Program-made: the position numbers and the translations under genes | Notes under the pieces: model-generated | Databases searched by the model: none | What the model was told of the DNA's origin: nothing | What the model saw: the letters and a program-made list of their open reading frames with translations, nothing else | In this document: in pieces, positions 1 through 64,000 of the stretch | Layout: every line of letters begins with the position of its first letter | Numbering within the stretch: position 1 is the first letter of the stretch | IMG/VR virus record: IMGVR_UViG_3300020202_000064 | Location: 1-64,000 of that record | DNA: 64,000 nt | Source of the DNA: a virus | Direction: 5' to 3' (one strand)

Positions 1-122
1 GCCATAAAAATCTCAACGTTTGTGCGGCGCTTAAATGTAGCAAGGAATTCCTTATACAAATCTTCAAGTGCTTCGAATGCATCGTTACGACGCCTAAAAT
101 TTGAAATTAGAGTTCGATTCAT
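1..122 (-). CDS. hypothetical protein, 3' end outside window
   Basis: An ATG at 122 opens a frame that is still open at the window edge, so about 40 residues are visible (begins MNRTLISNFRRRND). The N-terminus is basic and is followed by an acidic stretch. No family is recognised. It is the last gene seen of the minus-strand run that starts near 911. Confidence 0.55.
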   Translation of the reverse strand, partial: MNRTLISNFRRRNDAFEALEDLYKEFLATFKRRTNVEIFM

Positions 123-128
123 TGTATT

Positions 129-296
129 TTAGCGAGGTGCAATAAAAAAAAGAAGAGTGAATAGTGCAACGGTCGAAATAATAATCACTTGCTCCTTCAG
201 CGGCTCGAAACGCGCCCCATATTTTGGGGCATTTGTAGAAAGAAAACCGGGCATGTTATCAACACGTTGTAAAATTTCCTGAATATTGTTGGTCAT
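129..296 (-). CDS. small membrane protein
   Basis: This 55-residue protein has one hydrophobic C-terminal segment (about residues 37-53, VIIISTVALFTLLFFIA) after a polar N-terminus, so it is probably a tail-anchored membrane protein. A TTG codon further up could also start the frame. The ATG at 296 is preferred because the TTG overlaps the CTTGACA promoter-like motif. No family is recognised. Confidence 0.6.
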   Translation of the reverse strand: MTNNIQEILQRVDNMPGFLSTNAPKYGARFEPLKEQVIIISTVALFTLLFFIAPR

Positions 297-323
297 ACGA
301 TAAGTTTGCGTTATGGTCAATTA

Positions 324-330
324 TTGTCAA
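324..330 (-). promoter_or_regulatory. CTTGAC promoter-like motif
   Basis: The minus strand reads CTTGACA about 30 nt before the ATG at 296. The same CTTGAC core precedes eight other transcription-unit starts in the window, but no convincing TATAAT-type -10 accompanies it. Confidence 0.35.
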
Positions 331-623
331 GGATTTTTCTGAAAAGTTTCAATTTCTGCTGCTACCCGTCTATATGCTTCGGCTTTACCAGCGTGATATC
401 CTGCGGCGAAACTCTTTGATTCAGCGATTTTTGCCAAATGTTGCTCACAATTTGCTGCCTTGATAGACCACCGTGGCCATGCCATAGGGACAAGTCCATA
501 GCCGTTACCGATACGTCTGGCGAAGAAAGACAAAATGGCGCGGGCCAATTTTGAATACCACGGGGCGGCATTAAGAGTGTGGACGAATTTTTCAATCGGT
601 TCGGGATTAAAGGGATTTTGCAT
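327..623 (-). CDS. hypothetical protein
   Basis: A 98-residue soluble protein, mixed-charge and Ala-rich, with an amphipathic C-terminal half (YHAGKAEAYRRVAAEIETF). It lies 3 nt downstream of the prepilin-like gene and is probably co-transcribed with it. No domain is recognised. Confidence 0.6.
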   Translation of the reverse strand: MQNPFNPEPIEKFVHTLNAAPWYSKLARAILSFFARRIGNGYGLVPMAWPRWSIKAANCEQHLAKIAESKSFAAGYHAGKAEAYRRVAAEIETFQKNP

Positions 624-626
624 ACA

Positions 627-911
627 TTACTGCACGGGTACAAGTTTATATTCTCTGCCGTCAATTGTAATGCGGCGTTCCGGGGTTGATTCCTCGCTTC
701 TACGAGAGGGTTTAAAACCACCATGTTTTTGTTTAAGTTCGACGTAACGCGAATACTGCTCTATATCAAGCGCCTTTGGATTTTCATCCCCGATGCGTAG
801 TAGACGCGCATCTCGAACCTTCCCAACAGCGGGAATTATCATTGCAGCGAGAAGTCCAATGATAACCACGATTATCATAATTTCAACAAGGGTGAATGCT
901 TTGGTTTTCAT
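627..911 (-). CDS. prepilin-type N-terminal signal protein (pseudopilin-like)
   Basis: A 94-residue protein whose N-terminus is a textbook class III (type IV pilin) signal: short basic leader MKTKA, then FTLVEIMIIVVIIGLLAAM with the +5 Glu, a hydrophobic helix and a helix-breaking Pro. A prepilin peptidase of the host would be expected to cut before Phe6 and leave the helix for inner-membrane or pseudopilus insertion. The rest is short and charged, with no globular pilin domain. In bacteria this leader marks pilins, type II secretion pseudopilins and many Verrucomicrobia/Lentisphaerae surface proteins. It is rare in phages. Its role here is unknown; interference with host pili is inference only. 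Confidence 0.75.
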   Translation of the reverse strand: MKTKAFTLVEIMIIVVIIGLLAAMIIPAVGKVRDARLLRIGDENPKALDIEQYSRYVELKQKHGGFKPSRRSEESTPERRITIDGREYKLVPVQ

Positions 912-912
912 T

Positions 913-1578
913 TTAGTGATGGTCTCTTGTTACAATCGGTTTCTTATCCATAATTATTTTGATGTCTTCCCAACTAAAAAACGGAGATTGGTTGTATGCA
1001 ATTGCATTGTCAAACCCAATATCGAGAATTTTACCAGTCGTGACACCCGTTGGGTTAAGTTCGTGCGCGTTGCCGTGACAATGCCCACAAAGACAAAAAC
1101 CACCGTCGCCCTGTTCTGGCCAGACATATTGTGGGTAATGCTGCATATATACACTTACGCCATCTATAAATGCATGGAGGTAATATCCGGTAAACGTGAT
1201 ATTTTGGTAATCAAGTGGGTAAAATTCCCCATTTATGGGGATAGACGCGGCATGAAGCGCGCTGGCATACGCCTGTTTCATTCCCGAAAGGTGATTCCCA
1301 TTCATAACGAAATGCTTTTTAGCTGGGAGAGACGCAAATCGGTTAAAGCGCTTTGAGTCGGCATCGTTAAAGGCCACGTCCCCCAAACAAAATACAATCG
1401 TTTCCTTATCGACATGCTTCTCCCATTGCGAGAAAAACCAGTCATCGTGTTCCGTTATGGAATTGAAACCCCTCGTTACATAGAGAGGGGTCCAACTCTT
1501 CGGTACGTGCCCCAAATGTGGGTCACTAAAAAAAAGTAGCTTTTGATTGCCACTTTTGAAATGATGCAGTTTTTGCAT
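913..1578 (-). CDS. calcineurin-like metallophosphoesterase
   Basis: This 221-residue protein carries the metallophosphoesterase signature in order: SDPHLGH (D-x-H, about residue 19), CLGDVAF (GD), MNGNHLSG (GNH, about residue 95), a lone metal His in MQHYP, and GHCHG (GHxH, about residue 165). All metal ligands are present, so it should be an active di-metal phosphoesterase. The substrate cannot be read from the sequence; relatives hydrolyse nucleotides, cyclic nucleotides or phosphoproteins. It is the first gene of a short run with the prepilin-like protein. A second, unrelated-looking member is at 61712-62617. Confidence 0.85.
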   Translation of the reverse strand: MQKLHHFKSGNQKLLFFSDPHLGHVPKSWTPLYVTRGFNSITEHDDWFFSQWEKHVDKETIVFCLGDVAFNDADSKRFNRFASLPAKKHFVMNGNHLSGMKQAYASALHAASIPINGEFYPLDYQNITFTGYYLHAFIDGVSVYMQHYPQYVWPEQGDGGFCLCGHCHGNAHELNPTGVTTGKILDIGFDNAIAYNQSPFFSWEDIKIIMDKKPIVTRDHH

Positions 1579-1590
1579 TACGCAATGTGC

Positions 1591-1818
1591 TTACTGATTC
1601 TTGGATTTGTCAAGAAATTTTGAGCACGCTAGCACCAAAACATAACCGGGCCAGAAAATCGCCCCAAGAACCACAAAAAACCACTCGGAAAACCCAAGTA
1701 TTTTTTTGAATTCCGTAGGATATCCATTGCTATCCAAATCGGGTGCAGCAAGTGACTGATAATGAAGCAGACCGAAAATAGGAATACCGATTACGTACAG
1801 GGATATCAGTAGACTCAT
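1591..1818 (-). CDS. small two-helix membrane protein
   Basis: A 75-residue protein with an N-terminal hydrophobic helix (LLISLYVIGIPIFGLLHY) and a second one near residues 47-65 (EWFFVVLGAIFWPGYVLVLA). Its start overlaps the stop of the next upstream gene by 4 nt (ATGA), indicating translational coupling. Function unknown. Confidence 0.65.
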   Translation of the reverse strand: MSLLISLYVIGIPIFGLLHYQSLAAPDLDSNGYPTEFKKILGFSEWFFVVLGAIFWPGYVLVLACSKFLDKSKNQ

Positions 1819-2252
1819 AGGTTGTTATCTGTCAGAATGACAGCAACTTCCTCCTGTGTTTTGATATGCACATCCTCTTCCTTTGTAAACTTACGCTTGA
1901 GATTTTGTAGTGCATCACCCAAGGTCTTAAGGGGTTTCTTGATGAATTTCTTCATCGTTGTATTTTGCTTCTTAGCCGCGCGAGTCACCCGGTCCAACGT
2001 TGTAAGTGGGTCCAAACCCTCTTTCAACTGCAATACCCATCCTGTAAGTTGTTGGCTTGGCGGCAATACCCCAGAACTATTATTCAATACGATTACATAT
2101 TGATTTTTAGTCTTGGGTACATGAGTTGCAGCGCGGTCATCCTTCTTTTCTTCCTCAAGCTTACGAAGCGCTTTTTCGGCTTCTTGCAGCTTTTGCGAAT
2201 CGACTCCGATATCGCGCAATTCCGCTATAACCTCGTCAATTTTAAGTGCCAT
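1815..2252 (-). CDS. hypothetical coiled-coil protein
   Basis: A 145-residue, Lys/Glu-rich protein with a likely N-terminal coiled coil (residues 5-40, LRDIGVDSQKLQEAEKALRK) and a basic C-terminal half. It is coupled by ATGA to the downstream membrane protein gene. No family is recognised. Confidence 0.6.
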   Translation of the reverse strand: MALKIDEVIAELRDIGVDSQKLQEAEKALRKLEEEKKDDRAATHVPKTKNQYVIVLNNSSGVLPPSQQLTGWVLQLKEGLDPLTTLDRVTRAAKKQNTTMKKFIKKPLKTLGDALQNLKRKFTKEEDVHIKTQEEVAVILTDNNL

Positions 2253-2259
2253 ATAATTA

Positions 2260-2805
2260 TTATTTAAACAGTTGGAATTGTGGCGTACCCTTCTTATCTT
2301 CTGTCTTCTCGCCTTCCTTTGGAGGATGGATATCGAACTTCAACTTATGAAGTTCCCCAATAACCCCAACGATACTCTTACGCAGGCGGTCAATTTCCTT
2401 GGCAACCGTCTCTTGTGCCTCCTTAGTCTCAGCAACGCAGAGTTCATGCCATCGAGCGACAAGGAACGCAAAGACTTCAGTCGAATTCAAGCGGGCATAT
2501 GTGCTATAACCCGAAAATTCTTCTTCGACCTTTTTAATCGCCTCGGACGCTGCCTTGATGTTCGGAGTGAGTGGCTTAATGTTAGCATCGAGATTCTGAT
2601 TCTCTGCCGCCTTAAGCGTAAGATTACCGTCAGACGCTTCAGTGACTTCTCCCTTATCATTTACCGTCTTTACCTGCATTAGCTGATAAAAGCAGTATAC
2701 CCAATCACCAACCTGAACCTTGCTAGGTGAAGGCTTGGTATTGGCGTCAAATGCAACTACATTTGTAGCCGACTCTTCTTGATTTGTTTTCTTCTTGTTA
2801 CCCAT
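2260..2805 (-). CDS. hypothetical protein
   Basis: A 181-residue acidic/basic mixed protein. The central part (VGDWVYCFYQLMQVKTVNDK) looks like a small beta domain, followed by a helical region and a charged tail. It begins just 2 nt after the stop of the next upstream gene. No family is recognised. Confidence 0.6.
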   Translation of the reverse strand: MGNKKKTNQEESATNVVAFDANTKPSPSKVQVGDWVYCFYQLMQVKTVNDKGEVTEASDGNLTLKAAENQNLDANIKPLTPNIKAASEAIKKVEEEFSGYSTYARLNSTEVFAFLVARWHELCVAETKEAQETVAKEIDRLRKSIVGVIGELHKLKFDIHPPKEGEKTEDKKGTPQFQLFK

Positions 2806-2806
2806 A

Positions 2807-3007
2807 TTATTTTGTTCCTGTTACAGATTTTTGTAGATTGTTAGCTGTCTCCATCCACTTCATGAATGATGCACGTTGCCCGCGAGGAGTTTTGTTCCAA
2901 GCAATCTTTGTGCGATTATAAACTTGATTTATAACCCTTGGGTTGACTTGGCCCTTAAATTGTGAAGTGACCAACTTACGAAGTTTCTTTGATACTTTTT
3001 GTCTCAT
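2807..3007 (-). CDS. small basic protein
   Basis: A 66-residue, strongly basic protein (MRQKVSKKLRKLVTSQFKGQ...). It is probably nucleic-acid binding, judging from charge alone. Its start overlaps the upstream stop (ATGA). Confidence 0.55.
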   Translation of the reverse strand: MRQKVSKKLRKLVTSQFKGQVNPRVINQVYNRTKIAWNKTPRGQRASFMKWMETANNLQKSVTGTK

Positions 3008-3285
3008 AAATTATTTAAATTGTATATTGAATTTTCAAGTTCGAAAAACACATGAATTCCCAATACTTTATCGTCGATAATAACGTATGGAGCGTTTGGA
3101 TAATAGGTTCGAACGATTGCCGCGACTTTCTCCGCATCTTTCTTAGTGGGGCGACGGACACTTTTAATAGCAAAGCCAAGTTCAATATTGGCAATACCTT
3201 TATCATCAATTGTCCATTTACAATTTAGCTTTTTCAGCCGCGTTTCCAGTGCGGGCGGCAATTTACCTTTTATTGTGTCTTCCAT
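3004..3285 (-). CDS. hypothetical protein
   Basis: A 93-residue alpha/beta-looking protein, coupled by ATGA overlap to the basic protein downstream and overlapping the end of the 3270-3506 gene by 16 nt. No recognisable family. Confidence 0.55.
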   Translation of the reverse strand: MEDTIKGKLPPALETRLKKLNCKWTIDDKGIANIELGFAIKSVRRPTKKDAEKVAAIVRTYYPNAPYVIIDDKVLGIHVFFELENSIYNLNNL

Positions 3286-3506
3286 GTTCCTTCCTTATTC
3301 TTCACCAGTTCCAAATCCGTACCAATCCTATCCAATATAATAAGCTTAAAACCGCCAGTCGGCAAGATTTCTACAGAGATGACTTCTTCATTAGCGCCCC
3401 TTATCTCCACAATAGAATTGCTTTTAATACGCCAACGATTCTCTACCGTGAAGTTAGGTGAGTTAAACCCTTGATATAGCGCAATTTGGATATTGTTTTG
3501 GCTCAT
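3270..3506 (-). CDS. hypothetical protein
   Basis: A 78-residue, beta-rich-looking protein (VENRWRIKSNSIVEIRGA). Both ends overlap neighbours, as is usual in this tightly packed operon. No family is recognised. Confidence 0.55.
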   Translation of the reverse strand: MSQNNIQIALYQGFNSPNFTVENRWRIKSNSIVEIRGANEEVISVEILPTGGFKLIILDRIGTDLELVKNKEGTWKTQ

Positions 3507-3757
3507 GATTCGCGGCGATATTCCAACCCATTAAATCCAACCAAACGGCGAATTGCGCTTTTATGGAAACGGGTTTCACCTCTAAACAGACCAGAGTAGG
3601 GTTTCACATCTACGTAATTCTTCGTCACCTTCTTTACCTTACCAGAGAAGATATACGCTTTGGACATCCGCTTATTTTTGACCTCAAAGCCCAAAAACTG
3701 CCCCTTTGTGTAATTTAGGAATTCATTTAGCTGGTTTATATTTGTGTTCATCTTCAT
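3503..3757 (-). CDS. hypothetical protein
   Basis: An 84-residue basic protein with a probable small beta-barrel core (GQFLGFEVKNKRMSKAYIFS). An internal ATG two codons in could also be the start. It overlaps the upstream gene by 35 nt. Function unknown. Confidence 0.55.
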   Translation of the reverse strand: MKMNTNINQLNEFLNYTKGQFLGFEVKNKRMSKAYIFSGKVKKVTKNYVDVKPYSGLFRGETRFHKSAIRRLVGFNGLEYRRES

Positions 3758-4115
3758 TTAATATTAGTATCTCGTTAATATGTAACTTTGTCAGTGGCGT
3801 CAAGTTATTTTTTGCATTAACTACCAAATCGGAGGTTAATCGAAACTTGAGATTCCTGATAAACATATCAATCTTTTCGCCGTAAACCTGCTCAATAAAA
3901 ATGGAAGCCTCCCATGTAAGAAGTTGGTCTTCTGAAGTGGGCACCATACTCCGACCGGATAGACGGGGCATGCGAGGGGATTTGAAGCTAAATGACGTAT
4001 ATTCGCCGAACTCCCCGGCATCCTCTTCCTTCCAATCGAATACCCACCCTAGCGGTTCAAACTTATTCTTGAACCACTTTAAACGGTCTGCGGGGAGCAT
4101 CTGTTCTGATATCAT
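3723..4115 (-). CDS. hypothetical protein
   Basis: A 130-residue protein with a hydrophilic start and a beta-rich middle (GEYTSFSFKSPRMPRLSG). It overlaps the upstream gene by 53 nt in another frame. No family is recognised. Confidence 0.55.
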   Translation of the reverse strand: MISEQMLPADRLKWFKNKFEPLGWVFDWKEEDAGEFGEYTSFSFKSPRMPRLSGRSMVPTSEDQLLTWEASIFIEQVYGEKIDMFIRNLKFRLTSDLVVNAKNNLTPLTKLHINEILILNEDEHKYKPAK

Positions 4116-4395
4116 CGGTCAAATACACTTCTACTGTCAATTTAAGGTCTGTGGGAAGGGGAATTTTGTCGCGTTCGAGTTTATCTAAGTCATTACAAAC
4201 ATCGTAATATACTTCCATCAATTGTTGTTTCAATCGTTCTTTAACTGCTCGGCTGGCTGGGGGATTATCCCACTTTCGCGGCTGTGCTACCGGGGTTGAA
4301 AAACCCTGTTCGGACGTATTCCCGAACACGTGCTCGGAGCCGTTTGAAGGTTTTTTCAATTCGCTGTTGTTCTGCGGGGCTTCGTTTGGATTCAT
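4063..4395 (-). CDS. hypothetical protein, overprinted with neighbour
   Basis: A 110-residue protein with a low-complexity N-terminus (Asn/Ser/Pro/Gly) and a more ordered, helical C-terminal half (RAVKERLKQQLMEVYYDVCN). The first 131 nt lie inside the end of the 4265-4729 gene in a different frame. Only the unshared C-terminal half looks like a folded domain, so the true start could be an internal codon. Confidence 0.5.
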   Translation of the reverse strand: MNPNEAPQNNSELKKPSNGSEHVFGNTSEQGFSTPVAQPRKWDNPPASRAVKERLKQQLMEVYYDVCNDLDKLERDKIPLPTDLKLTVEVYLTDDIRTDAPRRPFKVVQE

Positions 4396-4729
4396 TGTAA
4401 TTAATTTCGCCTATTGAATCTAGTATATAAGGTTTAAAATAGGAGTAATCATAAGGTTCCCATATAAACTGATTTTTAAATTTATACTTCTTTGGTCGCT
4501 TAATATCCTTTACAGCCATCAAAAAGTTAGCGCGTTTAGTCGATATTCGTATTGGTATGCCGAAAATTCGCGGCTTTTCATGGCCCATATTGGGGTGATA
4601 AGTTTGAAACTTTGGGTCAATCTTTAAATGCAACCATGTACGCCAACCTAAAGTGATATGTTTGGGCCATTTGCCAGTATCACGCATGCATGATATGCGC
4701 AAATACTCAATTCTTTCGATTAGATTCAT
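4265..4729 (-). CDS. hypothetical basic protein
   Basis: A 154-residue, Lys/Arg/Tyr-rich protein (MNLIERIEYLRISCMRDTGK...). Its start overlaps the upstream stop by 4 nt. The C-terminal 43 codons are overprinted by the downstream gene. No family is recognised. Confidence 0.6.
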   Translation of the reverse strand: MNLIERIEYLRISCMRDTGKWPKHITLGWRTWLHLKIDPKFQTYHPNMGHEKPRIFGIPIRISTKRANFLMAVKDIKRPKKYKFKNQFIWEPYDYSYFKPYILDSIGEINYNESKRSPAEQQRIEKTFKRLRARVREYVRTGFFNPGSTAAKVG

Positions 4730-4923
4730 TTCATCAACTTTAACCGCGCATCAAGCATGTCGTCGATTTCACACTTTATCATAGTGCGCTCGTAGCGGTC
4801 GTTCTCACGAAGGAGTCGCACGCGCAGACCCTCCAACTTCTTGTCGATTTCGGGAATAGTCATAGGTTTTACCTTTTTAACTGATTCGGTTACTGGTGTG
4901 CTAGGCGTGTTATCTTCACTCAT
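4726..4923 (-). CDS. hypothetical charged protein
   Basis: A 65-residue protein starting MSEDNTPSTPVTE, with a Ser/Thr/Pro-rich N-terminus and a helical, probably coiled-coil C-terminus. This ATG is chosen over a longer frame because it forms an ATGA overlap with the small membrane gene upstream. Confidence 0.55.
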   Translation of the reverse strand: MSEDNTPSTPVTESVKKVKPMTIPEIDKKLEGLRVRLLRENDRYERTMIKCEIDDMLDARLKLMK

Positions 4924-5030
4924 ATTAATATAAAAATTAATCCAACCGCAATGGCAATTAGCAGAATTCCCACCCATTCTTCATACGGGTCAGGCATAAA
5001 TGTATTATCCTCGTCGTTATAATAGCTCAT
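4920..5030 (-). CDS. 36-residue membrane protein
   Basis: A short gene starting MSYYNDEDNTFMPD, with one C-terminal transmembrane helix (VGILLIAIAVGLIFILI). It is below usual annotation cut-offs but fits exactly between two coupled genes. Function unknown. Confidence 0.6.
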   Translation of the reverse strand: MSYYNDEDNTFMPDPYEEWVGILLIAIAVGLIFILI

Positions 5031-5036
5031 TCGGAA

Positions 5037-5141
5037 TTAATCTTTTTTTGATTGGAGAGCGAGATAGAAAAGCCAAGCGAGAATCACCCCAATGACGATG
5101 ATGATATTCAAGATGATATACATATCTACAAGCTGTGACAT
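5037..5141 (-). CDS. 34-residue membrane protein
   Basis: A tiny gene (starts MSQLVDMYIILN) that is almost entirely one transmembrane helix with a Lys/Asp tail (QSKKD). It lies 9 nt downstream of the RNA ligase gene in the same operon. Function unknown. Confidence 0.6.
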   Translation of the reverse strand: MSQLVDMYIILNIIIVIGVILAWLFYLALQSKKD

Positions 5142-5150
5142 TCGCTTATA

Positions 5151-6233
5151 TTATTTCTTTAGAAGTTGATAAATTAATTTAACCAAATCTTCGGAACCAA
5201 GCGGCTTAAAGTCAAGCATTTTAAATGCAAAACTAGCACGGTTTGTCTGCCCGTAAGCCTGCAAGATGACGGCAGCGGCGTCTTTACGCGCCATATTGCG
5301 CAATGGTTCAACTTTTTCTCGCATCGCCTGTATCAAAGCCGCCATTTCCTTTGAGGCATCACAAATCTGTGAAGCATAGCTGCGCACCATGCTAAAACAT
5401 TCATAATCAAATGCTTCTGTAAGTTTTTTCTCGAAAGTCTGGTAGTCGGGCTGACCGTATGCAAAATATAAATCGATTGTATTTTCGAGCGTGGCATGTT
5501 CCTTGAAACGGTGGAGCGAAAGATAGGCGGAACCCTTTAGTTTTACCCGGTTTTGATTGTTGTTATAGGATAAAACGTAACCCTCTCGGTCTCGTAAAAT
5601 TGCACAGTTTGAAACAATGTCTTCAATCGTGTCAAAAGTATATCGTTCGGGGCGTCGAATTCCAATCTTTTCTGCAATTATGTCAACTTCCGCATGAGTC
5701 AGAATCCGATAGGTTTCGTTTTCAATGACACCGATTAACACAAATTCGACAATAGAATGTCGCAGAACAATAACATTCGTCGGAGACAAATACTCGAAAA
5801 GTAGTGTGTACCCCTCGCCGTTCACCCATTCATTATCTGTAATAGCGGGATGTTGACTAAGATAATCTGCAATCTCATGAGACGATTCCATACCCTCAAA
5901 ACCAATTGAGCCGCGAGTACGAATAATATGTTCGCCGTTATATCGGGATACGCAAATTAAAGAACCGTCTTCCTTATTATCTACGACCCAATCTTTGAAC
6001 GTCTTAGGGTCTGGATATAATTCAGGATGCTCGCCTAGATTGTAAAATTTGGGCCAGCCACAATTAATCGGTGCACCTGACGAGTTTACCATTACGGAAC
6101 GCAGAAACATGTTGTCCTTGTTCCATTTCGTCGTAATATTCTTGGCGCAAACAAGATGGCACAATTCACCCCCAATATCGCGAGGAACGATATTAAACTG
6201 TTCGGGGTCAATTATTTTTATGTCTATTTTCAT
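5151..6233 (-). CDS. T4 Rnl1-like RNA ligase
   Basis: A 360-residue nucleotidyltransferase-type RNA ligase. Motif I is KEDGSL with the adenylylated Lys at about residue 87, identical to the T4 RNA ligase 1 motif. Downstream are RTRGS (motif Ia/II region), NGEGYTLLFEY (motif III, catalytic Glu), YVLSY and VKLK (motif V). The length is close to T4 Rnl1 (374). Rnl1 enzymes seal 3'-OH/5'-phosphate breaks in single-stranded RNA, classically in the anticodon loop of damaged tRNA. In this phage it sits with a tRNA array, a polynucleotide kinase (23966-24454) and a second ligase (34584-35588), so tRNA repair or tRNA maturation is the likely job. Confidence 0.88.
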   Translation of the reverse strand: MKIDIKIIDPEQFNIVPRDIGGELCHLVCAKNITTKWNKDNMFLRSVMVNSSGAPINCGWPKFYNLGEHPELYPDPKTFKDWVVDNKEDGSLICVSRYNGEHIIRTRGSIGFEGMESSHEIADYLSQHPAITDNEWVNGEGYTLLFEYLSPTNVIVLRHSIVEFVLIGVIENETYRILTHAEVDIIAEKIGIRRPERYTFDTIEDIVSNCAILRDREGYVLSYNNNQNRVKLKGSAYLSLHRFKEHATLENTIDLYFAYGQPDYQTFEKKLTEAFDYECFSMVRSYASQICDASKEMAALIQAMREKVEPLRNMARKDAAAVILQAYGQTNRASFAFKMLDFKPLGSEDLVKLIYQLLKK

Positions 6234-6354
6234 TTTGCGCCAAAATCTTTCTAGCTTCTTTACCCTTTGTCAAACCCTTTCTCCATTTTTGATAAATTCC
6301 CCTTCTTTTCAATGTTCTCTTAATGAGATATGCGCTAACTGATATGTATTTCAT
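6208..6354 (-). CDS. small basic protein
   Basis: A 48-residue, Lys/Arg-rich ORF starting MKYISVSAYLIKRT and overlapping the RNA ligase start by 26 nt. Its charge suggests nucleic-acid binding. It was chosen because it fills the gap between two genes in the coupled style of the operon. Confidence 0.45.
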   Translation of the reverse strand: MKYISVSAYLIKRTLKRRGIYQKWRKGLTKGKEARKILAQNENRHKNN

Positions 6355-6371
6355 TCTTTTAATCTTTCGTT

Positions 6372-6590
6372 TTACCAGCTATCCCAAGAATCAATGCGAA
6401 AAATTTCGTAAATTACTGTTTTCAACTTATTTAACTCGACCTGCATTTCTTCGCTCGAATTGCTTCCGGGCCAAGTGCTAAAATGCGCGCCAACATTGAA
6501 AATGTGATATTTCTCATGAAGAAGTTTTTCAATTTCTTCGTAGGCAAGTTGTGCGCGCCCTTCATTATTTCCCGGACCTTGTACTGGCAT
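6372..6590 (-). CDS. hypothetical protein
   Basis: A 72-residue soluble protein (YEEIEKLLHEKYHIFNVGAH), one nucleotide after the HD-protein gene. No family is recognised. Confidence 0.55.
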   Translation of the reverse strand: MPVQGPGNNEGRAQLAYEEIEKLLHEKYHIFNVGAHFSTWPGSNSSEEMQVELNKLKTVIYEIFRIDSWDSW

Positions 6591-6591
6591 G

Positions 6592-7227
6592 TTATTTCCT
6601 TTCGCTTAAATCCAAGAAATCACAATCGTTCACTCGGGCGCTCATATTATCCGAAAGATGGAGAATCCATGCCTCGCGCGACTTGGGGAAAACCGGTGAC
6701 CCATAATCGCCATGATGGGCCAAAATACAATGAAGAACTTCGTCATGTATATCGTGGCAGATATCAAGCATAGTAACAGCCCTAGTCCATTCAACAGCCG
6801 AACGACAAAGATGGTTTACCCTGCGTTTATGCGGGGTTTCCTGCCAACCCGTCGCCTCTGTTATCACGTCTTCTTTCGAATACAGAATTGGTGCATAGTC
6901 CCAAATCTTGCCATAGTCATGCCAGACAGCCGAGGTAAACAACACTTGTTTATTGATTTTATAACCCCAAGCCCCAAAAGCTTGGGCGTTTCGCATGCAT
7001 AACAACATCACTTCACGAGTATGTAGTGCCAAGCCACCTTTGCCGAAGTGGTGTTTATTGGCGGATACGCTTCCAGTACAGACAGCAAAATAAGGATTAT
7101 CCAACACAATCGAACAAATTCGCGCAATATCCTCATTTAAAGCGGGATTATGCTGCGCGGCATGTCGCATATGAAGGATGGGGTCGGCCATCTGTTCATT
7201 ATTTAGAAATTCGAGTGCTTTAATCAT
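6592..7227 (-). CDS. HD-domain phosphohydrolase, YhaM-like
   Basis: This 211-residue protein is an HD domain with the YhaM-type spacing: GGLALHTREV (first His), AVWHDYGKI (HD pair, about residue 105), then LAHHGDYGSP and LHLSDNMSARV, the last two being characteristic of YhaM 3'-5' exoribonucleases. The N-terminal OB domain of full-length YhaM is absent. Metal ligands are intact, so a phosphodiesterase or exoribonuclease activity is likely. Given the tRNA array, RNA 3' trimming is an attractive inference, but nucleotide hydrolysis is possible. Confidence 0.75.
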   Translation of the reverse strand: MIKALEFLNNEQMADPILHMRHAAQHNPALNEDIARICSIVLDNPYFAVCTGSVSANKHHFGKGGLALHTREVMLLCMRNAQAFGAWGYKINKQVLFTSAVWHDYGKIWDYAPILYSKEDVITEATGWQETPHKRRVNHLCRSAVEWTRAVTMLDICHDIHDEVLHCILAHHGDYGSPVFPKSREAWILHLSDNMSARVNDCDFLDLSERK

Positions 7228-7228
7228 A

Positions 7229-7657
7229 TTACCACTCCACTCTAAATTCTACCTCTCGATTCGGCCCCTCGCCAAATTCCGACAGATACATTTCGATAAT
7301 TTCGTTTACCCAAGGTTCGTTTTTATCACTTTTTGAATCATTGTCGATTGTAAATACTGAACCATTATGCACTCCATATGCTTCAAGGAGCCAATGCCAG
7401 AAGTCTTGATAGGGTAATTCCTTAACGATACCCGTGGCCAAGTCTAACCTATACTCTGCAAACCAAATTGTTGACTCACCCCTCTTCTTTCCTGATGGGT
7501 CTATTTCGCCATATCCCTTCTTATCACACCATTCGAAGAATTGCGAATGTGATTTTGCATAGTCGCGAGTTCTAATCTTGTATTTACTTTCTATATAACG
7601 CGTACAATCACTATAATCATAAATTGGTTTACGTATAACTTTCGTTGGTTTGTTCAT
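7229..7657 (-). CDS. hypothetical protein
   Basis: A 142-residue Trp/Tyr-rich soluble protein (IYDYSDCTRYIESKYKIR...), coupled by ATGA to the deoxyribosyltransferase upstream. No family is recognised. Its position suggests nucleotide or RNA metabolism, but nothing in the sequence shows a catalytic site. Confidence 0.55.
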   Translation of the reverse strand: MNKPTKVIRKPIYDYSDCTRYIESKYKIRTRDYAKSHSQFFEWCDKKGYGEIDPSGKKRGESTIWFAEYRLDLATGIVKELPYQDFWHWLLEAYGVHNGSVFTIDNDSKSDKNEPWVNEIIEMYLSEFGEGPNREVEFRVEW

Positions 7658-8115
7658 GGAATAAGGATAGATTTTACAATGTGAAGCCCCTCGTCAAGAT
7701 TATTGACGCGGAACGCACAAAGCTGCCGAAGAAACATATGCTCATGTGGGTTCCCGCTATCCTCCATAACAAGAACGATTGGAATGCGCTGCGAATCTGC
7801 CCAACCAATTTCAATGATAGTGCCAATAGAAATGGCCTTGGCGCCGAGAAGATAGACGAGTAGAACATCGCAAGTTGTAGCATCGTATCTATCGCGGCAT
7901 ACAACAGCCCCGTCCCGACTCATGGGAAACTGATTGTAGTTCGTATCAGAGGCATCAATCGCCGTTTCATTCTTCAGATATGGCTTGGCGCGCATGGGGG
8001 AGAACCCATTGAGACCGCATGCCGCCAATTTTTCCTTTGCATACTCGCGCCAAGTTGTTGCGCCATCGTAGTTTAATCCTTTAATCGGACCTGCCAAATA
8101 AACTTTATTTTTCAT
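7654..8115 (-). CDS. nucleoside 2-deoxyribosyltransferase-like protein
   Basis: A 153-residue Rossmann-type protein starting KVYLAGPI, the N-terminal signature of the family. The segment DVLLVYLLGAKAISIGTIIE has the pattern in which the last Glu is the nucleophile, and GWADSQRIPIVLV follows. Family members swap bases between deoxynucleosides or hydrolyse dNMPs. It is coupled to the deaminase fusion upstream, so both probably serve the dNTP pool or destroy modified nucleotides. Confidence 0.8.
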   Translation of the reverse strand: MKNKVYLAGPIKGLNYDGATTWREYAKEKLAACGLNGFSPMRAKPYLKNETAIDASDTNYNQFPMSRDGAVVCRDRYDATTCDVLLVYLLGAKAISIGTIIEIGWADSQRIPIVLVMEDSGNPHEHMFLRQLCAFRVNNLDEGLHIVKSILIP

Positions 8116-9023
8116 ATTTTAAAAGGAATGGGGGTTGGATACTTAAAACCAGTGGGGTGCAACCGAGTATAAACCGTTCCGCCATTTTCGCCATTTTTCT
8201 GCAAAGGATATGGACACGTTCTTACACCAGAGTAGTCTAAAAGTTTGAGTGGCCCACTGTCTCGGTATAATTCTCCATAATATAAATACTTAAAACCCGA
8301 ATTTATAATGAGTTTGGCGCACGTAAGACATGGAGAATGAGTTAAAAACATTACCTTTTCTTTATCATCGGGAACAGCTTTTAACAGAGCGTTCATTTCG
8401 GCATGAATACAGCCGCATTTACCGGGGGTAGAGCTATCACAATCGTTGGCCAGTCCTTTGGCGTTACCATTGTAACCAAATCCATAAATTTGGTCCAATC
8501 TCTTATTTGCTATCAGCGCGCCAACCTTCAAACGTCTACAATGACTATTTTCGGCTACTGTATAAGCGAAAATCATATAATTCCAGAACCACGGAGCGCC
8601 CGTAAAACCGTCAATCTTTTCTCCGCGTTCCACGGCTTTATGGCACCGAGTATGTAAATCTTTATCTATTACAAGAAGATTGAGGGGGTGATTGTTTAGA
8701 GGGTTTCCGTCCTTATGGTGAACGATTTCATTCTCTTTAAGATTTATCCCCATTTCATTTTCTACAATCCAACGATGCTCTAAATATGTTTTATCATTAA
8801 CTCTGACTTTCCATACTGCATGTCCATCGGGTGATGTTGTTTCGGCAAATCGTACAACCCCACCAGAATTTATCAAATCTTTTCGACGTGGAATGTTGTA
8901 TTCTTCCATCCATTTATAAATCGTCGATTCGGCGACACCATATGTAGTAGATAAATCTTTAATACTTGGCATCTTTTCACCCCAATACGCTCCAAAAAGC
9001 TCGTCTTTTCCCGGTATATTCAT
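8112..9023 (-). CDS. HTH-HNH endonuclease fused to dCMP/cytidine deaminase
   Basis: A 303-residue two-module protein. Residues 1-40 hold a helix-turn-helix (DLSTTYGVAESTIYKWMEE). Residues about 75-130 are an HNH_3 endonuclease (HRWIVENEMG, IVHHKDGNPLNNHPLNLLVI). Residues about 140-303 are a zinc deoxycytidylate deaminase with CIHAEMNALL (HAE) and HSPCLTCAKLI (PCxxC). Phage dCMP deaminases make dUMP for thymidylate synthesis, while stand-alone HTH-HNH proteins are homing nucleases. Here they share one continuous frame with no stop or frameshift. Either a homing nuclease has fused to the deaminase or the HNH is a domesticated DNA-binding part. Confidence 0.85.
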   Translation of the reverse strand: MNIPGKDELFGAYWGEKMPSIKDLSTTYGVAESTIYKWMEEYNIPRRKDLINSGGVVRFAETTSPDGHAVWKVRVNDKTYLEHRWIVENEMGINLKENEIVHHKDGNPLNNHPLNLLVIDKDLHTRCHKAVERGEKIDGFTGAPWFWNYMIFAYTVAENSHCRRLKVGALIANKRLDQIYGFGYNGNAKGLANDCDSSTPGKCGCIHAEMNALLKAVPDDKEKVMFLTHSPCLTCAKLIINSGFKYLYYGELYRDSGPLKLLDYSGVRTCPYPLQKNGENGGTVYTRLHPTGFKYPTPIPFKI

Positions 9024-9235
9024 TCTTTTAAAAATCGTTTTAGAAGTTGATATTTGGGATGATTTCTATCAACTGATATTTCCACCACACGAAATATCTC
9101 TATGATATCTTCCAGCGTCTTTACCTTGTCCCAGTCTATATAAGCCCAATTTGGGGTGGTGATTTTCCACGCGCTCTCGCAGCTTGGTTCACATTCAGAA
9201 CCTTCAATATTTTTACCACATTTCCAGCAACTCAT
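9020..9235 (-). CDS. small zinc-ribbon-like protein
   Basis: A 71-residue protein whose N-terminus has CWKCGKN and a second Cys pair (SECEPSCES), consistent with one structural zinc. The remainder is helical. It is coupled by ATGA to the deaminase fusion. Function unknown. Confidence 0.6.
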   Translation of the reverse strand: MSCWKCGKNIEGSECEPSCESAWKITTPNWAYIDWDKVKTLEDIIEIFRVVEISVDRNHPKYQLLKRFLKE

Positions 9236-9299
9236 AATAATGAGGAATCATCCTATTACAGATGATTCCCCACAACTAACAACCAATGAACCCCAAATC

Positions 9300-10676
9300 T
9301 TAGCGTCGTGGCGCTACGCCTGTGGTAGCATTCGACGAAGATATATTAAGCAATCCTGATGCTTCAAGCAAGCGCAAATTCACAAGATTATCTGTGAGAC
9401 TTGAGCCGCCCTTTTCGGTGCTGCCAGCGGTGATAACAAACTGCGGCACACCAATCTTGGAAAGCTTATCTGCAACATTGACATCACGATTAGCCGCGAT
9501 TTCAGCCAGTACACGGTCGCGCTCAGAGATAGCGCCCGCCAATACAAGTCGCTCCTTTTCAGCGTTTGCACGTGTAATAATAGCCTTGGCATCTTCCTCG
9601 GCGGTCTGACGTGCGAGTCGCGCCACTTCAAGATTACGATTAGCTTCGGTTTCAGCCTTTTGCTTTTCGAGTCGTGCGACCTCCAATTCGCGCGTTGCAT
9701 TCGTTTCGGCAACAGCCTTTTCCTGATTAGCCTTCAACTCGGCTACTTCCTTTTGCTTTTGTGCTTCGATAACGGCTGCGGCCTTTTCCTTATTAGCCTT
9801 TGCTTCGAATTCGGCCTTTTCGCGCAAACCCTGTTCTACAATCATGAGACGCTGTTGAGTTTCCTGTTCGCGCTGTGCCTTTGCAGATTCAGCCTTAAGG
9901 AATGAATCCTTCTTCTGAGCGAATTGCTTTCGGGTCTGTTCGTCATAATCAGTTTCGGTAATGGAAAACTGCGTGACGCCAATACCAAATGAGACATAGG
10001 GCGATACTTGTGAAACCTTCACCTTGTCGTCCTTATCTAATACGACTTCAGTGGCGAATACACGAATACCATTACCCTTTTCGTCCTTTTGGTCATCAAG
10101 AACGCGTTCGACGCGACGCATTTCATAAAGGCCCAAATTCAATTGTTCGGTTGCAACCTGATTGAATTCACCCTTGCGCGAAGACTGGTGCTCCGACGCT
10201 GACATAAGCGGACCGGTTGCCTTGAGCACATTTGAGATATGTCCCCAAACAGCACTCTTTACATTATCTTCATTACCACCAAACAAACGATGGAAGTGAC
10301 GCTTTTGTTCCTTTGTGGGCGGCGTTGCGATACGAATCATAACATCCATATCGGCAGTGCCACCGTCATTAAAGGTGACGCGTGTCGATTCGTCAGTTGG
10401 TGAATCCTTGGTCTTTTCCTTCGTAAATTCAAATTGATAATTACGTGGATAAGTCCACACACTGCCAAACCACTTCATATAGTAACCGGGACCATCAACA
10501 ACCTCAACTGTACCCCAAGGATATTGGAGAACCTGCCAATTTTGGTCATCATTTTTTCCGACCAGACCGAAGAAACTGGAAATAGCTACAATAATAGCCA
10601 AACCAATTGCTCCCCATTTAATGATTCCCTTAATTGGGAACGCGTTAGACGACGTATCGTTTTGTGTATACTTCAT
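9300..10676 (-). CDS. SPFH/band 7 (prohibitin-like) membrane protein
   Basis: A 458-residue protein. One transmembrane helix lies near residues 18-40 (IKWGAIGLAIIVAISSFFGL), followed by an SPFH domain (residues about 45-270) and a long Ala/Glu/Lys/Arg coiled coil (about 275-400) made of repeated A-E-x-A-N type units, then a short tail. SPFH proteins oligomerise into membrane cages; prohibitin and HflKC homologues regulate proteases. The downstream gene (10707-10952) is also a membrane-anchored coiled coil. A role in protecting the cell membrane or compartmentalising is inference. The family assignment is solid. Confidence 0.85.
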   Translation of the reverse strand: MKYTQNDTSSNAFPIKGIIKWGAIGLAIIVAISSFFGLVGKNDDQNWQVLQYPWGTVEVVDGPGYYMKWFGSVWTYPRNYQFEFTKEKTKDSPTDESTRVTFNDGGTADMDVMIRIATPPTKEQKRHFHRLFGGNEDNVKSAVWGHISNVLKATGPLMSASEHQSSRKGEFNQVATEQLNLGLYEMRRVERVLDDQKDEKGNGIRVFATEVVLDKDDKVKVSQVSPYVSFGIGVTQFSITETDYDEQTRKQFAQKKDSFLKAESAKAQREQETQQRLMIVEQGLREKAEFEAKANKEKAAAVIEAQKQKEVAELKANQEKAVAETNATRELEVARLEKQKAETEANRNLEVARLARQTAEEDAKAIITRANAEKERLVLAGAISERDRVLAEIAANRDVNVADKLSKIGVPQFVITAGSTEKGGSSLTDNLVNLRLLEASGLLNISSSNATTGVAPRR

Positions 10677-10706
10677 ATTTGATTATATTATAAGGTTTAC
10701 CGACTA

Positions 10707-10952
10707 TTAAATCTTAACCTTTTCAAGTTCTTTTTGCTGTTCTTCCAGATATTTCTTCTGCCGTTCGGCGATATCTTTGAGAGATGCCTCGCGTTTTTCA
10801 AGATAAGCCTTTTCGTTTTTAATTATCTGTGCGTTAACCTCATCTGACCCTAGAAGCCAATTGAGAAAATTATCAAATCTCTTCGATTTGAAGAACCAGA
10901 TAACGAGTGCCAGTAAAATGGCGAGAATAATAAGTATTTCGAGTCTATTCAT
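10707..10952 (-). CDS. membrane-anchored coiled-coil protein
   Basis: An 81-residue protein with one N-terminal helix (EILIILAILLALVIWFFKS) and a charged coiled coil to the end (LKDIAERQKKYLEEQQKELE). It precedes the SPFH gene in transcription order and is likely its partner. A CTTGACG motif with a possible TATCTT -10 lies upstream. Confidence 0.65.
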   Translation of the reverse strand: MNRLEILIILAILLALVIWFFKSKRFDNFLNWLLGSDEVNAQIIKNEKAYLEKREASLKDIAERQKKYLEEQQKELEKVKI

Positions 10953-10995
10953 AGAATTTAGGGGGGGGTGAAGATAGGGTTATTTCCCATGTTCC

Positions 10996-11002
10996 GTCAA
11001 GA
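10996..11002 (-). promoter_or_regulatory. CTTGACG promoter
   Basis: The minus strand has CTTGACG, then 18 nt, then TATCTT, then the ATG at 10952. This is the most complete -35/-10 pair among the CTTGAC sites and would drive the coiled-coil/SPFH pair. Confidence 0.5.
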
Positions 11003-11009
11003 ACTTTAT

Positions 11010-11492
11010 TTAAATGTATGTGATGCCGCGCGCAAATTTGAAAATTTGGTCATGGTGGTCGAACGCCAAAGATATTTGGTTATCAACAAGTTCTCGAAGA
11101 CTAAACCATCGAATTTCGGTGGCGTCACTTTGCGCCTTCGGACTGACAAATTGCATATCCCACAACGTCAAAACATAAACGATGGATATCGTGCGCCCGC
11201 GAGGGTCGCGCCCCGGTGCATCCTGAATCGTCAGGAAAGAAAAGGTTGTTTTGAGATTTGGGTCGTAAATATCAATTCCCGTTTCTTCTTTTAATTCTCG
11301 TGCGGCGGCAGCACGTAGAGACACATCTTGTATTTCGTCATGATGTGCTTCCGAATTGAAGAAGCCACCCGGAATAGCCCACATACCCTTGAACGGTTCA
11401 TTCGCCCGCTTAATAAGCAGGATACGGTCGCCACGCCTATCATATACAATGATATCTGCGGTGATATTTGCCCTCGGATATTCAGATTTCAT
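11010..11492 (-). CDS. Nudix hydrolase
   Basis: A 160-residue Nudix protein. The box runs from GGFFNSEAHHDE through RELKEETGIDI (residues about 42-75, all metal-binding Glu present, with an insertion between GG and REL). The fold resembles ADP-ribose pyrophosphatase or NrtR-like Nudix domains. It lies directly after nadE in the same orientation. Hydrolysis of ADP-ribose, the product of NAD-consuming defence enzymes, is therefore a plausible but unproven role. Confidence 0.8.
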   Translation of the reverse strand: MKSEYPRANITADIIVYDRRGDRILLIKRANEPFKGMWAIPGGFFNSEAHHDEIQDVSLRAAAARELKEETGIDIYDPNLKTTFSFLTIQDAPGRDPRGRTISIVYVLTLWDMQFVSPKAQSDATEIRWFSLRELVDNQISLAFDHHDQIFKFARGITYI

Positions 11493-11497
11493 GTGGA

Positions 11498-13186
11498 TTA
11501 AATTACATTTTCAAAACTAACGGGATGCCTTTGGGTAATTGGCAAATTGCGGCCAAATCCAAATGCGCGACGATGAATCCTCAAGCATGGGGGCGCCATC
11601 CGACGTTTGTATTCAGCACCATCAACCAGTTTAAGAATGCGCTTAATCTCCTTTAGAGTTAAATCTTGAATCAAGCCTTTGTTAAGGGAAATTTCGGTCC
11701 GGGTCAACAAATCACGTTCAAGATAGAGTTTGAGTAATGCGTCAAGAACTGGATAAGGCGGCAAACTATCGGTATCTTTCTGCCCTTCCCACAATTCAGC
11801 GCTGGGCGCTTTATCGATAATAGCGGTTGGAATGATTGGACCAGATTTGAATTCGTTGTACCAACGCGCCAAATCGTAAACTTCCATCTTGTATACATCC
11901 ATTAATACGCCCAAGCCACCAGCAACATCGCCGAAGATTGTACCATAACCAACGGATGCTTCAGATTTGTTAGTTGTATTGAGTACAAGCGCCCCATATT
12001 CATTACTAAACTCCATCAGAATCCGCATACGAATGCGCGGCTGTAAATTTTCAATGGTGAGACGTTTCGGCGGCGTTATTTCGTCTTTAAATGTTTTCGA
12101 GAACGTCTCAATTGCGTATTGCGTTTCCCACTCAATATTACGATTATATAGGCGGATACCCAGATTCTTACAGAGAAGAACGGAATCATCAACACTCCCC
12201 TTGCTAGAATACTGCGCGGGCATTGTTATTGCCGTCACGTTTTCCGCGCCAATCGCGTCACTAGCGAGCGCCAACACTACCGCACTGTCGATACCACCAG
12301 ATGAACCAACAACAGCACTCTTAAAACCGTTCTTCTTCATGTAATCCCGAAGACCGAGAACAAGGTGATTATAAATCAGCGCATTTTCGTCACAATTAGT
12401 TGTATACTCAAGACAGGTTCCGTCCAAATTAACCAACCACATCTCTTCCAAAAACCCGACGCCGCAACGAACACGACTTTTCGGAAATGCAACAAAACTA
12501 TGCCCATCAAAGATTAAGCTGTCTTGACCACCAACCTGATTGACATAAACAATTGGCACGCCATACTTCTTAGATAGTCGATTATACATATCATATCGCT
12601 GAGTATGTTTACCGATATGTGATGGCGAGGCGTTGATTGTAATCAAGGCGTCCGGCTGAAACAGTCCCATTGTATTAGCAACGGGGTTAGTTGGATAGAT
12701 TGGGGCATCACAAATCGCCTCGTCATTCCAACAATCTTCACAAATAAGCAATCCGAACGACTTTCCGCCAACTTTAAAATAGTTTTGTTGATTAAATTTG
12801 CCGGGTTCAAAATAACGCGCTTCATCAAACACGTTATAGGTTGGGAGTAATTGCTTGTGGTATCGCATTATCTCCAACCCATTCTTAAACACCACCGCCG
12901 AATTTTGAAGTGGCTTACCCACTCCCAGATTGCGTGTCACCACGCCTAAAACAATTGTTGCCTCGGTTTCCGTGGTTAGTTTTCGAATATCTTCAACATA
13001 AGCAAGCTGTTCCTCCACGAAGCCGCGCCGCAGCAACAAATCATTCGGCGGATAACCTGTAAGCGTAAGTTCTGGGAATACAATGATTTCTGCTCCGTGG
13101 TAATTTTTAATGGTAAGGTAAACTTTCTCAAAGTTCCCTCGTAAGTCACCGACAATAGGATTGAGTTGCGCCAGTAAGATTTTCAT
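11498..13186 (-). CDS. nadE: glutamine-dependent NAD+ synthetase
   Basis: A 562-residue protein with the full two-domain layout. The N-terminal nitrilase-type glutaminase has the Glu of FPELTLTGYPP, the Lys of HKQLLPTYN and the Cys of ICEDCWND. The C-terminal PP-loop synthetase (from about residue 275) has SSGGIDSAVVLAL. It converts nicotinate adenine dinucleotide to NAD+, using ammonia from glutamine. The length matches bacterial NadE (about 540-570) and every catalytic residue checked is present. It lies with pncB immediately upstream and pncA at 20330, giving most of the Preiss-Handler route. No nicotinate mononucleotide adenylyltransferase is visible in the window. Confidence 0.93.
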   Translation of the reverse strand: MKILLAQLNPIVGDLRGNFEKVYLTIKNYHGAEIIVFPELTLTGYPPNDLLLRRGFVEEQLAYVEDIRKLTTETEATIVLGVVTRNLGVGKPLQNSAVVFKNGLEIMRYHKQLLPTYNVFDEARYFEPGKFNQQNYFKVGGKSFGLLICEDCWNDEAICDAPIYPTNPVANTMGLFQPDALITINASPSHIGKHTQRYDMYNRLSKKYGVPIVYVNQVGGQDSLIFDGHSFVAFPKSRVRCGVGFLEEMWLVNLDGTCLEYTTNCDENALIYNHLVLGLRDYMKKNGFKSAVVGSSGGIDSAVVLALASDAIGAENVTAITMPAQYSSKGSVDDSVLLCKNLGIRLYNRNIEWETQYAIETFSKTFKDEITPPKRLTIENLQPRIRMRILMEFSNEYGALVLNTTNKSEASVGYGTIFGDVAGGLGVLMDVYKMEVYDLARWYNEFKSGPIIPTAIIDKAPSAELWEGQKDTDSLPPYPVLDALLKLYLERDLLTRTEISLNKGLIQDLTLKEIKRILKLVDGAEYKRRMAPPCLRIHRRAFGFGRNLPITQRHPVSFENVI

Positions 13187-13217
13187 TTGGTGAGAGAAAG
13201 AATGAGGAATATGAAAC

Positions 13218-13224
13218 CGTCAAG
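13218..13224 (-). promoter_or_regulatory. CTTGACG promoter-like motif
   Basis: CTTGACG on the minus strand, 32 nt before the nadE start. No clear -10 element is seen. Confidence 0.4.
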
Positions 13225-13250
13225 AAGAAAGTGGCTAATAATCCGCCATC

Positions 13251-13412
13251 TCATCCATTGATATGTTTTTCGTTGGTACTATACAACACAAATACAAAAC
13301 GCATATCATTAGCTGCGACGTGTTGTACGCGCCATCCATCATTCAACATTGATTGAACCTCATGAAAACACTCTATATTCCCAGCTTGTACCGTTATAAT
13401 TTTGTATTTCAT
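13251..13412 (-). CDS. small protein resembling DUF1737/DUF4177
   Basis: A 53-residue ORF (MKYKIITVQAGN...) with the pattern of short DUF1737/DUF4177 proteins: beta strand, helix ending in LNDGWRVQ, then a second strand pair. Its ATG overlaps the pncB stop (ATGA), which supports it. Function unknown. Confidence 0.6.
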   Translation of the reverse strand: MKYKIITVQAGNIECFHEVQSMLNDGWRVQHVAANDMRFVFVLYSTNEKHING

Positions 13413-14617
13413 AGGTTTTGCGCTACGTATTTAATATATTCCAAATATTGGGGGCTTACGCACATCGCCTTTTCTGGATTATTTGACAGTTTGGCAACGG
13501 GTTGTCCGTTACAATATGTCATCTTCATTACAACCTGCGGAACAGGAATGAACGTATCATTTGTCAGATTTGTTCCAATACCAAATGCCACATTTATTTC
13601 GGGCGAGATTTCCCGATGTATTTTGAACATTGTTTCAAAATCCAACCCATCTGAAAAGAATAACGTCTTGGTCTTGGGATTGATTTCATATAATTCATAC
13701 ATCTTAATCATTGTTTTAGCCCAATGAAAAGGGTCGCCGCTGTCATGGCGCAGGCCACGATATTTCGTCGCCAAATCCTTATCAAAATCTCGTAAGAATT
13801 TATCGGTTCCCAAAGTGTCGTTTAGTGCAATCGCCAGCGCGCTTCCAAACGTGTTATACCATAGATGAAAGGCATCAGACTGACTATCTTGTATACGCCC
13901 CATAGCCTGCATCCCCATGACGTATTCATGTCCAAACGTTCCAACCGGTTTAATATTTAAACGTCGGGCTAAATTTACATTACTTGTGCCAAAAATAACT
14001 TTATTTTTAACAAGTTCTTCAACCACAAATTCCTGCCAGTTAGCAGATAAACGGCGGCGCGTGCCAAATTCAATCAGATTAACGGGTGGCAAAGACTTTG
14101 TGACAAGTATTTCATTATATTCTTTGAGATTATTAATCTTGTCTTCTAAACGCGTCTTACCAGTGAGTTTAACACTGTCTTCGTGAATACTATTTCTGCT
14201 ACAATATCTTTTCGAATAGTGCTCGTTACAAATCGAAAGAATAAATGTTTCATATAGCATTATTTTATACCAAGGTCCAATAGCTTCCGGTAAATGCTTT
14301 CGGATATCGTTATCGACGCAGTAAGACACAATATCTCTTTCCGGACTGAGGGGTGAACCCATCAAAAAATGAATATAATCTTCGGTGAAATGACCTAATG
14401 AACGAAGATAATCCGCTTCGTCACGGGTAAGAGAAAGATTTTTTAATTCCATGATTCCTTCTTCTAAACCATAGGAATAACGCCAAAAATCAACCGCATC
14501 GATATTCCGAACAGACATGCGATAGCGCGCTTCTACTCTAGGAAATTTCTGGAAGATAAGTTGCCCTACGGTCAGCTTATATAAGTCCAAATCAAGAATT
14601 GATTTTATGATAGACAT
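13409..14617 (-). CDS. pncB: nicotinate phosphoribosyltransferase
   Basis: A 402-residue protein of the PncB family. It opens with ILDLDLYKLTVGQLIF, followed by IEFGTRRRLS, FGTSNVNLA, GTFGHEY (the phosphorylated His), RHDSGDP (phosphoribosyl pocket), FFSDGL and FGIGTNLTND. It makes nicotinate mononucleotide from nicotinic acid and PRPP. The motifs match nicotinate rather than nicotinamide (NAMPT) enzymes. It sits two genes upstream of nadE in the same operon, and the window also encodes a nicotinamidase, so nicotinamide released by NADases could be recycled. Confidence 0.92.
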   Translation of the reverse strand: MSIIKSILDLDLYKLTVGQLIFQKFPRVEARYRMSVRNIDAVDFWRYSYGLEEGIMELKNLSLTRDEADYLRSLGHFTEDYIHFLMGSPLSPERDIVSYCVDNDIRKHLPEAIGPWYKIMLYETFILSICNEHYSKRYCSRNSIHEDSVKLTGKTRLEDKINNLKEYNEILVTKSLPPVNLIEFGTRRRLSANWQEFVVEELVKNKVIFGTSNVNLARRLNIKPVGTFGHEYVMGMQAMGRIQDSQSDAFHLWYNTFGSALAIALNDTLGTDKFLRDFDKDLATKYRGLRHDSGDPFHWAKTMIKMYELYEINPKTKTLFFSDGLDFETMFKIHREISPEINVAFGIGTNLTNDTFIPVPQVVMKMTYCNGQPVAKLSNNPEKAMCVSPQYLEYIKYVAQNL

Positions 14618-14625
14618 TAGATTTA

Positions 14626-15135
14626 TTACTTTTTACTAAACTTAAAAGTTGGTTCGTAAGTTTCATTCCGGCAGGGTTTGTCATATGTTACCGACCAACC
14701 TTTCGCTTCGTATATTGGTTCGATATCAAGATAGCCTCGGTCAAAAATAGTTGAATGTCGTAGCTTGAGTTTTTTACTTATCAACCTTAGTATATCTTTC
14801 TGTTTAAATTGGGAGTACGAGCCACTCCAATTGGCCGCAATTAACTCGTTGAAGCTTTCGATAACTTCAGATGGTATCACCTTTTCTTTATGTTTCGTAA
14901 CCTCATCAAGTGTAATTGGGCGAATTGTACCGGGTTGAGGAATTTCAAGTTTTTGTTTAACCTGTTTCAGTTCTTCTTGGGTAAGCGCTGCTTCTATGGC
15001 GAATATTTCTGCCCACATTTTATTTGAATGCGCCTGTCCAGAGCCATCGGGGTCGTCCGATAAATAGCTATCTTCGAAATGTTGCTTTTGCTTTCGAGCC
15101 TCCAAATCCTTTTTCTGCTGCTCTAAAGATTCCAT
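14626..15135 (-). CDS. hypothetical protein
   Basis: A 169-residue protein with an N-terminal coiled coil (LEQQKKDLEARKQKQ), a middle helical part and a C-terminal beta region (GYLDIEPIYEAKGWSVTYDK). It is located between pncB and the kinase-like gene. No family is recognised. Confidence 0.55.
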   Translation of the reverse strand: MESLEQQKKDLEARKQKQHFEDSYLSDDPDGSGQAHSNKMWAEIFAIEAALTQEELKQVKQKLEIPQPGTIRPITLDEVTKHKEKVIPSEVIESFNELIAANWSGSYSQFKQKDILRLISKKLKLRHSTIFDRGYLDIEPIYEAKGWSVTYDKPCRNETYEPTFKFSKK

Positions 15136-15233
15136 TTTATAAATACGATTCCGGATTTAATCAGAAATACCAATGTAACCAAACCAAGTATGAACCCAAT
15201 TACAAGCGTTTCAAGATATTGAGAAAGTTTCAT
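15123..15233 (-). CDS. 36-residue membrane protein ending in TAG
   Basis: A small ORF (MKLSQYLETLVIGFILGLVT...) with one long transmembrane helix. Its ATG overlaps the kinase-like stop (ATGA). It ends in TAG, one of only five genes in the window to do so. The codons after TAG run into the next gene, so TAG most likely terminates here. Confidence 0.6.
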   Translation of the reverse strand: MKLSQYLETLVIGFILGLVTLVFLIKSGIVFIKWNL

Positions 15234-16939
15234 TTTGCAGAGATTTTATAAAGTGAATTGCCATCCACAATATAAGTGTCGTTTTTGTAAATTGTGATTT
15301 TTTCTCCACCGTTGAGCGGCGAGTCAACCACCTTAACCTTTGCATTGTCAAGGAAGATTTCCAATTTATCGCCATTTTCTGCAATACAAACACCGTTATC
15401 TTTGACACTGAAATTAACTTCTTCCAAGACAGCATCGTGCTCAACTCGTCCCGAATAAGAAGTGTGGTCCTTGTTGAATATCAGGGTATGGCGCTCATAT
15501 TTACCATTACGTTCTGCAATGATAATTGCCACTCCACTATCATATTTAGCGCCCACAACTCGGCAGCGGTCTAACTCCTTGATACGCACAATGGCACAGC
15601 GACCGGCTTCGTAAGGGATAGCGGCACGACAGGTTCCCAACATATCCTGCAACACTATCCCGTCAAAAATCTTATGATTGTGGAAGATATTTGCGATGTA
15701 CTGTTGTAGGGCATTTATCTTCACGCCCGAATTTCTGAAGGACAACTCAACCAAGGAATCACGTACCACCGTATAGACGCACCGATTCAAAACGAAGAAT
15801 CCATTTTGACACGCGATTTCCCCAAGGTGTTTTATACTAACATTATCGTAGGTCGAGTAGGATAGAGTCCCGTTTATCTTGTTCCAACGCAACCATACTG
15901 GCTTATCTCCATGTGTCGCGACCAAATCATGAACAATGCGCTTTTGAGTATAACCAGTGACAGGGGTAGAAGCGAAGAATGTCTTCGAATCACCCCAAAC
16001 CGTTCCATCTGTAATAACCCAGCACACTCCATCAATGAATCTAACGACACAAATTGGGGCTTTATAATTACGCACCTCAACGATGTCAAACTTATCATTA
16101 CTAAGTACAACCTTAGCAACGACTGAACCCATTGGCGCGATTGCGTCCGGTTCGGGCGGCAACGTCCTATCCCCCTTTTCAAAAATCGACTCGAACCAGC
16201 GTAGGTGTCCCTTTGGAATCACGTTCAAATCTTGACAGGCGGGTGGCAGCTTACACTTCTTATTAAAGACGCTAATCCCCTTGTCCATCATTTCCATCCA
16301 ATCTTTTGGCGCAAAGTCGGGATGACGCCCCTTATAAGGATGGCAACCAATGTACAACTGGAACATTGTAATTGCCATGCTGAACCAATCACTCAGTTCG
16401 GTGAAATTGTGTCCCTTTACCTTACGGTCCCGCACCGATTCCATCAATGCCGTGGCTGGATAAGAAGCCGTTTTATAGGAATCCACATCGATAAAGTATA
16501 CATTATCGAATTGCGCCGAAGTAAGAAAATTATTCTCATTCAAATCTACGCCCAAAATCTTGTGCGCATGAATTCCCTTAAGGGTATCCTGCATTATCTT
16601 GACCAGCGCCGCCGCATCTGTATTTGAAAAACCGTTTCTATCTCGGAACCCTTTCGAGAAGAGTTTACAGAGGAATTCGCAGTTTTTCACATACTTCATA
16701 ACAAAACCAACTGGATTGTTATTCTTGTATATGACTTCTTGCGGCCCAAGTACGTTGTTCAAATTGCGGAGTACCGACAACTCCACAATTTTACCCTCGG
16801 GAATCATCTTGGAGGCTTCATGATACAGTTTGTAAGCATCGTGCCCCTTTACGAAGATTGCACCTTCGCCGCCCGATGCAACGTAGTCAGATTGTGTTAA
16901 TGAGACGGTTTTACCGCCAACTGTATAGGTGCCAGTCAT
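15230..16939 (-). CDS. protein kinase-like protein of a TerY-P-type triad
   Basis: A 569-residue protein. Residues about 20-290 are an atypical protein kinase: glycine-rich GGEGAIFV, a candidate ATP Lys in AYKLYHE, GVDLNENNFL in place of HRDLKPxN, and YFIDVDSYK in place of DFG. A helical C-lobe has WFSMAITMFQLY. Residues 290-569 are a beta-rich region of unknown fold. A PP2C phosphatase (17780) and a vWA protein (19484) lie upstream in the same operon. This is the kinase/PP2C/vWA combination called the TerY-P triad in bacteria, linked to stress and tellurite-resistance systems. Activity is likely but the catalytic loop is divergent. Confidence 0.75.
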   Translation of the reverse strand: MTGTYTVGGKTVSLTQSDYVASGGEGAIFVKGHDAYKLYHEASKMIPEGKIVELSVLRNLNNVLGPQEVIYKNNNPVGFVMKYVKNCEFLCKLFSKGFRDRNGFSNTDAAALVKIMQDTLKGIHAHKILGVDLNENNFLTSAQFDNVYFIDVDSYKTASYPATALMESVRDRKVKGHNFTELSDWFSMAITMFQLYIGCHPYKGRHPDFAPKDWMEMMDKGISVFNKKCKLPPACQDLNVIPKGHLRWFESIFEKGDRTLPPEPDAIAPMGSVVAKVVLSNDKFDIVEVRNYKAPICVVRFIDGVCWVITDGTVWGDSKTFFASTPVTGYTQKRIVHDLVATHGDKPVWLRWNKINGTLSYSTYDNVSIKHLGEIACQNGFFVLNRCVYTVVRDSLVELSFRNSGVKINALQQYIANIFHNHKIFDGIVLQDMLGTCRAAIPYEAGRCAIVRIKELDRCRVVGAKYDSGVAIIIAERNGKYERHTLIFNKDHTSYSGRVEHDAVLEEVNFSVKDNGVCIAENGDKLEIFLDNAKVKVVDSPLNGGEKITIYKNDTYIVDGNSLYKISAK

Positions 16940-17121
16940 TTTATATAAATTTCCATCACCATTTTTTTATGTCGTCTCCACGTGTCTGCCGCCTGTTTCC
17001 TTCCGCATGTACAAAACTCAGTCATTGAGAATTCACAATTAGACAGGTGTTCGCGATATTTCATGACTTCATCACCCGCAAGAATCAAAGCATAAATATC
17101 TCTTTTTTCCGTATCGTTCAT
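16936..17121 (-). CDS. hypothetical protein with CxCGRK motif
   Basis: A 61-residue soluble protein with a Cys cluster (CEFSMTEFCTCGRKQA), possibly a small zinc site. It is coupled by ATGA to the kinase-like gene. No family is recognised. Confidence 0.55.
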   Translation of the reverse strand: MNDTEKRDIYALILAGDEVMKYREHLSNCEFSMTEFCTCGRKQAADTWRRHKKMVMEIYIK

Positions 17122-17297
17122 TTAAAATGTTTTGCCATCGCTGTTTCCTTCGCGGAACAACAACCACCATGCCTGCAAATATCTCCACCTTTACCCATAT
17201 AACTGCCGCACATGCAAAGGTTTTCGTCGATATCGCTATAAACCCAATTGTAATAGCCGCGTTTTAACTTATAGAAAATGAGCCATACATGCGTCAT
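17118..17297 (-). CDS. Cys-rich small protein
   Basis: A 59-residue protein starting MTHVWLIFYKLKR, with Cys/His residues typical of zinc binding (CMCGSYMGKGGDICRHGGCC). The internal ATG at 17297 is preferred because the longer frame runs antiparallel through the neighbour. Function unknown. Confidence 0.5.
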   Translation of the reverse strand: MTHVWLIFYKLKRGYYNWVYSDIDENLCMCGSYMGKGGDICRHGGCCSAKETAMAKHFK

Positions 17298-17469
17298 TTT
17301 CCCAATGAGAAAGTTCTTCATAGTGAATCGGTTTGGGAGTGTACATCCTGCGCTTACGAATAATCTGGCGACAACAAAGAGCACATTCTGTTATATGGGT
17401 GTGATACCAGCATCCTTTGTTTGGTTTGGGACCATTTCTGGTCATATGCATGCCGCTACCACGTTTCAT
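17269..17469 (-). CDS. Cys/His-rich zinc-finger-like protein
   Basis: A 66-residue protein with HTHITECALCCRQIIRKRR and a later CMAHF, a spacing fit for one zinc. Small zinc-ribbon proteins of this size are common in phage early regions. It overlaps the next gene by 29 nt. The start may be the later MTRNG. Confidence 0.55.
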   Translation of the reverse strand: MKRGSGMHMTRNGPKPNKGCWYHTHITECALCCRQIIRKRRMYTPKPIHYEELSHWENDACMAHFL

Positions 17470-17783
17470 TTAAATTGTGGAAATCGTTCCGTTCGGCCAA
17501 ACTTCACAAAAAAAAGATAATCTTTGGCGTTTGGATGATATTTTCTTCCGGAGCAAACTCCTTTCAAAGACTCTATCGCACCTTCTTTCGTCGCTCCACA
17601 AGCGGTGAATTCATTTACTCCCGCTTCTCCATATCCAGCCCAAGCGTATTGTGTGCCTACTAACGTAGCCCTGATATGACTCCCCACTAGGTCGAGCCGG
17701 ATTTTAAAACCCATTGTCTCTAACCAATGTAGAAAGTCAACCTTTTGATTTGACTCAATAATATTATCTATAATAACGCTCAT
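17466..17783 (-). CDS. hypothetical protein
   Basis: A 105-residue alpha/beta protein. It is ATGA-coupled to the PP2C gene upstream and the zinc-finger-like gene downstream. No family is recognised. Confidence 0.55.
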   Translation of the reverse strand: MSVIIDNIIESNQKVDFLHWLETMGFKIRLDLVGSHIRATLVGTQYAWAGYGEAGVNEFTACGATKEGAIESLKGVCSGRKYHPNAKDYLFFVKFGRTERFPQFK

Positions 17784-18631
17784 ATAAAATTAATTGTGGC
17801 AACTGAAATATCGTCAAAATGTTGCCAGCCATCCTTGGCGCATTGTCTCTTAAAAGCAATCATGCGTCGTTTGACAAATTCCCCATGGAAATTCTTATAG
17901 CCGCCAAGTTCACCAAAGAGTACATGATTTGCCATCGTCATATTAGAGTTGTCCTTCTTATGGAAAGTGTCGATACCATCAGAGAAGACCGACGCAAAAG
18001 CAAGATTTTTTGACGCGTCTGAATATTTTTCGTAATGAAATTTGACACCCGATTCGACCGTTTCGGGGACTTCTGTCAGGTGAGTTGGGGTTACGATATA
18101 TCCCGCGCGTGTGCCAAATTTCGTACCAAACACTCTTTCATATTCCTGTCGTCGTTCGGCATTCCGTAAATAAGAGAGGTAAAATGGCGCATTAGAATCG
18201 AATGAAATTTTGGTCAAATAACCATCATTCGATTTGTACTTGAAATAGAGTGAACCGTCTCCCCAACAAAACGAATATAGGTTATCGTTTAACTCGTCAT
18301 AGAGCAAAGCCACAATCGTAGAGTCTAGTAACGTTTCATCTGGGAACATTCTATTCCATGGCAGACTAAACGTACCATCTAGAATTGCCAAACCAAGTTC
18401 TACCTTGAGTGAGTCAATCTGACCGTTACGAATTAAGAATCTGGCCGCATTGATAAAGTGATACGTTAATACGCGCGCTCCCACATCTGTATCCATGCTG
18501 TTAGAACATCCATCCGCAACGATAGCATAATGATACCGCTTATCATCAACTATAAAACTTCCGCTTTTGGCGTAATCTTGGCAAAAGATATGTCCAGCAC
18601 CAATTTCGTAATATGAATCGGTTTTAATCAT
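17780..18631 (-). CDS. PP2C-family protein phosphatase
   Basis: A 283-residue protein with PP2C metal motifs: YAIVADGCSNSMDTDVGARV (first Asp-Gly), SFCWGDGSLYF (second Asp) and FASVFSDGIDTF (third Asp-Gly). The N-terminal CQDYAKSG matches the QD motif near the start of PP2C domains. The ATG at 18631 is used rather than the upstream TTG. It should dephosphorylate Ser/Thr, most simply opposing the kinase-like protein at 15230. Confidence 0.82.
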   Translation of the reverse strand: MIKTDSYYEIGAGHIFCQDYAKSGSFIVDDKRYHYAIVADGCSNSMDTDVGARVLTYHFINAARFLIRNGQIDSLKVELGLAILDGTFSLPWNRMFPDETLLDSTIVALLYDELNDNLYSFCWGDGSLYFKYKSNDGYLTKISFDSNAPFYLSYLRNAERRQEYERVFGTKFGTRAGYIVTPTHLTEVPETVESGVKFHYEKYSDASKNLAFASVFSDGIDTFHKKDNSNMTMANHVLFGELGGYKNFHGEFVKRRMIAFKRQCAKDGWQHFDDISVATINFI

Positions 18632-18839
18632 GCTTAAATTCAATTGTCATGCCCCATCCCACGTTCTTTATTCGGCAACCCATGTATTTTGCCATGCAAT
18701 ATTGACAAATTATCTTTTGATAATGCTTGTTATGTTCTTCTTCCCAACCCCAAGAAAATTCAATAAGTGGCCATTTCTCTTCACGCGCTTTTTGAACATA
18801 GACATCGATAATTCTGACGGTTCTGGGGTCAATGGTCAT
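18624..18839 (-). CDS. hypothetical protein
   Basis: A 71-residue protein starting MTIDPRTVRIIDVYV, with a CQYCMAKYMGCR segment that could bind zinc. The ATG is chosen because it overlaps the upstream stop (ATGA). A longer frame to 18974 is not needed. Confidence 0.55.
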   Translation of the reverse strand: MTIDPRTVRIIDVYVQKAREEKWPLIEFSWGWEEEHNKHYQKIICQYCMAKYMGCRIKNVGWGMTIEFKHD

Positions 18840-19279
18840 AGCGGATGCCACGCAGCACTCAATCCGAGACAATAAGCGAAGTTGGATTGAACATTTCGAG
18901 GAAAATAAGTAGCGTAGTATTGCATATAATCCCCACCAATACCGCCGCCCTCCGATTCTATTTTTACAACACAAGGATATTCTCTTGGATATTTTTTTAT
19001 CTTACTCTTGTAATAGTAGATTTTTTCATAATCTTCTTTGGTACGAACAAGATGAAAGTTGCCAATTTTCCTCGGGGGCAATCCATCAGACAAAATAAGG
19101 TCGTCCGTCTCAATTTTAAAACAGCCAAGATTAATTAGGTCGGCAAAGTTATATCGGTAGGGTGGAGACTGTTTGGAATGTTCCATGGAGTAGGTTCCAT
19201 CTCCGTTGGATAGAAACCGCTCTCCATCGTCGCGCACCAAACATTTCGGCAATTCGTTTTTAGATTTCTGGATTGACAT
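18836..19279 (-). CDS. hypothetical protein
   Basis: A 147-residue protein, Tyr/Lys-rich, with Gly-rich ESEGGGIGGDY near the end. It is located between the PP2C and vWA genes of the triad operon. No family is recognised. Confidence 0.55.
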   Translation of the reverse strand: MSIQKSKNELPKCLVRDDGERFLSNGDGTYSMEHSKQSPPYRYNFADLINLGCFKIETDDLILSDGLPPRKIGNFHLVRTKEDYEKIYYYKSKIKKYPREYPCVVKIESEGGGIGGDYMQYYATYFPRNVQSNFAYCLGLSAAWHPL

Positions 19280-19484
19280 AATAACCTTCTAAGAATAAAC
19301 GGGCTAGTTTTTTCTCGTCTTCTGAATAGTGTTCGGCGCAATCAGAGCCGCCACCACCCTCTATGCCATATTTACGGCAATATTTATCGTAATCGTAATC
19401 AGACCAAACTGCCGTCCCCAACACATAGTAAAGATACTGATGCGCCTTTACTACATGTTGGGGAGTGACATTCTCCAAATTCAT
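19260..19484 (-). CDS. small protein resembling the Ia domain of NAD-dependent DNA ligase
   Basis: A 74-residue protein. Its core, HQYLYYVLGTAVWSDYDYDK, matches the HxYYxxxxPxxSDxxYD pattern of the LigA Ia (NAD/NMN-binding) domain, but no adenylation domain follows. It may be a fragment or a stand-alone NMN-recognition module. Given the phage's NAD genes the resemblance is notable but unproven. The ATG at 19484 overlaps the vWA stop. Confidence 0.5.
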   Translation of the reverse strand: MNLENVTPQHVVKAHQYLYYVLGTAVWSDYDYDKYCRKYGIEGGGGSDCAEHYSEDEKKLARLFLEGYYVNPEI

Positions 19485-20221
19485 CAAATCGTAAGATTCT
19501 GTGATGGACCACCGGTTTTCAACGACTGACTACTCGAACTAATCGAACGACTTACAAAGTCGGCCAACTTAGCGAGTGCCTTCGCATCGGTCTTATCGAT
19601 ATGAACGAACTGGTCGAGACCTACCTGATTGGCGAAATCATCCAGATAATTTTTAATACCCGTTTCATCACCAACTCCAATTAGAATTACCTTGATAGAT
19701 TCAAGGGATTCGCTCTTACGAATCTTATCCAGAGTCGCCTTAATCTTGGAAAGGCTGGCGGTAATAGAAGAGTTCTCTTCGCCATCTGTCACAACGAATA
19801 TAACGCCATTGACGAGATAATCCATATCGGCCAATTGCTTCCCGTAGGTTGCAACTGCTTCAATGCCTTCCAGCGCCGAATCGAATAGCGCCGTACCACC
19901 AGCGGGGTTAAGTGAAATTTTCGACTCGTCGATTGTATCAAGACCTTGGAAGCCGTGAAGTTCATTCAAGTTCGTATTGAACGCAACCGCACGAATCAGC
20001 AGGTTTTCAGCACGAGGATTCTTGCGACAACTTCCAACAATCTCCTTGTAAGCCTTTTCGAGACCGGCCTTGAAGGGTTGTACAGAACCCGAAACATCGA
20101 TTGCAATACCAACGAGAGTATATTCGCTGGCTCCGAGGGTTTCCGGACGCTGTGCCGTGAACCCGAATTGTGAAACGGTATTAAGAACCGTCGTGTCAGC
20201 CTGACCCATTAATTTTGGCAT
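19484..20221 (-). CDS. von Willebrand A domain protein (TerY-like)
   Basis: A 245-residue vWA protein with an intact MIDAS: IDVSGSVQPF (DxSxS, about residue 40), the Thr in GGTALFDSALE, and VVTDGEENSS. The start at 20221 (MPKLMGQADT) is the first ATG; an upstream TTG would add 14 residues. TerY-type vWA proteins work with a PP2C and a kinase, both encoded downstream here. The C-terminal tail is Ser-rich (SRSISSSSQSLKTGG). Confidence 0.8.
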   Translation of the reverse strand: MPKLMGQADTTVLNTVSQFGFTAQRPETLGASEYTLVGIAIDVSGSVQPFKAGLEKAYKEIVGSCRKNPRAENLLIRAVAFNTNLNELHGFQGLDTIDESKISLNPAGGTALFDSALEGIEAVATYGKQLADMDYLVNGVIFVVTDGEENSSITASLSKIKATLDKIRKSESLESIKVILIGVGDETGIKNYLDDFANQVGLDQFVHIDKTDAKALAKLADFVSRSISSSSQSLKTGGPSQNLTI

Positions 20222-20225
20222 AAGA

Positions 20226-20333
20226 TTATTTGTTATTTCGATTATATTCTTCCGCAATCGCAATTTTGTTAGCTATAACAATAACGACCATACAGAAGAT
20301 AAAAAATAGAGCTAAAGGAAGTATACAACTCAC
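20226..20333 (-). CDS. 35-residue membrane protein (GTG start)
   Basis: A tiny ORF starting with GTG in a GTGA overlap with the pncA stop, mostly one hydrophobic helix (CILPLALFFIFCMVVIVIA) with a charged tail. It fills the gap before the vWA gene exactly. Confidence 0.5.
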   Translation of the reverse strand: MSCILPLALFFIFCMVVIVIANKIAIAEEYNRNNK

Positions 20334-21121
20334 TTGAAGAAGGTAGTTGTCTTGGCGAACTGTACACCCTGCGCCTTCACTTCCTTTACAAAGTCATCCG
20401 CAAGGTTTTCGAAACCGGGCACGGGGCTAACCGCATCCTCAAGAATAACGAACTTCTTGGCGTGTTGAACACCGAATTCAGCGATGATTTGGCGCACAGT
20501 CGTCGCAACACAATGAGATAGTGCCTCACCACAAATTAACAAAACATCCGCATCTTCCAACCGTTTAACGAAAGTGGTATTAATGTTTGTGGTTGGGTCG
20601 GCGGGGTCTGGAACTTCCGCTGCTACAGCGCCAAAATGTTCACTGAAGATGTTGCTTCCTTTCGTTACAAAATCAGCGACAGCAAAATACTTATTCTGCC
20701 ATTCATTTACCGCATCAATAACGCAGGGATACAACCCGTGACCCCATGTTGAAATCAAACAATGTTGTGGCCAAATAACCATGCCGCCCGCAGAAAGACT
20801 CCGAACATAATCAGAATACCGCTTTTGCCACGTTGGATTGGTCGCCCTATATTTTCCGGAAACTACATCATCTTTCGTAATAAACGTAAAGGGTGGAGGG
20901 TTGTTTCCCTTAGAATCTTGCCAACAAACGCCATGTGCAACGTGCAAAGGAACGTGGGAATCAAGTGTGATGCGAATGTCATCAATTTTATCCCCATGTT
21001 GGCGAATCATAGCCGCAATGCGTTCGCAATCCTTATCGGCACCTTTAACAAACAGCGCGCCTTTTGGGTCACAAAAGTCGTTCTGGCAATCCACTAGGAC
21101 CAGTTGAATATTTTTACTCAT
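20330..21121 (-). CDS. pncA: nicotinamidase (isochorismatase fold)
   Basis: A 263-residue cysteine hydrolase. Visible motifs are LVDCQNDFC (catalytic Asp), TLDSHVPLHVAH (metal-binding Asp and His residues), VIWPQHC and ICGEALSHCVATT (nucleophilic Cys). Nicotinamidase turns nicotinamide into nicotinate, the substrate of pncB at 13409. It is longer than typical bacterial PncA (about 210), with insertions around residues 75-105. This completes the first two steps of Preiss-Handler salvage in the window. Confidence 0.85.
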   Translation of the reverse strand: MSKNIQLVLVDCQNDFCDPKGALFVKGADKDCERIAAMIRQHGDKIDDIRITLDSHVPLHVAHGVCWQDSKGNNPPPFTFITKDDVVSGKYRATNPTWQKRYSDYVRSLSAGGMVIWPQHCLISTWGHGLYPCVIDAVNEWQNKYFAVADFVTKGSNIFSEHFGAVAAEVPDPADPTTNINTTFVKRLEDADVLLICGEALSHCVATTVRQIIAEFGVQHAKKFVILEDAVSPVPGFENLADDFVKEVKAQGVQFAKTTTFFK

Positions 21122-21767
21122 ATTTAGTTAAGATTCGTTGATATTTTTGATATTTTCTTTTCAGACCAATTGCATCATTAGGATAACCCTGATAGATGAA
21201 CCGACAAAAGTCAAGTACGAATTTTCGTTTTCCGAAATAAATCATTGACCATCTGGAATTTTTAAATTTACGAAGAGATACTTTTGGGATAATTTTTAAT
21301 TTTTTACAAATCTCAAAAACGTATTTCCAATTCTGATTAAACGGACCCGTAATACAAATTCTAGCTGCACCATCTTTCGCTATGGCTATACATCCATCAC
21401 CGTCTATTATTCCACGATAAAAATATCGCTTCAAAGAACTGGGTATAATTTTTAACACTTTGGTTGGACTTTTAGCTTTAGAACAATAATCTAATCTTTG
21501 TAGAAACCTTGCTAACTTTCTATCCCAAATATTTATTGTTTTAAGTAATTTTCCTTTTCTCGGTTTATATTCATAGACGTTCCAGTTTCCAATATTATTG
21601 AAAACCACATGGAGATTTTTAAAATCTTCGTTATTTATGGTTATCTGAACGTAGTGTTTTTTCTTTCTATAATCTCCAACACAGCCGTCTGCCCATAGAA
21701 ATCCTAGAAAATATGCAATTTCGGCATTTTTTATGTTTAAAAATTGTTCGATTGGAACTTTATCCAT
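21114..21767 (-). CDS. LAGLIDADG homing endonuclease
   Basis: A 217-residue protein with two dodecapeptide motifs, IAYFLGFLWADGCV (about residue 17) and YFYRGIIDGDGCI (about residue 117). It is therefore a single-chain two-motif enzyme. It is free-standing: no intron or intein boundary is visible, and it only overlaps the pncA start and the upstream gene stop by 8 nt each. It is AT-richer and Lys/Phe-richer than its neighbours, suggesting recent acquisition. Confidence 0.85.
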   Translation of the reverse strand: MDKVPIEQFLNIKNAEIAYFLGFLWADGCVGDYRKKKHYVQITINNEDFKNLHVVFNNIGNWNVYEYKPRKGKLLKTINIWDRKLARFLQRLDYCSKAKSPTKVLKIIPSSLKRYFYRGIIDGDGCIAIAKDGAARICITGPFNQNWKYVFEICKKLKIIPKVSLRKFKNSRWSMIYFGKRKFVLDFCRFIYQGYPNDAIGLKRKYQKYQRILTKYE

Positions 21768-22095
21768 TTTGTCCAAAAACCCTAAATTCCAGCAAACCAA
21801 GACGTTGCAATTCGTCAATCACTTCGTTCCATAGGTCAGTGGGAATATCTGTGTACGAAGAATATACTTTCACGCGGTCCGGAAAAGCTTCCTTGAACGG
21901 TTTTTTGATTGAAGTATTCCAATCGAAGAGACGAAATGCGTTTTTAGCCGCGCCGATGCTAGGCCAGACGGCCTTGCCACTCTGCGCTTTTATAATCTTG
22001 CCGCGCCAGTAGATTTGAACAGCTTTACCTTTTCGGAATTCATATCCAGATAAAAGCTTGTCCATTGCGTCGATGATTGATTGAGGTAAATTCAT
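21760..22095 (-). CDS. hypothetical protein
   Basis: A 111-residue soluble protein with a basic, beta-rich middle (GKAVQIYWRGKIIKAQSGKA). It is coupled by ATGA to the upstream gene. No family is recognised. Confidence 0.55.
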   Translation of the reverse strand: MNLPQSIIDAMDKLLSGYEFRKGKAVQIYWRGKIIKAQSGKAVWPSIGAAKNAFRLFDWNTSIKKPFKEAFPDRVKVYSSYTDIPTDLWNEVIDELQRLGLLEFRVFGQNG

Positions 22096-22577
22096 ATAAC
22101 ATTAGATTTCATTATCTCTCTATCTAATTTACGATAATCGTTAATGATATCTCTCAAAATCCGAATAGGATTTGGATAGACATCTGGTGGCACCGGGGTT
22201 TTAATCCCATGAAGTGAGTTGTATTTGCGCAATGCATCCATTTCGCGCCCAATCCTTTCGGCGCGCTCACGAATCAAGCGGTCTTTTTCTTCCCACCATG
22301 TTCGGCATTCCACCCATCCCATATGGTCTTGAACGTCATATTGTTTAACAGAATAACTTCTAACAATCTTCAATTCTTTAGACCTTTTCTCTCTTAGATA
22401 GAATTCAATATAATCTTTAACCGCCGCTTCACTACGCCAAACGATAATTGGCAACATAAACGGAAAGTCGCCATATTGACGAATAAAAGTAAAGCCGCCC
22501 CACCAGCGGCGCTTTTTCAAAGCCCAACCTCTTATACCATTACCATCAACTAATTCGACAATTATATAATCACTCAT
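22092..22577 (-). CDS. hypothetical protein
   Basis: A 161-residue protein starting MSDYIIVELVDGNG. The N-terminal beta domain is followed by an Arg/Glu-rich helix (EEKDRLIRERAERIGREM). It lies 2 nt after the RNase Z gene. No family is recognised. Confidence 0.55.
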   Translation of the reverse strand: MSDYIIVELVDGNGIRGWALKKRRWWGGFTFIRQYGDFPFMLPIIVWRSEAAVKDYIEFYLREKRSKELKIVRSYSVKQYDVQDHMGWVECRTWWEEKDRLIRERAERIGREMDALRKYNSLHGIKTPVPPDVYPNPIRILRDIINDYRKLDREIMKSNVI

Positions 22578-22579
22578 AT

Positions 22580-23410
22580 TTAGAATTCATTAATTTTGTT
22601 TGGATGTACAACTATCCGAGATTCATCAAGCTTATACACAGCGTCCGCAATATCCTTGGGTGAGTATCGGCTTGAAATATGCGCAATCGCAACATGCTTC
22701 ACTTTGGCTTCCCACGCTCGATTTAATGCTTCGTCCAGTGTGAAGTGTGTAGATTCATCCCTGTCTTTCGCATTCAAAAACGAACAATCCATGATTGCTA
22801 ATTCTGCATTAGCGATATCATTAGAATCCAAGTCGTATGCATCTAAGCAGTAAGCGAGCATATTCGCAGTGTACGACTCGCTAAAATCCTTAGATGTAAC
22901 ACCAACCTTGAGTAGTGTAGGAATATGCTTTCCAACGTATTCCTTTTTGAGACGTGTTCGTGCCTCCACAATCTTATAACCGAGTGTGGTGGATTTCTTG
23001 GTATGATGAAGTTTGAATGTTTCAATCCAGTGATGGGCATCAAGTTGGAACTTACAACCAACCTCGGTTGGAATCCAATTAACCTTGAAAGACAACCATG
23101 AACCGAATCGTTTGCTAATGAAGTGAATGTAATCGTGTATGGCGGCATCGTCCGCAGGATAATAAATATCCAGTGGCTTTTCCTTGTCGCCTCGGGATGA
23201 ATTCCGAATCCCCAGAAAGGTTGCCAAGCCGCCGATATGGTCTCCATGTATCGCGTGGCTGATGCAAATCCGCTCGACTCCAAAAATATGGTTTCCGGCA
23301 TACGTGGCGAAGCCCTCCCCAATATCAAACAAGGTTCGAGATGGGTGATGCCAGAACCAGTTGGAGTAAAGCCCCTTACTGAAGGCGGTGATATGGAACT
23401 TCTTGGTCAT
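22580..23410 (-). CDS. RNase Z-like metallo-beta-lactamase (tRNA 3' endonuclease)
   Basis: A 276-residue metallo-beta-lactamase fold protein. SHAIHGDHIGGL (residues 51-62) is the HxHxDH zinc motif. LKLHHTKKST and AIMDCSF supply further ligands. Near the end, VAIAHISSRYSPKD matches the HxSSRY signature typical of tRNase Z. RNase Z cuts pre-tRNA after the discriminator base. A phage copy makes sense beside some 40 phage tRNA genes, several without an encoded CCA, and could open the closed acceptor loops of the permuted elements. It lacks an obvious long flexible arm. Confidence 0.8.
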   Translation of the reverse strand: MTKKFHITAFSKGLYSNWFWHHPSRTLFDIGEGFATYAGNHIFGVERICISHAIHGDHIGGLATFLGIRNSSRGDKEKPLDIYYPADDAAIHDYIHFISKRFGSWLSFKVNWIPTEVGCKFQLDAHHWIETFKLHHTKKSTTLGYKIVEARTRLKKEYVGKHIPTLLKVGVTSKDFSESYTANMLAYCLDAYDLDSNDIANAELAIMDCSFLNAKDRDESTHFTLDEALNRAWEAKVKHVAIAHISSRYSPKDIADAVYKLDESRIVVHPNKINEF

Positions 23411-23682
23411 TTCTGCTCATCAAAAAGCTTTAAAACCTCTTCGTCAAACCTAATCGTAGACATTCCTAGACGCCGGATAAATTCTGCGCGACTGATTTTT
23501 TCATTCCAGCTTTCTTCGAAATTCGACCGGTCCCAACCATCCGGGTCCAAAATGATAGTGTCGGGGCACAATTCCTTATGCCATTCATCACTTGTTTTCT
23601 TTGGAGACCAATCAATCGCGTCATAATTCGATTTATATTGGGCGCTAAAACAATTTCTTGATTTGTCTCCTTTGCCATTCAT
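23407..23682 (-). CDS. hypothetical protein
   Basis: A 91-residue charged soluble protein (WSPKKTSDEWHKELCPDTII), ATGA-coupled to RNase Z. No family is recognised. Confidence 0.55.
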   Translation of the reverse strand: MNGKGDKSRNCFSAQYKSNYDAIDWSPKKTSDEWHKELCPDTIILDPDGWDRSNFEESWNEKISRAEFIRRLGMSTIRFDEEVLKLFDEQK

Positions 23683-23969
23683 CCGTGTCCTTCTTTTAAT
23701 TTTTCTGGAATACTTCTTTTGGTAATTCTATAGGTAGAATTCTCAGTCTCAACAAGATTGCCCTCAATCGAAATAACTACCGAAGTGTTGAATACGCCCG
23801 CCCTACCAGTGGGGTAGTTTATATTGCGCATTCGCCACATTTTAATATGGTCGCCAACAGTAATATCCCGAATCAGAATTCCCTCTACCCAATATTTCAC
23901 CGTCACCCCGTTCGAATTGGGGTTTTTCTCCGCAACCTTTGTAATTCGAACGTAGGTATCTTTTTTCAT
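23679..23969 (-). CDS. hypothetical protein
   Basis: A 96-residue, beta-rich protein (ITVGDHIKMWRMRNINYPTG), coupled to the kinase gene upstream. It may be a small barrel. No family is recognised. Confidence 0.55.
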   Translation of the reverse strand: MKKDTYVRITKVAEKNPNSNGVTVKYWVEGILIRDITVGDHIKMWRMRNINYPTGRAGVFNTSVVISIEGNLVETENSTYRITKRSIPEKLKEGHG

Positions 23970-24454
23970 TTGGTTACTTGTTTTAGCCCGACTATTTCAC
24001 AGTCCTTGGTTATATTATAAATTCGGTCGAAACCTTCGTGATAGGTAGGTGTCACAAACTTAGAAGCTTGCTTATGGATTACAGACTCAGGCACCTTACG
24101 CTGTCTTCCTTCTTGGAATTTAAGCGCCCGCTTTACATCCGGTTCGGTATAATGACACTCCAATCGAGTGTTAAAATTCGCTCGAACACTAAGATTGGCC
24201 CTATCAACCGGTTTAAGTGACGTTGCGTCGACAATCACTGACTTACCCTCTTTTAAAGCTTCGTGAATACGGCGGGGTAGGATGACTGTAAAAATTAAAC
24301 CGTTTTTACTTTGGTCTTCCTCCGTGCCGCTCAATTCCTTTCGTATGGAATCGGTGGAAATGATAACAGCACCAGTCTGTTGGGCAAGTGTCTGTGCGTA
24401 TGTACTCTTACCAGAAGATGAGATACCCGCAAGAATAAAAAGTGTCTGTTGCAT
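23966..24454 (-). CDS. polynucleotide 5'-kinase-like P-loop protein
   Basis: A 162-residue P-loop kinase with Walker A GISSSGKST (residues 10-18), the substrate Asp in VIISTDSIRKEL, and VIVDATSLKPVDRANL, the arrangement seen in the kinase half of T4 Pnkp and related AAA_33 proteins. No phosphatase domain is attached. A 5'-OH RNA kinase would prepare ends for the two RNA ligases of this phage. Nucleoside kinase activity cannot be excluded. It lies in the cluster with RNase Z and the Thg1-like enzyme. Confidence 0.75.
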   Translation of the reverse strand: MQQTLFILAGISSSGKSTYAQTLAQQTGAVIISTDSIRKELSGTEEDQSKNGLIFTVILPRRIHEALKEGKSVIVDATSLKPVDRANLSVRANFNTRLECHYTEPDVKRALKFQEGRQRKVPESVIHKQASKFVTPTYHEGFDRIYNITKDCEIVGLKQVTK

Positions 24455-24465
24455 TGCGCCATCAC

Positions 24466-24726
24466 TTACTTTTTTTCTATTTCGTCAACTTTATTTTCGG
24501 TAGGATTGTTAACTGGCGCATTTTGAGATAGTTGCAATTTTGCTGCCGCTTGCCGCTGCATCAGCCAATTGAGAGCATCCAATACCATAGGAGAGTGGCT
24601 ATCCCCAAAATGTTGGCGCACGACTTCTCGGGTAACCTCGCTATGCTGCCAGAGACGGTCGATAGCGTTAGAATAACGTAAAAGCGTCACGTATACTTCA
24701 TCCTGTAATTGTATAAATTTACTCAT
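24466..24726 (-). CDS. hypothetical helical protein
   Basis: An 86-residue, all-helical-looking protein (starts MSKFIQLQDEVYVTLL), ATGA-coupled to the Thg1-like gene. No family is recognised. Confidence 0.55.
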   Translation of the reverse strand: MSKFIQLQDEVYVTLLRYSNAIDRLWQHSEVTREVVRQHFGDSHSPMVLDALNWLMQRQAAAKLQLSQNAPVNNPTENKVDEIEKK

Positions 24727-25502
24727 TGTAAAACAGGAATCTTATCATCGAACCACGACCAGTTTTCGTTAAAACGTGGAGCATTGTTATCTATTTTCCA
24801 CCCCAAAACTTTTGTTATACAGATAGAACCTATAATCGGAGCGCCATCGAGATAACTTTTATATACACAACTACCCCTCTTATGATGAACGGGCAAATCA
24901 TTCCAATTCTTCCCCGATTTCTGGAATATAATTTCCTGCTTTTCTTTACTATTCTTACCTTCCAGTTCGTTGTGAGAAGCGTGCGCCAATGCCACCATTG
25001 AAATACTATTCTTGCTGGCGTCGTTTTGCCGCCAAAGGAGATAGTTTAAAACTTCAGAACGGGACGGAATTGTAAAAACGCGGGCATCGAAATGGGCCAA
25101 AATTCTTTCTGAAAAAGGTATCTCCGAAGAATACATATAACGGACATATCTCAATCGATTAAATGTTGCAGTCGCAATAGAAGCGCTGACGCTGGCTATC
25201 TTTTGAATATTCCCATCGAACCATGCCGAAGTGTTAAGTTCGTCAAAATCTGTAAGTACCAAACTAATCTCGTCTGACTGTGTATAACCAAATTTACACC
25301 CCTGTATCTGTTCACACAGCGCCTTAGTAGTGGCTTGCATATCCTCCATCAAACCCTCATCGAAGGGCTTAGTACAGCCGCGCGTATAGGTATGGAATGC
25401 TTTTCCATCAATACGTATAATCGTATATGAGCGGCGCGGGAGAAAATATCTCGCACGGTCCTCATAATTGGATTTCATCCTATCACCAAGAGCATCTTTC
25501 AT
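24723..25502 (-). CDS. Thg1-like protein (3'-5' RNA polymerase / tRNA 5'-end repair)
   Basis: A 259-residue member of the tRNAHis guanylyltransferase family. YTIIRIDGKAFHTYTRG holds the first metal Asp, and KFGYTQSDEISLVL holds the second metal motif (SDE). The conserved HFDARVF and the NYLLWRQNDASKNSI region follow. Bacterial and phage Thg1-like proteins add nucleotides in the 3'-to-5' direction to rebuild damaged or mismatched tRNA 5' ends. The tRNAHis gene here (42700-42779) already encodes G-1, so repair or editing is more likely than His maturation. Several phage tRNAs have mismatched position 1-72 pairs. Confidence 0.88.
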   Translation of the reverse strand: MKDALGDRMKSNYEDRARYFLPRRSYTIIRIDGKAFHTYTRGCTKPFDEGLMEDMQATTKALCEQIQGCKFGYTQSDEISLVLTDFDELNTSAWFDGNIQKIASVSASIATATFNRLRYVRYMYSSEIPFSERILAHFDARVFTIPSRSEVLNYLLWRQNDASKNSISMVALAHASHNELEGKNSKEKQEIIFQKSGKNWNDLPVHHKRGSCVYKSYLDGAPIIGSICITKVLGWKIDNNAPRFNENWSWFDDKIPVLQ

Positions 25503-25504
25503 AA

Positions 25505-25735
25505 TCAATAATTATTCCACTTAAATTCATCCGAGCATTTATTTATCGACATTATAAATAATGCAATAGATGTGGCAATATATGGAAGAGTCCACCAATA
25601 AAAATCATCAAATATTCCAAATAAATATCCAAGTCCGAAGGCGACCCAAATAATCAAGAAGGGTGACGCGCCGACCATAAAACGCTTAAAGCGTCTAATT
25701 TCCCAATCGTCGAATTCAAAGCGCCAGATTCTCAT
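25505..25735 (-). CDS. two-helix membrane protein
   Basis: A 76-residue protein with a basic N-terminus (RFEFDDWEIRRFKRFM) and two hydrophobic helices (ASPFLIIWVAFGLGYLFGIF and PYIATSIALFIMSI). Function unknown. Confidence 0.65.
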   Translation of the reverse strand: MRIWRFEFDDWEIRRFKRFMVGASPFLIIWVAFGLGYLFGIFDDFYWWTLPYIATSIALFIMSINKCSDEFKWNNY

Positions 25736-26199
25736 TCTTTAAACATCTCCCTTACCGTATTTTGCATGATTTGAGCAAGTTGTTCAGATAAGCCAAAACG
25801 CTCCACATTCTTTTCAATCGAAGTGCGTATATTACCATTTTTATTACGCTCAGTGGACGCTTTCCAGTCAACCAACATTTCCAAAATATCAATGAGCGTC
25901 ATATCATTAACGCCGTTTGGCCAATGCTGAGGATGATGGCGATTCTTGGCGTAATGATTATCCAGTGCCGGTTTAATCTTTTCCAACAGAGCCTTGTACT
26001 CGGGTGAATTATATTCGGTAGTCCGCAGGCTGTCCCAATGCTCTCCAAAAATTTCAGCCTCGGGACTTTCAAGTTTGGATGCATCATGCGCGCGGGCGCG
26101 GGCATCCAACTCTTCAATCATCTTATAGAGGTAATAGCGTACCCGGTGGATATGTTTGAGGTTTTCCAACTTACCCAAAATTGTTTTATCATTGTCCAT
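25732..26199 (-). CDS. DUF5662-like protein
   Basis: A 155-residue helical protein. The pattern RVRYYLYKMIEELDARARAH followed by HDASKLESPE and NHYAKNRHHPQHW resembles the DUF5662 family found in phages and mobile elements, with conserved His/Asp residues. Function is unknown in the family. Confidence 0.65.
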   Translation of the reverse strand: MDNDKTILGKLENLKHIHRVRYYLYKMIEELDARARAHDASKLESPEAEIFGEHWDSLRTTEYNSPEYKALLEKIKPALDNHYAKNRHHPQHWPNGVNDMTLIDILEMLVDWKASTERNKNGNIRTSIEKNVERFGLSEQLAQIMQNTVREMFKE

Positions 26200-26584
26200 G
26201 TTTAAACTTTAATTTGGCCACACACTTTTTAACTCCATCTATCTGGTTTTGATAGTAATTTGTACCATACGCGCCACCCAAGTGGTTAAAACTATCTAAT
26301 TTCTTTTGATATCGCCGTATTTGGTCTTCAATCTTTCCGATTGTTTCGCGTGACATATCCATCACAACAGCGTTGGAAATATCAAGATTAAACTCAATCA
26401 ACTCGGGTACGCCATATTCAGGGTAATTCTTCGAAAAGAACGTGATACGACTTTTAGCTTGACCAATTTTTGTATAAAACTTGGCCCTGTCTAGAGTATC
26501 AACCCAATTTCCCTTACTACCCCCACCAAATCCGACAGCGCGAAAGAATTTACCTTCACTATTTCGAACTACATATATTTTCAT
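26189..26584 (-). CDS. hypothetical protein
   Basis: A 131-residue protein, beta-rich in the first half (MKIYVVRNSEGKFFRAVGFG) and helical and basic at the end. It is ATGA-coupled to the SLOG protein upstream. No family is recognised. Confidence 0.55.
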   Translation of the reverse strand: MKIYVVRNSEGKFFRAVGFGGGSKGNWVDTLDRAKFYTKIGQAKSRITFFSKNYPEYGVPELIEFNLDISNAVVMDMSRETIGKIEDQIRRYQKKLDSFNHLGGAYGTNYYQNQIDGVKKCVAKLKFKHGQ

Positions 26585-27156
26585 ACTTCAGCGGGGTTAT
26601 AAAGCTGCATCGTGGTCAAATCACAATGCCAAGTTTGCATCTTGTCCTTGATACCAAGGAAATAACCCATGCAATGCGACGTGCCACCATCCTTAAGTCG
26701 CGCACCTGCACCGAATGTAAATGCCAGCAACGTACTGGCAGTTTCGGCCACAACCTTATTTCGGGCATGAAAACCGCCACCGGTACGAACTACCGCACCC
26801 TTCTCAATTGCACGCTTAATCTCAGCAAGACTATTAATACCAGTCTTAAAATGGAAACGCTGATGGTAGAGGTTGGAGATTGGGCCAGAAGGGTTATCAA
26901 CTTGGAACATTACATCGTCCATGTTAAATTCACATGGCAACTCCAAATTGAGACTCGATACGAATCCAGCATTATATGCCTGAACTGCAATGTGGTCAGC
27001 GTAAGCCGCTCCACCACTAACAAGGCGGGTAAATTTATGTTCCTTAATAAATCGACCGGCAGCAATTTTCATCTCGTTGAATTTAGCCAACGACAACTTA
27101 TCAGCGTCCGAGCCGCGACCCGCTGTACCAATAATACCGAGAACGTTTGTATTCAT
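26581..27156 (-). CDS. SLOG-family Rossmann protein
   Basis: A 191-residue protein of the SLOG (DprA/LOG-like) superfamily: LGIIGTAGRGSD, LVSGGAAYADHIAVQ and RTGGGFHARNKVVAE with ETASTLLAFTFGAG form the nucleotide-binding loops. SLOG domains bind or cleave nucleotide ligands and recur in conflict systems. A second one is at the right edge of the window. Confidence 0.7.
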   Translation of the reverse strand: MNTNVLGIIGTAGRGSDADKLSLAKFNEMKIAAGRFIKEHKFTRLVSGGAAYADHIAVQAYNAGFVSSLNLELPCEFNMDDVMFQVDNPSGPISNLYHQRFHFKTGINSLAEIKRAIEKGAVVRTGGGFHARNKVVAETASTLLAFTFGAGARLKDGGTSHCMGYFLGIKDKMQTWHCDLTTMQLYNPAEV

Positions 27157-27164
27157 AATTAAAA

Positions 27165-27611
27165 TTAGATATATATATAAGCCGCCGTTACACCACGTTG
27201 ATTAAATATGACGCAATCGCCACCCTTTACTACAATCGGAAACTTTGTCAAATTTTCACAAACAAAGCCCGCATCCGTATATGGGTCATATGTGATTTTG
27301 GCCGGAAGCGTCCGTAGGTCGGCGGCAGTAGTTCCCATACCACCCTCAGTTGCAATATAGCCGCGAACCCATGCATGTACATTTCTCTGTTGTTTTTCAC
27401 GCAGACGTTTCTGACCCGCCTTACTAACAATGAATTCACATTTACGTAACATTAACTGGTCGGTATGTCCAACGACGCGTCCGCGTTGTCGCACACTATA
27501 CACCTTTCCCGGCTTATTCAAGTTTCTATAAACATGAACAACCCACTTGGGGTTGACGGTTCGCCCCTCAAAAGGAACGATTATATTATCTTTTCCAAGT
27601 GAGTTATTCAC
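27165..27611 (-). CDS. conserved phage protein, GTG start
   Basis: A 148-residue basic protein. The segment KVYSVRQRGRVVGHTDQLML and KRLREKQQRNVHAWVRG are of a kind repeatedly seen in large-phage hypothetical proteins. GTG overlaps the upstream stop (GTGA). Function unknown. Confidence 0.6.
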   Translation of the reverse strand: MNNSLGKDNIIVPFEGRTVNPKWVVHVYRNLNKPGKVYSVRQRGRVVGHTDQLMLRKCEFIVSKAGQKRLREKQQRNVHAWVRGYIATEGGMGTTAADLRTLPAKITYDPYTDAGFVCENLTKFPIVVKGGDCVIFNQRGVTAAYIYI

Positions 27612-28093
27612 GTGTTTTCAAGGATATATAACGCCATCAGATACTTATCGCGCATGTTTCCGTGCTTAAGGTCTGAAGAATTATGTTTTAGGTCTCCTAT
27701 TTTGACAATTTTAGAATAGGGATTTTCTCTTGCAGCTAGGACAAAATCAAGATAGTTAGGATATCTATTTTTGTTTAGGCGGCGTAGGGCGTCAATAATA
27801 TCAACCCAATCAAGGTCGCCTATTTCTTGGTGAATATCTGCTTTACGATAAATTGCGACAACTTTATATTCCTTGTTCTCGAATTCCTTTATATCTTCGC
27901 AAATATCATGAGAGAGCGCAATGATACTTATAATTTTCTGCGTGGTCGCGTTTGAAAATGTTTTTAACCATCGCTCTAACGCCAGCTTCTCAACCGCTTC
28001 CAGATGCGTAAAGTAAGGGTCACCATTCCAACGTTTCTGGTTGACATGCTTTTCCTTTACGAAGGAGCGTACAAATTCTACAATATTACTCAT
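27608..28093 (-). CDS. SpoT/MESH1-like HD hydrolase
   Basis: A 161-residue HD protein starting MSNIVEFVRSFV. YFTHLEAVEKLA supplies the first His, ALSHDICEDI the HD-ED pair and KIGDLKHNSSD the last Asp, the pattern of the hydrolase domain of SpoT and small alarmone hydrolases. Degradation of (p)ppGpp during infection is the usual inference; other nucleotide substrates are possible. Confidence 0.72.
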   Translation of the reverse strand: MSNIVEFVRSFVKEKHVNQKRWNGDPYFTHLEAVEKLALERWLKTFSNATTQKIISIIALSHDICEDIKEFENKEYKVVAIYRKADIHQEIGDLDWVDIIDALRRLNKNRYPNYLDFVLAARENPYSKIVKIGDLKHNSSDLKHGNMRDKYLMALYILENT

Positions 28094-28619
28094 TTTTCTT
28101 ATCTTGAGCACTATGAGAAGGAATGTCAAGTCCTTCTGGCGGACGTGGATAATCAACTGTCTTACCCTCTTTGATTGAACGAATTACGTAACCGTTGTCG
28201 TCAGCAAAAAGAATTTCCATTGTCGGAAAGCTGATTGAAGTCACCGAACATCCCGTGCGAATGATTTCCCAAGCCATAGCAGCCCAATGAAGGCGCGCGG
28301 CAGGAATCAATTCTCCTTTTTCATCATACAATTCACGATATGAGAATCGCTGATATTGAATCGCAAGAGGTTCTCTATCTTCATCTTCCGGAATGGCACA
28401 AAGGAGGAACGGAATTTTCGCCTTGTCCAGCAGTGAGGCGGCAGCATGAACCATCGCGTATCGCTCTCGCATTTCAGGCGTAAGAGAGGCGAAATATTTT
28501 TCCCGTTCGGCATTCACCTTATTTTGATAACTTGTATTACATTCTTTTGCGGTGCCATCACATGGGTCAGCCTCAACTTTACCGTTTTTAAAACCAGCGT
28601 AACTTTTATTTTCGCTCAT
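28086..28619 (-). CDS. hypothetical protein
   Basis: A 177-residue soluble protein with a helical first half (ASLTPEMRERYAMVHAAASL) and a beta-rich second half. It is located between the MazG-like and SpoT-like genes. No family is recognised. Confidence 0.55.
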   Translation of the reverse strand: MSENKSYAGFKNGKVEADPCDGTAKECNTSYQNKVNAEREKYFASLTPEMRERYAMVHAAASLLDKAKIPFLLCAIPEDEDREPLAIQYQRFSYRELYDEKGELIPAARLHWAAMAWEIIRTGCSVTSISFPTMEILFADDNGYVIRSIKEGKTVDYPRPPEGLDIPSHSAQDKKNE

Positions 28620-28861
28620 TGTCTATCTCCTGTTTGGAAGGCGCGCTTGGTTGCGTCCTTCATTTTAATTATATCGTCTAACTTTATATTATATTTAAGA
28701 AATACGTACTCTTCGATTGCACCCAACAAATCCGAAAATTCAACCAGTTCTAAAATGGGACTCTGCTGTTCGCGTGCATCCAACAACTCTTCCCATTCTT
28801 CTTGAATTTTCGAGAAGCCACCGAAACTACCCTTTGGAATATCTCTAAGATGATAACCCAT
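28616..28861 (-). CDS. MazG-like nucleotide pyrophosphohydrolase
   Basis: An 81-residue all-helical protein. FSKIQEEWEELLDAREQQ supplies the EExxE metal site and ELVEFSDLLGAIEEYV the second ExxD site, as in small MazG-like (d)NTP pyrophosphatases. The ATG at 28861 overlaps the upstream stop. Phage MazG proteins are thought to tune nucleotide or alarmone pools. Confidence 0.75.
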   Translation of the reverse strand: MGYHLRDIPKGSFGGFSKIQEEWEELLDAREQQSPILELVEFSDLLGAIEEYVFLKYNIKLDDIIKMKDATKRAFQTGDRQ

Positions 28862-29418
28862 TATAAAAGGTTCCGTACAATATCCCATAGTTCTGATTCG
28901 GAACGTTTAACCGAAAATGGACAGAGAGGCTTACTACCAACGGGAAATACAATCTGCGCCGTCTCTTTTTTATAAGGAGAACGCCTTATCAATGTAATCG
29001 CATTACTTGAATCAACTTGGTGGAAAGTTTCATGGTGTATGTAATATGAACTACCCCAACCATGTTCCGTATCTAGTACACACTTAATATTGCAGGGGTG
29101 AGTAGGAAAAGTCTTCTTTTCTGTTTCCTTACACGTCTCTTCTGTTAACCAATGTGTATTTTCAGTAGTGAAAGAATCAAATATATCTACCTCGTATATT
29201 TTCTGTTTGAGACTACCCCGAAGTACATGGGAGGTAAAATTATACCTATGATTGTGGATTTCTTCTTCGGTGGAAGTTTTAGGAAGGGCGGATGTATAAA
29301 AATGAACGCGCTCTGATTCATTCAGTTTGATTTGAATAAACCCAAGTCCAAACCAATGGATTGATTTGGCATTTTTCTTGAGCCAATCGGTACTAAATAC
29401 ATTAAGTGGTGAAACCAT
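28861..29418 (-). CDS. cupin-like protein
   Basis: A 185-residue protein whose core has EEEIHNHRYNFTSHVLRG and, about 80 residues later, YYIHHETFHQV. The two His-containing beta motifs are typical of cupins and cysteine-dioxygenase-like enzymes. The ATG at 29418 is preferred over a longer frame that overlaps the upstream gene. Substrate unknown. Confidence 0.6.
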   Translation of the reverse strand: MVSPLNVFSTDWLKKNAKSIHWFGLGFIQIKLNESERVHFYTSALPKTSTEEEIHNHRYNFTSHVLRGSLKQKIYEVDIFDSFTTENTHWLTEETCKETEKKTFPTHPCNIKCVLDTEHGWGSSYYIHHETFHQVDSSNAITLIRRSPYKKETAQIVFPVGSKPLCPFSVKRSESELWDIVRNLL

Positions 29419-29986
29419 ATTTTTTTCTTGTGAGAGTGAAGCGGGGTTCGGCACAACCCGTACCATAAACCCATGTTAAAAAATCGCAACGCCTGATACC
29501 ATAGCTACCTAATTCAACGTTGTCAAACAAAATATCGAATTGTCGTAAACCGGTTTCTTTAATTTTCAATGGTTGAACCTCTGGTAAATAATTAGGAAAG
29601 AAGTCTTTGAAGAAAATAAATGCGTCCCGAACAACGGATTCGAGAACCGACGCCGCGTCTATCGGATTAAAGTCAGTAACAATCAATTCGTTCTTTATGA
29701 AATATTTCGTATGTAGGGAATCAAAAGGGTCGTGCCGGAAACAAGGCGTGACAGTTTGAAACTTACCTTTGGGGAGGAAGCCCTTGAGATATTGATAAAG
29801 GAAGGATTGTTCGCCAGATGCCACAAGAACCTTACCATCTTCGTGTTTTAGCGACATTTCCTTCGCTTCGGGCGGACGCGTGATATCAGATACGGCTTTC
29901 GTCACGGTCCACGGTGTTTCCACACGTGTATAGCCGCACTTTTCATAATGCTTAATAGAAGCATCAATTATACCATAATCAATCAT
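29402..29986 (-). CDS. class II aminoacyl-tRNA synthetase-like core
   Basis: A 194-residue protein that resembles a minimal class II aaRS catalytic fold. CGYTRVETPW is motif-1-like. VTPCFRHDPFDSLHTKYF ending in KNEL is motif-2-like, with the Arg and the downstream Glu. ELGSYGIRRCD and GTGCAEPRFTLTR form a motif-3-like Gly/Arg end. No anticodon-binding or editing domain is present. Stand-alone class II cores act in amino-acid metabolism or modify tRNA or proteins. In a phage with a full tRNA set, a tRNA-related role is tempting but unproven. Confidence 0.6.
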   Translation of the reverse strand: MIDYGIIDASIKHYEKCGYTRVETPWTVTKAVSDITRPPEAKEMSLKHEDGKVLVASGEQSFLYQYLKGFLPKGKFQTVTPCFRHDPFDSLHTKYFIKNELIVTDFNPIDAASVLESVVRDAFIFFKDFFPNYLPEVQPLKIKETGLRQFDILFDNVELGSYGIRRCDFLTWVYGTGCAEPRFTLTRKKYGFTT

Positions 29987-30552
29987 GATATTTTACGAAG
30001 CAAATCTTGAGTGTGAGGATAACTTGGCTTATAACTAGGGTCTTTCTTATCCCTTTTTTGGATTAGAAGACGGCGGACGTTCATAAGCGCCACACCGAGT
30101 AAATTGCGGCCAAGCCAATTACGTTCATCCAAAATTTCGGGGTCGCTCTCGTACCAGCCCACACCCCAAATCTTGTCCCTACGGGAAGCTTCAACTAAAA
30201 TACGGTTGCCGGTTTGTAGAATCTGTTTTTCGAATTCTGGGTTTTGCGAGAATTTTAAATAGTTGACATAGGTCATGTAGCCAAGCGCAACACAATCCCA
30301 AGCGTATTCATCGAAGTTCTTTACCTGACGCCCGAGACTTTTAACCATTGATGGGTCTGTTTCCATGGCGATAATTTGCGCTGATTCCTTATCTCCAAAG
30401 AACAGCGCTTTGTACATCATGAAGGCTTGTTCTGTGGAATCGAACGGAGCGTCGCCCAACAAGGGGTCTATGAATTGCTTGGGTGTCGAGTGCCAATTCG
30501 AATAGATTTCTCCACCCGAATAAAAGTATACGTGTGTATCGGTTGTTTTCAT
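29983..30552 (-). CDS. NADAR (YbiA-like) glycosidase
   Basis: A 189-residue protein with the NADAR/DUF1768 signature in order: FYSGGEIYSNWHS, DSTEQAFMMYKALFFGD (invariant EQ and K), KSLGRQVKNFD, NRILVEASRRDKIWGVGW and NWLGRNLLGVALMNVR. YbiA-type enzymes hydrolyse N-glycosidic bonds, and NADAR proteins remove ADP-ribose from guanine or act on ADP-ribosyl conjugates. Together with NAD salvage, Nudix and the LigA-Ia-like fragment, it suggests defence against NAD-based or ADP-ribosylating immunity. Confidence 0.87.
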   Translation of the reverse strand: MKTTDTHVYFYSGGEIYSNWHSTPKQFIDPLLGDAPFDSTEQAFMMYKALFFGDKESAQIIAMETDPSMVKSLGRQVKNFDEYAWDCVALGYMTYVNYLKFSQNPEFEKQILQTGNRILVEASRRDKIWGVGWYESDPEILDERNWLGRNLLGVALMNVRRLLIQKRDKKDPSYKPSYPHTQDLLRKIS

Positions 30553-30854
30553 TTGTTAAGTTCCGCCTTTATCTCTATATAGATTCCGCGATATTTATTA
30601 TAAACATTTGCGTCGAAACCAACTTCTCTCCAATTTTTGACAAACTCAATAATATTAATTTCTTTATAATCATTCAATTCGTCATTTTTGATACATACCG
30701 GACTGCCATTATCTCCATGGTAGGTCGCGATAACCGTATATATTGGGGCGTGCTTATTCATGAATAAAATCCAGCGCGAACCAACAGTTGGAAGTTGATA
30801 ACTTAGCCGAGGATTAAAACACCGTTTCAGAGCATCGATTATTACATCAATCAT
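30549..30854 (-). CDS. hypothetical protein
   Basis: A 101-residue protein (MIDVIIDALKRCFNP...) with a beta-rich middle (YTVIATYHGDNGSPVCIKND) typical of small SH3-like barrels. The ATG at 30854 is used because the longer frame lies in the membrane gene upstream. Confidence 0.55.
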   Translation of the reverse strand: MIDVIIDALKRCFNPRLSYQLPTVGSRWILFMNKHAPIYTVIATYHGDNGSPVCIKNDELNDYKEINIIEFVKNWREVGFDANVYNKYRGIYIEIKAELNK

Positions 30855-30855
30855 A

Positions 30856-32016
30856 TTAACGAAATTTAAAATAGCGATGGTTTGTATAATACGAGGGATA
30901 TCGATGTCCGTTACCATCTTTATCGTATTCGTTTTTATGGAAGAATATCCATAGAGCTACTTGTGATACAAGCATGAATATAATAAAAGACCATAGCGCC
31001 CACATCGGGACCGGAACAGAAATATGCGAAAAATCGTTCCAATTTTTCAACTTATAATTAGCGCGAATTTCCTTACCGATAAGCGGCAATACGTCATTCG
31101 ATATACCATTCTCTAGGACAATCTGTTCCAAATTGCGCTTACAAGTCTCTTCGTCCGTCCAACCGAAACATTTTACCCAATTTGGTTTTTTATTATCGCC
31201 GCCCCAAACTATAACAACATCATTCTTTTTGCCGCCAATCCAAGCCGCGCGCTGCCATTCCGCCATCATTGAATCAACATCCCCCATTCCAACGAGGATA
31301 ACGTTCACCTTGCATAACGGACCTAAAACGGCATTAAACTGGTCGAAAGTAAGATAATCAACTGTGTTCGCCGCCGTACCCACTAATCGGTCAGAGCGAA
31401 ACGGGTCCGCATTGACGGGATACGGAAATACCTTTATATCGATTGGAACCTTTTCAAATGAGAAGACGGAGGGTGCGGCCTTAACGCGATTTTCAAAATA
31501 ACGTGTGTCGGTCACTGGCTCCAACCAACCTGTTTTGTTGTGAGCGATATAAATGTTGTGGTCACCCTTGTGAAAGCCGCTTTTATGCACCCAGCGAGTT
31601 TCAATATGGTTGCCAAATTTTTGCGCTAATTCATGATACTTGTCTTCTGAAATACGAATGTTACTTATTGTAGTTTCGGCTACCCAATATTCATGATGGG
31701 TGCGGTATTCAGTTGTGTAATAAATCTCGGTTCTCGTGCCACCACGACCATCAGAGACAGTACGAGTATGCATCTGTTGATACTGTTCAACCCAACGAGG
31801 ATGGAAAACAGCCTGTTCAACTCGTCCACTCCAAGTTTCCGTATCGATTGTCTGACCGTATAAACCGACGAAATGGAAGACACCCGCTAACGCGAAACAA
31901 AGCGCCGCATTACCAATCCACTCAATCCAATGGACGCGTTTGCCTAGCGCCCACATAATGCCGCCATATACGAATGGAATGACGGCAAGAATGTAGAATA
32001 TGACTGCGGGAATCAT
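30856..32016 (-). CDS. membrane protein with TPM-like extracytoplasmic part
   Basis: A 386-residue protein. Two N-terminal transmembrane helices (AVIFYILAVIPFVYGGIMWA; WIGNAALCFALAGVFHFVGL) lead into a large soluble region (residues about 65-330), then one C-terminal helix (WALWSFIIFMLVSQVALWIF). LemA is encoded just upstream in the same operon. LemA and TPM-domain membrane proteins often pair in bacteria, which supports but does not prove a TPM-type fold. Confidence 0.65.
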   Translation of the reverse strand: MIPAVIFYILAVIPFVYGGIMWALGKRVHWIEWIGNAALCFALAGVFHFVGLYGQTIDTETWSGRVEQAVFHPRWVEQYQQMHTRTVSDGRGGTRTEIYYTTEYRTHHEYWVAETTISNIRISEDKYHELAQKFGNHIETRWVHKSGFHKGDHNIYIAHNKTGWLEPVTDTRYFENRVKAAPSVFSFEKVPIDIKVFPYPVNADPFRSDRLVGTAANTVDYLTFDQFNAVLGPLCKVNVILVGMGDVDSMMAEWQRAAWIGGKKNDVVIVWGGDNKKPNWVKCFGWTDEETCKRNLEQIVLENGISNDVLPLIGKEIRANYKLKNWNDFSHISVPVPMWALWSFIIFMLVSQVALWIFFHKNEYDKDGNGHRYPSYYTNHRYFKFR

Positions 32017-32096
32017 TTTAGATTTTGAGCAGCCAAAAACACAGCTATACAGAGCGATACAAGCATTAAACAGAAGATAAGTATTCGAATTTTCAT
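32013..32096 (-). CDS. 27-residue membrane peptide
   Basis: A tiny ORF, essentially one transmembrane helix (ILIFCLMLVSLCIAVFLAA), placed between lemA and the membrane gene with ATGA coupling to the latter. Confidence 0.5.
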   Translation of the reverse strand: MKIRILIFCLMLVSLCIAVFLAAQNLK

Positions 32097-32097
32097 A

Positions 32098-32661
32098 TTA
32101 CTTCTTCGCTCCCATGTTTAGATTAACATCGTCATCCTTGCCAGTGGCGAACGCGGCTTCGGTTCGAGTAGACGTAATAACCTTGGGAACGATTTTCTGA
32201 AACCCCATCATAGGCAAGATAAAATTGCCGGGAAAGACGGATAGCCGCTGATTGTATTGTTCAGAGATACTTACAAGTTCGCGCTGGTTACGCGTCCAAC
32301 CATCACGAGAACCCGTAATGATATTCATAAGCTGACCATAGAGCCGCAAATCAACCGTGGGTGCGGCTTCCTTAATCCATGTCATCACGCGCCCCTGACC
32401 CTCACTCGTGCGAGCATTTGCATACCCCTCAAAAATTTCGCGGAAGGCGTTCTTCTGTGCCTCGGGCACTTGCGCCGTCTGCTGAATCTTCTTCCACATG
32501 TTATCAAATTCGGCAGAATTAGCCGCCACCTTTGATTCATATTGGTTTCGAAGGGTTGCGGCATCATTATAAGTACCTATCAGCCAAAGACCAAGGACGA
32601 GAGCTAGCAGCGCAAAACCGCCAGCGAAGATACCGCCGACAATGAGGAATGTTTTATTCAT
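32098..32661 (-). CDS. LemA family protein
   Basis: A 187-residue protein: an N-terminal membrane anchor (TFLIVGGIFAGGFALLALVL), then an all-helical periplasmic-type domain. YNDAATLRNQYESKVA and DNMWKKIQQTAQVPEAQK fit the LemA pattern, as does the late IVPKVITSTRT. The ATG at 32661 is used. LemA proteins are found widely in bacteria with no settled function. A CTTGACG motif lies upstream, so lemA begins a transcription unit. Confidence 0.8.
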   Translation of the reverse strand: MNKTFLIVGGIFAGGFALLALVLGLWLIGTYNDAATLRNQYESKVAANSAEFDNMWKKIQQTAQVPEAQKNAFREIFEGYANARTSEGQGRVMTWIKEAAPTVDLRLYGQLMNIITGSRDGWTRNQRELVSISEQYNQRLSVFPGNFILPMMGFQKIVPKVITSTRTEAAFATGKDDDVNLNMGAKK

Positions 32662-32693
32662 AGGAATTTGAGGTAAAATCAAAGAGCGGCGCA

Positions 32694-32700
32694 CGTCAAG
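32694..32700 (-). promoter_or_regulatory. CTTGACG promoter-like motif
   Basis: CTTGACG on the minus strand, 33 nt before the lemA ATG at 32661, after a short gap in the gene row. Confidence 0.4.
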
Positions 32701-32707
32701 AATTATT

Positions 32708-32944
32708 TTAAACTTTTGTAGCGCCAGTCGTCGTTTTTACAAGTCCAATTGTAATAACTGGAATGGGAGTGTCGTCAATTTCTTGCGGTTTTGAAAAATG
32801 GGTCGCCGTAAAAGAATGGTGGATTTCTGGATTTTTCAGCCAAAGGTTGAAAGCTTTCATGAGATTTCTTTTATTCGCGTAAATGCCGCCCATCGAGGAA
32901 CTAGCCCCAAATTGACTCCAAATGTAATTATACTTGGTTTTCAT
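32708..32944 (-). CDS. hypothetical protein
   Basis: A 78-residue soluble protein (IWSQFGASSSMGGIYANKRN). It ends just before the lemA promoter motif. No family is recognised. Confidence 0.55.
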   Translation of the reverse strand: MKTKYNYIWSQFGASSSMGGIYANKRNLMKAFNLWLKNPEIHHSFTATHFSKPQEIDDTPIPVITIGLVKTTTGATKV

Positions 32945-32946
32945 AT

Positions 32947-33162
32947 TTATCTTTCTTCAAGCCAAATACTCATATCATCCCAAATAGAATAATCGCTATC
33001 ATTATATCGATTTTTCTTTTCCAAATCCTTTTTTACTACATCCCTAAAATCTTTCGTCACCAATAAAAGCGCATTGTTTATTGCCTGTTCTTTGGTTTTA
33101 AAGGGGCCACGTCTTTTCCTTCCATCATCGCCAAAAGATTCTTTGTAAAGAAAATATTTCAT
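32947..33162 (-). CDS. hypothetical protein
   Basis: A 71-residue charged protein (MKYFLYKESFGDDGRKRRG...), ATGA-coupled to the nuclease-like gene upstream. No family is recognised. Confidence 0.55.
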   Translation of the reverse strand: MKYFLYKESFGDDGRKRRGPFKTKEQAINNALLLVTKDFRDVVKKDLEKKNRYNDSDYSIWDDMSIWLEER

Positions 33163-40702: not shown

Positions 40703-41101
40703 ATGAATATTAAAGAACAATGTCTGAAACTAAAATCAGAAAATCCAAAAATGTATTATAAAGAAATCGCAAAGATTGTCGGGTGTCAACCAAGCACTGT
40801 TTGCTATCATTTGAATGAAGACACGAGAAAAAATTACCGACATCGCCAATCTAAAAACAGAAGAATTAATAATAATGCATTAAAAAGTGTTAACGGCGGT
40901 AAATGTAAACTTTGTGGTTACTGCAAATCTTTGTCCGCTCTGCATTTTCATCATTTAGACCCAGATACGAAAACCGATGAAGTTTCAAGAATATTGAGAA
41001 CGCGCGGAAAATTAGCAGCCACGAACGAAGCAAAAAAATGTATTCTTATTTGTGCTAATTGTCATCATGAAATCCACGACGGATTAATAAAATTAGAATG
41101 A
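40703..41101 (+). CDS. HTH-HNH homing endonuclease
   Basis: A 132-residue plus-strand protein: N-terminal HTH (YYKEIAKIVGCQPSTVCYHL) and C-terminal HNH zinc site (CKLCGYCKSLSALHFHHLD, CILICANCHHEIHDG). A CGTGTAAT element and an AAAGGA ribosome-binding site precede it. It is convergent with tRNA-Thr (CGT) and ends 2 nt before that gene's CCA end. Confidence 0.85.
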   Translation: MNIKEQCLKLKSENPKMYYKEIAKIVGCQPSTVCYHLNEDTRKNYRHRQSKNRRINNNALKSVNGGKCKLCGYCKSLSALHFHHLDPDTKTDEVSRILRTRGKLAATNEAKKCILICANCHHEIHDGLIKLE

Positions 41102-41103
41102 AA

Positions 41104-41178
41104 TGGAGTCCCGTATCGAACTTGAATCGATTTATTCGCGTTACGAATGCGAGGCATCACCATCAATGCTTACAGGAC
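41104..41178 (-). tRNA. tRNA-Thr (CGT)
   Basis: Acceptor GTCCTGT/ACGGGAC (one wobble), T73 and CCA encoded, anticodon loop TTCGTAA. The anticodon stem has an A31-C39 mismatch that recurs in this array. Confidence 0.85.
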
Positions 41179-41336
41179 GAAAAATTATTTTCTTTGGCGA
41201 TTTCTAAATATGATTTTTCGCCGGGTTTTTGCTGTATAAAATAATCCAACACCCTTGCTATTTCAAGGGGGTCTGTTCCTCGCTCAACCGAAGTAATTGT
41301 TAACTCCAATAGTTCCTTTTTCTTTTGATTATTCAT
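41163..41336 (-). CDS. hypothetical protein
   Basis: A 57-residue protein starting MNNQKKKELLELTI. The ATG at 41336 is used because the longer frame runs through a tRNA. Its stop lies inside tRNA-Thr (CGT). No family is recognised. Confidence 0.55.
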   Translation of the reverse strand: MNNQKKKELLELTITSVERGTDPLEIARVLDYFIQQKPGEKSYLEIAKENNFSSCKH

Positions 41337-41339
41337 AGA

Positions 41340-41416
41340 TGGCGCGACCAGCCCGATTCGAACGGGCACTAAAGCTACTTAGAAGGAAGCTTGACTTTCC
41401 AATTGCCGATGGTCGC
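41340..41416 (-). tRNA. tRNA-Arg (TCT)
   Basis: Acceptor GCGACCA/TGGTCGC is perfect, G73 and CCA are encoded, the loop is CTTCTAA and the T arm GCCCG-TTCGAAT-CGGGC is perfect. Confidence 0.92.
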
Positions 41417-41421
41417 AAAAA

Positions 41422-41652
41422 TTATTTATCGATTCTACGGATGGATTGATGTTCCTTAACGCGCATTTTGTCAAGTTCTTTCTGACTATAAATTTTGCGC
41501 ACTGCTACACCAACATATTTCTTTGGCAGAAAACCAATTGCACAATGTAAACCGATGCGAAATGGAATCTCCGCAATCAACCTTTCGCTTTCTCGCTTGG
41601 CGGCGCTTTCCTCAAATTCGCCAATATTATCATCTACCATCCAATTTTTCAT
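41422..41652 (-). CDS. hypothetical protein
   Basis: A 76-residue charged protein (starts MKNWMVDDNIGEFEES) between two tRNA genes. Its start is 1 nt from the CCA end of the tRNA upstream. No family is recognised. Confidence 0.55.
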   Translation of the reverse strand: MKNWMVDDNIGEFEESAAKRESERLIAEIPFRIGLHCAIGFLPKKYVGVAVRKIYSQKELDKMRVKEHQSIRRIDK

Positions 41653-41653
41653 A

Positions 41654-41748
41654 TGGTGGTTCCTGTCAGAATCGAACTGACGCTCGGCGGCAATCTACCG
41701 CATACAGGTTATAAATCTGTCGGTGCTCTCCAATTACACTAAGGAACC
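41654..41748 (-). tRNA. tRNA with TAT anticodon and long variable arm (Ile?)
   Basis: Acceptor GGTTCCT/AGGAACC and T arm GTCAG-TTCGATT-CTGAC are perfect and ACCA is encoded. The loop TTTATAA gives TAT (Ile), with an A31-C39 mismatch. A 22-nt variable region with a GCGG/CCGC hairpin is class II, unlike any normal tRNA-Ile. Confidence 0.8.
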
Positions 41749-41869
41749 AAGCGAACCGTTTGCTTGAAGGCACTTTTACCCATCTACCCACAAACTTAAT
41801 TTTGCACCACGGTTCGACAGACAACTCACCCTCACATAACAGGTATTCTTCTGTGAGGGGACTAGCAAA

Positions 41870-41947
41870 TGGCATCCACGGTGAGCCTTGAACTCACATA
41901 TGACCAACTTGAGAGGTTGGTGACTTTGCCAATTTGTCAACGTGGAC
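41870..41947 (-). tRNA. tRNA-Glu (CTC)
   Basis: Acceptor GTCCACG/CGTGGAT (1-72 is G-T), G73 and CCA encoded, anticodon stem CCAAC/GTTGG, loop CTCTCAA. Confidence 0.9.
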
Positions 41948-41959
41948 AAAAGGTCCAAC

Positions 41960-42223
41960 TTAATGAACTGATTTATCAGAAGGATTTTCTATACTTCTTT
42001 GAATTACTTTTGCACTTAGTAAGGTTAGCAAATAACTACCTAACGTTGCACCTACACTCGCGGGTATTTCCACAAGCGCGCCCGTCTTAATACAGGCGAA
42101 TAACCAGCCGCCGCAGATAGTTGTAAGAATCAGCATCGTACCAAGGAACACAACCAAACGTGTCGTGGAAGGGGTGTCAGGGGCTTCTTCCAAAGCCTTG
42201 CCTAACCAAGTAAAAAAGTTCAT
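41960..42223 (-). CDS. two-helix membrane protein (holin-like)
   Basis: An 87-residue protein with two hydrophobic helices (LVVFLGTMLILTTICGGWLF and VGATLGSYLLTLLSAKVI) separated by a short loop and a charged C-terminal tail, a size and topology common in phage holins. A CGTGTAAT element lies close to the ATG. No lysin gene is adjacent, so holin function is a guess. Confidence 0.6.
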   Translation of the reverse strand: MNFFTWLGKALEEAPDTPSTTRLVVFLGTMLILTTICGGWLFACIKTGALVEIPASVGATLGSYLLTLLSAKVIQRSIENPSDKSVH

Positions 42224-42258
42224 AATCTGAATTACACGTAAGAATCAATCATTTAGCA

Positions 42259-42341
42259 TGGTGGTCAAGGTGGGACTCGAACCCACAAGCCGAAGCATAT
42301 GCACCTCAAGCATACGTGTATGCCAATTTCACCACATGACC
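42259..42341 (-). tRNA. tRNA-Leu (GAG)
   Basis: Class II tRNA with variable arm TGCTTCGGCT. The acceptor GGTCATG/CTTGACC has one mismatch, ACCA is encoded, the anticodon stem TATGC/GCATA is perfect and the loop is TTGAGGT. Confidence 0.9.
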
Positions 42342-42380
42342 ATAACGGATTTTAACGTAGAAAGCCGCAAACGCACAATA

Positions 42381-42659
42381 TCATGTCCAATCCCAAGCGT
42401 TATCTCTTGGTTCTCTGGGTAAATTAACTTCTTCCTCGTCTATATTTCCCGCGCGTAGGTTTTTTAGTTCCTGATTGCGCTCGGCGCGACGGGCGCGCTC
42501 TCTCATTTGTTTGTGCCATTTTGGCGATTTATCCCAACGCTTTTTATCGCGAGTAAATTTCCATTCTGGCGTATTGTCAACAAGCGGTTCTCCCCACATC
42601 ATTATAGTGGGGCGCTTGCCACGTAGTTTCCTATCGTCAAAACGGCGTGTTCTGCTCAT
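42381..42659 (-). CDS. basic Arg-rich protein
   Basis: A 92-residue protein starting MSRTRRFDDRKLRGKR, very rich in Arg/Lys/Trp, probably nucleic-acid binding. The ATG at 42659 is used because the longer frame would start inside tRNA-His. Function unknown. Confidence 0.55.
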   Translation of the reverse strand: MSRTRRFDDRKLRGKRPTIMMWGEPLVDNTPEWKFTRDKKRWDKSPKWHKQMRERARRAERNQELKNLRAGNIDEEEVNLPREPRDNAWDWT

Positions 42660-42699
42660 AGGAAGAAGCCTTTCGGCTGAGGTTTGTATTGGTAGAAGA

Positions 42700-42779
42700 T
42701 GGGGTATACGACGGGGCTTAAACCCGCAGGGACCAAGCTTCACAGGCTTGTGCGTCTAATCAATTTCGCCACGTATACC
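42700..42779 (-). tRNA. tRNA-His (GTG)
   Basis: Encodes the extra G-1 opposite C73 and CCA, the hallmark of tRNA-His. Acceptor GTATACG/CGTATAC, anticodon stem CAAGC/GCTTG, loop CTGTGAA. The T loop is TTTAAGC rather than TTCRANY. Confidence 0.92.
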
Positions 42780-42783
42780 ATAA

Positions 42784-42911
42784 CTAAGTTCATTTTTATA
42801 TTGTCGCCTAAACCAGACTAGGCTACTTCCGCATATTGTAAATGGTGCGGAAGGTGGGATTTGAACGCCACGTATAACAATTTCCATGAAATTGGATGCT
42901 GTTAGAACTTA
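42784..42911 (-). ncRNA. cassette with permuted tRNA-like RNA
   Basis: Minus-strand order: TTAAGTTC-TAACAGC, hairpin CAATTTCATGGAAATTG (42878-42894), T arm GTGG-C-G-TTCAAAT-C-CCAC with one bulge (42854-42871), 3' acceptor strand CTTCCGC, A73, CCA (42843-42853). A 10-nt spacer follows, then the 5' acceptor strand GCGGAAG (42826-42832), TA, D arm GCCT..GG..AGGC (42806-42823), an A-rich tail and GAACTTAG. The acceptor pairing is perfect across the inverted order. Joining at the anticodon loop would pair ACAAT after the D arm with ATTGT and give loop ATTGGAA (TGG, Pro); the hairpin as drawn instead gives no normal anticodon. Confidence 0.65.
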
Positions 42912-42991
42912 AATTGGTTTTTGATTTTATTATAAATCGTCATTTTTCTTCGTGTAATCTTTTATGGCAGGACCATAAGGATTCGAAAAAG

Positions 42992-43717
42992 ATGATTAAA
43001 CTATTTACTGATAAAGAATTTAATTCGGCTAAATCGCGGGATTTACTACCTCTTAAATGCGAAAAATGTGGAAAAACTTTCCACAAGGCAAAACACAGAA
43101 TACAGGATGCCTTATCGACCAAGACGAAGCTTTTCTGGAAATTTTGTTCTAAACGATGCAGTGATGAACACTTCGAAACATCCATAGAAGTCGAATGTTG
43201 CCAGTGCAAACGGAAAACATTCAAAACCCCGTCAGAGATAAAAAAAGTAAGACGCCCATTTTGTTCACAATCTTGTGCAGCTTTATATAACAACACGCAT
43301 AAAACACACGGAACATCTCGTTCAAAACTAGAAAAATGGTTGGAATCTAAATTAATAACTGAATATCCCGAATTAGAATTTCATTTCTCAAGAAAAGATG
43401 CTATCAACGGTGAACTAGATATTTATATTCCATCATTAAAATTGGCATTTGAGTTAAACGGGATTTTCCATTATGAACCAATTTATGGTAAGGAACAATT
43501 AATCAAAATGCAGAACAACGATAAACGAAAGTTCCAAGCGTGTTTAGAAAATGGAATAGAACTATGTATTATAGATACAACGTCTCAAAAGTATTTTAAA
43601 GAAAATACCTCTTTAAAATTTCTTAATATCATCCGAGATATAATCGAAAGAAAAATGGCAGGACATGTAGGTGAGGAACCCACTTCTTCGCGTTTGGAGT
43701 GCGAGGCACATACCTAA
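42992..43717 (+). CDS. EDxHD-type homing endonuclease with zinc ribbons
   Basis: A 241-residue plus-strand protein. Two treble-clef-like zinc ribbons (CEKCGKTFHKAK; CCQCKRKTF with FCSQSCAALY) precede a Vsr-like nuclease core (SKLEKWLESKLITEYPELEF, NGELDIYIPSLKLAFELNG, FHYEPIYGKEQL) as in I-Bth0305I-type enzymes. The ATG at 42992 follows an AAGGA site. Its last codons read into tRNA-Trp on the opposite strand. Confidence 0.8.
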   Translation: MIKLFTDKEFNSAKSRDLLPLKCEKCGKTFHKAKHRIQDALSTKTKLFWKFCSKRCSDEHFETSIEVECCQCKRKTFKTPSEIKKVRRPFCSQSCAALYNNTHKTHGTSRSKLEKWLESKLITEYPELEFHFSRKDAINGELDIYIPSLKLAFELNGIFHYEPIYGKEQLIKMQNNDKRKFQACLENGIELCIIDTTSQKYFKENTSLKFLNIIRDIIERKMAGHVGEEPTSSRLECEAHT

Positions 43718-43731
43718 TATACCAATGTCCT
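43656..43731 (-). tRNA. tRNA-Trp (CCA)
   Basis: Acceptor AGGACAT/ATGTCCT is perfect, G73 and CCA are encoded, and the loop is CTCCAAA with an A31-C39 mismatch. The T loop TTCCTCA is non-standard. It overlaps the 3' end of the convergent endonuclease gene by 62 nt. Confidence 0.85.
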
Positions 43732-43737
43732 ATAAAG

Positions 43738-43899
43738 TCATTTCTGACCATCTAAATATTTCTTGAACGCATCTTGATTTTTAATCGCCGCCCGAAGTTC
43801 TGGCGTCGTATCATCAATATACAACGGACATTGTACTGGTTCGTGATAACAGCCTTCGGCCAATATTTCTTTTATTTCTTCAATAGTCGTCTGATTCAT
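43738..43899 (-). CDS. hypothetical protein
   Basis: A 53-residue protein starting MNQTTIEEIKEILAEG. The ATG at 43899 is used because the longer frame overlaps tRNA-Arg. No family is recognised. Confidence 0.55.
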   Translation of the reverse strand: MNQTTIEEIKEILAEGCYHEPVQCPLYIDDTTPELRAAIKNQDAFKKYLDGQK

Positions 43900-43902
43900 A
43901 AT

Positions 43903-43979
43903 TGGTGCAAATGGAAGAAATCGAATCCTCAGTATAACTACGTTCGAAGCGTAGGTGGCTCTCCTGTGCCAGCATTTGC
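43903..43979 (-). tRNA. tRNA-Arg (TCG)
   Basis: Acceptor GCAAATG/CATTTGC and anticodon stem CTACG/CGTAG are perfect, the loop is CTTCGAA and ACCA is encoded. Confidence 0.92.
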
Positions 43980-44010
43980 GTGTTTTAATTTTAGCTACGT
44001 ATGTATTAAA

Positions 44011-44087
44011 TGGTGGGGGCCGAGCGAATTGAACGCTCACATCAAGATTTTCAATCTAGCATGCTCACCAGTTTACATCAAACCCCC
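44011..44087 (-). tRNA. tRNA-Phe (GAA)
   Basis: Acceptor GGGGGTT/GGCCCCC (two wobbles), loop TTGAAAA, T arm GAGCG-TTCAATT-CGCTC perfect, ACCA encoded. Confidence 0.9.
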
Positions 44088-44236
44088 AAAGGCTAGCAGC
44101 CACCCCACAACTTCGGGTATGTGACACCTGAAAGTCGGTTTCGCGCTATGCGCTAATCAAACACCGAACCTTTCCTTTATTGTAGTCCTTGTGGACTATC
44201 CTTTCCTTTTCCTTACCTACGGTATTTAACCATAGG
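44088..44236 (-). ncRNA. structured spacer RNA candidate
   Basis: No gene is visible. On the minus strand, hairpins ACCTATGG-TTAAATA-CCGTAGGT (8 bp with one wobble) and TAGTCC-ACAA-GGACTA lie in an A/G-rich context, followed by a TCGG/CCGA helix near 44135-44165. It sits between tRNA-Phe and a small gene. No known RNA family is recognised. Confidence 0.4.
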
Positions 44237-44422
44237 TTATGCGCGGTTACCAGCCGCGACTTTATATCCCGGTAACCAGCCGGGAAATTTGTGAAATTTA
44301 TACATAAACGGCGGATTTAATTCGTCATTCATTCTGTTACAGTGTTCTCTGAGTAATCTTTTTAAATATACAGACTTAATCCATTGGTCTATAAACTCGC
44401 GCGCTTTATCTTGTTTATTCAT
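44237..44422 (-). CDS. hypothetical protein
   Basis: A 61-residue basic protein (starts MNKQDKAREFIDQWI) with an aromatic/Pro-rich C-terminus (FHKFPGWLPGYKVA). No family is recognised. Confidence 0.55.
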   Translation of the reverse strand: MNKQDKAREFIDQWIKSVYLKRLLREHCNRMNDELNPPFMYKFHKFPGWLPGYKVAAGNRA

Positions 44423-44523
44423 GAATATACTGGTGTGTCTTTTCGTTGGTCTCCGACTAAAATCAATATTGCTTTGACCGCCTCAGTGAAGATATTCTAT
44501 TCATCGGGTTTTCTGCGACCCAC
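44419..44523 (-). CDS. candidate amber-containing small ORF
   Basis: From a GTG at 44523 (MGRRKPDE) the frame meets one TAG and then continues NIFTEAVKAILILVGDQRKD to a TGA that overlaps the ATG of the next gene (ATGA coupling). An AAGGAG lies too close to the GTG for a good ribosome site. It is listed because the phage has a TAG-reading tRNA; it may be spurious. Confidence 0.25.
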
Positions 44524-44540
44524 TCTCCTTTTATATTCAT

Positions 44541-44617
44541 TGGTAGTCGCAATGGGATTCGAACCCATACTGAAAAGTTTTTAAGACTTTTGCTTCTGCC
44601 GGTTGAGCGATGCGACC
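44541..44617 (-). tRNA. tRNA with TAA anticodon and short variable arm (Leu?)
   Basis: Acceptor GGTCGCA/TGCGACT (1-72 is G-T), anticodon stem AAAGT/ACTTT and loop CTTAAAA. T arm ATGGG-TTCGAAT-CCCAT is perfect and ACCA is encoded. The variable loop is only 5 nt, unlike normal tRNA-Leu. Confidence 0.85.
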
Positions 44618-44622
44618 ATAGC

Positions 44623-45186
44623 TTATTTCAGAGGGAATGCAACTGTATTTGTTGGGGCGCTATTGCCAGAAGAATTATAAGCGAACACACGATACCAATA
44701 TGTACCAACGCCTATATTCGTATCAATAAATGTATTTATGTTAGCTGAAGTCGTACCTATAACAACAAAATTTTCCCCATCATTACTACGCTCTATTTTA
44801 AAACCAGTTTCGTTGCTGGAATTATCACTCCAAGTTAATGTTACTGACGATGGGACGCTTCTAACACTCACACTTTCTAATTTTAAATATGTATATAAAC
44901 TGTCAATTTTTCGCAATACTGTTTGTAAATCTGTATTTGTATTATTTTGATTTTCCTTCAAAGCCGCTAACTCTTGCAATGCCAAATCTCTCTCTTGTTG
45001 AGCTTGCGCTACAAGCTTTTCTTGATACACAGCATATAAATGCCATGCTATAATCTGAGAATTTTTTGCATCCCACGCGGATTGTGCTGGATAAGCGGGG
45101 CGAGGAACGGGGGTAATAGATGTAACTTGAGCTAATAAAACACTCGCCAAAGCAACAACGAAGAAACTAATAAGAATTTTTTTCAT
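44623..45186 (-). CDS. secreted fibronectin type III protein
   Basis: A 187-residue protein. The N-terminal signal peptide (KKILISFFVVALASVLLAQ) is followed by a helical coiled coil (VYQEKLVAQAQQERDLALQE) and a C-terminal FN3 domain (residues about 100-187, VTLTWSDNSSNETGFKIERS ... YWYRVFAYNSSGNSAP). The ATG at 45186 is used because the longer frame lies in tRNA-Gly. FN3 domains on phage proteins usually sit on virion surfaces; a signal peptide instead suggests export to the host envelope. Confidence 0.75.
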   Translation of the reverse strand: MKKILISFFVVALASVLLAQVTSITPVPRPAYPAQSAWDAKNSQIIAWHLYAVYQEKLVAQAQQERDLALQELAALKENQNNTNTDLQTVLRKIDSLYTYLKLESVSVRSVPSSVTLTWSDNSSNETGFKIERSNDGENFVVIGTTSANINTFIDTNIGVGTYWYRVFAYNSSGNSAPTNTVAFPLK

Positions 45187-45195
45187 AAAACAACT

Positions 45196-45271
45196 TGGTG
45201 CGATATAGGAGATTTGAACTCCTACCCCATGCTTGGAAGGCGCGTGTGCTGCCATTAAACACTAATATCGC
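45196..45271 (-). tRNA. tRNA-Gly (TCC)
   Basis: Acceptor GCGATAT/ATATCGC and T arm AGGAG-TTCAAAT-CTCCT are perfect, the loop is CTTCCAA, ACCA is encoded and the anticodon stem has one C-A mismatch. Confidence 0.88.
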
Positions 45272-45281
45272 AAAATGGGTA

Positions 45282-45437
45282 TTAGCCCAAGATAAATCCG
45301 AGTACGAAAGCAACTACTGTCGAAATTAACGTCACTTTCATGCTAACCTGCTTGGCAAGAAACTGCTGAGTTTCCTCTTTGGCTTCATGCTTTAAGCGCG
45401 CTTTTGCCTCTTCAACGTGTTCTTTTAAATCGCTCAT
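45282..45437 (-). CDS. 51-residue membrane protein
   Basis: A short gene starting MSDLKEHVEEAKARLK: charged helix then a C-terminal transmembrane helix (VTLISTVVAFVLGFILG). An AGTGTAAT element lies 25 nt before the ATG. Function unknown. Confidence 0.65.
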   Translation of the reverse strand: MSDLKEHVEEAKARLKHEAKEETQQFLAKQVSMKVTLISTVVAFVLGFILG

Positions 45438-45585
45438 AGTATTGTTATGTTCAATCTAAATTACACTTTAAACTAGGGGCTTTACTCTAGCCCGACGGTA
45501 CAACAATCCACTGTTGCCATTGCGCCGCTTTTACATTAGCGGCAGAAAGCCCGCACATTTAAGCTGGCGGGGACTAACTATAGTC

Positions 45586-45661
45586 TGGTGGGCATGGCAG
45601 GAATCGAACCCGCAATCTTCACCGTGTAAAAGTGCCGCGTTAACCGTTACGCTACACGCCC
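45586..45661 (-). tRNA. tRNA-Val (TAC)
   Basis: Acceptor GGGCGTG/CATGCCC (one wobble), loop TTTACAC, T arm GCGGG-TTCGATT-CCTGC, ACCA encoded. Confidence 0.9.
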
Positions 45662-46040
45662 ATTTTCTATTCCAGTTTAGCCGCGATTCTGGTTTATCTC
45701 TACATTTCTCTAATCGGCTTTCGCCAATTCCCACCGTCAATAGATGGGTGCATCAACCCGGCCTCATCGATAAGCACTAATCTCAGCCTGTTTGACTTGC
45801 TACTACCATGAGGTATTAACGAATACGTGATAGGCTATGGTTTGTAAGCCATGCCGAGTATTCTCCCTATCGGTTGCTTTGTAGTCGCGAACTTCCTCTG
45901 ACTTATGGAATGCGGGGTTCCTCTCTTTCGAGTTTGGCATACCGCATCTTACGTCCCTTTACGCACCATTCTCAGGCCGTGGCCTGATTAAAGGTTTCAC
46001 CTTTCGTCAGCGTAGAGTCGAATAGAAATTTTGCACCCCG
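45662..46040 (-). ncRNA. large structured RNA candidate
   Basis: About 380 nt with no gene but dense hairpins on the minus strand: GGC-GAAA-GCC and CTC-GAAA-GAG (GNRA tetraloops), AAAGG-TGAAA-CCTTT, TCAGGCC-AC-GGCCTGA, and GATAGG/CCTATC around a tRNA-anticodon-like ATGG-CTTACAAA-CCAT. The 5' end near 46039 (GGGGTGC..., ATTCGAC) weakly recalls tmRNA, and GCACCC near 45746 could pair with it, but no T arm, CCA or tag ORF was found. The TAG-extended frame of the next gene would overlap its 5' part. Confidence 0.45.
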
Positions 46041-46080
46041 GACGTAACAATCTATAGTCATTGGAATCCGGCCCGTCTCC

Positions 46081-46566
46081 CTATAGTGTTTGTGCGGCCA
46101 CCCTCGACCGTAAAGTAAATTCATAATGAAGCATCGTTGAACGGGACAATAACCCCGGCGACACTTCCCAAGCTTTCGTATTATTTAGTAAAGAAATTCC
46201 TGCGTGTTCAAACGCCGCATAAATCAATTCAGAGCAAAACCACTTGTCTTTCGAACCGCCCGATTCAGATTCACGAGAAAGGAAACGAAGTACCATGGTA
46301 ATGTCGTACTTCTTACCCACTTGAGCATAAAGGAACTGGCTGATTTTACGGAATTGTTCCGACGTAACTTCAGTCGAATACATATCAATATATTCGTCCT
46401 TCTTAAATTTGTACTTCTGGAATTTACGAACACCGTAAAAACGGGTGGCCTCAATTACGTCTTTTTCCAATGATATACTTACATGTGAATATTTACTACG
46501 AGTTTGCCAACGAATAATTTTATCAAAAATAGAGTTAGCTGAATGTAATCCAATGTAGATTTTCAT
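46081..46566 (-). CDS. permuted NlpC/P60-like (YiiX/YebB-type) peptidase, TAG stop
   Basis: A 161-residue protein. RSKYSHVSISLEKDVIEA carries the early catalytic His and KDKWFCSELIYAAFEHAG the late Cys, the circularly permuted NlpC/P60 order of YiiX/YebB enzymes, which act as thiol amidases or acyl-hydrolases. It ends in TAG. The same frame continues for 27 sense codons to a TGA at 45997. The amber suppressor tRNA lies only 21 nt upstream, so readthrough to 45997 is possible. A TAGTGTAAC element precedes the ATG. Confidence 0.78.
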   Translation of the reverse strand: MKIYIGLHSANSIFDKIIRWQTRSKYSHVSISLEKDVIEATRFYGVRKFQKYKFKKDEYIDMYSTEVTSEQFRKISQFLYAQVGKKYDITMVLRFLSRESESGGSKDKWFCSELIYAAFEHAGISLLNNTKAWEVSPGLLSRSTMLHYEFTLRSRVAAQTL

Positions 46567-46586
46567 ACATTAAGTTACACTAAATT

Positions 46587-46664
46587 TGGCGCGGGAGGTG
46601 GGCTTCGAACCCACAACCTTGAAATTTAGAGTTTCCTGCTCTGAACCAGTTGAGCTACTCCCGC
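46587..46664 (-). tRNA. amber suppressor tRNA (CTA)
   Basis: Acceptor GCGGGAG/CTCCCGC, D arm GCTC/GAGC with GG, and T arm GTGGG-TTCGAAG-CCCAC are all perfect; G73 and CCA are encoded. The anticodon loop is CTCTAAA, so the anticodon CTA reads UAG. The stem is GGAAA/TTTCA with a G27-A43 mismatch. This is one of the best-formed tRNAs of the array. The charged amino acid cannot be told. Confidence 0.9.
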
Positions 46665-46723
46665 AATAAGCCCGAATAAATCGGGCACTAAATTACTATT
46701 TCTACGATGTATCCTATTTCAAA

Positions 46724-47002
46724 TCAATCACCCCCTTTCTTGCCGCTCGCGGCTCGAATATGGGCAGTGCCATCCGAAATATCTATATCAACATTTTTAA
46801 ATCTCAAACTTCCCTTAGTATGTTGATTATCAGGGGTTTCTTTTGTGGAAAAGGGAACTTCGCAATCCACATGGTTAACGTAGTACGTTATACCTTTTGT
46901 CTTAATTACCCACGGGGCAATTCGACTATCGAACAAGTGTGCCTTATTAAAATGGAACACTGCTTCTTTACAATTCTGAACCTAATGTTCTTCCTATTTC
47001 AT
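46724..47002 (-). CDS. hypothetical protein with two in-frame TAG codons
   Basis: The ATG at 47002 lies 11 nt after an AGTGTAAT promoter, at the spacing seen for neighbouring genes. Its frame reads ATG AAA TAG GAA GAA CAT TAG GTT and then continues unbroken (VQNCKEAVFHFNKAHLFDSR...) to a TGA. With both TAGs decoded the protein has 92 residues. Without suppression, translation would need a GTG at 46960 with only a weak ribosome site. The amber suppressor tRNA is the next feature downstream. The product is a beta-rich soluble protein of unknown function. Confidence 0.6.
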
Positions 47003-47013
47003 GTCAGTATATA

Positions 47014-47022
47014 TTACACTTA
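47014..47022 (-). promoter_or_regulatory. AGTGTAAT promoter element
   Basis: ATAAGTGTAATATATA on the minus strand, upstream of the ATG at 47002. It belongs to the RTGTAAY family of elements in the tRNA region. Confidence 0.5.
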
Positions 47023-47081
47023 TTTTTGTTGTTCGTGCAAACTAAAATCTTCAATTTTACATCAAACCGAAGGTTTGAAAA

Positions 47082-47157
47082 TGGAGGCAGCGCCGTGAAT
47101 TTAACAACGGTTCTTCCAACTTTGCGGTCGGACGGATTAGCGTCTTCCTCCGCTGCC
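47082..47157 (-). tRNA. tRNA-Cys (GCA)-like, irregular
   Basis: Acceptor GGCAGCG/CGCTGCC is perfect with U73 (a Cys identity base) and CCA. The anticodon loop is the 6-mer CGCAAA, i.e. U33 is missing. The D loop lacks GG, the T loop is TTAAATT and the T stem has a bulged T. It may be inactive or processed unusually. Confidence 0.6.
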
Positions 47158-47307
47158 ATATTTATAACCTAGCAGCCCCACTGCAACCCGTATAGCATAA
47201 CAATTTAGGTTAGAACTGTTCGTATGCCGATTACTTCATGATTAGGAGCAACCCTATTATTTTTCATACTACACCCGATGGTGCCACCGATTTTTGTCAT
47301 TATAAAT

Positions 47308-47383
47308 TGGTGTGCCGTGCGAGACTCGAACTCGCGATATCCAACTTGGCAAGCTGGCGCAATAGCCACTATGCGAACGACAC
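47308..47383 (-). tRNA. tRNA-Gly (GCC)
   Basis: Acceptor GTGTCGT/ACGGCAC, anticodon stem CCAGC/GTTGG, loop TTGCCAA, T arm GCGAG-TTCGAGT-CTCGC, ACCA encoded. Confidence 0.92.
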
Positions 47384-47432
47384 AGAAGAACGCCTCTTAA
47401 TCGGAGACGAGAATCGAAATTCTTTATTTTTA

Positions 47433-47507
47433 TGGTAGCACACGGCGGCGTTTGAATCCGCTGCTCCAACTTATGAGGATGGCGAGTTACCTATACTCTA
47501 CGGTGCA
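47433..47507 (-). tRNA. tRNA-Met (CAT), irregular acceptor
   Basis: Loop CTCATAA and D stem GAGT/ACTC are normal. The acceptor pairs TGCACCG with CG-T-GTGCT only if one T is bulged, leaving a T1-T72 mismatch. An unpaired 1-72 is an initiator-like trait, but the anticodon stem lacks the GGG/CCC pairs. ACCA is encoded. Confidence 0.65.
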
Positions 47508-47548
47508 ATAAGGGGAATCGATATTGTTAGGTATCTATTCCCATCGTT

Positions 47549-47914
47549 TCAACCCTGCATCTTTTTCAACTTATCTTCTAACTGCTTTAATTGATATTCC
47601 AACTGATTCACTTTACCAGCATATTGCATGTTCTGGAATTGAACCAGAGCAATTTGTTTTTCAAGCTGTAATTTCTCGTTCAATAATTCATTATATTTAT
47701 CAGATACATCAGGATTTGCTTTTAACTTTGAAATCTCCAACTCCAATGAAGTAATTTTTTCTTTAAGAACATCTGATGCAGAAAGTTTTAAGAAAAAACT
47801 ATTAATAAATTCCAACTTGGTCTTTAAAATCGAAATTTCAGTATCAAGAGATTCAATTGTCGCTTTGAGTTGAAGGTTATTCGCTAATAAGGCGGTGCGT
47901 GTGACATAGGTCAT
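47549..47914 (-). CDS. coiled-coil protein
   Basis: A 121-residue, almost entirely heptad-type coiled coil (IESLDTEISILKTKLEFIN, QKLEYQLKQLEDKLKKM-like end). It has no membrane anchor. A GGTGTAAC element lies 9 nt before the ATG. It is probably a structural or scaffold component; function unknown. Confidence 0.6.
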   Translation of the reverse strand: MTYVTRTALLANNLQLKATIESLDTEISILKTKLEFINSFFLKLSASDVLKEKITSLELEISKLKANPDVSDKYNELLNEKLQLEKQIALVQFQNMQYAGKVNQLEYQLKQLEDKLKKMQG

Positions 47915-47937
47915 ATATATAGTTACACCAAAAATAA

Positions 47938-48015
47938 TGGTGGCTACATAGGGATTCGAACCCTAAAAATTCACGTTCTAAGCGCGACACGTCTAGCCAG
48001 TTGCGTCATGTAGCC
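47938..48015 (-). tRNA. tRNA with TAG anticodon and short variable arm (Leu?)
   Basis: Acceptor GGCTACA/TGTAGCC and T arm TAGGG-TTCGAAT-CCCTA are perfect, the loop is CTTAGAA and ACCA is encoded. The variable loop is 5 nt, unlike normal class II tRNA-Leu. Confidence 0.88.
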
Positions 48016-48056
48016 TAATAGCACGCACAAGTTTTACGTTGTGCGGCTTTGTTGTC

Positions 48057-48137
48057 TTACTTATCGCGAGGACGGTATTCGTTGTCATAAATGACAATAA
48101 GACCGAGCATCACGAGGACAGAGAAGAAGGCAATCAT
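48057..48137 (-). CDS. 26-residue membrane peptide
   Basis: A tiny ORF (IAFFSVLVMLGLIVIYDNEY) with one transmembrane helix and a good AGGAAAG ribosome-binding site. Function unknown. Confidence 0.5.
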   Translation of the reverse strand: MIAFFSVLVMLGLIVIYDNEYRPRDK

Positions 48138-48156
48138 CTTGCTTTCCTTTCTTGTT

Positions 48157-48321
48157 TTAGGTGCCGTCGTCCCGTAGGATAGGCGGCAGATAAATGGCTG
48201 TCTTGTTTGAATTTGAATCAAAATATTTCGGGTCAGAGCCGAATGTAATAACCAAGTTATACGACAAGACAATAACGATGCCCAAATCCATCAACGCTGG
48301 ATAAACGCGAATTACTTTCAT
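48157..48321 (-). CDS. 54-residue membrane protein
   Basis: A short ORF starting MKVIRVYPAL, with an AAAGGTGG ribosome-binding site, one transmembrane helix (LGIVIVLSYNLVITFG) and a polar outer tail (SDPKYFDSNSNKTAIYL). It ends just before the small membrane peptide gene. Confidence 0.6.
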   Translation of the reverse strand: MKVIRVYPALMDLGIVIVLSYNLVITFGSDPKYFDSNSNKTAIYLPPILRDDGT

Positions 48322-48404
48322 TCCACCTTTCGGCGCGGGCGTAATCGACCATTTTTACTTCACGTAGTAGTTGTTTTTATTTGATTTGCTGTGTGGGCGT
48401 CTAC

Positions 48405-48438
48405 GAATCTACGATTCTATTATAAATCGAAGATTTAA
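48405..48438 (-). repeat. triloop hairpin pair
   Basis: On the minus strand AAATC-TTC-GATTT is followed by GAATC-GTA-GATTC. Near-identical hairpins occur at 49401-49435 and 50838-50872, always next to a tRNA end. Confidence 0.45.
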
Positions 48439-48439
48439 T

Positions 48440-48530
48440 TGGCAGTCCTCCCCGGACTCGAACCGGGACATCTATTTCTAGATATGACAGCTTCAAAGGC
48501 TGTTGTGCTAACCAATTACACTAGAGGACA
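48440..48530 (-). tRNA. tRNA-Gln (TTG) with long variable arm
   Basis: T arm CCCGG-TTCGAGT-CCGGG and anticodon stem ACAGC/GCTGT are perfect, the loop is CTTTGAA, and G73 and CCA are encoded. Position 1-72 is T-T. A 19-nt variable region forms ATCTA-GAAA-TAGAT, not expected for Gln. Confidence 0.85.
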
Positions 48531-48578
48531 ATAAAATCGGTCATGATTTGCGTGTAATTAACATGAGTAAGTTAATTT

Positions 48579-49031
48579 ATGAGTAAATCATCAGAGGCCG
48601 TTAAAAAATGGAGAAAAGCAACTAAACAACGAATAATTGATGCTATGGGCAAACAGTGTCAATGTTGTGGGTATAATAGATGTAACGAGTGTTTAGATTT
48701 ACATCATTTGGACCCAAACGAAAAGGAACTAAGTTTTGGAGCGATAAGGGCGAACCCAATCGCTTGGTCGAAAATTGTAGAAGAGTTAAGAAAATGTATA
48801 TTAGTGTGTAGAAATTGCCATGGAGAAATACATAATAACAATCTTCCAATTCCAAACAACTATTGTAAATTTGACGAATCCTATTCAGAATACAAAATTG
48901 TATCCGAAGAACTTGCGTCTAAGTGTCCAAAATGCGGGGACCAAAAATTAACAATACATAAATTCTGTTCCCAGAATTGTGCAAAACGTGGACGTAAATT
49001 GGCTATACAGGTTGGAGCCGCCCCAACATAA
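48579..49031 (+). CDS. HNH homing endonuclease
   Basis: A 150-residue plus-strand protein: CQCCGYNRCNECLDLHHLDP and CILVCRNCHGEIHNN make the HNH zinc core, and a C-terminal zinc ribbon (CPKCGDQKLTIHKFCSQNC) follows. A CGTGTAAT element lies upstream. Its last 32 nt overlap the 3' end of a convergent tRNA-Asn gene. Confidence 0.85.
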   Translation: MSKSSEAVKKWRKATKQRIIDAMGKQCQCCGYNRCNECLDLHHLDPNEKELSFGAIRANPIAWSKIVEELRKCILVCRNCHGEIHNNNLPIPNNYCKFDESYSEYKIVSEELASKCPKCGDQKLTIHKFCSQNCAKRGRKLAIQVGAAPT

Positions 49032-49093
49032 GATTTTATTCTTCACTCGCTTAACAGGCGAAGCCAGCTAACTTAGCTATCTGGGTCTGCATA
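49000..49093 (-). tRNA. tRNA-Asn (GTT)-like, long variable arm, irregular
   Basis: Acceptor TATGCAG/CTGTATA, D stem CCAG/CTGG, anticodon stem TTCGC/GCGAG and loop CTGTTAA fit a tRNA; G73 and CCA are encoded. The D loop lacks GG, the T loop is GGCGGCT, and an 18-nt variable arm (AAGA/TCTT) is present. It overlaps the end of the HNH gene. Confidence 0.65.
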
Positions 49094-49098
49094 ATAGA

Positions 49099-49172
49099 TG
49101 GCTCCGGAAATTCGGGTCGAACGAATGATTTTTGGGTAACAGCCAAACGTGATGCCACTTCACTATACCGGA
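49099..49172 (-). tRNA. tRNA-Asn (GTT)
   Basis: Acceptor TCCGGTA/TTCCGGA (one mismatch), anticodon stem TTTGG/CCAAA, loop CTGTTAC, T arm ATTCG-TTCGACC-CGAAT, G73 and CCA encoded. Confidence 0.9.
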
Positions 49173-49178
49173 ATAAAA

Positions 49179-49257
49179 CTAAGTTCCTTGTGCCTTTTAT
49201 TAACCGGTGGCAAAGCCCGTCTCCTGATTATGTCATAGATATTGCTGTATGAACTTA
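49179..49257 (-). repeat. TAAG..ACAGC..CTTAG cassette
   Basis: 5' TTAAGTTC-ATACAGC pairs with 3' GGAACTTAG. The interior holds a CGGGCTTTGCCACCG segment resembling a tRNA 3' end and GGCACAAG resembling a 5' acceptor strand, but no D or T arm. It lies between tRNA-Asn and the intron-like tRNA. Confidence 0.6.
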
Positions 49258-49261
49258 AAAG

Positions 49262-49399
49262 TGGAACGTATGGGATTCGAACCCATATCGACGAACTTTA
49301 CGCCCGTCTCGTAAGATTATCTTATATATTCTTTTACCGGTGCGAATATATCACTTCATCAAACTACTTGTGGAGCTTTGACCATTAAGCTAACGTCCC
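49262..49399 (-). tRNA. tRNA with internal insertion after the D arm (anticodon uncertain)
   Basis: Acceptor GGGACGT/ACGTTCC, D arm GCTT..GG..AAGC and T arm ATGGG-TTCGAAT-CCCAT are normal. About 60 extra nt follow the D arm, including ATATATTC/GAATATAT and AAGAT/ATCTT hairpins. The anticodon arm GACGGG-CGTAAAG-TTCGTC follows, which reads GTA or TAA depending on the loop register and lacks a normal U33. No CCA is encoded. The insertion is too short for a group I or II intron. Confidence 0.65.
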
Positions 49400-49400
49400 A

Positions 49401-49435
49401 TAAATCGTAGATTTACATAAACCTACGGTTTAATA
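49401..49435 (-). repeat. tandem triloop hairpins with complementary loops
   Basis: AAACC-GTA-GGTTT and AAATC-TAC-GATTT on the minus strand; the triloops GTA and TAC are complementary. They lie between the 49436-49582 cassette and the insertion-bearing tRNA. Confidence 0.5.
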
Positions 49436-49582
49436 CTAAGCGCAACGCATTTACAGCGCGCGACTGAATGGCTTTTGTATTAGGCACCATCATTTCCTCG
49501 TGCAACCCGCCTCACTTCATCTTTCGATGGTGATTGGATGTTTGCACATCATCGATAAGTTTATTATCGCTGTATGCGCTTA
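49436..49582 (-). repeat. TAAG..ACAGC..CTTAG cassette
   Basis: 5' TTAAGCGC-ATACAGC pairs with 3' GCGCTTAG. The interior has CGATAA/TTATCG, GATGT-GCAA-ACATC and CATC-GAAA-GATG hairpins (GNRA tetraloops) rather than tRNA parts. It is four nucleotides from the next cassette. Confidence 0.65.
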
Positions 49583-49586
49583 AAAC

Positions 49587-49728
49587 CTAAGTATAACGAA
49601 AAGTTTAGGCTCTTTTCGCGTTCCTAAAAAGCATGGAGAAGCTTTTCAATCTAACAGTTATGGAATGTCAGCCGGTGCCGCCCCGAAGGGTAGCGTCTTG
49701 TTAAGATAAGGATTGCTGTATATACTTA
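49587..49728 (-). repeat. TAAG..ACAGC..CTTAG cassette
   Basis: 5' TAAGTATA-TACAGC pairs with 3' TATACTTAG. The interior has CCC-TTCG-GGG, AAAAGC/GCTTTT and CGAAAAG/CTTTTCG hairpins, with a possible TTTAGG/CCTAAA alternative pairing. The 5' TAAG follows the CCA of tRNA-Ser (GGA) directly. Confidence 0.65.
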
Positions 49729-49820
49729 TGGCGGTGAGGGCGAGAATCGAACTCGCGGGGCAACTTTCGTCACCCTTTTGCTTTCCAAGCAAATGCATTA
49801 GGCCGCTCTGCCACCTCACC
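49729..49820 (-). tRNA. tRNA-Ser (GGA)
   Basis: Class II, acceptor GGTGAGG/CCTCACC, anticodon stem TTTGC/GCAAA, loop TTGGAAA, T arm GCGAG-TTCGATT-CTCGC, G73 and CCA encoded. Confidence 0.94.
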
Positions 49821-49824
49821 AAGA

Positions 49825-50025
49825 TTACGCAATTTCTGCGAATCGCTTTTTAAAATAATTACTGGTCTCGTCCGGGGTGTGCCGCAAGAACAGTTGCTCG
49901 TCAATCTCATCAAACGCTCTGAAATCACCATTAGATGCGGCAATCAACGCGTCGCTAAGTTCTGGCGAACATTCGAACCTAAAGCCGAATGAATCCCAGA
50001 TTTCTTTAAATCTTTCGTATGTCAT
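49825..50025 (-). CDS. hypothetical protein
   Basis: A 66-residue helical protein (MTYERFKEIWDSFGFRFECS...) between tRNA-Lys and tRNA-Ser. No family is recognised. Confidence 0.6.
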   Translation of the reverse strand: MTYERFKEIWDSFGFRFECSPELSDALIAASNGDFRAFDEIDEQLFLRHTPDETSNYFKKRFAEIA

Positions 50026-50028
50026 AAT

Positions 50029-50116
50029 TGGTGGTCCCGGTGGGATTCGAACCCACAGTGAGCTTACGCTTTCGGCTTAAGAGGCCGGACTAATCAACCG
50101 TTCTAGGCACGGAACC
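50029..50116 (-). tRNA. tRNA-Lys (CTT) with long variable arm
   Basis: Acceptor GGTTCCG/CGGGACC, T arm GTGGG-TTCGAAT-CCCAC, A73 and CCA are normal. Anticodon stem CGGC/GCCG with loop CTCTTAA gives CTT. The variable arm (AGC-GTAA-GCT) is class II, unlike normal tRNA-Lys. Confidence 0.8.
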
Positions 50117-50119
50117 AAA

Positions 50120-50346
50120 TTGGTGGAGATGGAGGGCTTCGATTCCCTCGTGTCCGATACTTCGTATTTCCATTCTTGTTACATGCTTAGAATCACTTGA
50201 TAATATCGTTTTCGGTTTGATTCTACCAAACGACATTTGACGGTTATATAATCAGCTTCTATCAACCAGTCAATTTTAAAGCTGATTCCCGATGATGACG
50301 AGTGGCCCAATTTATCGGCGGTCAATTGGAACTCGGTTAGCCGCAA
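50120..50346 (-). ncRNA. structured spacer with orphan tRNA 3' half
   Basis: At 50120-50149 the minus strand ends in GAGGG-AATCGAAG-CCCTC, CATCTCC, ACCA: a T arm with an 8-nt loop, an acceptor 3' strand and CCA. No GGAGATG 5' strand is found nearby. Upstream, AATCAGCTT/AAGCTGATT (9 bp) and TCGTTT/AAACGA hairpins occur, and TAGAATCA can alternatively pair with TGATTCTA. A 48-codon ORF ending in TAG can be read through it but is not convincing. Confidence 0.4.
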
Positions 50347-50466
50347 TTAAGCAGCGTAAGCATAAACTTCTGTTTTCTTAGCGTTTATTTTGTGATACGT
50401 TTTACGACGTGGCATCATTGTCGGCATGGAATGTAAACCTACGTATTGGATAGAATCCAAATACAT
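50347..50466 (-). CDS. small protein, doubtful
   Basis: A 39-residue ORF starting MYLDSIQYVGLHSMP with a basic C-terminal half (RRKTYHKINAKKTEV). The longer frame runs into tRNA-Lys (TTT). No clear ribosome-binding site. Confidence 0.35.
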   Translation of the reverse strand: MYLDSIQYVGLHSMPTMMPRRKTYHKINAKKTEVYAYAA

Positions 50467-50481
50467 CCCCAAAAGAAATAT

Positions 50482-50559
50482 TGGTGCGCCCCGAGGGAGT
50501 TGAACCCTCACGATGGTCCGCTTAAAAGGCGGCTGCTCGTCCACTGTAGCTTGAGGCGC
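50482..50559 (-). tRNA. tRNA-Lys (TTT)
   Basis: Acceptor GCGCCTC/GGGGCGC, anticodon stem CCGC/GCGG, loop CTTTTAA, T arm GAGGG-TTCAACT-CCCTC, ACCA encoded. Confidence 0.92.
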
Positions 50560-50568
50560 ATATTAAAA

Positions 50569-50643
50569 TGGAGTCCCTAGCGGCTTACGAGACCGCGTAT
50601 GAATCTTTTGCAGAGATTTGCATTTCCTCTTTGCTATAGGGAC
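50569..50643 (-). tRNA. tRNA-Cys (GCA)
   Basis: Acceptor GTCCCTA/TAGGGAC is perfect, U73 and CCA are encoded, the anticodon stem AATCT/AGATT is perfect and the loop is CTGCAAA. The T loop is CTCGTAA, non-standard. It is a better-formed Cys tRNA than the one at 47082. Confidence 0.85.
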
Positions 50644-50651
50644 ATAAAAAT

Positions 50652-50754
50652 TGGCGGAAGAGGCAAGATTCGAACTCGCACGCGCTATGGTTTACATATC
50701 GCCCTCGCATTTCAAGTGCGCTGCCGCTAGGCCATATCCTCGGCTTACTCTTCC
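50652..50754 (-). tRNA. tRNA-Ser (TGA)
   Basis: Class II, acceptor GGAAGAG/CTCTTCC, loop CTTGAAA, G73 and CCA encoded. The D arm is enlarged: GCCG/CGGC closes a 14-nt loop. The 103-nt length is therefore unusual. Confidence 0.88.
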
Positions 50755-50756
50755 AT

Positions 50757-50815
50757 CTAAGCGGGCGCAATTTTCCCTTTCGGGATGGCGATTTATATTT
50801 TGCTGTATCCGCTTG
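50757..50815 (-). repeat. TAAG..ACAGC..CTTAG cassette (short)
   Basis: 5' CAAGCGG-ATACAGC pairs with 3' CCCGCTTAG. The interior holds only a CCC-GAAA-GGG hairpin and A/T-rich linkers, with no tRNA part. The 3' end is 2 nt from the 5' end of tRNA-Ser (TGA). Confidence 0.6.
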
Positions 50816-50837
50816 TTGCTTTAATTGCGCGAAATCT

Positions 50838-50872
50838 TAAAACCTTCGGTTTTATTATAAATCGAAGATTTA
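50838..50872 (-). repeat. tandem triloop hairpins with complementary loops
   Basis: AAATC-TTC-GATTT then AAAACC-GAA-GGTTTT on the minus strand, directly after the CCA of tRNA-Ile (GAT). The triloops TTC and GAA are complementary. Confidence 0.5.
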
Positions 50873-50949
50873 TGGTGGCCGAGGGTGGGTTTGAACCACC
50901 AACCGTTCGTCTATCAAACGAATGCACTAGCCAATTGTGCTACACGGCC
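50873..50949 (-). tRNA. tRNA-Ile (GAT)
   Basis: Acceptor GGCCGTG/CTCGGCC (one mismatch), anticodon stem TTCGT/ACGAA, loop TTGATAG, ACCA encoded. Confidence 0.92.
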
Positions 50950-50954
50950 ATTAT

Positions 50955-51047
50955 CTAAGCTCTATTATTGTGCGGGCATCGAATCCCGCTCAATTCGTGT
51001 TTTTGAAACGAATTTTTATCCATTTAAGGTTTTGCTGTGAGAGCTTA
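50955..51047 (-). repeat. TAAG..ACAGC..CTTAG cassette with T-arm-like hairpin
   Basis: 5' TAAGCTCT-CACAGC pairs with 3' AGAGCTTAG. The interior has AATTCGT/ACGAATT closing a TTCAAAAAC loop and GCGGG-ATTCGATG-CCCGC, resembling anticodon and T arms, but no acceptor or D arm. Confidence 0.6.
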
Positions 51048-51087
51048 TTGTGGAGCTTACTCCACCGTTCCAGCAAAGCTGGAAATA

Positions 51088-51144
51088 CTAAGCGCATTTT
51101 GTTTTTCATTAATCATTGAATTTTTAATTCGCTGTTAGCGCTTA
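51088..51144 (-). repeat. TAAG..ACAGC..CTTAG cassette (short)
   Basis: 5' TAAGCGC-TAACAGC pairs with 3' GCGCTTAG; the interior is about 35 A/T-rich nt with no tRNA part. Between it and the next cassette lie TTCCAGC/GCTGGAA and GTGGAG-TAAG-CTCCAC hairpins (51048-51087). Confidence 0.6.
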
Positions 51145-51162
51145 TAAGGAAACGAAAACTTG

Positions 51163-51318
51163 TTATGTTTTTGGCTTCTGATTCGAAGCATATTTGACGA
51201 AACGTTTATAATTTTTTAAATCGCGGCTAGCGTCTGTGCGCCGGGAATATGGACCGTAATCTAAATCCCCCCATTGATTTTTAAACCAAAACTTTCCATC
51301 TCGCTTGAAAATTTTCAT
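51163..51318 (-). CDS. hypothetical protein
   Basis: A 51-residue ORF starting MKIFKRDGKFWFKNQWGD, aromatic- and Arg-rich. It reads cleanly to a TAA and lies 9 nt after the CCA of tRNA-Asp. No family is recognised. Confidence 0.6.
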   Translation of the reverse strand: MKIFKRDGKFWFKNQWGDLDYGPYSRRTDASRDLKNYKRFVKYASNQKPKT

Positions 51319-51327
51319 ACTCTAAAA

Positions 51328-51402
51328 TGGCGGGACCAACGAGTGCTACCCTCGCTTCTGTATCGTGACAGGATACCGCTTTTGTTGATAAGCTATGGCC
51401 CC
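51328..51402 (-). tRNA. tRNA-Asp (GTC), degenerate D/T loops
   Basis: Acceptor GGGGCCA/TGGTCCC and anticodon stem GTATC/GATAC pair well, the loop is CTGTCAC, and G73 and CCA are encoded. The D loop (ATCAACAA) lacks GG and the T loop is GGTAGCA, so the usual D/T-loop contact is missing. Confidence 0.78.
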
Positions 51403-51509
51403 AAAATTACAAAGGTCACTCCATCCCTTTGAATGGCAGTTTATAAACGTGGAAACGTTTAAAGGTTTTATTTTTCGCCGGTTCTGCTTTACCCTGAACC
51501 TAGAGAAGT

Positions 51510-51588
51510 TGGTAGCGCGTGTGGGGCTCGAACCCACGCATGACCGATTTGAAAGACCGGTGACTTGAACCTGCTTGTCAAACGCGCC
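51510..51588 (-). tRNA. tRNA-Glu (TTC)
   Basis: Acceptor GGCGCGT/ACGCGCT (1-72 is G-T), anticodon stem CCGGT/ATCGG, loop CTTTCAA, T arm GTGGG-TTCGAGC-CCCAC, ACCA encoded. Confidence 0.92.
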
Positions 51589-51724
51589 GTAAAGATATTC
51601 TTTTGTATCCATCTATTCGGATTAACAACAACCCCAATGTTCGATACAAATAAACTACAATAACAGTTGTTTTTGATATATTATTATAGAAGAACTGAGG
51701 TGGAAATAAGTGTAATTACACTAT

Positions 51725-52300
51725 ATGTCCACTAAAATATTATCTGAATTTTCTCGATGTGACTCCTTTGGAACGCAGCGTAAATACGTTTCTTACCATT
51801 GTACTCGATGCGGTGTCGAACATTCCAAACCAAAACGTAACTTTTGGTTAGATAGACCCAACTTCTGTTCCGTTAACTGTGCAAGAGAACATCAAAAAAT
51901 TTTGCATTCATTTGAAGCTGAGTGCGCATGGTGCGCAAATAAATTCCACAAAAAGATATCAACAAAGGGAAATAGTCGTTCCGGTTTATATTTTTGTTCC
52001 AGACTATGCAAAGACAAGGCTCAAAGCTTGGAAGGTGGTATAAAGGAAATACAGCCAAATCATTACGGAGAAATTAAAAAGAATTATCGCGAAACTGCAT
52101 TTAAAAATCTGCCAGCACGCTGTAATCGATGCGACTTTGCTGCTTACCCAGAGATACTAGAGGTTCATCACAAAGACCATAATCACCATAATAATACCGT
52201 AGATAATTTGGAAATTTTATGTCCAAACTGCCACGAAATTCATCACTTCGAAACGAAATCGGGTAAATATGCCAAAAGTGGTGGACTGGAAGGGGATTGA
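51725..52300 (+). CDS. zinc-ribbon HNH homing endonuclease
   Basis: A 191-residue plus-strand protein: two zinc ribbons (CTRCGVEHSKPK with FCSVNCAREH; CAWCANKFHKK) followed by an HNH core (CNRCDFAAYPEILEVHHKDH, LEILCPNCHEIHH). An AGTGTAAT element ends 8 nt before the ATG. Its last 22 nt overlap convergent tRNA-Ala. Confidence 0.85.
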   Translation: MSTKILSEFSRCDSFGTQRKYVSYHCTRCGVEHSKPKRNFWLDRPNFCSVNCAREHQKILHSFEAECAWCANKFHKKISTKGNSRSGLYFCSRLCKDKAQSLEGGIKEIQPNHYGEIKKNYRETAFKNLPARCNRCDFAAYPEILEVHHKDHNHHNNTVDNLEILCPNCHEIHHFETKSGKYAKSGGLEGD

Positions 52301-52354
52301 ACCCTCCACACGAACATTGCAAATGTCTGTCGCCTCCGAGGAACATGCCAGCCC
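52279..52354 (-). tRNA. tRNA-Ala (TGC)
   Basis: Acceptor GGGCTGG/CCAGTCC, loop TTTGCAA with stem GACA/TGTT, T arm GAGGG-TTCAATC-CCCTT, ACCA encoded. It overlaps the end of the HNH gene. Confidence 0.85.
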
Positions 52355-52357
52355 AAC

Positions 52358-52434
52358 TGGTGTTTCCACTCGGAATTGAACCAAGATGATACAGTTTAGG
52401 AAACTGTTGCCTTATCCAGTTAGGCGATGGAAAC
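52358..52434 (-). tRNA. tRNA-Arg (CCT)
   Basis: Acceptor GTTTCCA/TGGAAAC and anticodon stem ACAGT/ACTGT are perfect, the loop is TTCCTAA and ACCA is encoded. Three nt separate it from tRNA-Ala. Confidence 0.93.
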
Positions 52435-52435
52435 G

Positions 52436-52669
52436 TTAACTCAAAATTACACCCAAATCATTAACTTCGTTTTCAAACTCGTCGAACGTCGGTTCAATAT
52501 CTTCCATTGAGGCATCGATTCTTTTCTGCTTCATGCGACGATACTGAGTGTGACAGACTGCCAATCTTTGTTTATCATTACCATATTCCTTTTGCATCAA
52601 ATCCGAATCCATACAACGATTGATGAATTCAGTCTGTTTTTCATTGGACTTTGGTGTAGGCAGTGGCAT
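52436..52669 (-). CDS. conserved small phage protein
   Basis: A 77-residue protein of a type seen in many tailed phages: PLPTPKSNEKQTEFINRCM with later RLAVCHTQYRRMKQ. Function is unknown; such genes often lie near head genes. A TAGTGTAAT element ends 9-10 nt before its ATG. Confidence 0.7.
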   Translation of the reverse strand: MPLPTPKSNEKQTEFINRCMDSDLMQKEYGNDKQRLAVCHTQYRRMKQKRIDASMEDIEPTFDEFENEVNDLGVILS

Positions 52670-52699
52670 ACACTATATTACACTAAATGTCACCTAAAA

Positions 52700-52786
52700 T
52701 GGTGGTCCCGGTGGGATTTGAACCCACAGTGCCCGAAGGCGGCAGATTTACAGTCTGCTACGTCTACCAATTGACGCGTCGTGACC
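52700..52786 (-). tRNA. tRNA-Tyr (GTA)
   Basis: Class II with variable arm GCCTTCGGGC. The acceptor GGTCACG/CGGGACC has one mismatch, the anticodon stem GCAGA/TCTGC is perfect, the loop is CTGTAAA and ACCA is encoded. Confidence 0.93.
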
Positions 52787-52944
52787 ATCATACGAACTAC
52801 GGTACATATGATTTATCATCACCCCAATGCCTTGGGCCGATTTTTTGCGAGGTTGTACATTCCTCCGTTCGTATTCTGTATTAGGGATGCCTCCCTTTTA
52901 ACATATGAGAGATAGGTGAGTTAATTACACTCACTTATCTTTGA

Positions 52945-53038
52945 CTAAGTATATTTTTATCACCCCATAAATTTGAAATGGCGGGGTGTGAAGGAATTGA
53001 ACCTTCTGTTTCCAGAAAAGTCATGCTGTTAATACTTA
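52945..53038 (-). repeat. TAAG..ACAGC..CTTAG cassette with tRNA 3' half
   Basis: 5' TTAAGTAT-TAACAGC pairs with 3' TATACTTAG. The interior has a perfect T arm GAAGG-TTCAATT-CCTTC, acceptor strand ACACCCC, GCCA, then GGGGTG as a matching 5' strand. No D arm or standard anticodon arm is visible, so the permuted tRNA is incomplete. Confidence 0.6.
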
Positions 53039-53039
53039 A

Positions 53040-53116
53040 TGGTGCGGTCAGAGGGACTCGAACCCCCACTAAAAGATTCGTAATCTTTCGTGCTAATTCC
53101 ATTACACTATGTCCGC
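53040..53116 (-). tRNA. tRNA-Arg (ACG)
   Basis: Acceptor GCGGACA/TGACCGC (one A-A mismatch), anticodon stem AAAGA/TCTTT, loop TTACGAA, ACCA encoded. The cassette above starts directly after its CCA. Confidence 0.92.
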
Positions 53117-53166
53117 ATATCGACGGGCCTACCCGCCGTGGTTTAACCAATTTTTAGGAAAAATAA

Positions 53167-53289
53167 CTAAGTTCGTTTTTTTCGTTGTTCTGCTTTAAAC
53201 TAACTTGCTGAAATTGAAATTGGTGGCAAGTGAAGTGCGCTACGCTCCATCTCCGTCTTATGTGATGATTTAACCGCTGTTAGAACTTA
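53167..53289 (-). ncRNA. cassette with degenerate permuted tRNA-like RNA
   Basis: 5' TTAAGTTC-TAACAGC pairs with 3' GAACTTAG. The interior order is a CATC/GATG hairpin, a T-arm-like GGAGC-GTAGCGC-ACTTC and 3' acceptor strand ACTTGCC, ACCA (3' part 53221-53274). A spacer follows, then the 5' strand AGCAAGT, TA and D-arm-like GTTTAAAGCAGAAC (53187-53209). The acceptor has an A1-C72 mismatch. The anticodon arm is not standard. Confidence 0.5.
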
Positions 53290-53290
53290 A

Positions 53291-53364
53291 TGGTCCACCT
53301 AGAAAGATTCGAACTTTCACCTTACCGCCCCAAACGGTAAACGCTGCCTTTACGCTATAGATGG
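53291..53364 (-). tRNA. tRNA-Pro (TGG)
   Basis: Acceptor CCATCTA/TAGGTGG, anticodon stem TACCG/CGGTA, loop TTTGGGG, ACCA encoded. It is the first tRNA of the array in transcription order. Confidence 0.92.
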
Positions 53365-53369
53365 ATAAT

Positions 53370-53641
53370 TACTCTGAATCCCAACCGATTAGTTGGGCAA
53401 GTCAAGTCTGCCTGCTCGCACGGACTTTCGTTAAAGTATCGCTGGCGCTCGATACCAAAGCGGAAATTTTTCCCTCTCCCCTCTCCCGAGGTTTGAGTTG
53501 GCGGTGACATACTAACTTCCAAAAGTCACCCTTCGTAATCTGTTAAAATGAACGTCCTTCCTTTCGGTCGGATGTACGAGCCGCATTTTTTAAGATACGC
53601 TCGATAAACTATGCCCAACACCTTACCATAGGTTTTGCATT
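53370..53641 (-). ncRNA. structured leader RNA candidate upstream of the tRNA array
   Basis: No gene is visible in about 270 nt, but the minus strand shows CCCAAC-TAATCG-GTTGGG, GTATCG/CGATAC, GTGAC/GTCAC and CC-GAAA-GG hairpins between the CTTGACG motif and tRNA-Pro. It does not match RNase P, 6S or tmRNA signatures that I can recognise. Confidence 0.4.
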
Positions 53642-53648
53642 CGTCAAG
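53642..53648 (-). promoter_or_regulatory. CTTGACG promoter-like motif for the tRNA array
   Basis: CTTGACG on the minus strand just upstream of the structured leader and tRNA-Pro, downstream of a strong terminator. It is the obvious candidate start of the tRNA transcription unit; no clear -10. Confidence 0.45.
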
Positions 53649-53711
53649 AGATTTTCTTGATTTCCTTTGCATTACTTACGTAAACCGTTGAACTTTAAAG
53701 AACTAAAATGG

Positions 53712-53743
53712 GAAAGCCGGGGGGTTTTATTCCACCGGCTTTC
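53712..53743 (-). terminator. rho-independent-like terminator
   Basis: A 9-bp GAAAGCCGG/CCGGCTTTC stem with a 14-nt loop, followed on the minus strand by CCATTTTAG. It lies after the 53778-54023 gene and before the tRNA promoter. Confidence 0.6.
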
Positions 53744-53777
53744 GAAGCTTTCTTTGCTTTGGGCTTTTTAGCCGGTG

Positions 53778-54023
53778 TTATTCATCAATCACTAATCCGA
53801 GTTTGGAGGCGACGAGATTAAATACGTATTCGTCATCTGTACCCCAATTTTCATATTCTACGCCTTCAATTGTAACTCGGTTTACGGTTAGGGTCGCAGC
53901 GCTCGAATCTAATAAGGCCCATTGAACACTAGCAGATTGTGAAAGAACAAGATGAACATCGTCAACGCGCAATTGCGTTGCGGTATTGGGGAATACTGTG
54001 ACTGGCTCGATGTTCTTTATCAT
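53778..54023 (-). CDS. hypothetical beta-rich protein
   Basis: An 81-residue protein (TVNRVTIEGVEYENWGTDDE) with a virion-like beta composition. An ACGTGTAAT element lies upstream and a terminator downstream, so it may be monocistronic. No family is recognised. Confidence 0.6.
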   Translation of the reverse strand: MIKNIEPVTVFPNTATQLRVDDVHLVLSQSASVQWALLDSSAATLTVNRVTIEGVEYENWGTDDEYVFNLVASKLGLVIDE

Positions 54024-54073
54024 ATTGTCTGTATAGGATATTACACGTAAAAAGGGAGAATTTGCAACAAAAC

Positions 54074-54910
54074 TTACAATTTTCTCAATTTAAACTCTTC
54101 AATCTTCTCATCAGGAACAAGGAGAATGTCCTGTCGCCATTCTGAATAGATGGTAAGCGGCTCAAGGCAATAGCCACAATACATACTGTAACCAATGTAA
54201 TCCTGCAATTGTTTGATTGCCATATGCGTGCGCGGGAACCACTCGGCATGAATCACGGGACGATGTTCCTTAATAATATCCCTGAAACTCCACAAGATGT
54301 GGAAGTCATGCCCCTCAGTATCGATTTTAATAAACGAGATATCGGCAAAGTTAACCTGTGGCCCAAGAAACTTTTCAAAACTGACAGCGCGAATCAAACG
54401 GGGTACTGTGTAAGTTCCAACCCAAGAATTCGTAGAAGGATGCCCGCCATTATCATCGGTGGCCGAATATAGAAATTGGTGGATACCTTCATGTTCCATA
54501 ACGGCATAAGGACAACCAACAATATTCATACTTGGGTTAAGCCCCAAATTGATATTAAGTTGTGACGAAAAGCTCGGACTACATTCGAAAGCAAATACTT
54601 TACCACCATCCGTGAGGATAGAAATGGCCAAACTCGTGTCACCATCGTAGGCACCAATATCAACCGCCACTGAACCAGAACGAACGAATCGATGATTGAC
54701 GTTGATGAAATTATTTACGAACTCTGAGTATGGAGTTGGTAACGAGCCGCGTTTCTGTGGCGCTTTATGACAGAAGGCTATCTTATAATCTTTATCTTTA
54801 TAATTTACCTTAAATTTCTCAACATGAGTCAGGATATCATTACCTTTTAATTCCTCGATGTGAGGAAGACCATCAATATAATTCTTTTCGTTGACGTAAG
54901 GGGGAGACAT
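54074..54910 (-). CDS. FkbM-family methyltransferase
   Basis: A 278-residue SAM methyltransferase with VAVDIGAYDGDTSLAIS (motif I), VFAFECSPSF on the second strand and DISFIKIDTEGHDFHILW, the FkbM IKIDxEG signature. Family members O-methylate sugars or polyketides; in phages they are usually linked to glycan or surface modification. Substrate unknown. Confidence 0.85.
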   Translation of the reverse strand: MSPPYVNEKNYIDGLPHIEELKGNDILTHVEKFKVNYKDKDYKIAFCHKAPQKRGSLPTPYSEFVNNFINVNHRFVRSGSVAVDIGAYDGDTSLAISILTDGGKVFAFECSPSFSSQLNINLGLNPSMNIVGCPYAVMEHEGIHQFLYSATDDNGGHPSTNSWVGTYTVPRLIRAVSFEKFLGPQVNFADISFIKIDTEGHDFHILWSFRDIIKEHRPVIHAEWFPRTHMAIKQLQDYIGYSMYCGYCLEPLTIYSEWRQDILLVPDEKIEEFKLRKL

Positions 54911-54917
54911 AATAAAA

Positions 54918-55064
54918 TTATTGAGCCATCAGACCACCAAGCGCAATGCCGCCGATTAGAGTAAATCCAATGTCGTTTTGAATACCACCAGCAATGATGA
55001 ACACAGCCGCAATTAATCCTAAAATCACGGCCCTAAACAAATCGTGTAGTTTCTTCTGCGTCAT
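54918..55064 (-). CDS. 48-residue membrane protein
   Basis: A small ORF starting MTQKKLHDLF with two short hydrophobic segments (ILGLIAAVFIIAGG and FTLIGGIALGGLM). It fills the gap between the Ro60-like and FkbM genes. Confidence 0.6.
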   Translation of the reverse strand: MTQKKLHDLFRAVILGLIAAVFIIAGGIQNDIGFTLIGGIALGGLMAQ

Positions 55065-55108
55065 AAATAATGAAACCCGTCGCTGTTATACGACGGGAAT
55101 CAGTTTCC

Positions 55109-56644
55109 TTAAGCCTTAATCGGTTCGTACCTTTCGGTATTCACCGTCTGCAAGAACATGTCCCATGGGGAAGTAATCTTGCCACTCATAATTGTCTTGA
55201 GGATGCTTGGGGAAGCACCCGAACACAACATGACACCCTTTTCGTCAAACTTCACCGGACTGTCTGAGTAGGCGTTAACCTGCCAGAATACAATATCAGG
55301 AAGTTTATATCCTGCTTGCGCATATTGCCGCTTAATTGCTTCGTGGTTTGTTCCACCATTAACACAATTAAACTGCATATCAGATATGATAACAATCTTT
55401 GATGGCATTTCAGACTGTGGCACGTTATTTTGGATAGCGTGGCGAAGAATTGCTTGGAACGAAGATTGTACATTCGTGGAGCCGCCCCAATCAGCCGAAT
55501 TAAGGTTAATCAATTTCTCCTTGAGATTTCCGCCAACAACCTTCTGCAAACGGGAGTCGTCTGAGAAAGTTAGGAAATAACCGTTGAATGCGCCGCGATT
55601 ACGCTCTGCCGTATAAAGGGCGAGTGAAACGCAGATATCGATTGGGCTTACACTTTCGCCATAACGAACACCCAAATTTCCCATGGAGCCGGAAACGTCC
55701 GCAACAACAAGGATATTGTCGTTCTTCCCTTCTGTGTAGTCGGGAAGTGCATTCCATTGCGCTTCGATTGTACGAAGGTCGTTACCGTCCTTCTGTGTAA
55801 TTCCGCGCATCAAATCATACGGATATAGCGTTGCAGAATTAATCTTCGCTTCGCCCTTCTCGACCTTGGTCAAGAACTTCTCATAGCGCTTTGGGTCGTG
55901 CTTGTTAAAGGCAGACTTGTAAATAAGCGCAGCACGAGATGGTACTTGCTCAAAGTTAATCTTGCTCCATTCACCACTGGTCATCAACCGTTCAACGATA
56001 CCGATTTCCTCACGAAGACCGGACAACATCTTACGATATGCCTTTGGTGACATTTTCATTGCGGCGCGAACCTTTTCAGCCAAACGACGTGTCGTCGCGC
56101 TGGAAGCCTGCGCAGATGGTGCCCATTTTGCAGCCAATGTAATCGCTTCGCCCTTTGCCTTCTTATAAGCATCGGTCTTCAATTGGGACGCAACGAAAAC
56201 CAATGCATCCTTCTCCAATGGAGTGCCCTCCAAGGATTCAAGAACATTGTCGAAACGGGTATATTCAGGAACGTGCTGAATAAGCTTCTTTGCCACAGGC
56301 GCGTCATTCTTCGCGAGCCAGTTAAGACCCAAGCGAAAAAGACGACGTTCACCCTGTCCGCCGCGCACGTCACCCAAATAGAATAACGTCCTTAGTGCAA
56401 GGGTTTTATCTTCTGCATATGCGGCGCTGAAAAGCTTTGTAACTTCGGCATCGGCTTGATTGCGCAATGCGCCACCTCGCGAGAACAAGTCCAGCAAGGA
56501 TGTGCCAGTGGTTGAATGTGATACTGCGCCGTTTAAGGTTGTAGTATCTTTCGTTTGCATAGCGCTAATAAGCGCATTCTGCTTCTTAGGGGTTGCAGTG
56601 TTACGGGTAAACTGCCCCAATGAGTTTCTCTTTATATTCTTCAT
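55109..56644 (-). CDS. Ro60/TROVE-like protein with vWA domain (DUF2828-type)
   Basis: A 511-residue protein. Residues about 45-300 are an all-helical repeat region (LRTLFYLGDVRGGQGERRLF, VPEYTRFDNVLESLEG) of the TROVE/DUF2828 kind. Residues about 315-511 are a vWA domain with MIDAS LVVADVSGSMGN and VIISDMQFN. Ro60 proteins form rings that bind misfolded RNAs and Y RNAs; bacterial Y RNAs (YrlA) mimic tRNA. Here it lies upstream of the array holding permuted tRNA-like cassettes, so RNA partnership is plausible. It has its own CTTGACG motif. Confidence 0.78.
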   Translation of the reverse strand: MKNIKRNSLGQFTRNTATPKKQNALISAMQTKDTTTLNGAVSHSTTGTSLLDLFSRGGALRNQADAEVTKLFSAAYAEDKTLALRTLFYLGDVRGGQGERRLFRLGLNWLAKNDAPVAKKLIQHVPEYTRFDNVLESLEGTPLEKDALVFVASQLKTDAYKKAKGEAITLAAKWAPSAQASSATTRRLAEKVRAAMKMSPKAYRKMLSGLREEIGIVERLMTSGEWSKINFEQVPSRAALIYKSAFNKHDPKRYEKFLTKVEKGEAKINSATLYPYDLMRGITQKDGNDLRTIEAQWNALPDYTEGKNDNILVVADVSGSMGNLGVRYGESVSPIDICVSLALYTAERNRGAFNGYFLTFSDDSRLQKVVGGNLKEKLINLNSADWGGSTNVQSSFQAILRHAIQNNVPQSEMPSKIVIISDMQFNCVNGGTNHEAIKRQYAQAGYKLPDIVFWQVNAYSDSPVKFDEKGVMLCSGASPSILKTIMSGKITSPWDMFLQTVNTERYEPIKA

Positions 56645-56721
56645 AAACTAAGTAATTTTTAATTGTTAATGCTGACATTACTTAAATAACTAAATTCTAC
56701 GTTGTAGGACATTTTAGTGTC

Positions 56722-56728
56722 CGTCAAG
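56722..56728 (-). promoter_or_regulatory. CTTGACG promoter-like motif
   Basis: CTTGACG on the minus strand, 78 nt before the Ro60-like start at 56644. The interval contains AT-rich sequence and may hold a leader. Confidence 0.4.
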
Positions 56729-56746
56729 ACATTTGTGCAAATTATT

Positions 56747-57415
56747 TTATGCCGCTGCCATAGCGCCCATCAAATATTCTGCCCATTCATGACGAGGCGT
56801 CACGTTAGGGGGAAGAGTGTAGTGAACGGGACGAATTTTCATCTTTGCTTCGATTGGCTTGCCAAAGATATCCAATTTGGGCATGGCGTGTCCAGCACGG
56901 GAATTACAAGACTTGCAAGCAAGCGCAATGTTATCCTCGTGATTTTTACCACCAAAAGCCTTTGAATGAATATGTTCGCGACTAGCCTCACTCAGTTTGA
57001 TTTTCGTATAGCAGAAGCAGCACTTACCATCATAGTAATCATATACTTCTCTAAGTGGTGGCAATGCAACTTGGCCATCCTTGTTTTCCTTTCGTTCCTT
57101 CAGCAGTTTTTTCCGCTTGAAGAAGAAATCTTCGTTTGCAACAAAGATGGTTGGAATAACCCAAATATTATCCTTGTACGAAGCATTAAAGCCGCTCCGC
57201 ATGAAGGGTTGGTCAGGTAAAACCGAAATGTTTCGAGAAATGTAACGGTCCCACTTATATGGAACACCATTGGCATCGATACCCGTCCCCTTACCCTTCA
57301 GTAGAGAGTAGAACGCCGCCCGAGCCGTAGCGATACCAAATGGCATGTACGCCGGGTCAAGGAGTAGCGTCGTTATTTGTTCTGGATTTACAACTTTCAT
57401 TTCAGACGTGAGCAT
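56747..57415 (-). CDS. HNH endonuclease
   Basis: A 222-residue protein; the C-terminal half has KCCFCYTKIKLSEASREHIH and NIALACKSCNSRAGH, an HNH/zinc core. The N-terminal half is a separate alpha/beta region of unknown role. It may be a homing nuclease or a resident enzyme; it is oriented with the surrounding genes, unlike the plus-strand mobile HNHs. Confidence 0.82.
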   Translation of the reverse strand: MLTSEMKVVNPEQITTLLLDPAYMPFGIATARAAFYSLLKGKGTGIDANGVPYKWDRYISRNISVLPDQPFMRSGFNASYKDNIWVIPTIFVANEDFFFKRKKLLKERKENKDGQVALPPLREVYDYYDGKCCFCYTKIKLSEASREHIHSKAFGGKNHEDNIALACKSCNSRAGHAMPKLDIFGKPIEAKMKIRPVHYTLPPNVTPRHEWAEYLMGAMAAA

Positions 57416-57434
57416 ATGGAAACAGCGTGGCCAA

Positions 57435-57441
57435 TGTCAAG
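57435..57441 (-). promoter_or_regulatory. CTTGACA promoter-like motif
   Basis: CTTGACA on the minus strand about 20 nt before the HNH start, in the gap after the 57459-57698 gene. Confidence 0.4.
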
Positions 57442-57458
57442 AACTTACAGAAAAAATA

Positions 57459-57698
57459 TCACTCTTTCGACATATCTTCCTCTTCATCAGGAAGTTGCAA
57501 ATTTCCATTTTTCTCTAACTTTTCCAGCGAGTTATTATCACCGAGAATAATCGCGTTCATAGTTGGTATCATTGCGATAAAACTAAGTAGGTTGTACTCC
57601 TTCTCCCCTTTATCGTTTAAAGTTACCAGAATTACATGGCTTTCATCGTCGTCTGCGCCAAATTTGGCCAGACCTCGTTTCAGGTCTTTCAATTTCAT
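57459..57698 (-). CDS. hypothetical acidic protein
   Basis: A 79-residue acidic protein (LKRGLAKFGADDDESHVILV), ATGA-coupled to the DNA polymerase gene and therefore possibly a replication accessory. No family is recognised. Confidence 0.55.
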   Translation of the reverse strand: MKLKDLKRGLAKFGADDDESHVILVTLNDKGEKEYNLLSFIAMIPTMNAIILGDNNSLEKLEKNGNLQLPDEEEDMSKE

Positions 57699-60307
57699 TT
57701 TGGGTCTTTCTCAAGTTCTTTCAAATCTGCTAATTTCGTATAAATCTTTTCATCTTGAACAACGATTGTATGTGCAAACACCGTATTACCATCCTTCTTA
57801 GTTCCTTCAAATACAACAATGTTATCTTCATCTGGTAAAGAACCACCGTTTTTTTCCTTCATCGAATCGATGTTACCAACGGTACTACCACGACCAACCG
57901 TATTAAATATCATCAAAGTGATTTCACCACGTTCATCAGCGACGCGATACTTTACATATTTATTCTTATTCTTACTAATACCGGTACGTTTTTCCAGTAT
58001 CGTTCCAATACCACGAACTTTCACACCTTCAACCTCGGTGTTAATCTCATCTAATGGCATAAGGTTTTCGAAATGCTCACTAAAAATTGACATCAGTGTC
58101 CCCGAATAAGAGAAGCCAAGTAGCAACTTTTCGAAGTAATAATTGGCAAACTTTTCGTGCTTTCTATTCTGTTCCCAAATCTGTTTATACTTACTATACT
58201 TGGACATGAATGTTGTCCATCGCTCTGGTTTAATCAGAGGTTTGCCCTTTTCGTTTTTCGCATCCTTAATAAAAGCCAAGGTGTCCAAAATATCATATTT
58301 GAAACGAGGGGCATACTCGTTAACAAGCTGGCGCTCCTTATCTGATAACATACCGGGAGACGAAGATAGGTATGTCTGTAATTCTAGTACGGTACGGATT
58401 CGACTCGCGCCAACACTCTGTAGACATCCCGCTTGAGCAAGCGCGGCGCCCACCCCAACAGACAGTCCTGATTCGCGCAGAGCGTTAAACATGGAAATCT
58501 TATTAGGTTTGTCTTTTGACCTAAACATTTTTACCTTCTCAATGGTCTTGTCGGAGATACCCTTAATAAATCCCAATCCATAACGAATGTTTCCATTCTC
58601 CATTGTAAAATCAATGTCGGATAGTGCCAAGTCGGGCGGCAGGATTTTAATCCCAAAATGATGCATCTCACGCTCCACTTTCGCGACTTCTTCCTGCGGT
58701 GTGCGACCAGATTGAGATTTAGATTCGCATAAACAGGACCAATAAAATTGTAATGGGTACTTATACTTTAGATAAGTGGTGAGCGCCGAAGTCATGGAGG
58801 TAGCAAGACTATGTGAGGCATTAAATGAATACCTAGAACTGTCTTCTAGAATCTTCCACAACACATCGCCAACTCTGTCATCAAAGCCGTTTTTCTTCGC
58901 CGTTTCATAGATACGCTGTTTCCACGCGTTGATTTCATCTACCTTCTTCTTACCAACAATGCGGCGAATTTGTTCGGCCTCTTCACCTGTAAAACCAAGC
59001 TTCATCGCCATATTAAGGAATTGCTCCTGATATAGACATACGTTGCGGGTTGGACCTAGAATGTCAGCAAACGCAGGATGGGGGCATACTGCCTTTCTTT
59101 CGGCATAATCATCAACATAGGCCAATGCACCCGGACGCGCTGTCGCGGAAACGTCAGAAAGTTCGTCCAGATTCTTCGGTCTGAATTTATTCAATACCCG
59201 ATATGCGGTGTCAGCCGAAATTTGATATAATCCATAGGGAAGTAGCCGCCCATTCTGATAGGGACCATAAATAATGGGGTCGTTCTTCAACTTAGGGCGA
59301 ATGTCTGACAGTTTCTCGGGGATTACATCTTCAATTCGCTTAAGAATTGCATTAGTAGAAAGACCTAGAAGGTCGAGTTTAATGGCAAATTCGGCGGCAT
59401 CTTCTTTTGCCAAACCACATGTCACTTCACCTTCTTTGTTAAGTTGGAGTGGTACGTAACCATACAACGGTCGTGCACAAATAAGATATCCACTGGCGTG
59501 TTTACCTTCCTGAGATATCAGGTCACGTAACGACAAACAAATATTGTAGGTTTCGGGATGTGATTCGGCCCAAGCTTTAAATTCTTCGCTCTTTTCGGGC
59601 ATCTTCTCGATATCTTCAACGATACCCTGATTCTTTTCGACCATGTTCGAAATACGCTTGGCTTCATCCGGGTCAACTTCGTCATAACATTTGTATACAT
59701 CGGTAACAAGCGCTTTACCAGTGAATGTACCTAATGTCATAATCGCAGAAAGACAGCCGGGATAGGTTTCGTGCAGCCACCGCTTAACCTTATCACGTGT
59801 CGGACCAAGGTTCAAATCTGCGTCTGCAATCAGGTCGCCCTTCAAATACATTACCCCACCAATCATTTCTTTCTTCGAACGTGCCCGGTTAACAAACCGC
59901 TCGAAAATCAAATGATGTTCAATTGGGTCTGCGCCAGTAATATCTAGTAGATAAAAGCACAAGCTACTGACCATAGAGCCACGTCCATAGTCAATGAATG
60001 CGCCGAATTCCCGCGCTTTCTCAATAACCTGCCAAACAAGAAGACAGTAATCAATAAAGCCAAGTTCTTCAAGAATCTTTAACTCGTGATTTATGCGCTG
60101 TTCATATTTGGACAACAATTCTGGTTTGAATTCAGCTTTCTTTATATCATAAGAACTACGAACAAGTGCGCCGAAAAATTCAATTGTATTTGCGCCCTCC
60201 TTAAGACCAACCTTAGTATACGATTCGGGGGCAATATGAATTTTTGGCAATTGTACATAGCCAAATTTGTCAATTTCTATCTGTTCAAAATCTTGTGTGA
60301 AACTCAT
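57695..60307 (-). CDS. DNA polymerase III alpha-like (C family) polymerase subunit without PHP
   Basis: An 870-residue C-family polymerase core. IDYGRGSMVSSLCFYLL matches the GRGS palm/fingers region; DLIADADLNLGPTRDKV holds the catalytic Asp pair; IMTLGTFTGKALVTDV, SATARPGALAYVDDYAER and CLYQEQFLNMAMKLG follow. FNASHSLATSMTSALTTYLK and a C-terminal OB fold (VRGIGTILEKRTGISKNKNK) complete it. It lacks the N-terminal PHP domain, which together with the exonuclease is encoded by the two genes upstream with ATGA overlaps. It is the phage replicative polymerase. Confidence 0.93.
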   Translation of the reverse strand: MSFTQDFEQIEIDKFGYVQLPKIHIAPESYTKVGLKEGANTIEFFGALVRSSYDIKKAEFKPELLSKYEQRINHELKILEELGFIDYCLLVWQVIEKAREFGAFIDYGRGSMVSSLCFYLLDITGADPIEHHLIFERFVNRARSKKEMIGGVMYLKGDLIADADLNLGPTRDKVKRWLHETYPGCLSAIMTLGTFTGKALVTDVYKCYDEVDPDEAKRISNMVEKNQGIVEDIEKMPEKSEEFKAWAESHPETYNICLSLRDLISQEGKHASGYLICARPLYGYVPLQLNKEGEVTCGLAKEDAAEFAIKLDLLGLSTNAILKRIEDVIPEKLSDIRPKLKNDPIIYGPYQNGRLLPYGLYQISADTAYRVLNKFRPKNLDELSDVSATARPGALAYVDDYAERKAVCPHPAFADILGPTRNVCLYQEQFLNMAMKLGFTGEEAEQIRRIVGKKKVDEINAWKQRIYETAKKNGFDDRVGDVLWKILEDSSRYSFNASHSLATSMTSALTTYLKYKYPLQFYWSCLCESKSQSGRTPQEEVAKVEREMHHFGIKILPPDLALSDIDFTMENGNIRYGLGFIKGISDKTIEKVKMFRSKDKPNKISMFNALRESGLSVGVGAALAQAGCLQSVGASRIRTVLELQTYLSSSPGMLSDKERQLVNEYAPRFKYDILDTLAFIKDAKNEKGKPLIKPERWTTFMSKYSKYKQIWEQNRKHEKFANYYFEKLLLGFSYSGTLMSIFSEHFENLMPLDEINTEVEGVKVRGIGTILEKRTGISKNKNKYVKYRVADERGEITLMIFNTVGRGSTVGNIDSMKEKNGGSLPDEDNIVVFEGTKKDGNTVFAHTIVVQDEKIYTKLADLKELEKDPK

Positions 60308-60942
60308 ATTTCGAATGCCCAAATCATTTTCTTAAACACCTCTACGTTTAGAAGTACATCGTAAAGCGCTTCGTGCAAGCGTTCTTCTTCATAAGGCACC
60401 TTAAATTCTTTTGTCATTAAACCCAATCTCCACTTTACCCCCTCACGCATCGAAAGCATACGATACTGCCAAGCGAGGAAATTAGTCCGGTCCGGTTTTA
60501 GTTGTTTTTGATATGCCTTAGCAAGTGCACCAGTATCAATGTATCTAAGGGTTCGACTATAATCATCAGGTGGCAACCCAAGATAACGCCGCCAAACTTG
60601 ATGAATCATAGAGTCGTAACCAAGAATATTATGACCAACAATAAGATATTGAGGGTCATTTGTATAACTCTCAAACTTCTCTAGGATGGGTTTTGGGTCA
60701 ACCGCTTTTTCTTTATATAAGAAAGGGTTGAAGCGCGTCTTTTCCGCCGCCCCCTTACTTACATTCAAGTCGGCCCAATATAAATAATGGTCGTGCTGTT
60801 CCAAAATTTCGGATTGGGTGAATACCACGAAAGAAATCTGATAGGGTCGAGCATAAAACTTGTTTAGGGATTCAGTCTCCTTGTCGAAACAGATATACTT
60901 CTGTTCTTTGTTAAATCTGAGTAAATTATCACCTAGAGTCAT
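60304..60942 (-). CDS. DnaQ-like 3'-5' proofreading exonuclease
   Basis: A 212-residue DEDD exonuclease: KYICFDKETESLN (Exo I, D and E), LIVGHNILGYDSMI (Exo II, HN..D) and LHEALYDVLLNVEVF (Exo III, H..A..D). The ATG at 60942 overlaps the PHP stop and its own stop overlaps the polymerase ATG. It proofreads for the split polymerase. Confidence 0.88.
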   Translation of the reverse strand: MTLGDNLLRFNKEQKYICFDKETESLNKFYARPYQISFVVFTQSEILEQHDHYLYWADLNVSKGAAEKTRFNPFLYKEKAVDPKPILEKFESYTNDPQYLIVGHNILGYDSMIHQVWRRYLGLPPDDYSRTLRYIDTGALAKAYQKQLKPDRTNFLAWQYRMLSMREGVKWRLGLMTKEFKVPYEEERLHEALYDVLLNVEVFKKMIWAFEI

Positions 60943-61715
60943 GTGGAAAGATTCCTCCAAACCTCGAAGCAGAAGGCATCCGAGCAAAAATATTCAATAT
61001 CTGGGTCAGCGAAACTACCACCATTTTGGATAGCTCGATAAACTGTGTATGCTCTAAAATCTTTTCTATTTTTGTAGTAAATAGTCTTTGTTTTCTGAAC
61101 TTTGTTGTTTGATGCGGCCACGTATTTACTGATAGCATCAGATATTAATAGTTCATGCGGATGTTCGGTGCCGACTTCTTGGAACAATGAAATGTTTTTA
61201 TTACAAAATGACAAATCTGGCAAAATATTCGTATTAAAGCCGAGAAGGTTTCGAGCAATAAATCCATCAAAGAATGGCACAGACATATACAAGTCAGGCG
61301 TCCATAATGCCGCCAGTTGATTATAATCAAAGCGCTGACGGTAATATTTATGAGTTGGGTCTGTATGATACGAAGAATACACTTTAAGTAAATCAGAGTA
61401 TCCCTTACTGTTTCGCGCAAATACTATAATCTTATGTTCGTTATATCGACTCTCTGGTGTTTGAGCCTTAGCATCATCACACATTATAATTTCGACACCA
61501 AATATCAATTTGATATTCCGTGATTTACAACCCTTCCAAGCTTCAAGAAAGGTGGCGAAACTTTTAGATACAAACACTATCTCCTTTAACTTAGCCTCTT
61601 CCGCCATACTAAAGATGGATTGTGGTCCATTCGCATAGCAATCCTTTGGGTTCCAAAAGGTTAATATGCTCTTTTCTGAAGAATGGTCGTAGAATATTGG
61701 GATAATGTCACTCAT
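60939..61715 (-). CDS. PHP domain of the split DNA polymerase III alpha, degenerate
   Basis: A 258-residue protein aligned with the N-terminal PHP domain of C-family polymerases: IPIFYDHSSEKSILTFW in place of the HVHSxxSLLDG start, then ATFLEAWKGCKSRNIKLIFG ending in VEI, the IxxIxGxE segment. The HxH and DH metal ligands are missing or replaced, so hydrolase activity is unlikely and a structural role is expected. It is coupled by ATGA to the exonuclease gene. Confidence 0.75.
   Translation of the reverse strand: MSDIIPIFYDHSSEKSILTFWNPKDCYANGPQSIFSMAEEAKLKEIVFVSKSFATFLEAWKGCKSRNIKLIFGVEIIMCDDAKAQTPESRYNEHKIIVFARNSKGYSDLLKVYSSYHTDPTHKYYRQRFDYNQLAALWTPDLYMSVPFFDGFIARNLLGFNTNILPDLSFCNKNISLFQEVGTEHPHELLISDAISKYVAASNNKVQKTKTIYYKNRKDFRAYTVYRAIQNGGSFADPDIEYFCSDAFCFEVWRNLST

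Positions 61716-64000: not shown

What the first reader, a model, noticed from the sequence alone, without database searches (positions are those of the whole stretch)
11498..21121. Preiss-Handler NAD+ salvage genes (pncA, pncB, nadE) in a phage
Known phage NAD-restoring routes use NAMPT- or ADP-ribose-based steps. Here nicotinamidase, nicotinate phosphoribosyltransferase and NAD synthetase are all present with a Nudix gene, which would recycle nicotinamide released by NAD-depleting defences. The adenylyltransferase step is not in the window.
Basis: partly seen in the sequence, partly recalled or inferred. Interest (0 to 1): 0.82.

Follow-up and report, generated by a model that had tools for sequence, protein, structure and literature searches.

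The report
Phage NAD+ salvage operon with kinase
This large bacteriophage carries an operon that could rebuild the cell's NAD+ from nicotinamide, and the same operon carries a protein kinase, a phosphatase and a peptide-binding (vWA) protein that travel with the first enzyme in dozens of other giant phages, so NAD+ supply during infection may be under phosphorylation control.

Summary
The genes are real. nadE, pncB, a divergent pncA and a NadM-type Nudix gene all lie on one strand with catalytic residues intact. No adenylyltransferase is found in the window or in the rest of the 94-kb virus record. A close relative (L300, 205 kb) has the same operon with NadD between nadE and the Nudix gene, exactly where the window lacks it.

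Of 51 viral loci found by the kinase alone, 49 carry pncA. NAD genes join the cassette in a large minority of loci. Chromosomal operons of candidate-phyla bacteria (for example L278) show the window's order next to NrtR, NAD kinase, NadD and NadA. So the unit is an NAD+ salvage operon coupled to a phosphorylation triad.

Preiss-Handler genes in phages are not new: phage Phosso has all of them in one cluster, and a wastewater huge phage was reported with four nicotinamide-to-NAD+ enzymes. I found no report of the triad coupling. Whether the operon counters NAD-depleting defences or feeds phage replication is untested here. New variant of a known kind.

The parts
20330..21121 (-). pncA: divergent nicotinamidase, 263 aa; first gene of the cassette; catalytic D11, K154, C204 and metal ligands D54, H56, H120
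19484..20263 (-). vWA protein with an intact MIDAS motif (DVSGS, GGTAL, TDGEE); by comparison with relatives the true start is probably the ATG at 20221
   Evidence: (relative L070 hits PF00092)
17780..18643 (-). PP2C-type phosphatase with the acidic motifs kept (ADGCS, WGDGS, SDGID, DDISV); true start probably the ATG at 18631
   Evidence: (relative L053 hits PF13672 at 3.6e-14)
15230..16939 (-). protein kinase (K37, D132, N137, D151) with a C-terminal all-beta domain, predicted beta-propeller (276-568)
14626..15135 (-). unknown gene between kinase and pncB; shared with nearest relative L053 (45% identity)
13409..14617 (-). pncB: nicotinate phosphoribosyltransferase, 402 aa, active-site His in GTFGHE
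11498..13186 (-). nadE: glutamine-dependent NAD+ synthetase, nitrilase (E, K, C) and PP-loop (SSGGIDS) sites intact
11010..11492 (-). stand-alone Nudix hydrolase, nearest to the Nudix half of NadM; relative L300 has nadD between nadE and this gene
16936..17783 (-). three small open frames (61, 88, 105 aa) between kinase and PP2C, overlapping end to start or closely spaced; function unknown
18836..19487 (-). two small open frames (147, 75 aa) between PP2C and vWA; function unknown
21114..21818 (-). LAGLIDADG-like open frame directly upstream of pncA; probably a mobile insertion, not part of the pathway

Best explanation
The stretch 21121 to 11010 (- strand) is most likely a single phage operon: pncA, vWA, PP2C, kinase, pncB, nadE, Nudix. 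Its enzymes run the deamidating (Preiss-Handler) NAD+ salvage route: PncA turns nicotinamide into nicotinate, PncB makes nicotinate mononucleotide, an adenylyltransferase that is the host's or lies outside this record makes deamido-NAD, and NadE amidates it to NAD+. The Nudix enzyme probably clears ADP-ribose or a related dinucleotide. The kinase (kinase domain plus a predicted beta-propeller), PP2C phosphatase and vWA protein form a phosphorylation switch that most likely controls this pathway or its first enzyme. The enzyme identities and the gene linkage are shown by sequence and comparison. The reactions, co-transcription, the regulation by the triad and the benefit to the phage are inferred.
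For: Enzyme identity. Phage context: DnaB, UvsX-like recombinase, RNR, thymidylate synthase, DnaE-type polymerase, 31 tRNAs. Cassette: of 71 non-redundant loci 56 have all four genes, 52 of them on one strand in the order pncA-vWA-PP2C-kinase. Reverse test: 51 viral loci found with the kinase alone contain pncA in 49, vWA in 48, PP2C in 51. NAD linkage: of 50 virus records with this pncA, 27 have PF04095, 29 PF01467, 30 PF02540, 21 all three; among 25 control virus records of 84-230 kb chosen without regard to pncA, none has PF02540 or PF04095 (Fisher 1e-7 and 1e-6). Same order with NadD in relative L300. Chromosomal Parcubacteria operon L278: NadD, NadA, NAD kinase, NrtR, then pncA-vWA-PP2C-kinase-PRT-nadE. 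Beta-proteobacterial loci with pncA-PRT-nadE and no triad (L265, L270, L293, L295) tie this pncA family to NAD salvage.
Against: More than half of the triad loci have no other NAD gene within about 8 kb (34 of 56 in the pncA scan, 27 of 47 in the kinase scan, 15 of 24 in genomes), so the cassette may have a job beyond salvage. The adenylyltransferase is missing from the record. PncA's family scores are below curated cut-offs. No activity, expression or phosphorylation data. The kinase domain model is of low confidence (mean pLDDT 69). Counts treat related contigs as independent, and the control set is mostly a set of related phages.
Confidence: 0.72

Rival explanations
1. Counter-defence: the operon exists chiefly to restore NAD+ after host NADase defences (TIR, SIR2 and others) have cleaved it to nicotinamide and ADP-ribose.
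For: The first substrate, nicotinamide, is the released product; NAD+ rebuilding by phages is an established counter-defence through NARP1 (PMC12774641, PMC13232231). The Nudix gene is of the NadM type. Relative L300 has a sub-threshold Macro-like gene next to pncA.
Against: No infection data; nicotinamide also arises in uninfected cells; bacterial chromosomes carry the same operon, so it does not need a phage-specific reason.
Confidence: 0.35
2. Replication supply: the operon raises NAD(H) for phage enzymes such as NAD+-dependent DNA ligase and for nucleotide synthesis, whatever the host's defences.
For: 16 of 39 searched records from pncA-bearing or NAD-salvage phages encode NAD+-dependent ligase, in G044 (L123) directly beside the operon, against 0 of 8 controls. 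The window's phage has RNR and thymidylate synthase.
Against: No NAD+-dependent ligase in the window's own 94-kb record, and most pncA-bearing records lack one.
Confidence: 0.35
3. The pncA-vWA-PP2C-kinase cassette is a separate signalling system whose hydrolase acts on some other amide, and the NAD genes are only frequent neighbours.
For: The cassette is much more constant than its link to NAD genes. Kinase, PP2C and stand-alone vWA sets occur in other bacterial conflict systems (PMC7159879). Biuret, triuret and other amidases also resemble the model, lower in the list.
Against: The best structural matches are nicotinamidases and the active-site set is conserved throughout. The same family stands in pncA-pncB-nadE and NrtR loci with and without the triad. 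NAD genes are absent from 25 control records.
Confidence: 0.2
4. The record is bacterial DNA or a host operon carried by chance, not a phage adaptation.
For: Homologous operons exist in bacterial chromosomes.
Against: Phage replication genes and a one-strand array of 31 tRNAs; nearest pncA relatives are all virus contigs; the isolated phages Phosso and Atu_ph07 carry the same enzyme set, though the triad was not shown in them.
Confidence: 0.03

Closest known systems
Preiss-Handler NAD+ salvage (PncA, PncB, NadD, NadE), including NrtR-linked bacterial operons
   Same: Same enzymes; operon order matches Parcubacteria locus L278
   Different: No NadD in the record; no NrtR found; embedded vWA-PP2C-kinase triad; carried by a phage
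Preiss-Handler genes already present in phages: Sinorhizobium phage Phosso PV764938, wastewater phage 5-SewaE (PMC10747093), Agrobacterium phage Atu_ph07
   Same: Phage-borne PncB and NadE with an adenylyltransferase and an isochorismatase-family hydrolase in Phosso and Atu_ph07; four nicotinamide-to-NAD+ enzymes reported for 5-SewaE
NadV/NadM/NadR phage salvage (KVP40 type; called NARP2 in the counter-defence literature, from memory)
   Same: Rebuilds NAD+ from nicotinamide; Nudix of the NadM type
   Different: Amidated route: nicotinamide goes directly to NMN, without PncA or NadE
NARP1 (Adps, Namat)
   Same: Phage pathway that rebuilds NAD+ using nicotinamide
   Different: Uses ADP-ribose pyrophosphate; a different two-enzyme chemistry
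Kinase, PP2C and stand-alone vWA sets of bacterial conflict systems (GAP1-N2 systems in PMC7159879; TerY-P triad, from memory)
   Same: Same three domain types in adjacent genes
   Different: Here nearly always with a nicotinamidase, often with NAD salvage; kinase has a C-terminal predicted beta-propeller

Membership tests
Preiss-Handler NAD+ salvage pathway | Nicotinamidase | tested here: met
   Fold, active site and gene context; family scores below curated cut-offs; activity not tested
Preiss-Handler NAD+ salvage pathway | Nicotinate phosphoribosyltransferase | tested here: met
   Above NCBIfam cut-offs; solved relatives are all nicotinate enzymes; phage NadV family only weak, 3e-11
Preiss-Handler NAD+ salvage pathway | Nicotinate-nucleotide adenylyltransferase | tested here: inconclusive
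   None in the 94-kb record, which is a fragment; present at the expected place in relative L300
Preiss-Handler NAD+ salvage pathway | NAD+ synthetase | tested here: met
   NF010588 above cut-off; PDB relatives are glutamine-dependent NAD+ synthetases
NARP1 | Adps and Namat | not tested
   No search was made for these families; the enzymes found here work by other chemistry
NARP2 / NadV salvage | Nicotinamide (not nicotinate) phosphoribosyltransferase plus NMN adenylyltransferase | tested here: not met
   The phosphoribosyltransferase is of the nicotinate type and no adenylyltransferase is in the record
Kinase-PP2C-vWA triad (TerY-P-like) | Three neighbouring genes for a Ser/Thr kinase, a PP2C phosphatase and a stand-alone vWA protein | tested here: met
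   With pncA, order and strand constant in 52 of 71 viral and 23 of 80 genome loci; motifs intact; in the window's own proteins PP2C and vWA are recognised through relatives
Kinase-PP2C-vWA triad (TerY-P-like) | Association with Ter (TerD, TerC) or GAP1-N2 partners | not tested
   Ter and GAP1-N2 families were not searched for; none appeared among proteins annotated here
Known anti-phage defence systems (PADLOC) | Match to defence protein models | tested here: not met
   Only weak hits: kinase to PD-T4-6, at most 20 bits

The most novel reading that the evidence does not exclude
A third class of phage NAD+ reconstitution, under phosphorylation control: the propeller-kinase, PP2C and vWA proteins sense NAD+ loss or its products and switch the nicotinamidase-led salvage pathway on during host defence; the same switch regulates NAD+ salvage in candidate-phyla bacteria.
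Probability: 0.25. Interest if true: 0.82.

Novelty: new variant of a known kind. Interest (0 to 1): 0.62.

Why it matters
NAD+ is a battleground between phages and bacteria, and two phage routes to rebuild it are already known. This operon shows a third route in a phage and, more unexpectedly, ties nicotinamidase to a kinase, phosphatase and vWA set that is kept together in dozens of large phages and in bacterial chromosomes. If the triad controls NAD+ salvage, that would be an undescribed way of regulating NAD+ metabolism, testable with a handful of purified proteins.

Tried and rejected
Single-sequence viral scan with pncA found nothing; the alignment query worked. 'Acinetobacter phage MD-2021a' hits were dropped as bacterial chromosome (ribB, serB, psd and phoR neighbours). 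A random-pattern scan for size-matched control contigs gave almost none above 100 kb, so ribonucleotide reductase relatives made up most of the control set. A hypothesis that the Nudix gene is NrtR was rejected: it is 160 aa and no NrtR wing domain was matched, unlike L278 and L289. Paper searches for triad, NrtR, nicotinamidase or Preiss-Handler combinations in phages gave nothing relevant, apart from the GAP1-N2 mention. A family 'F9' in the gene maps runs antisense over pncA in some loci and was ignored.
Full report
WHAT IS THERE. The window is bases 1-64000 of a 93,999-b IMG/VR virus record. On its - strand, between 21121 and 11010, lie in transcription order pncA (20330-21121), a vWA protein (19484-20263), two small frames, a PP2C-type phosphatase (17780-18643), three small frames, a kinase (15230-16939), an unknown gene (14626-15135), pncB (13409-14617), nadE (11498-13186) and a Nudix gene (11010-11492). 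Gaps are short or absent except about 220 bases between pncB and nadE. The record is a phage: DnaE-type polymerase, DnaB helicase, UvsX-like recombinase, RNR, thymidylate synthase and a one-strand array of 31 tRNAs. No capsid, portal or terminase gene was identified among the proteins checked, so the record looks like a fragment.

THE ENZYMES. NadE and PncB pass curated equivalog or subfamily cut-offs and align end to end with solved NAD+ synthetases and nicotinate phosphoribosyltransferases; the nitrilase E/K/C, PP-loop and active-site His motifs are in place. PncA is divergent and misses the curated cut-offs. It was tested in three further ways. Its catalytic (D11, K154, C204) and metal (D54, H56, H120) residues are invariant across 37 aligned sequences (assignment of roles from the known Pyrococcus and yeast enzymes, own knowledge). 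Its AlphaFold model (pLDDT 96) has nicotinamidases from Acinetobacter, yeast, Leishmania and Pyrococcus as its top PDB matches. And the same protein family stands in front of pncB and nadE in beta-proteobacterial loci L265, L270, L293 and L295, and behind an NrtR gene (NrtR_WHD 89.9 bits against 27) next to NAD kinase, NadD and NadA in Parcubacteria locus L278.

THE MISSING STEP. PF01467 gives nothing at E<=1 in the whole record, with 14 of 14 positive controls. In the nearest relative found, L300 (205 kb; pncA 64%, kinase 55% identical), the operon has the same order but a NadD gene lies between nadE and the Nudix gene (108.8 bits to PRK00071.1-3, under its cut-off of 150; PF01467 33.7 over 21). 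In another relative, L053, a NadM-like NMNAT-Nudix protein lies upstream of pncA. The window thus seems to have lost, or moved, the step; the host's NadD could supply it (inference).

THE UNEXPECTED PART. Comparing window genes with 86 phage and virus loci that were mostly chosen for pncA (a few for pncB or nadE) showed that the genes kept with pncA most often are the kinase (71 loci), vWA (71) and PP2C (55), far ahead of nadE and pncB. After removing near-copies, 56 of 71 loci have all four and 52 keep strand and order pncA-vWA-PP2C-kinase. The reverse search from the kinase alone brought 51 viral loci: 49 with pncA, 48 with vWA, 51 with PP2C, 20 with each of pncB and nadE; many of these contigs are the same as in the pncA scan. 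The kinase has the catalytic K/D/N/D set; its C-terminal half is predicted as a beta-propeller, and the top Foldseek match is LRRK2, a kinase followed by a WD40 domain (the kinase part of the model is poor). PP2C and vWA motifs are intact; in the window's own copies those two families are recognised only through better-scoring relatives.

LINK TO NAD METABOLISM. Of 50 virus records with this pncA, 27 encode a PF04095 enzyme, 29 a PF01467 enzyme, 30 an NAD+ synthetase and 21 all three. Of 25 control virus records of 84-230 kb chosen without regard to pncA (most by ribonucleotide reductase similarity, a few by a random pattern), none has either PF04095 or PF02540. Full operons include L300, L123/L303 (pncB-pncA-vWA-PP2C-kinase-nadE-nadD) and L102/L345. 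In bacterial and archaeal genome records, 24 of 80 pncA loci have the four-gene cassette, 23 in the same order, and several Patescibacteria add pncB and nadE in the window's order. Many of these are MAG contigs and some could be misbinned phage, but L278 carries NadA, NAD kinase and NrtR and looks chromosomal. On a pncA tree virus and genome sequences are intermixed (21 label changes, at least 5 forced by supported branches), so the genes have probably moved between phages and cells repeatedly.

WHAT IT MOST LIKELY DOES. Shown: presence, intact active sites, linkage. Inferred: that the enzymes convert nicotinamide to NAD+ with the host's adenylyltransferase, and that the kinase, phosphatase and vWA protein control that flux. 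Two purposes remain open. Counter-defence is attractive because NADases release nicotinamide, and phages are known to rebuild NAD+ through NARP1 (PMC12774641, PMC13232231) and NadV-type enzymes (PMC9503650). Replication supply is supported by NAD+-dependent ligase genes in 16 of 39 searched records from pncA-bearing or NAD-salvage phages, in L123 directly beside the operon, against 0 of 8 controls; but none is in the window's record. I cannot choose between them.

NOVELTY. Preiss-Handler genes in phages are not new. Phage Phosso's deposited annotation names nadE, pncB and an adenylyltransferase and calls the neighbouring isochorismatase-family protein a hydrolase. PMC10747093 reports a huge phage with four enzymes from nicotinamide to NAD+. 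Two surveys of phage NAD+ genes list NadV, NadM and NadR types only in the passages read (PMC9503650, PMC7824862). Kinase, PP2C and stand-alone vWA sets are known in actinobacterial GAP1-N2 conflict systems (PMC7159879). I found no report, in the open-access library searched, of the nicotinamidase-triad cassette or of its coupling to NAD+ salvage. Subscription papers were not searchable, so this is not proof of absence.

LIMITS. Record counts treat related contigs as independent; homologue lists were ranked by similarity to phage seeds; controls are mostly related phages; all function is from sequence and predicted structure.

Noticed in passing
window 36991-53364, - strand: Array of 31 tRNA genes on one strand, including one with anticodon CTA (46587-46664, called tRNA-Pyl by ARAGORN), a possible amber suppressor; only 4 of 60 predicted minus-strand genes of 100 aa or more end in TAG.
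   Followed up: partly
window 5151-6233, 34584-35588, 23966-24454, 24723-25508: RNA-repair-like set: two RNA ligases, a polynucleotide-kinase-like protein and a Thg1-type tRNA-His guanylyltransferase.
   Followed up: no
window 21114-21818, - strand: LAGLIDADG-like open frame overlapping the start of pncA by 8 bases; in relative L300 a different gene sits there.
   Followed up: partly
L300:4375-4866 (+): Gene directly upstream of pncA in the nearest relative looks Macro-domain-like but only at a sub-threshold score (PF01661 14.3 bits); would fit an ADP-ribose theme.
   Followed up: partly
window 8112-9023, - strand: Deoxycytidylate deaminase domain fused to an HNH-endonuclease-like domain in one open frame.
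   Followed up: no
window 9300-10676, - strand: SPFH/Band-7 protein following the operon; Band-7 domains also appear in vWA-based conflict systems (PMC7159879), link not tested.
   Followed up: no
L264, L267 (Bradyrhizobium) and L086, L087, L089: pncA-vWA-PP2C-kinase cassette in Bradyrhizobium genomes, in a stretch whose neighbours look like a mobile element, and in IMG/VR contigs taken from isolate genomes; no other NAD gene near.
   Followed up: partly
L236: The four-gene cassette on a contig filed as a Lokiarchaeota MAG; misbinned phage or an archaeal virus not distinguished.
   Followed up: no
phages collection, CAKLQH020000008 and CAKLQF020000012: Records named 'Acinetobacter phage MD-2021a' hold housekeeping chromosomal genes around pncB and look like bacterial contigs.
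   Followed up: yes
G000:C1 about 79700-83200 and 91600-92500 (L011): Two aminotransferase-like genes and a glycosyltransferase in the part of the record beyond the window.
   Followed up: no
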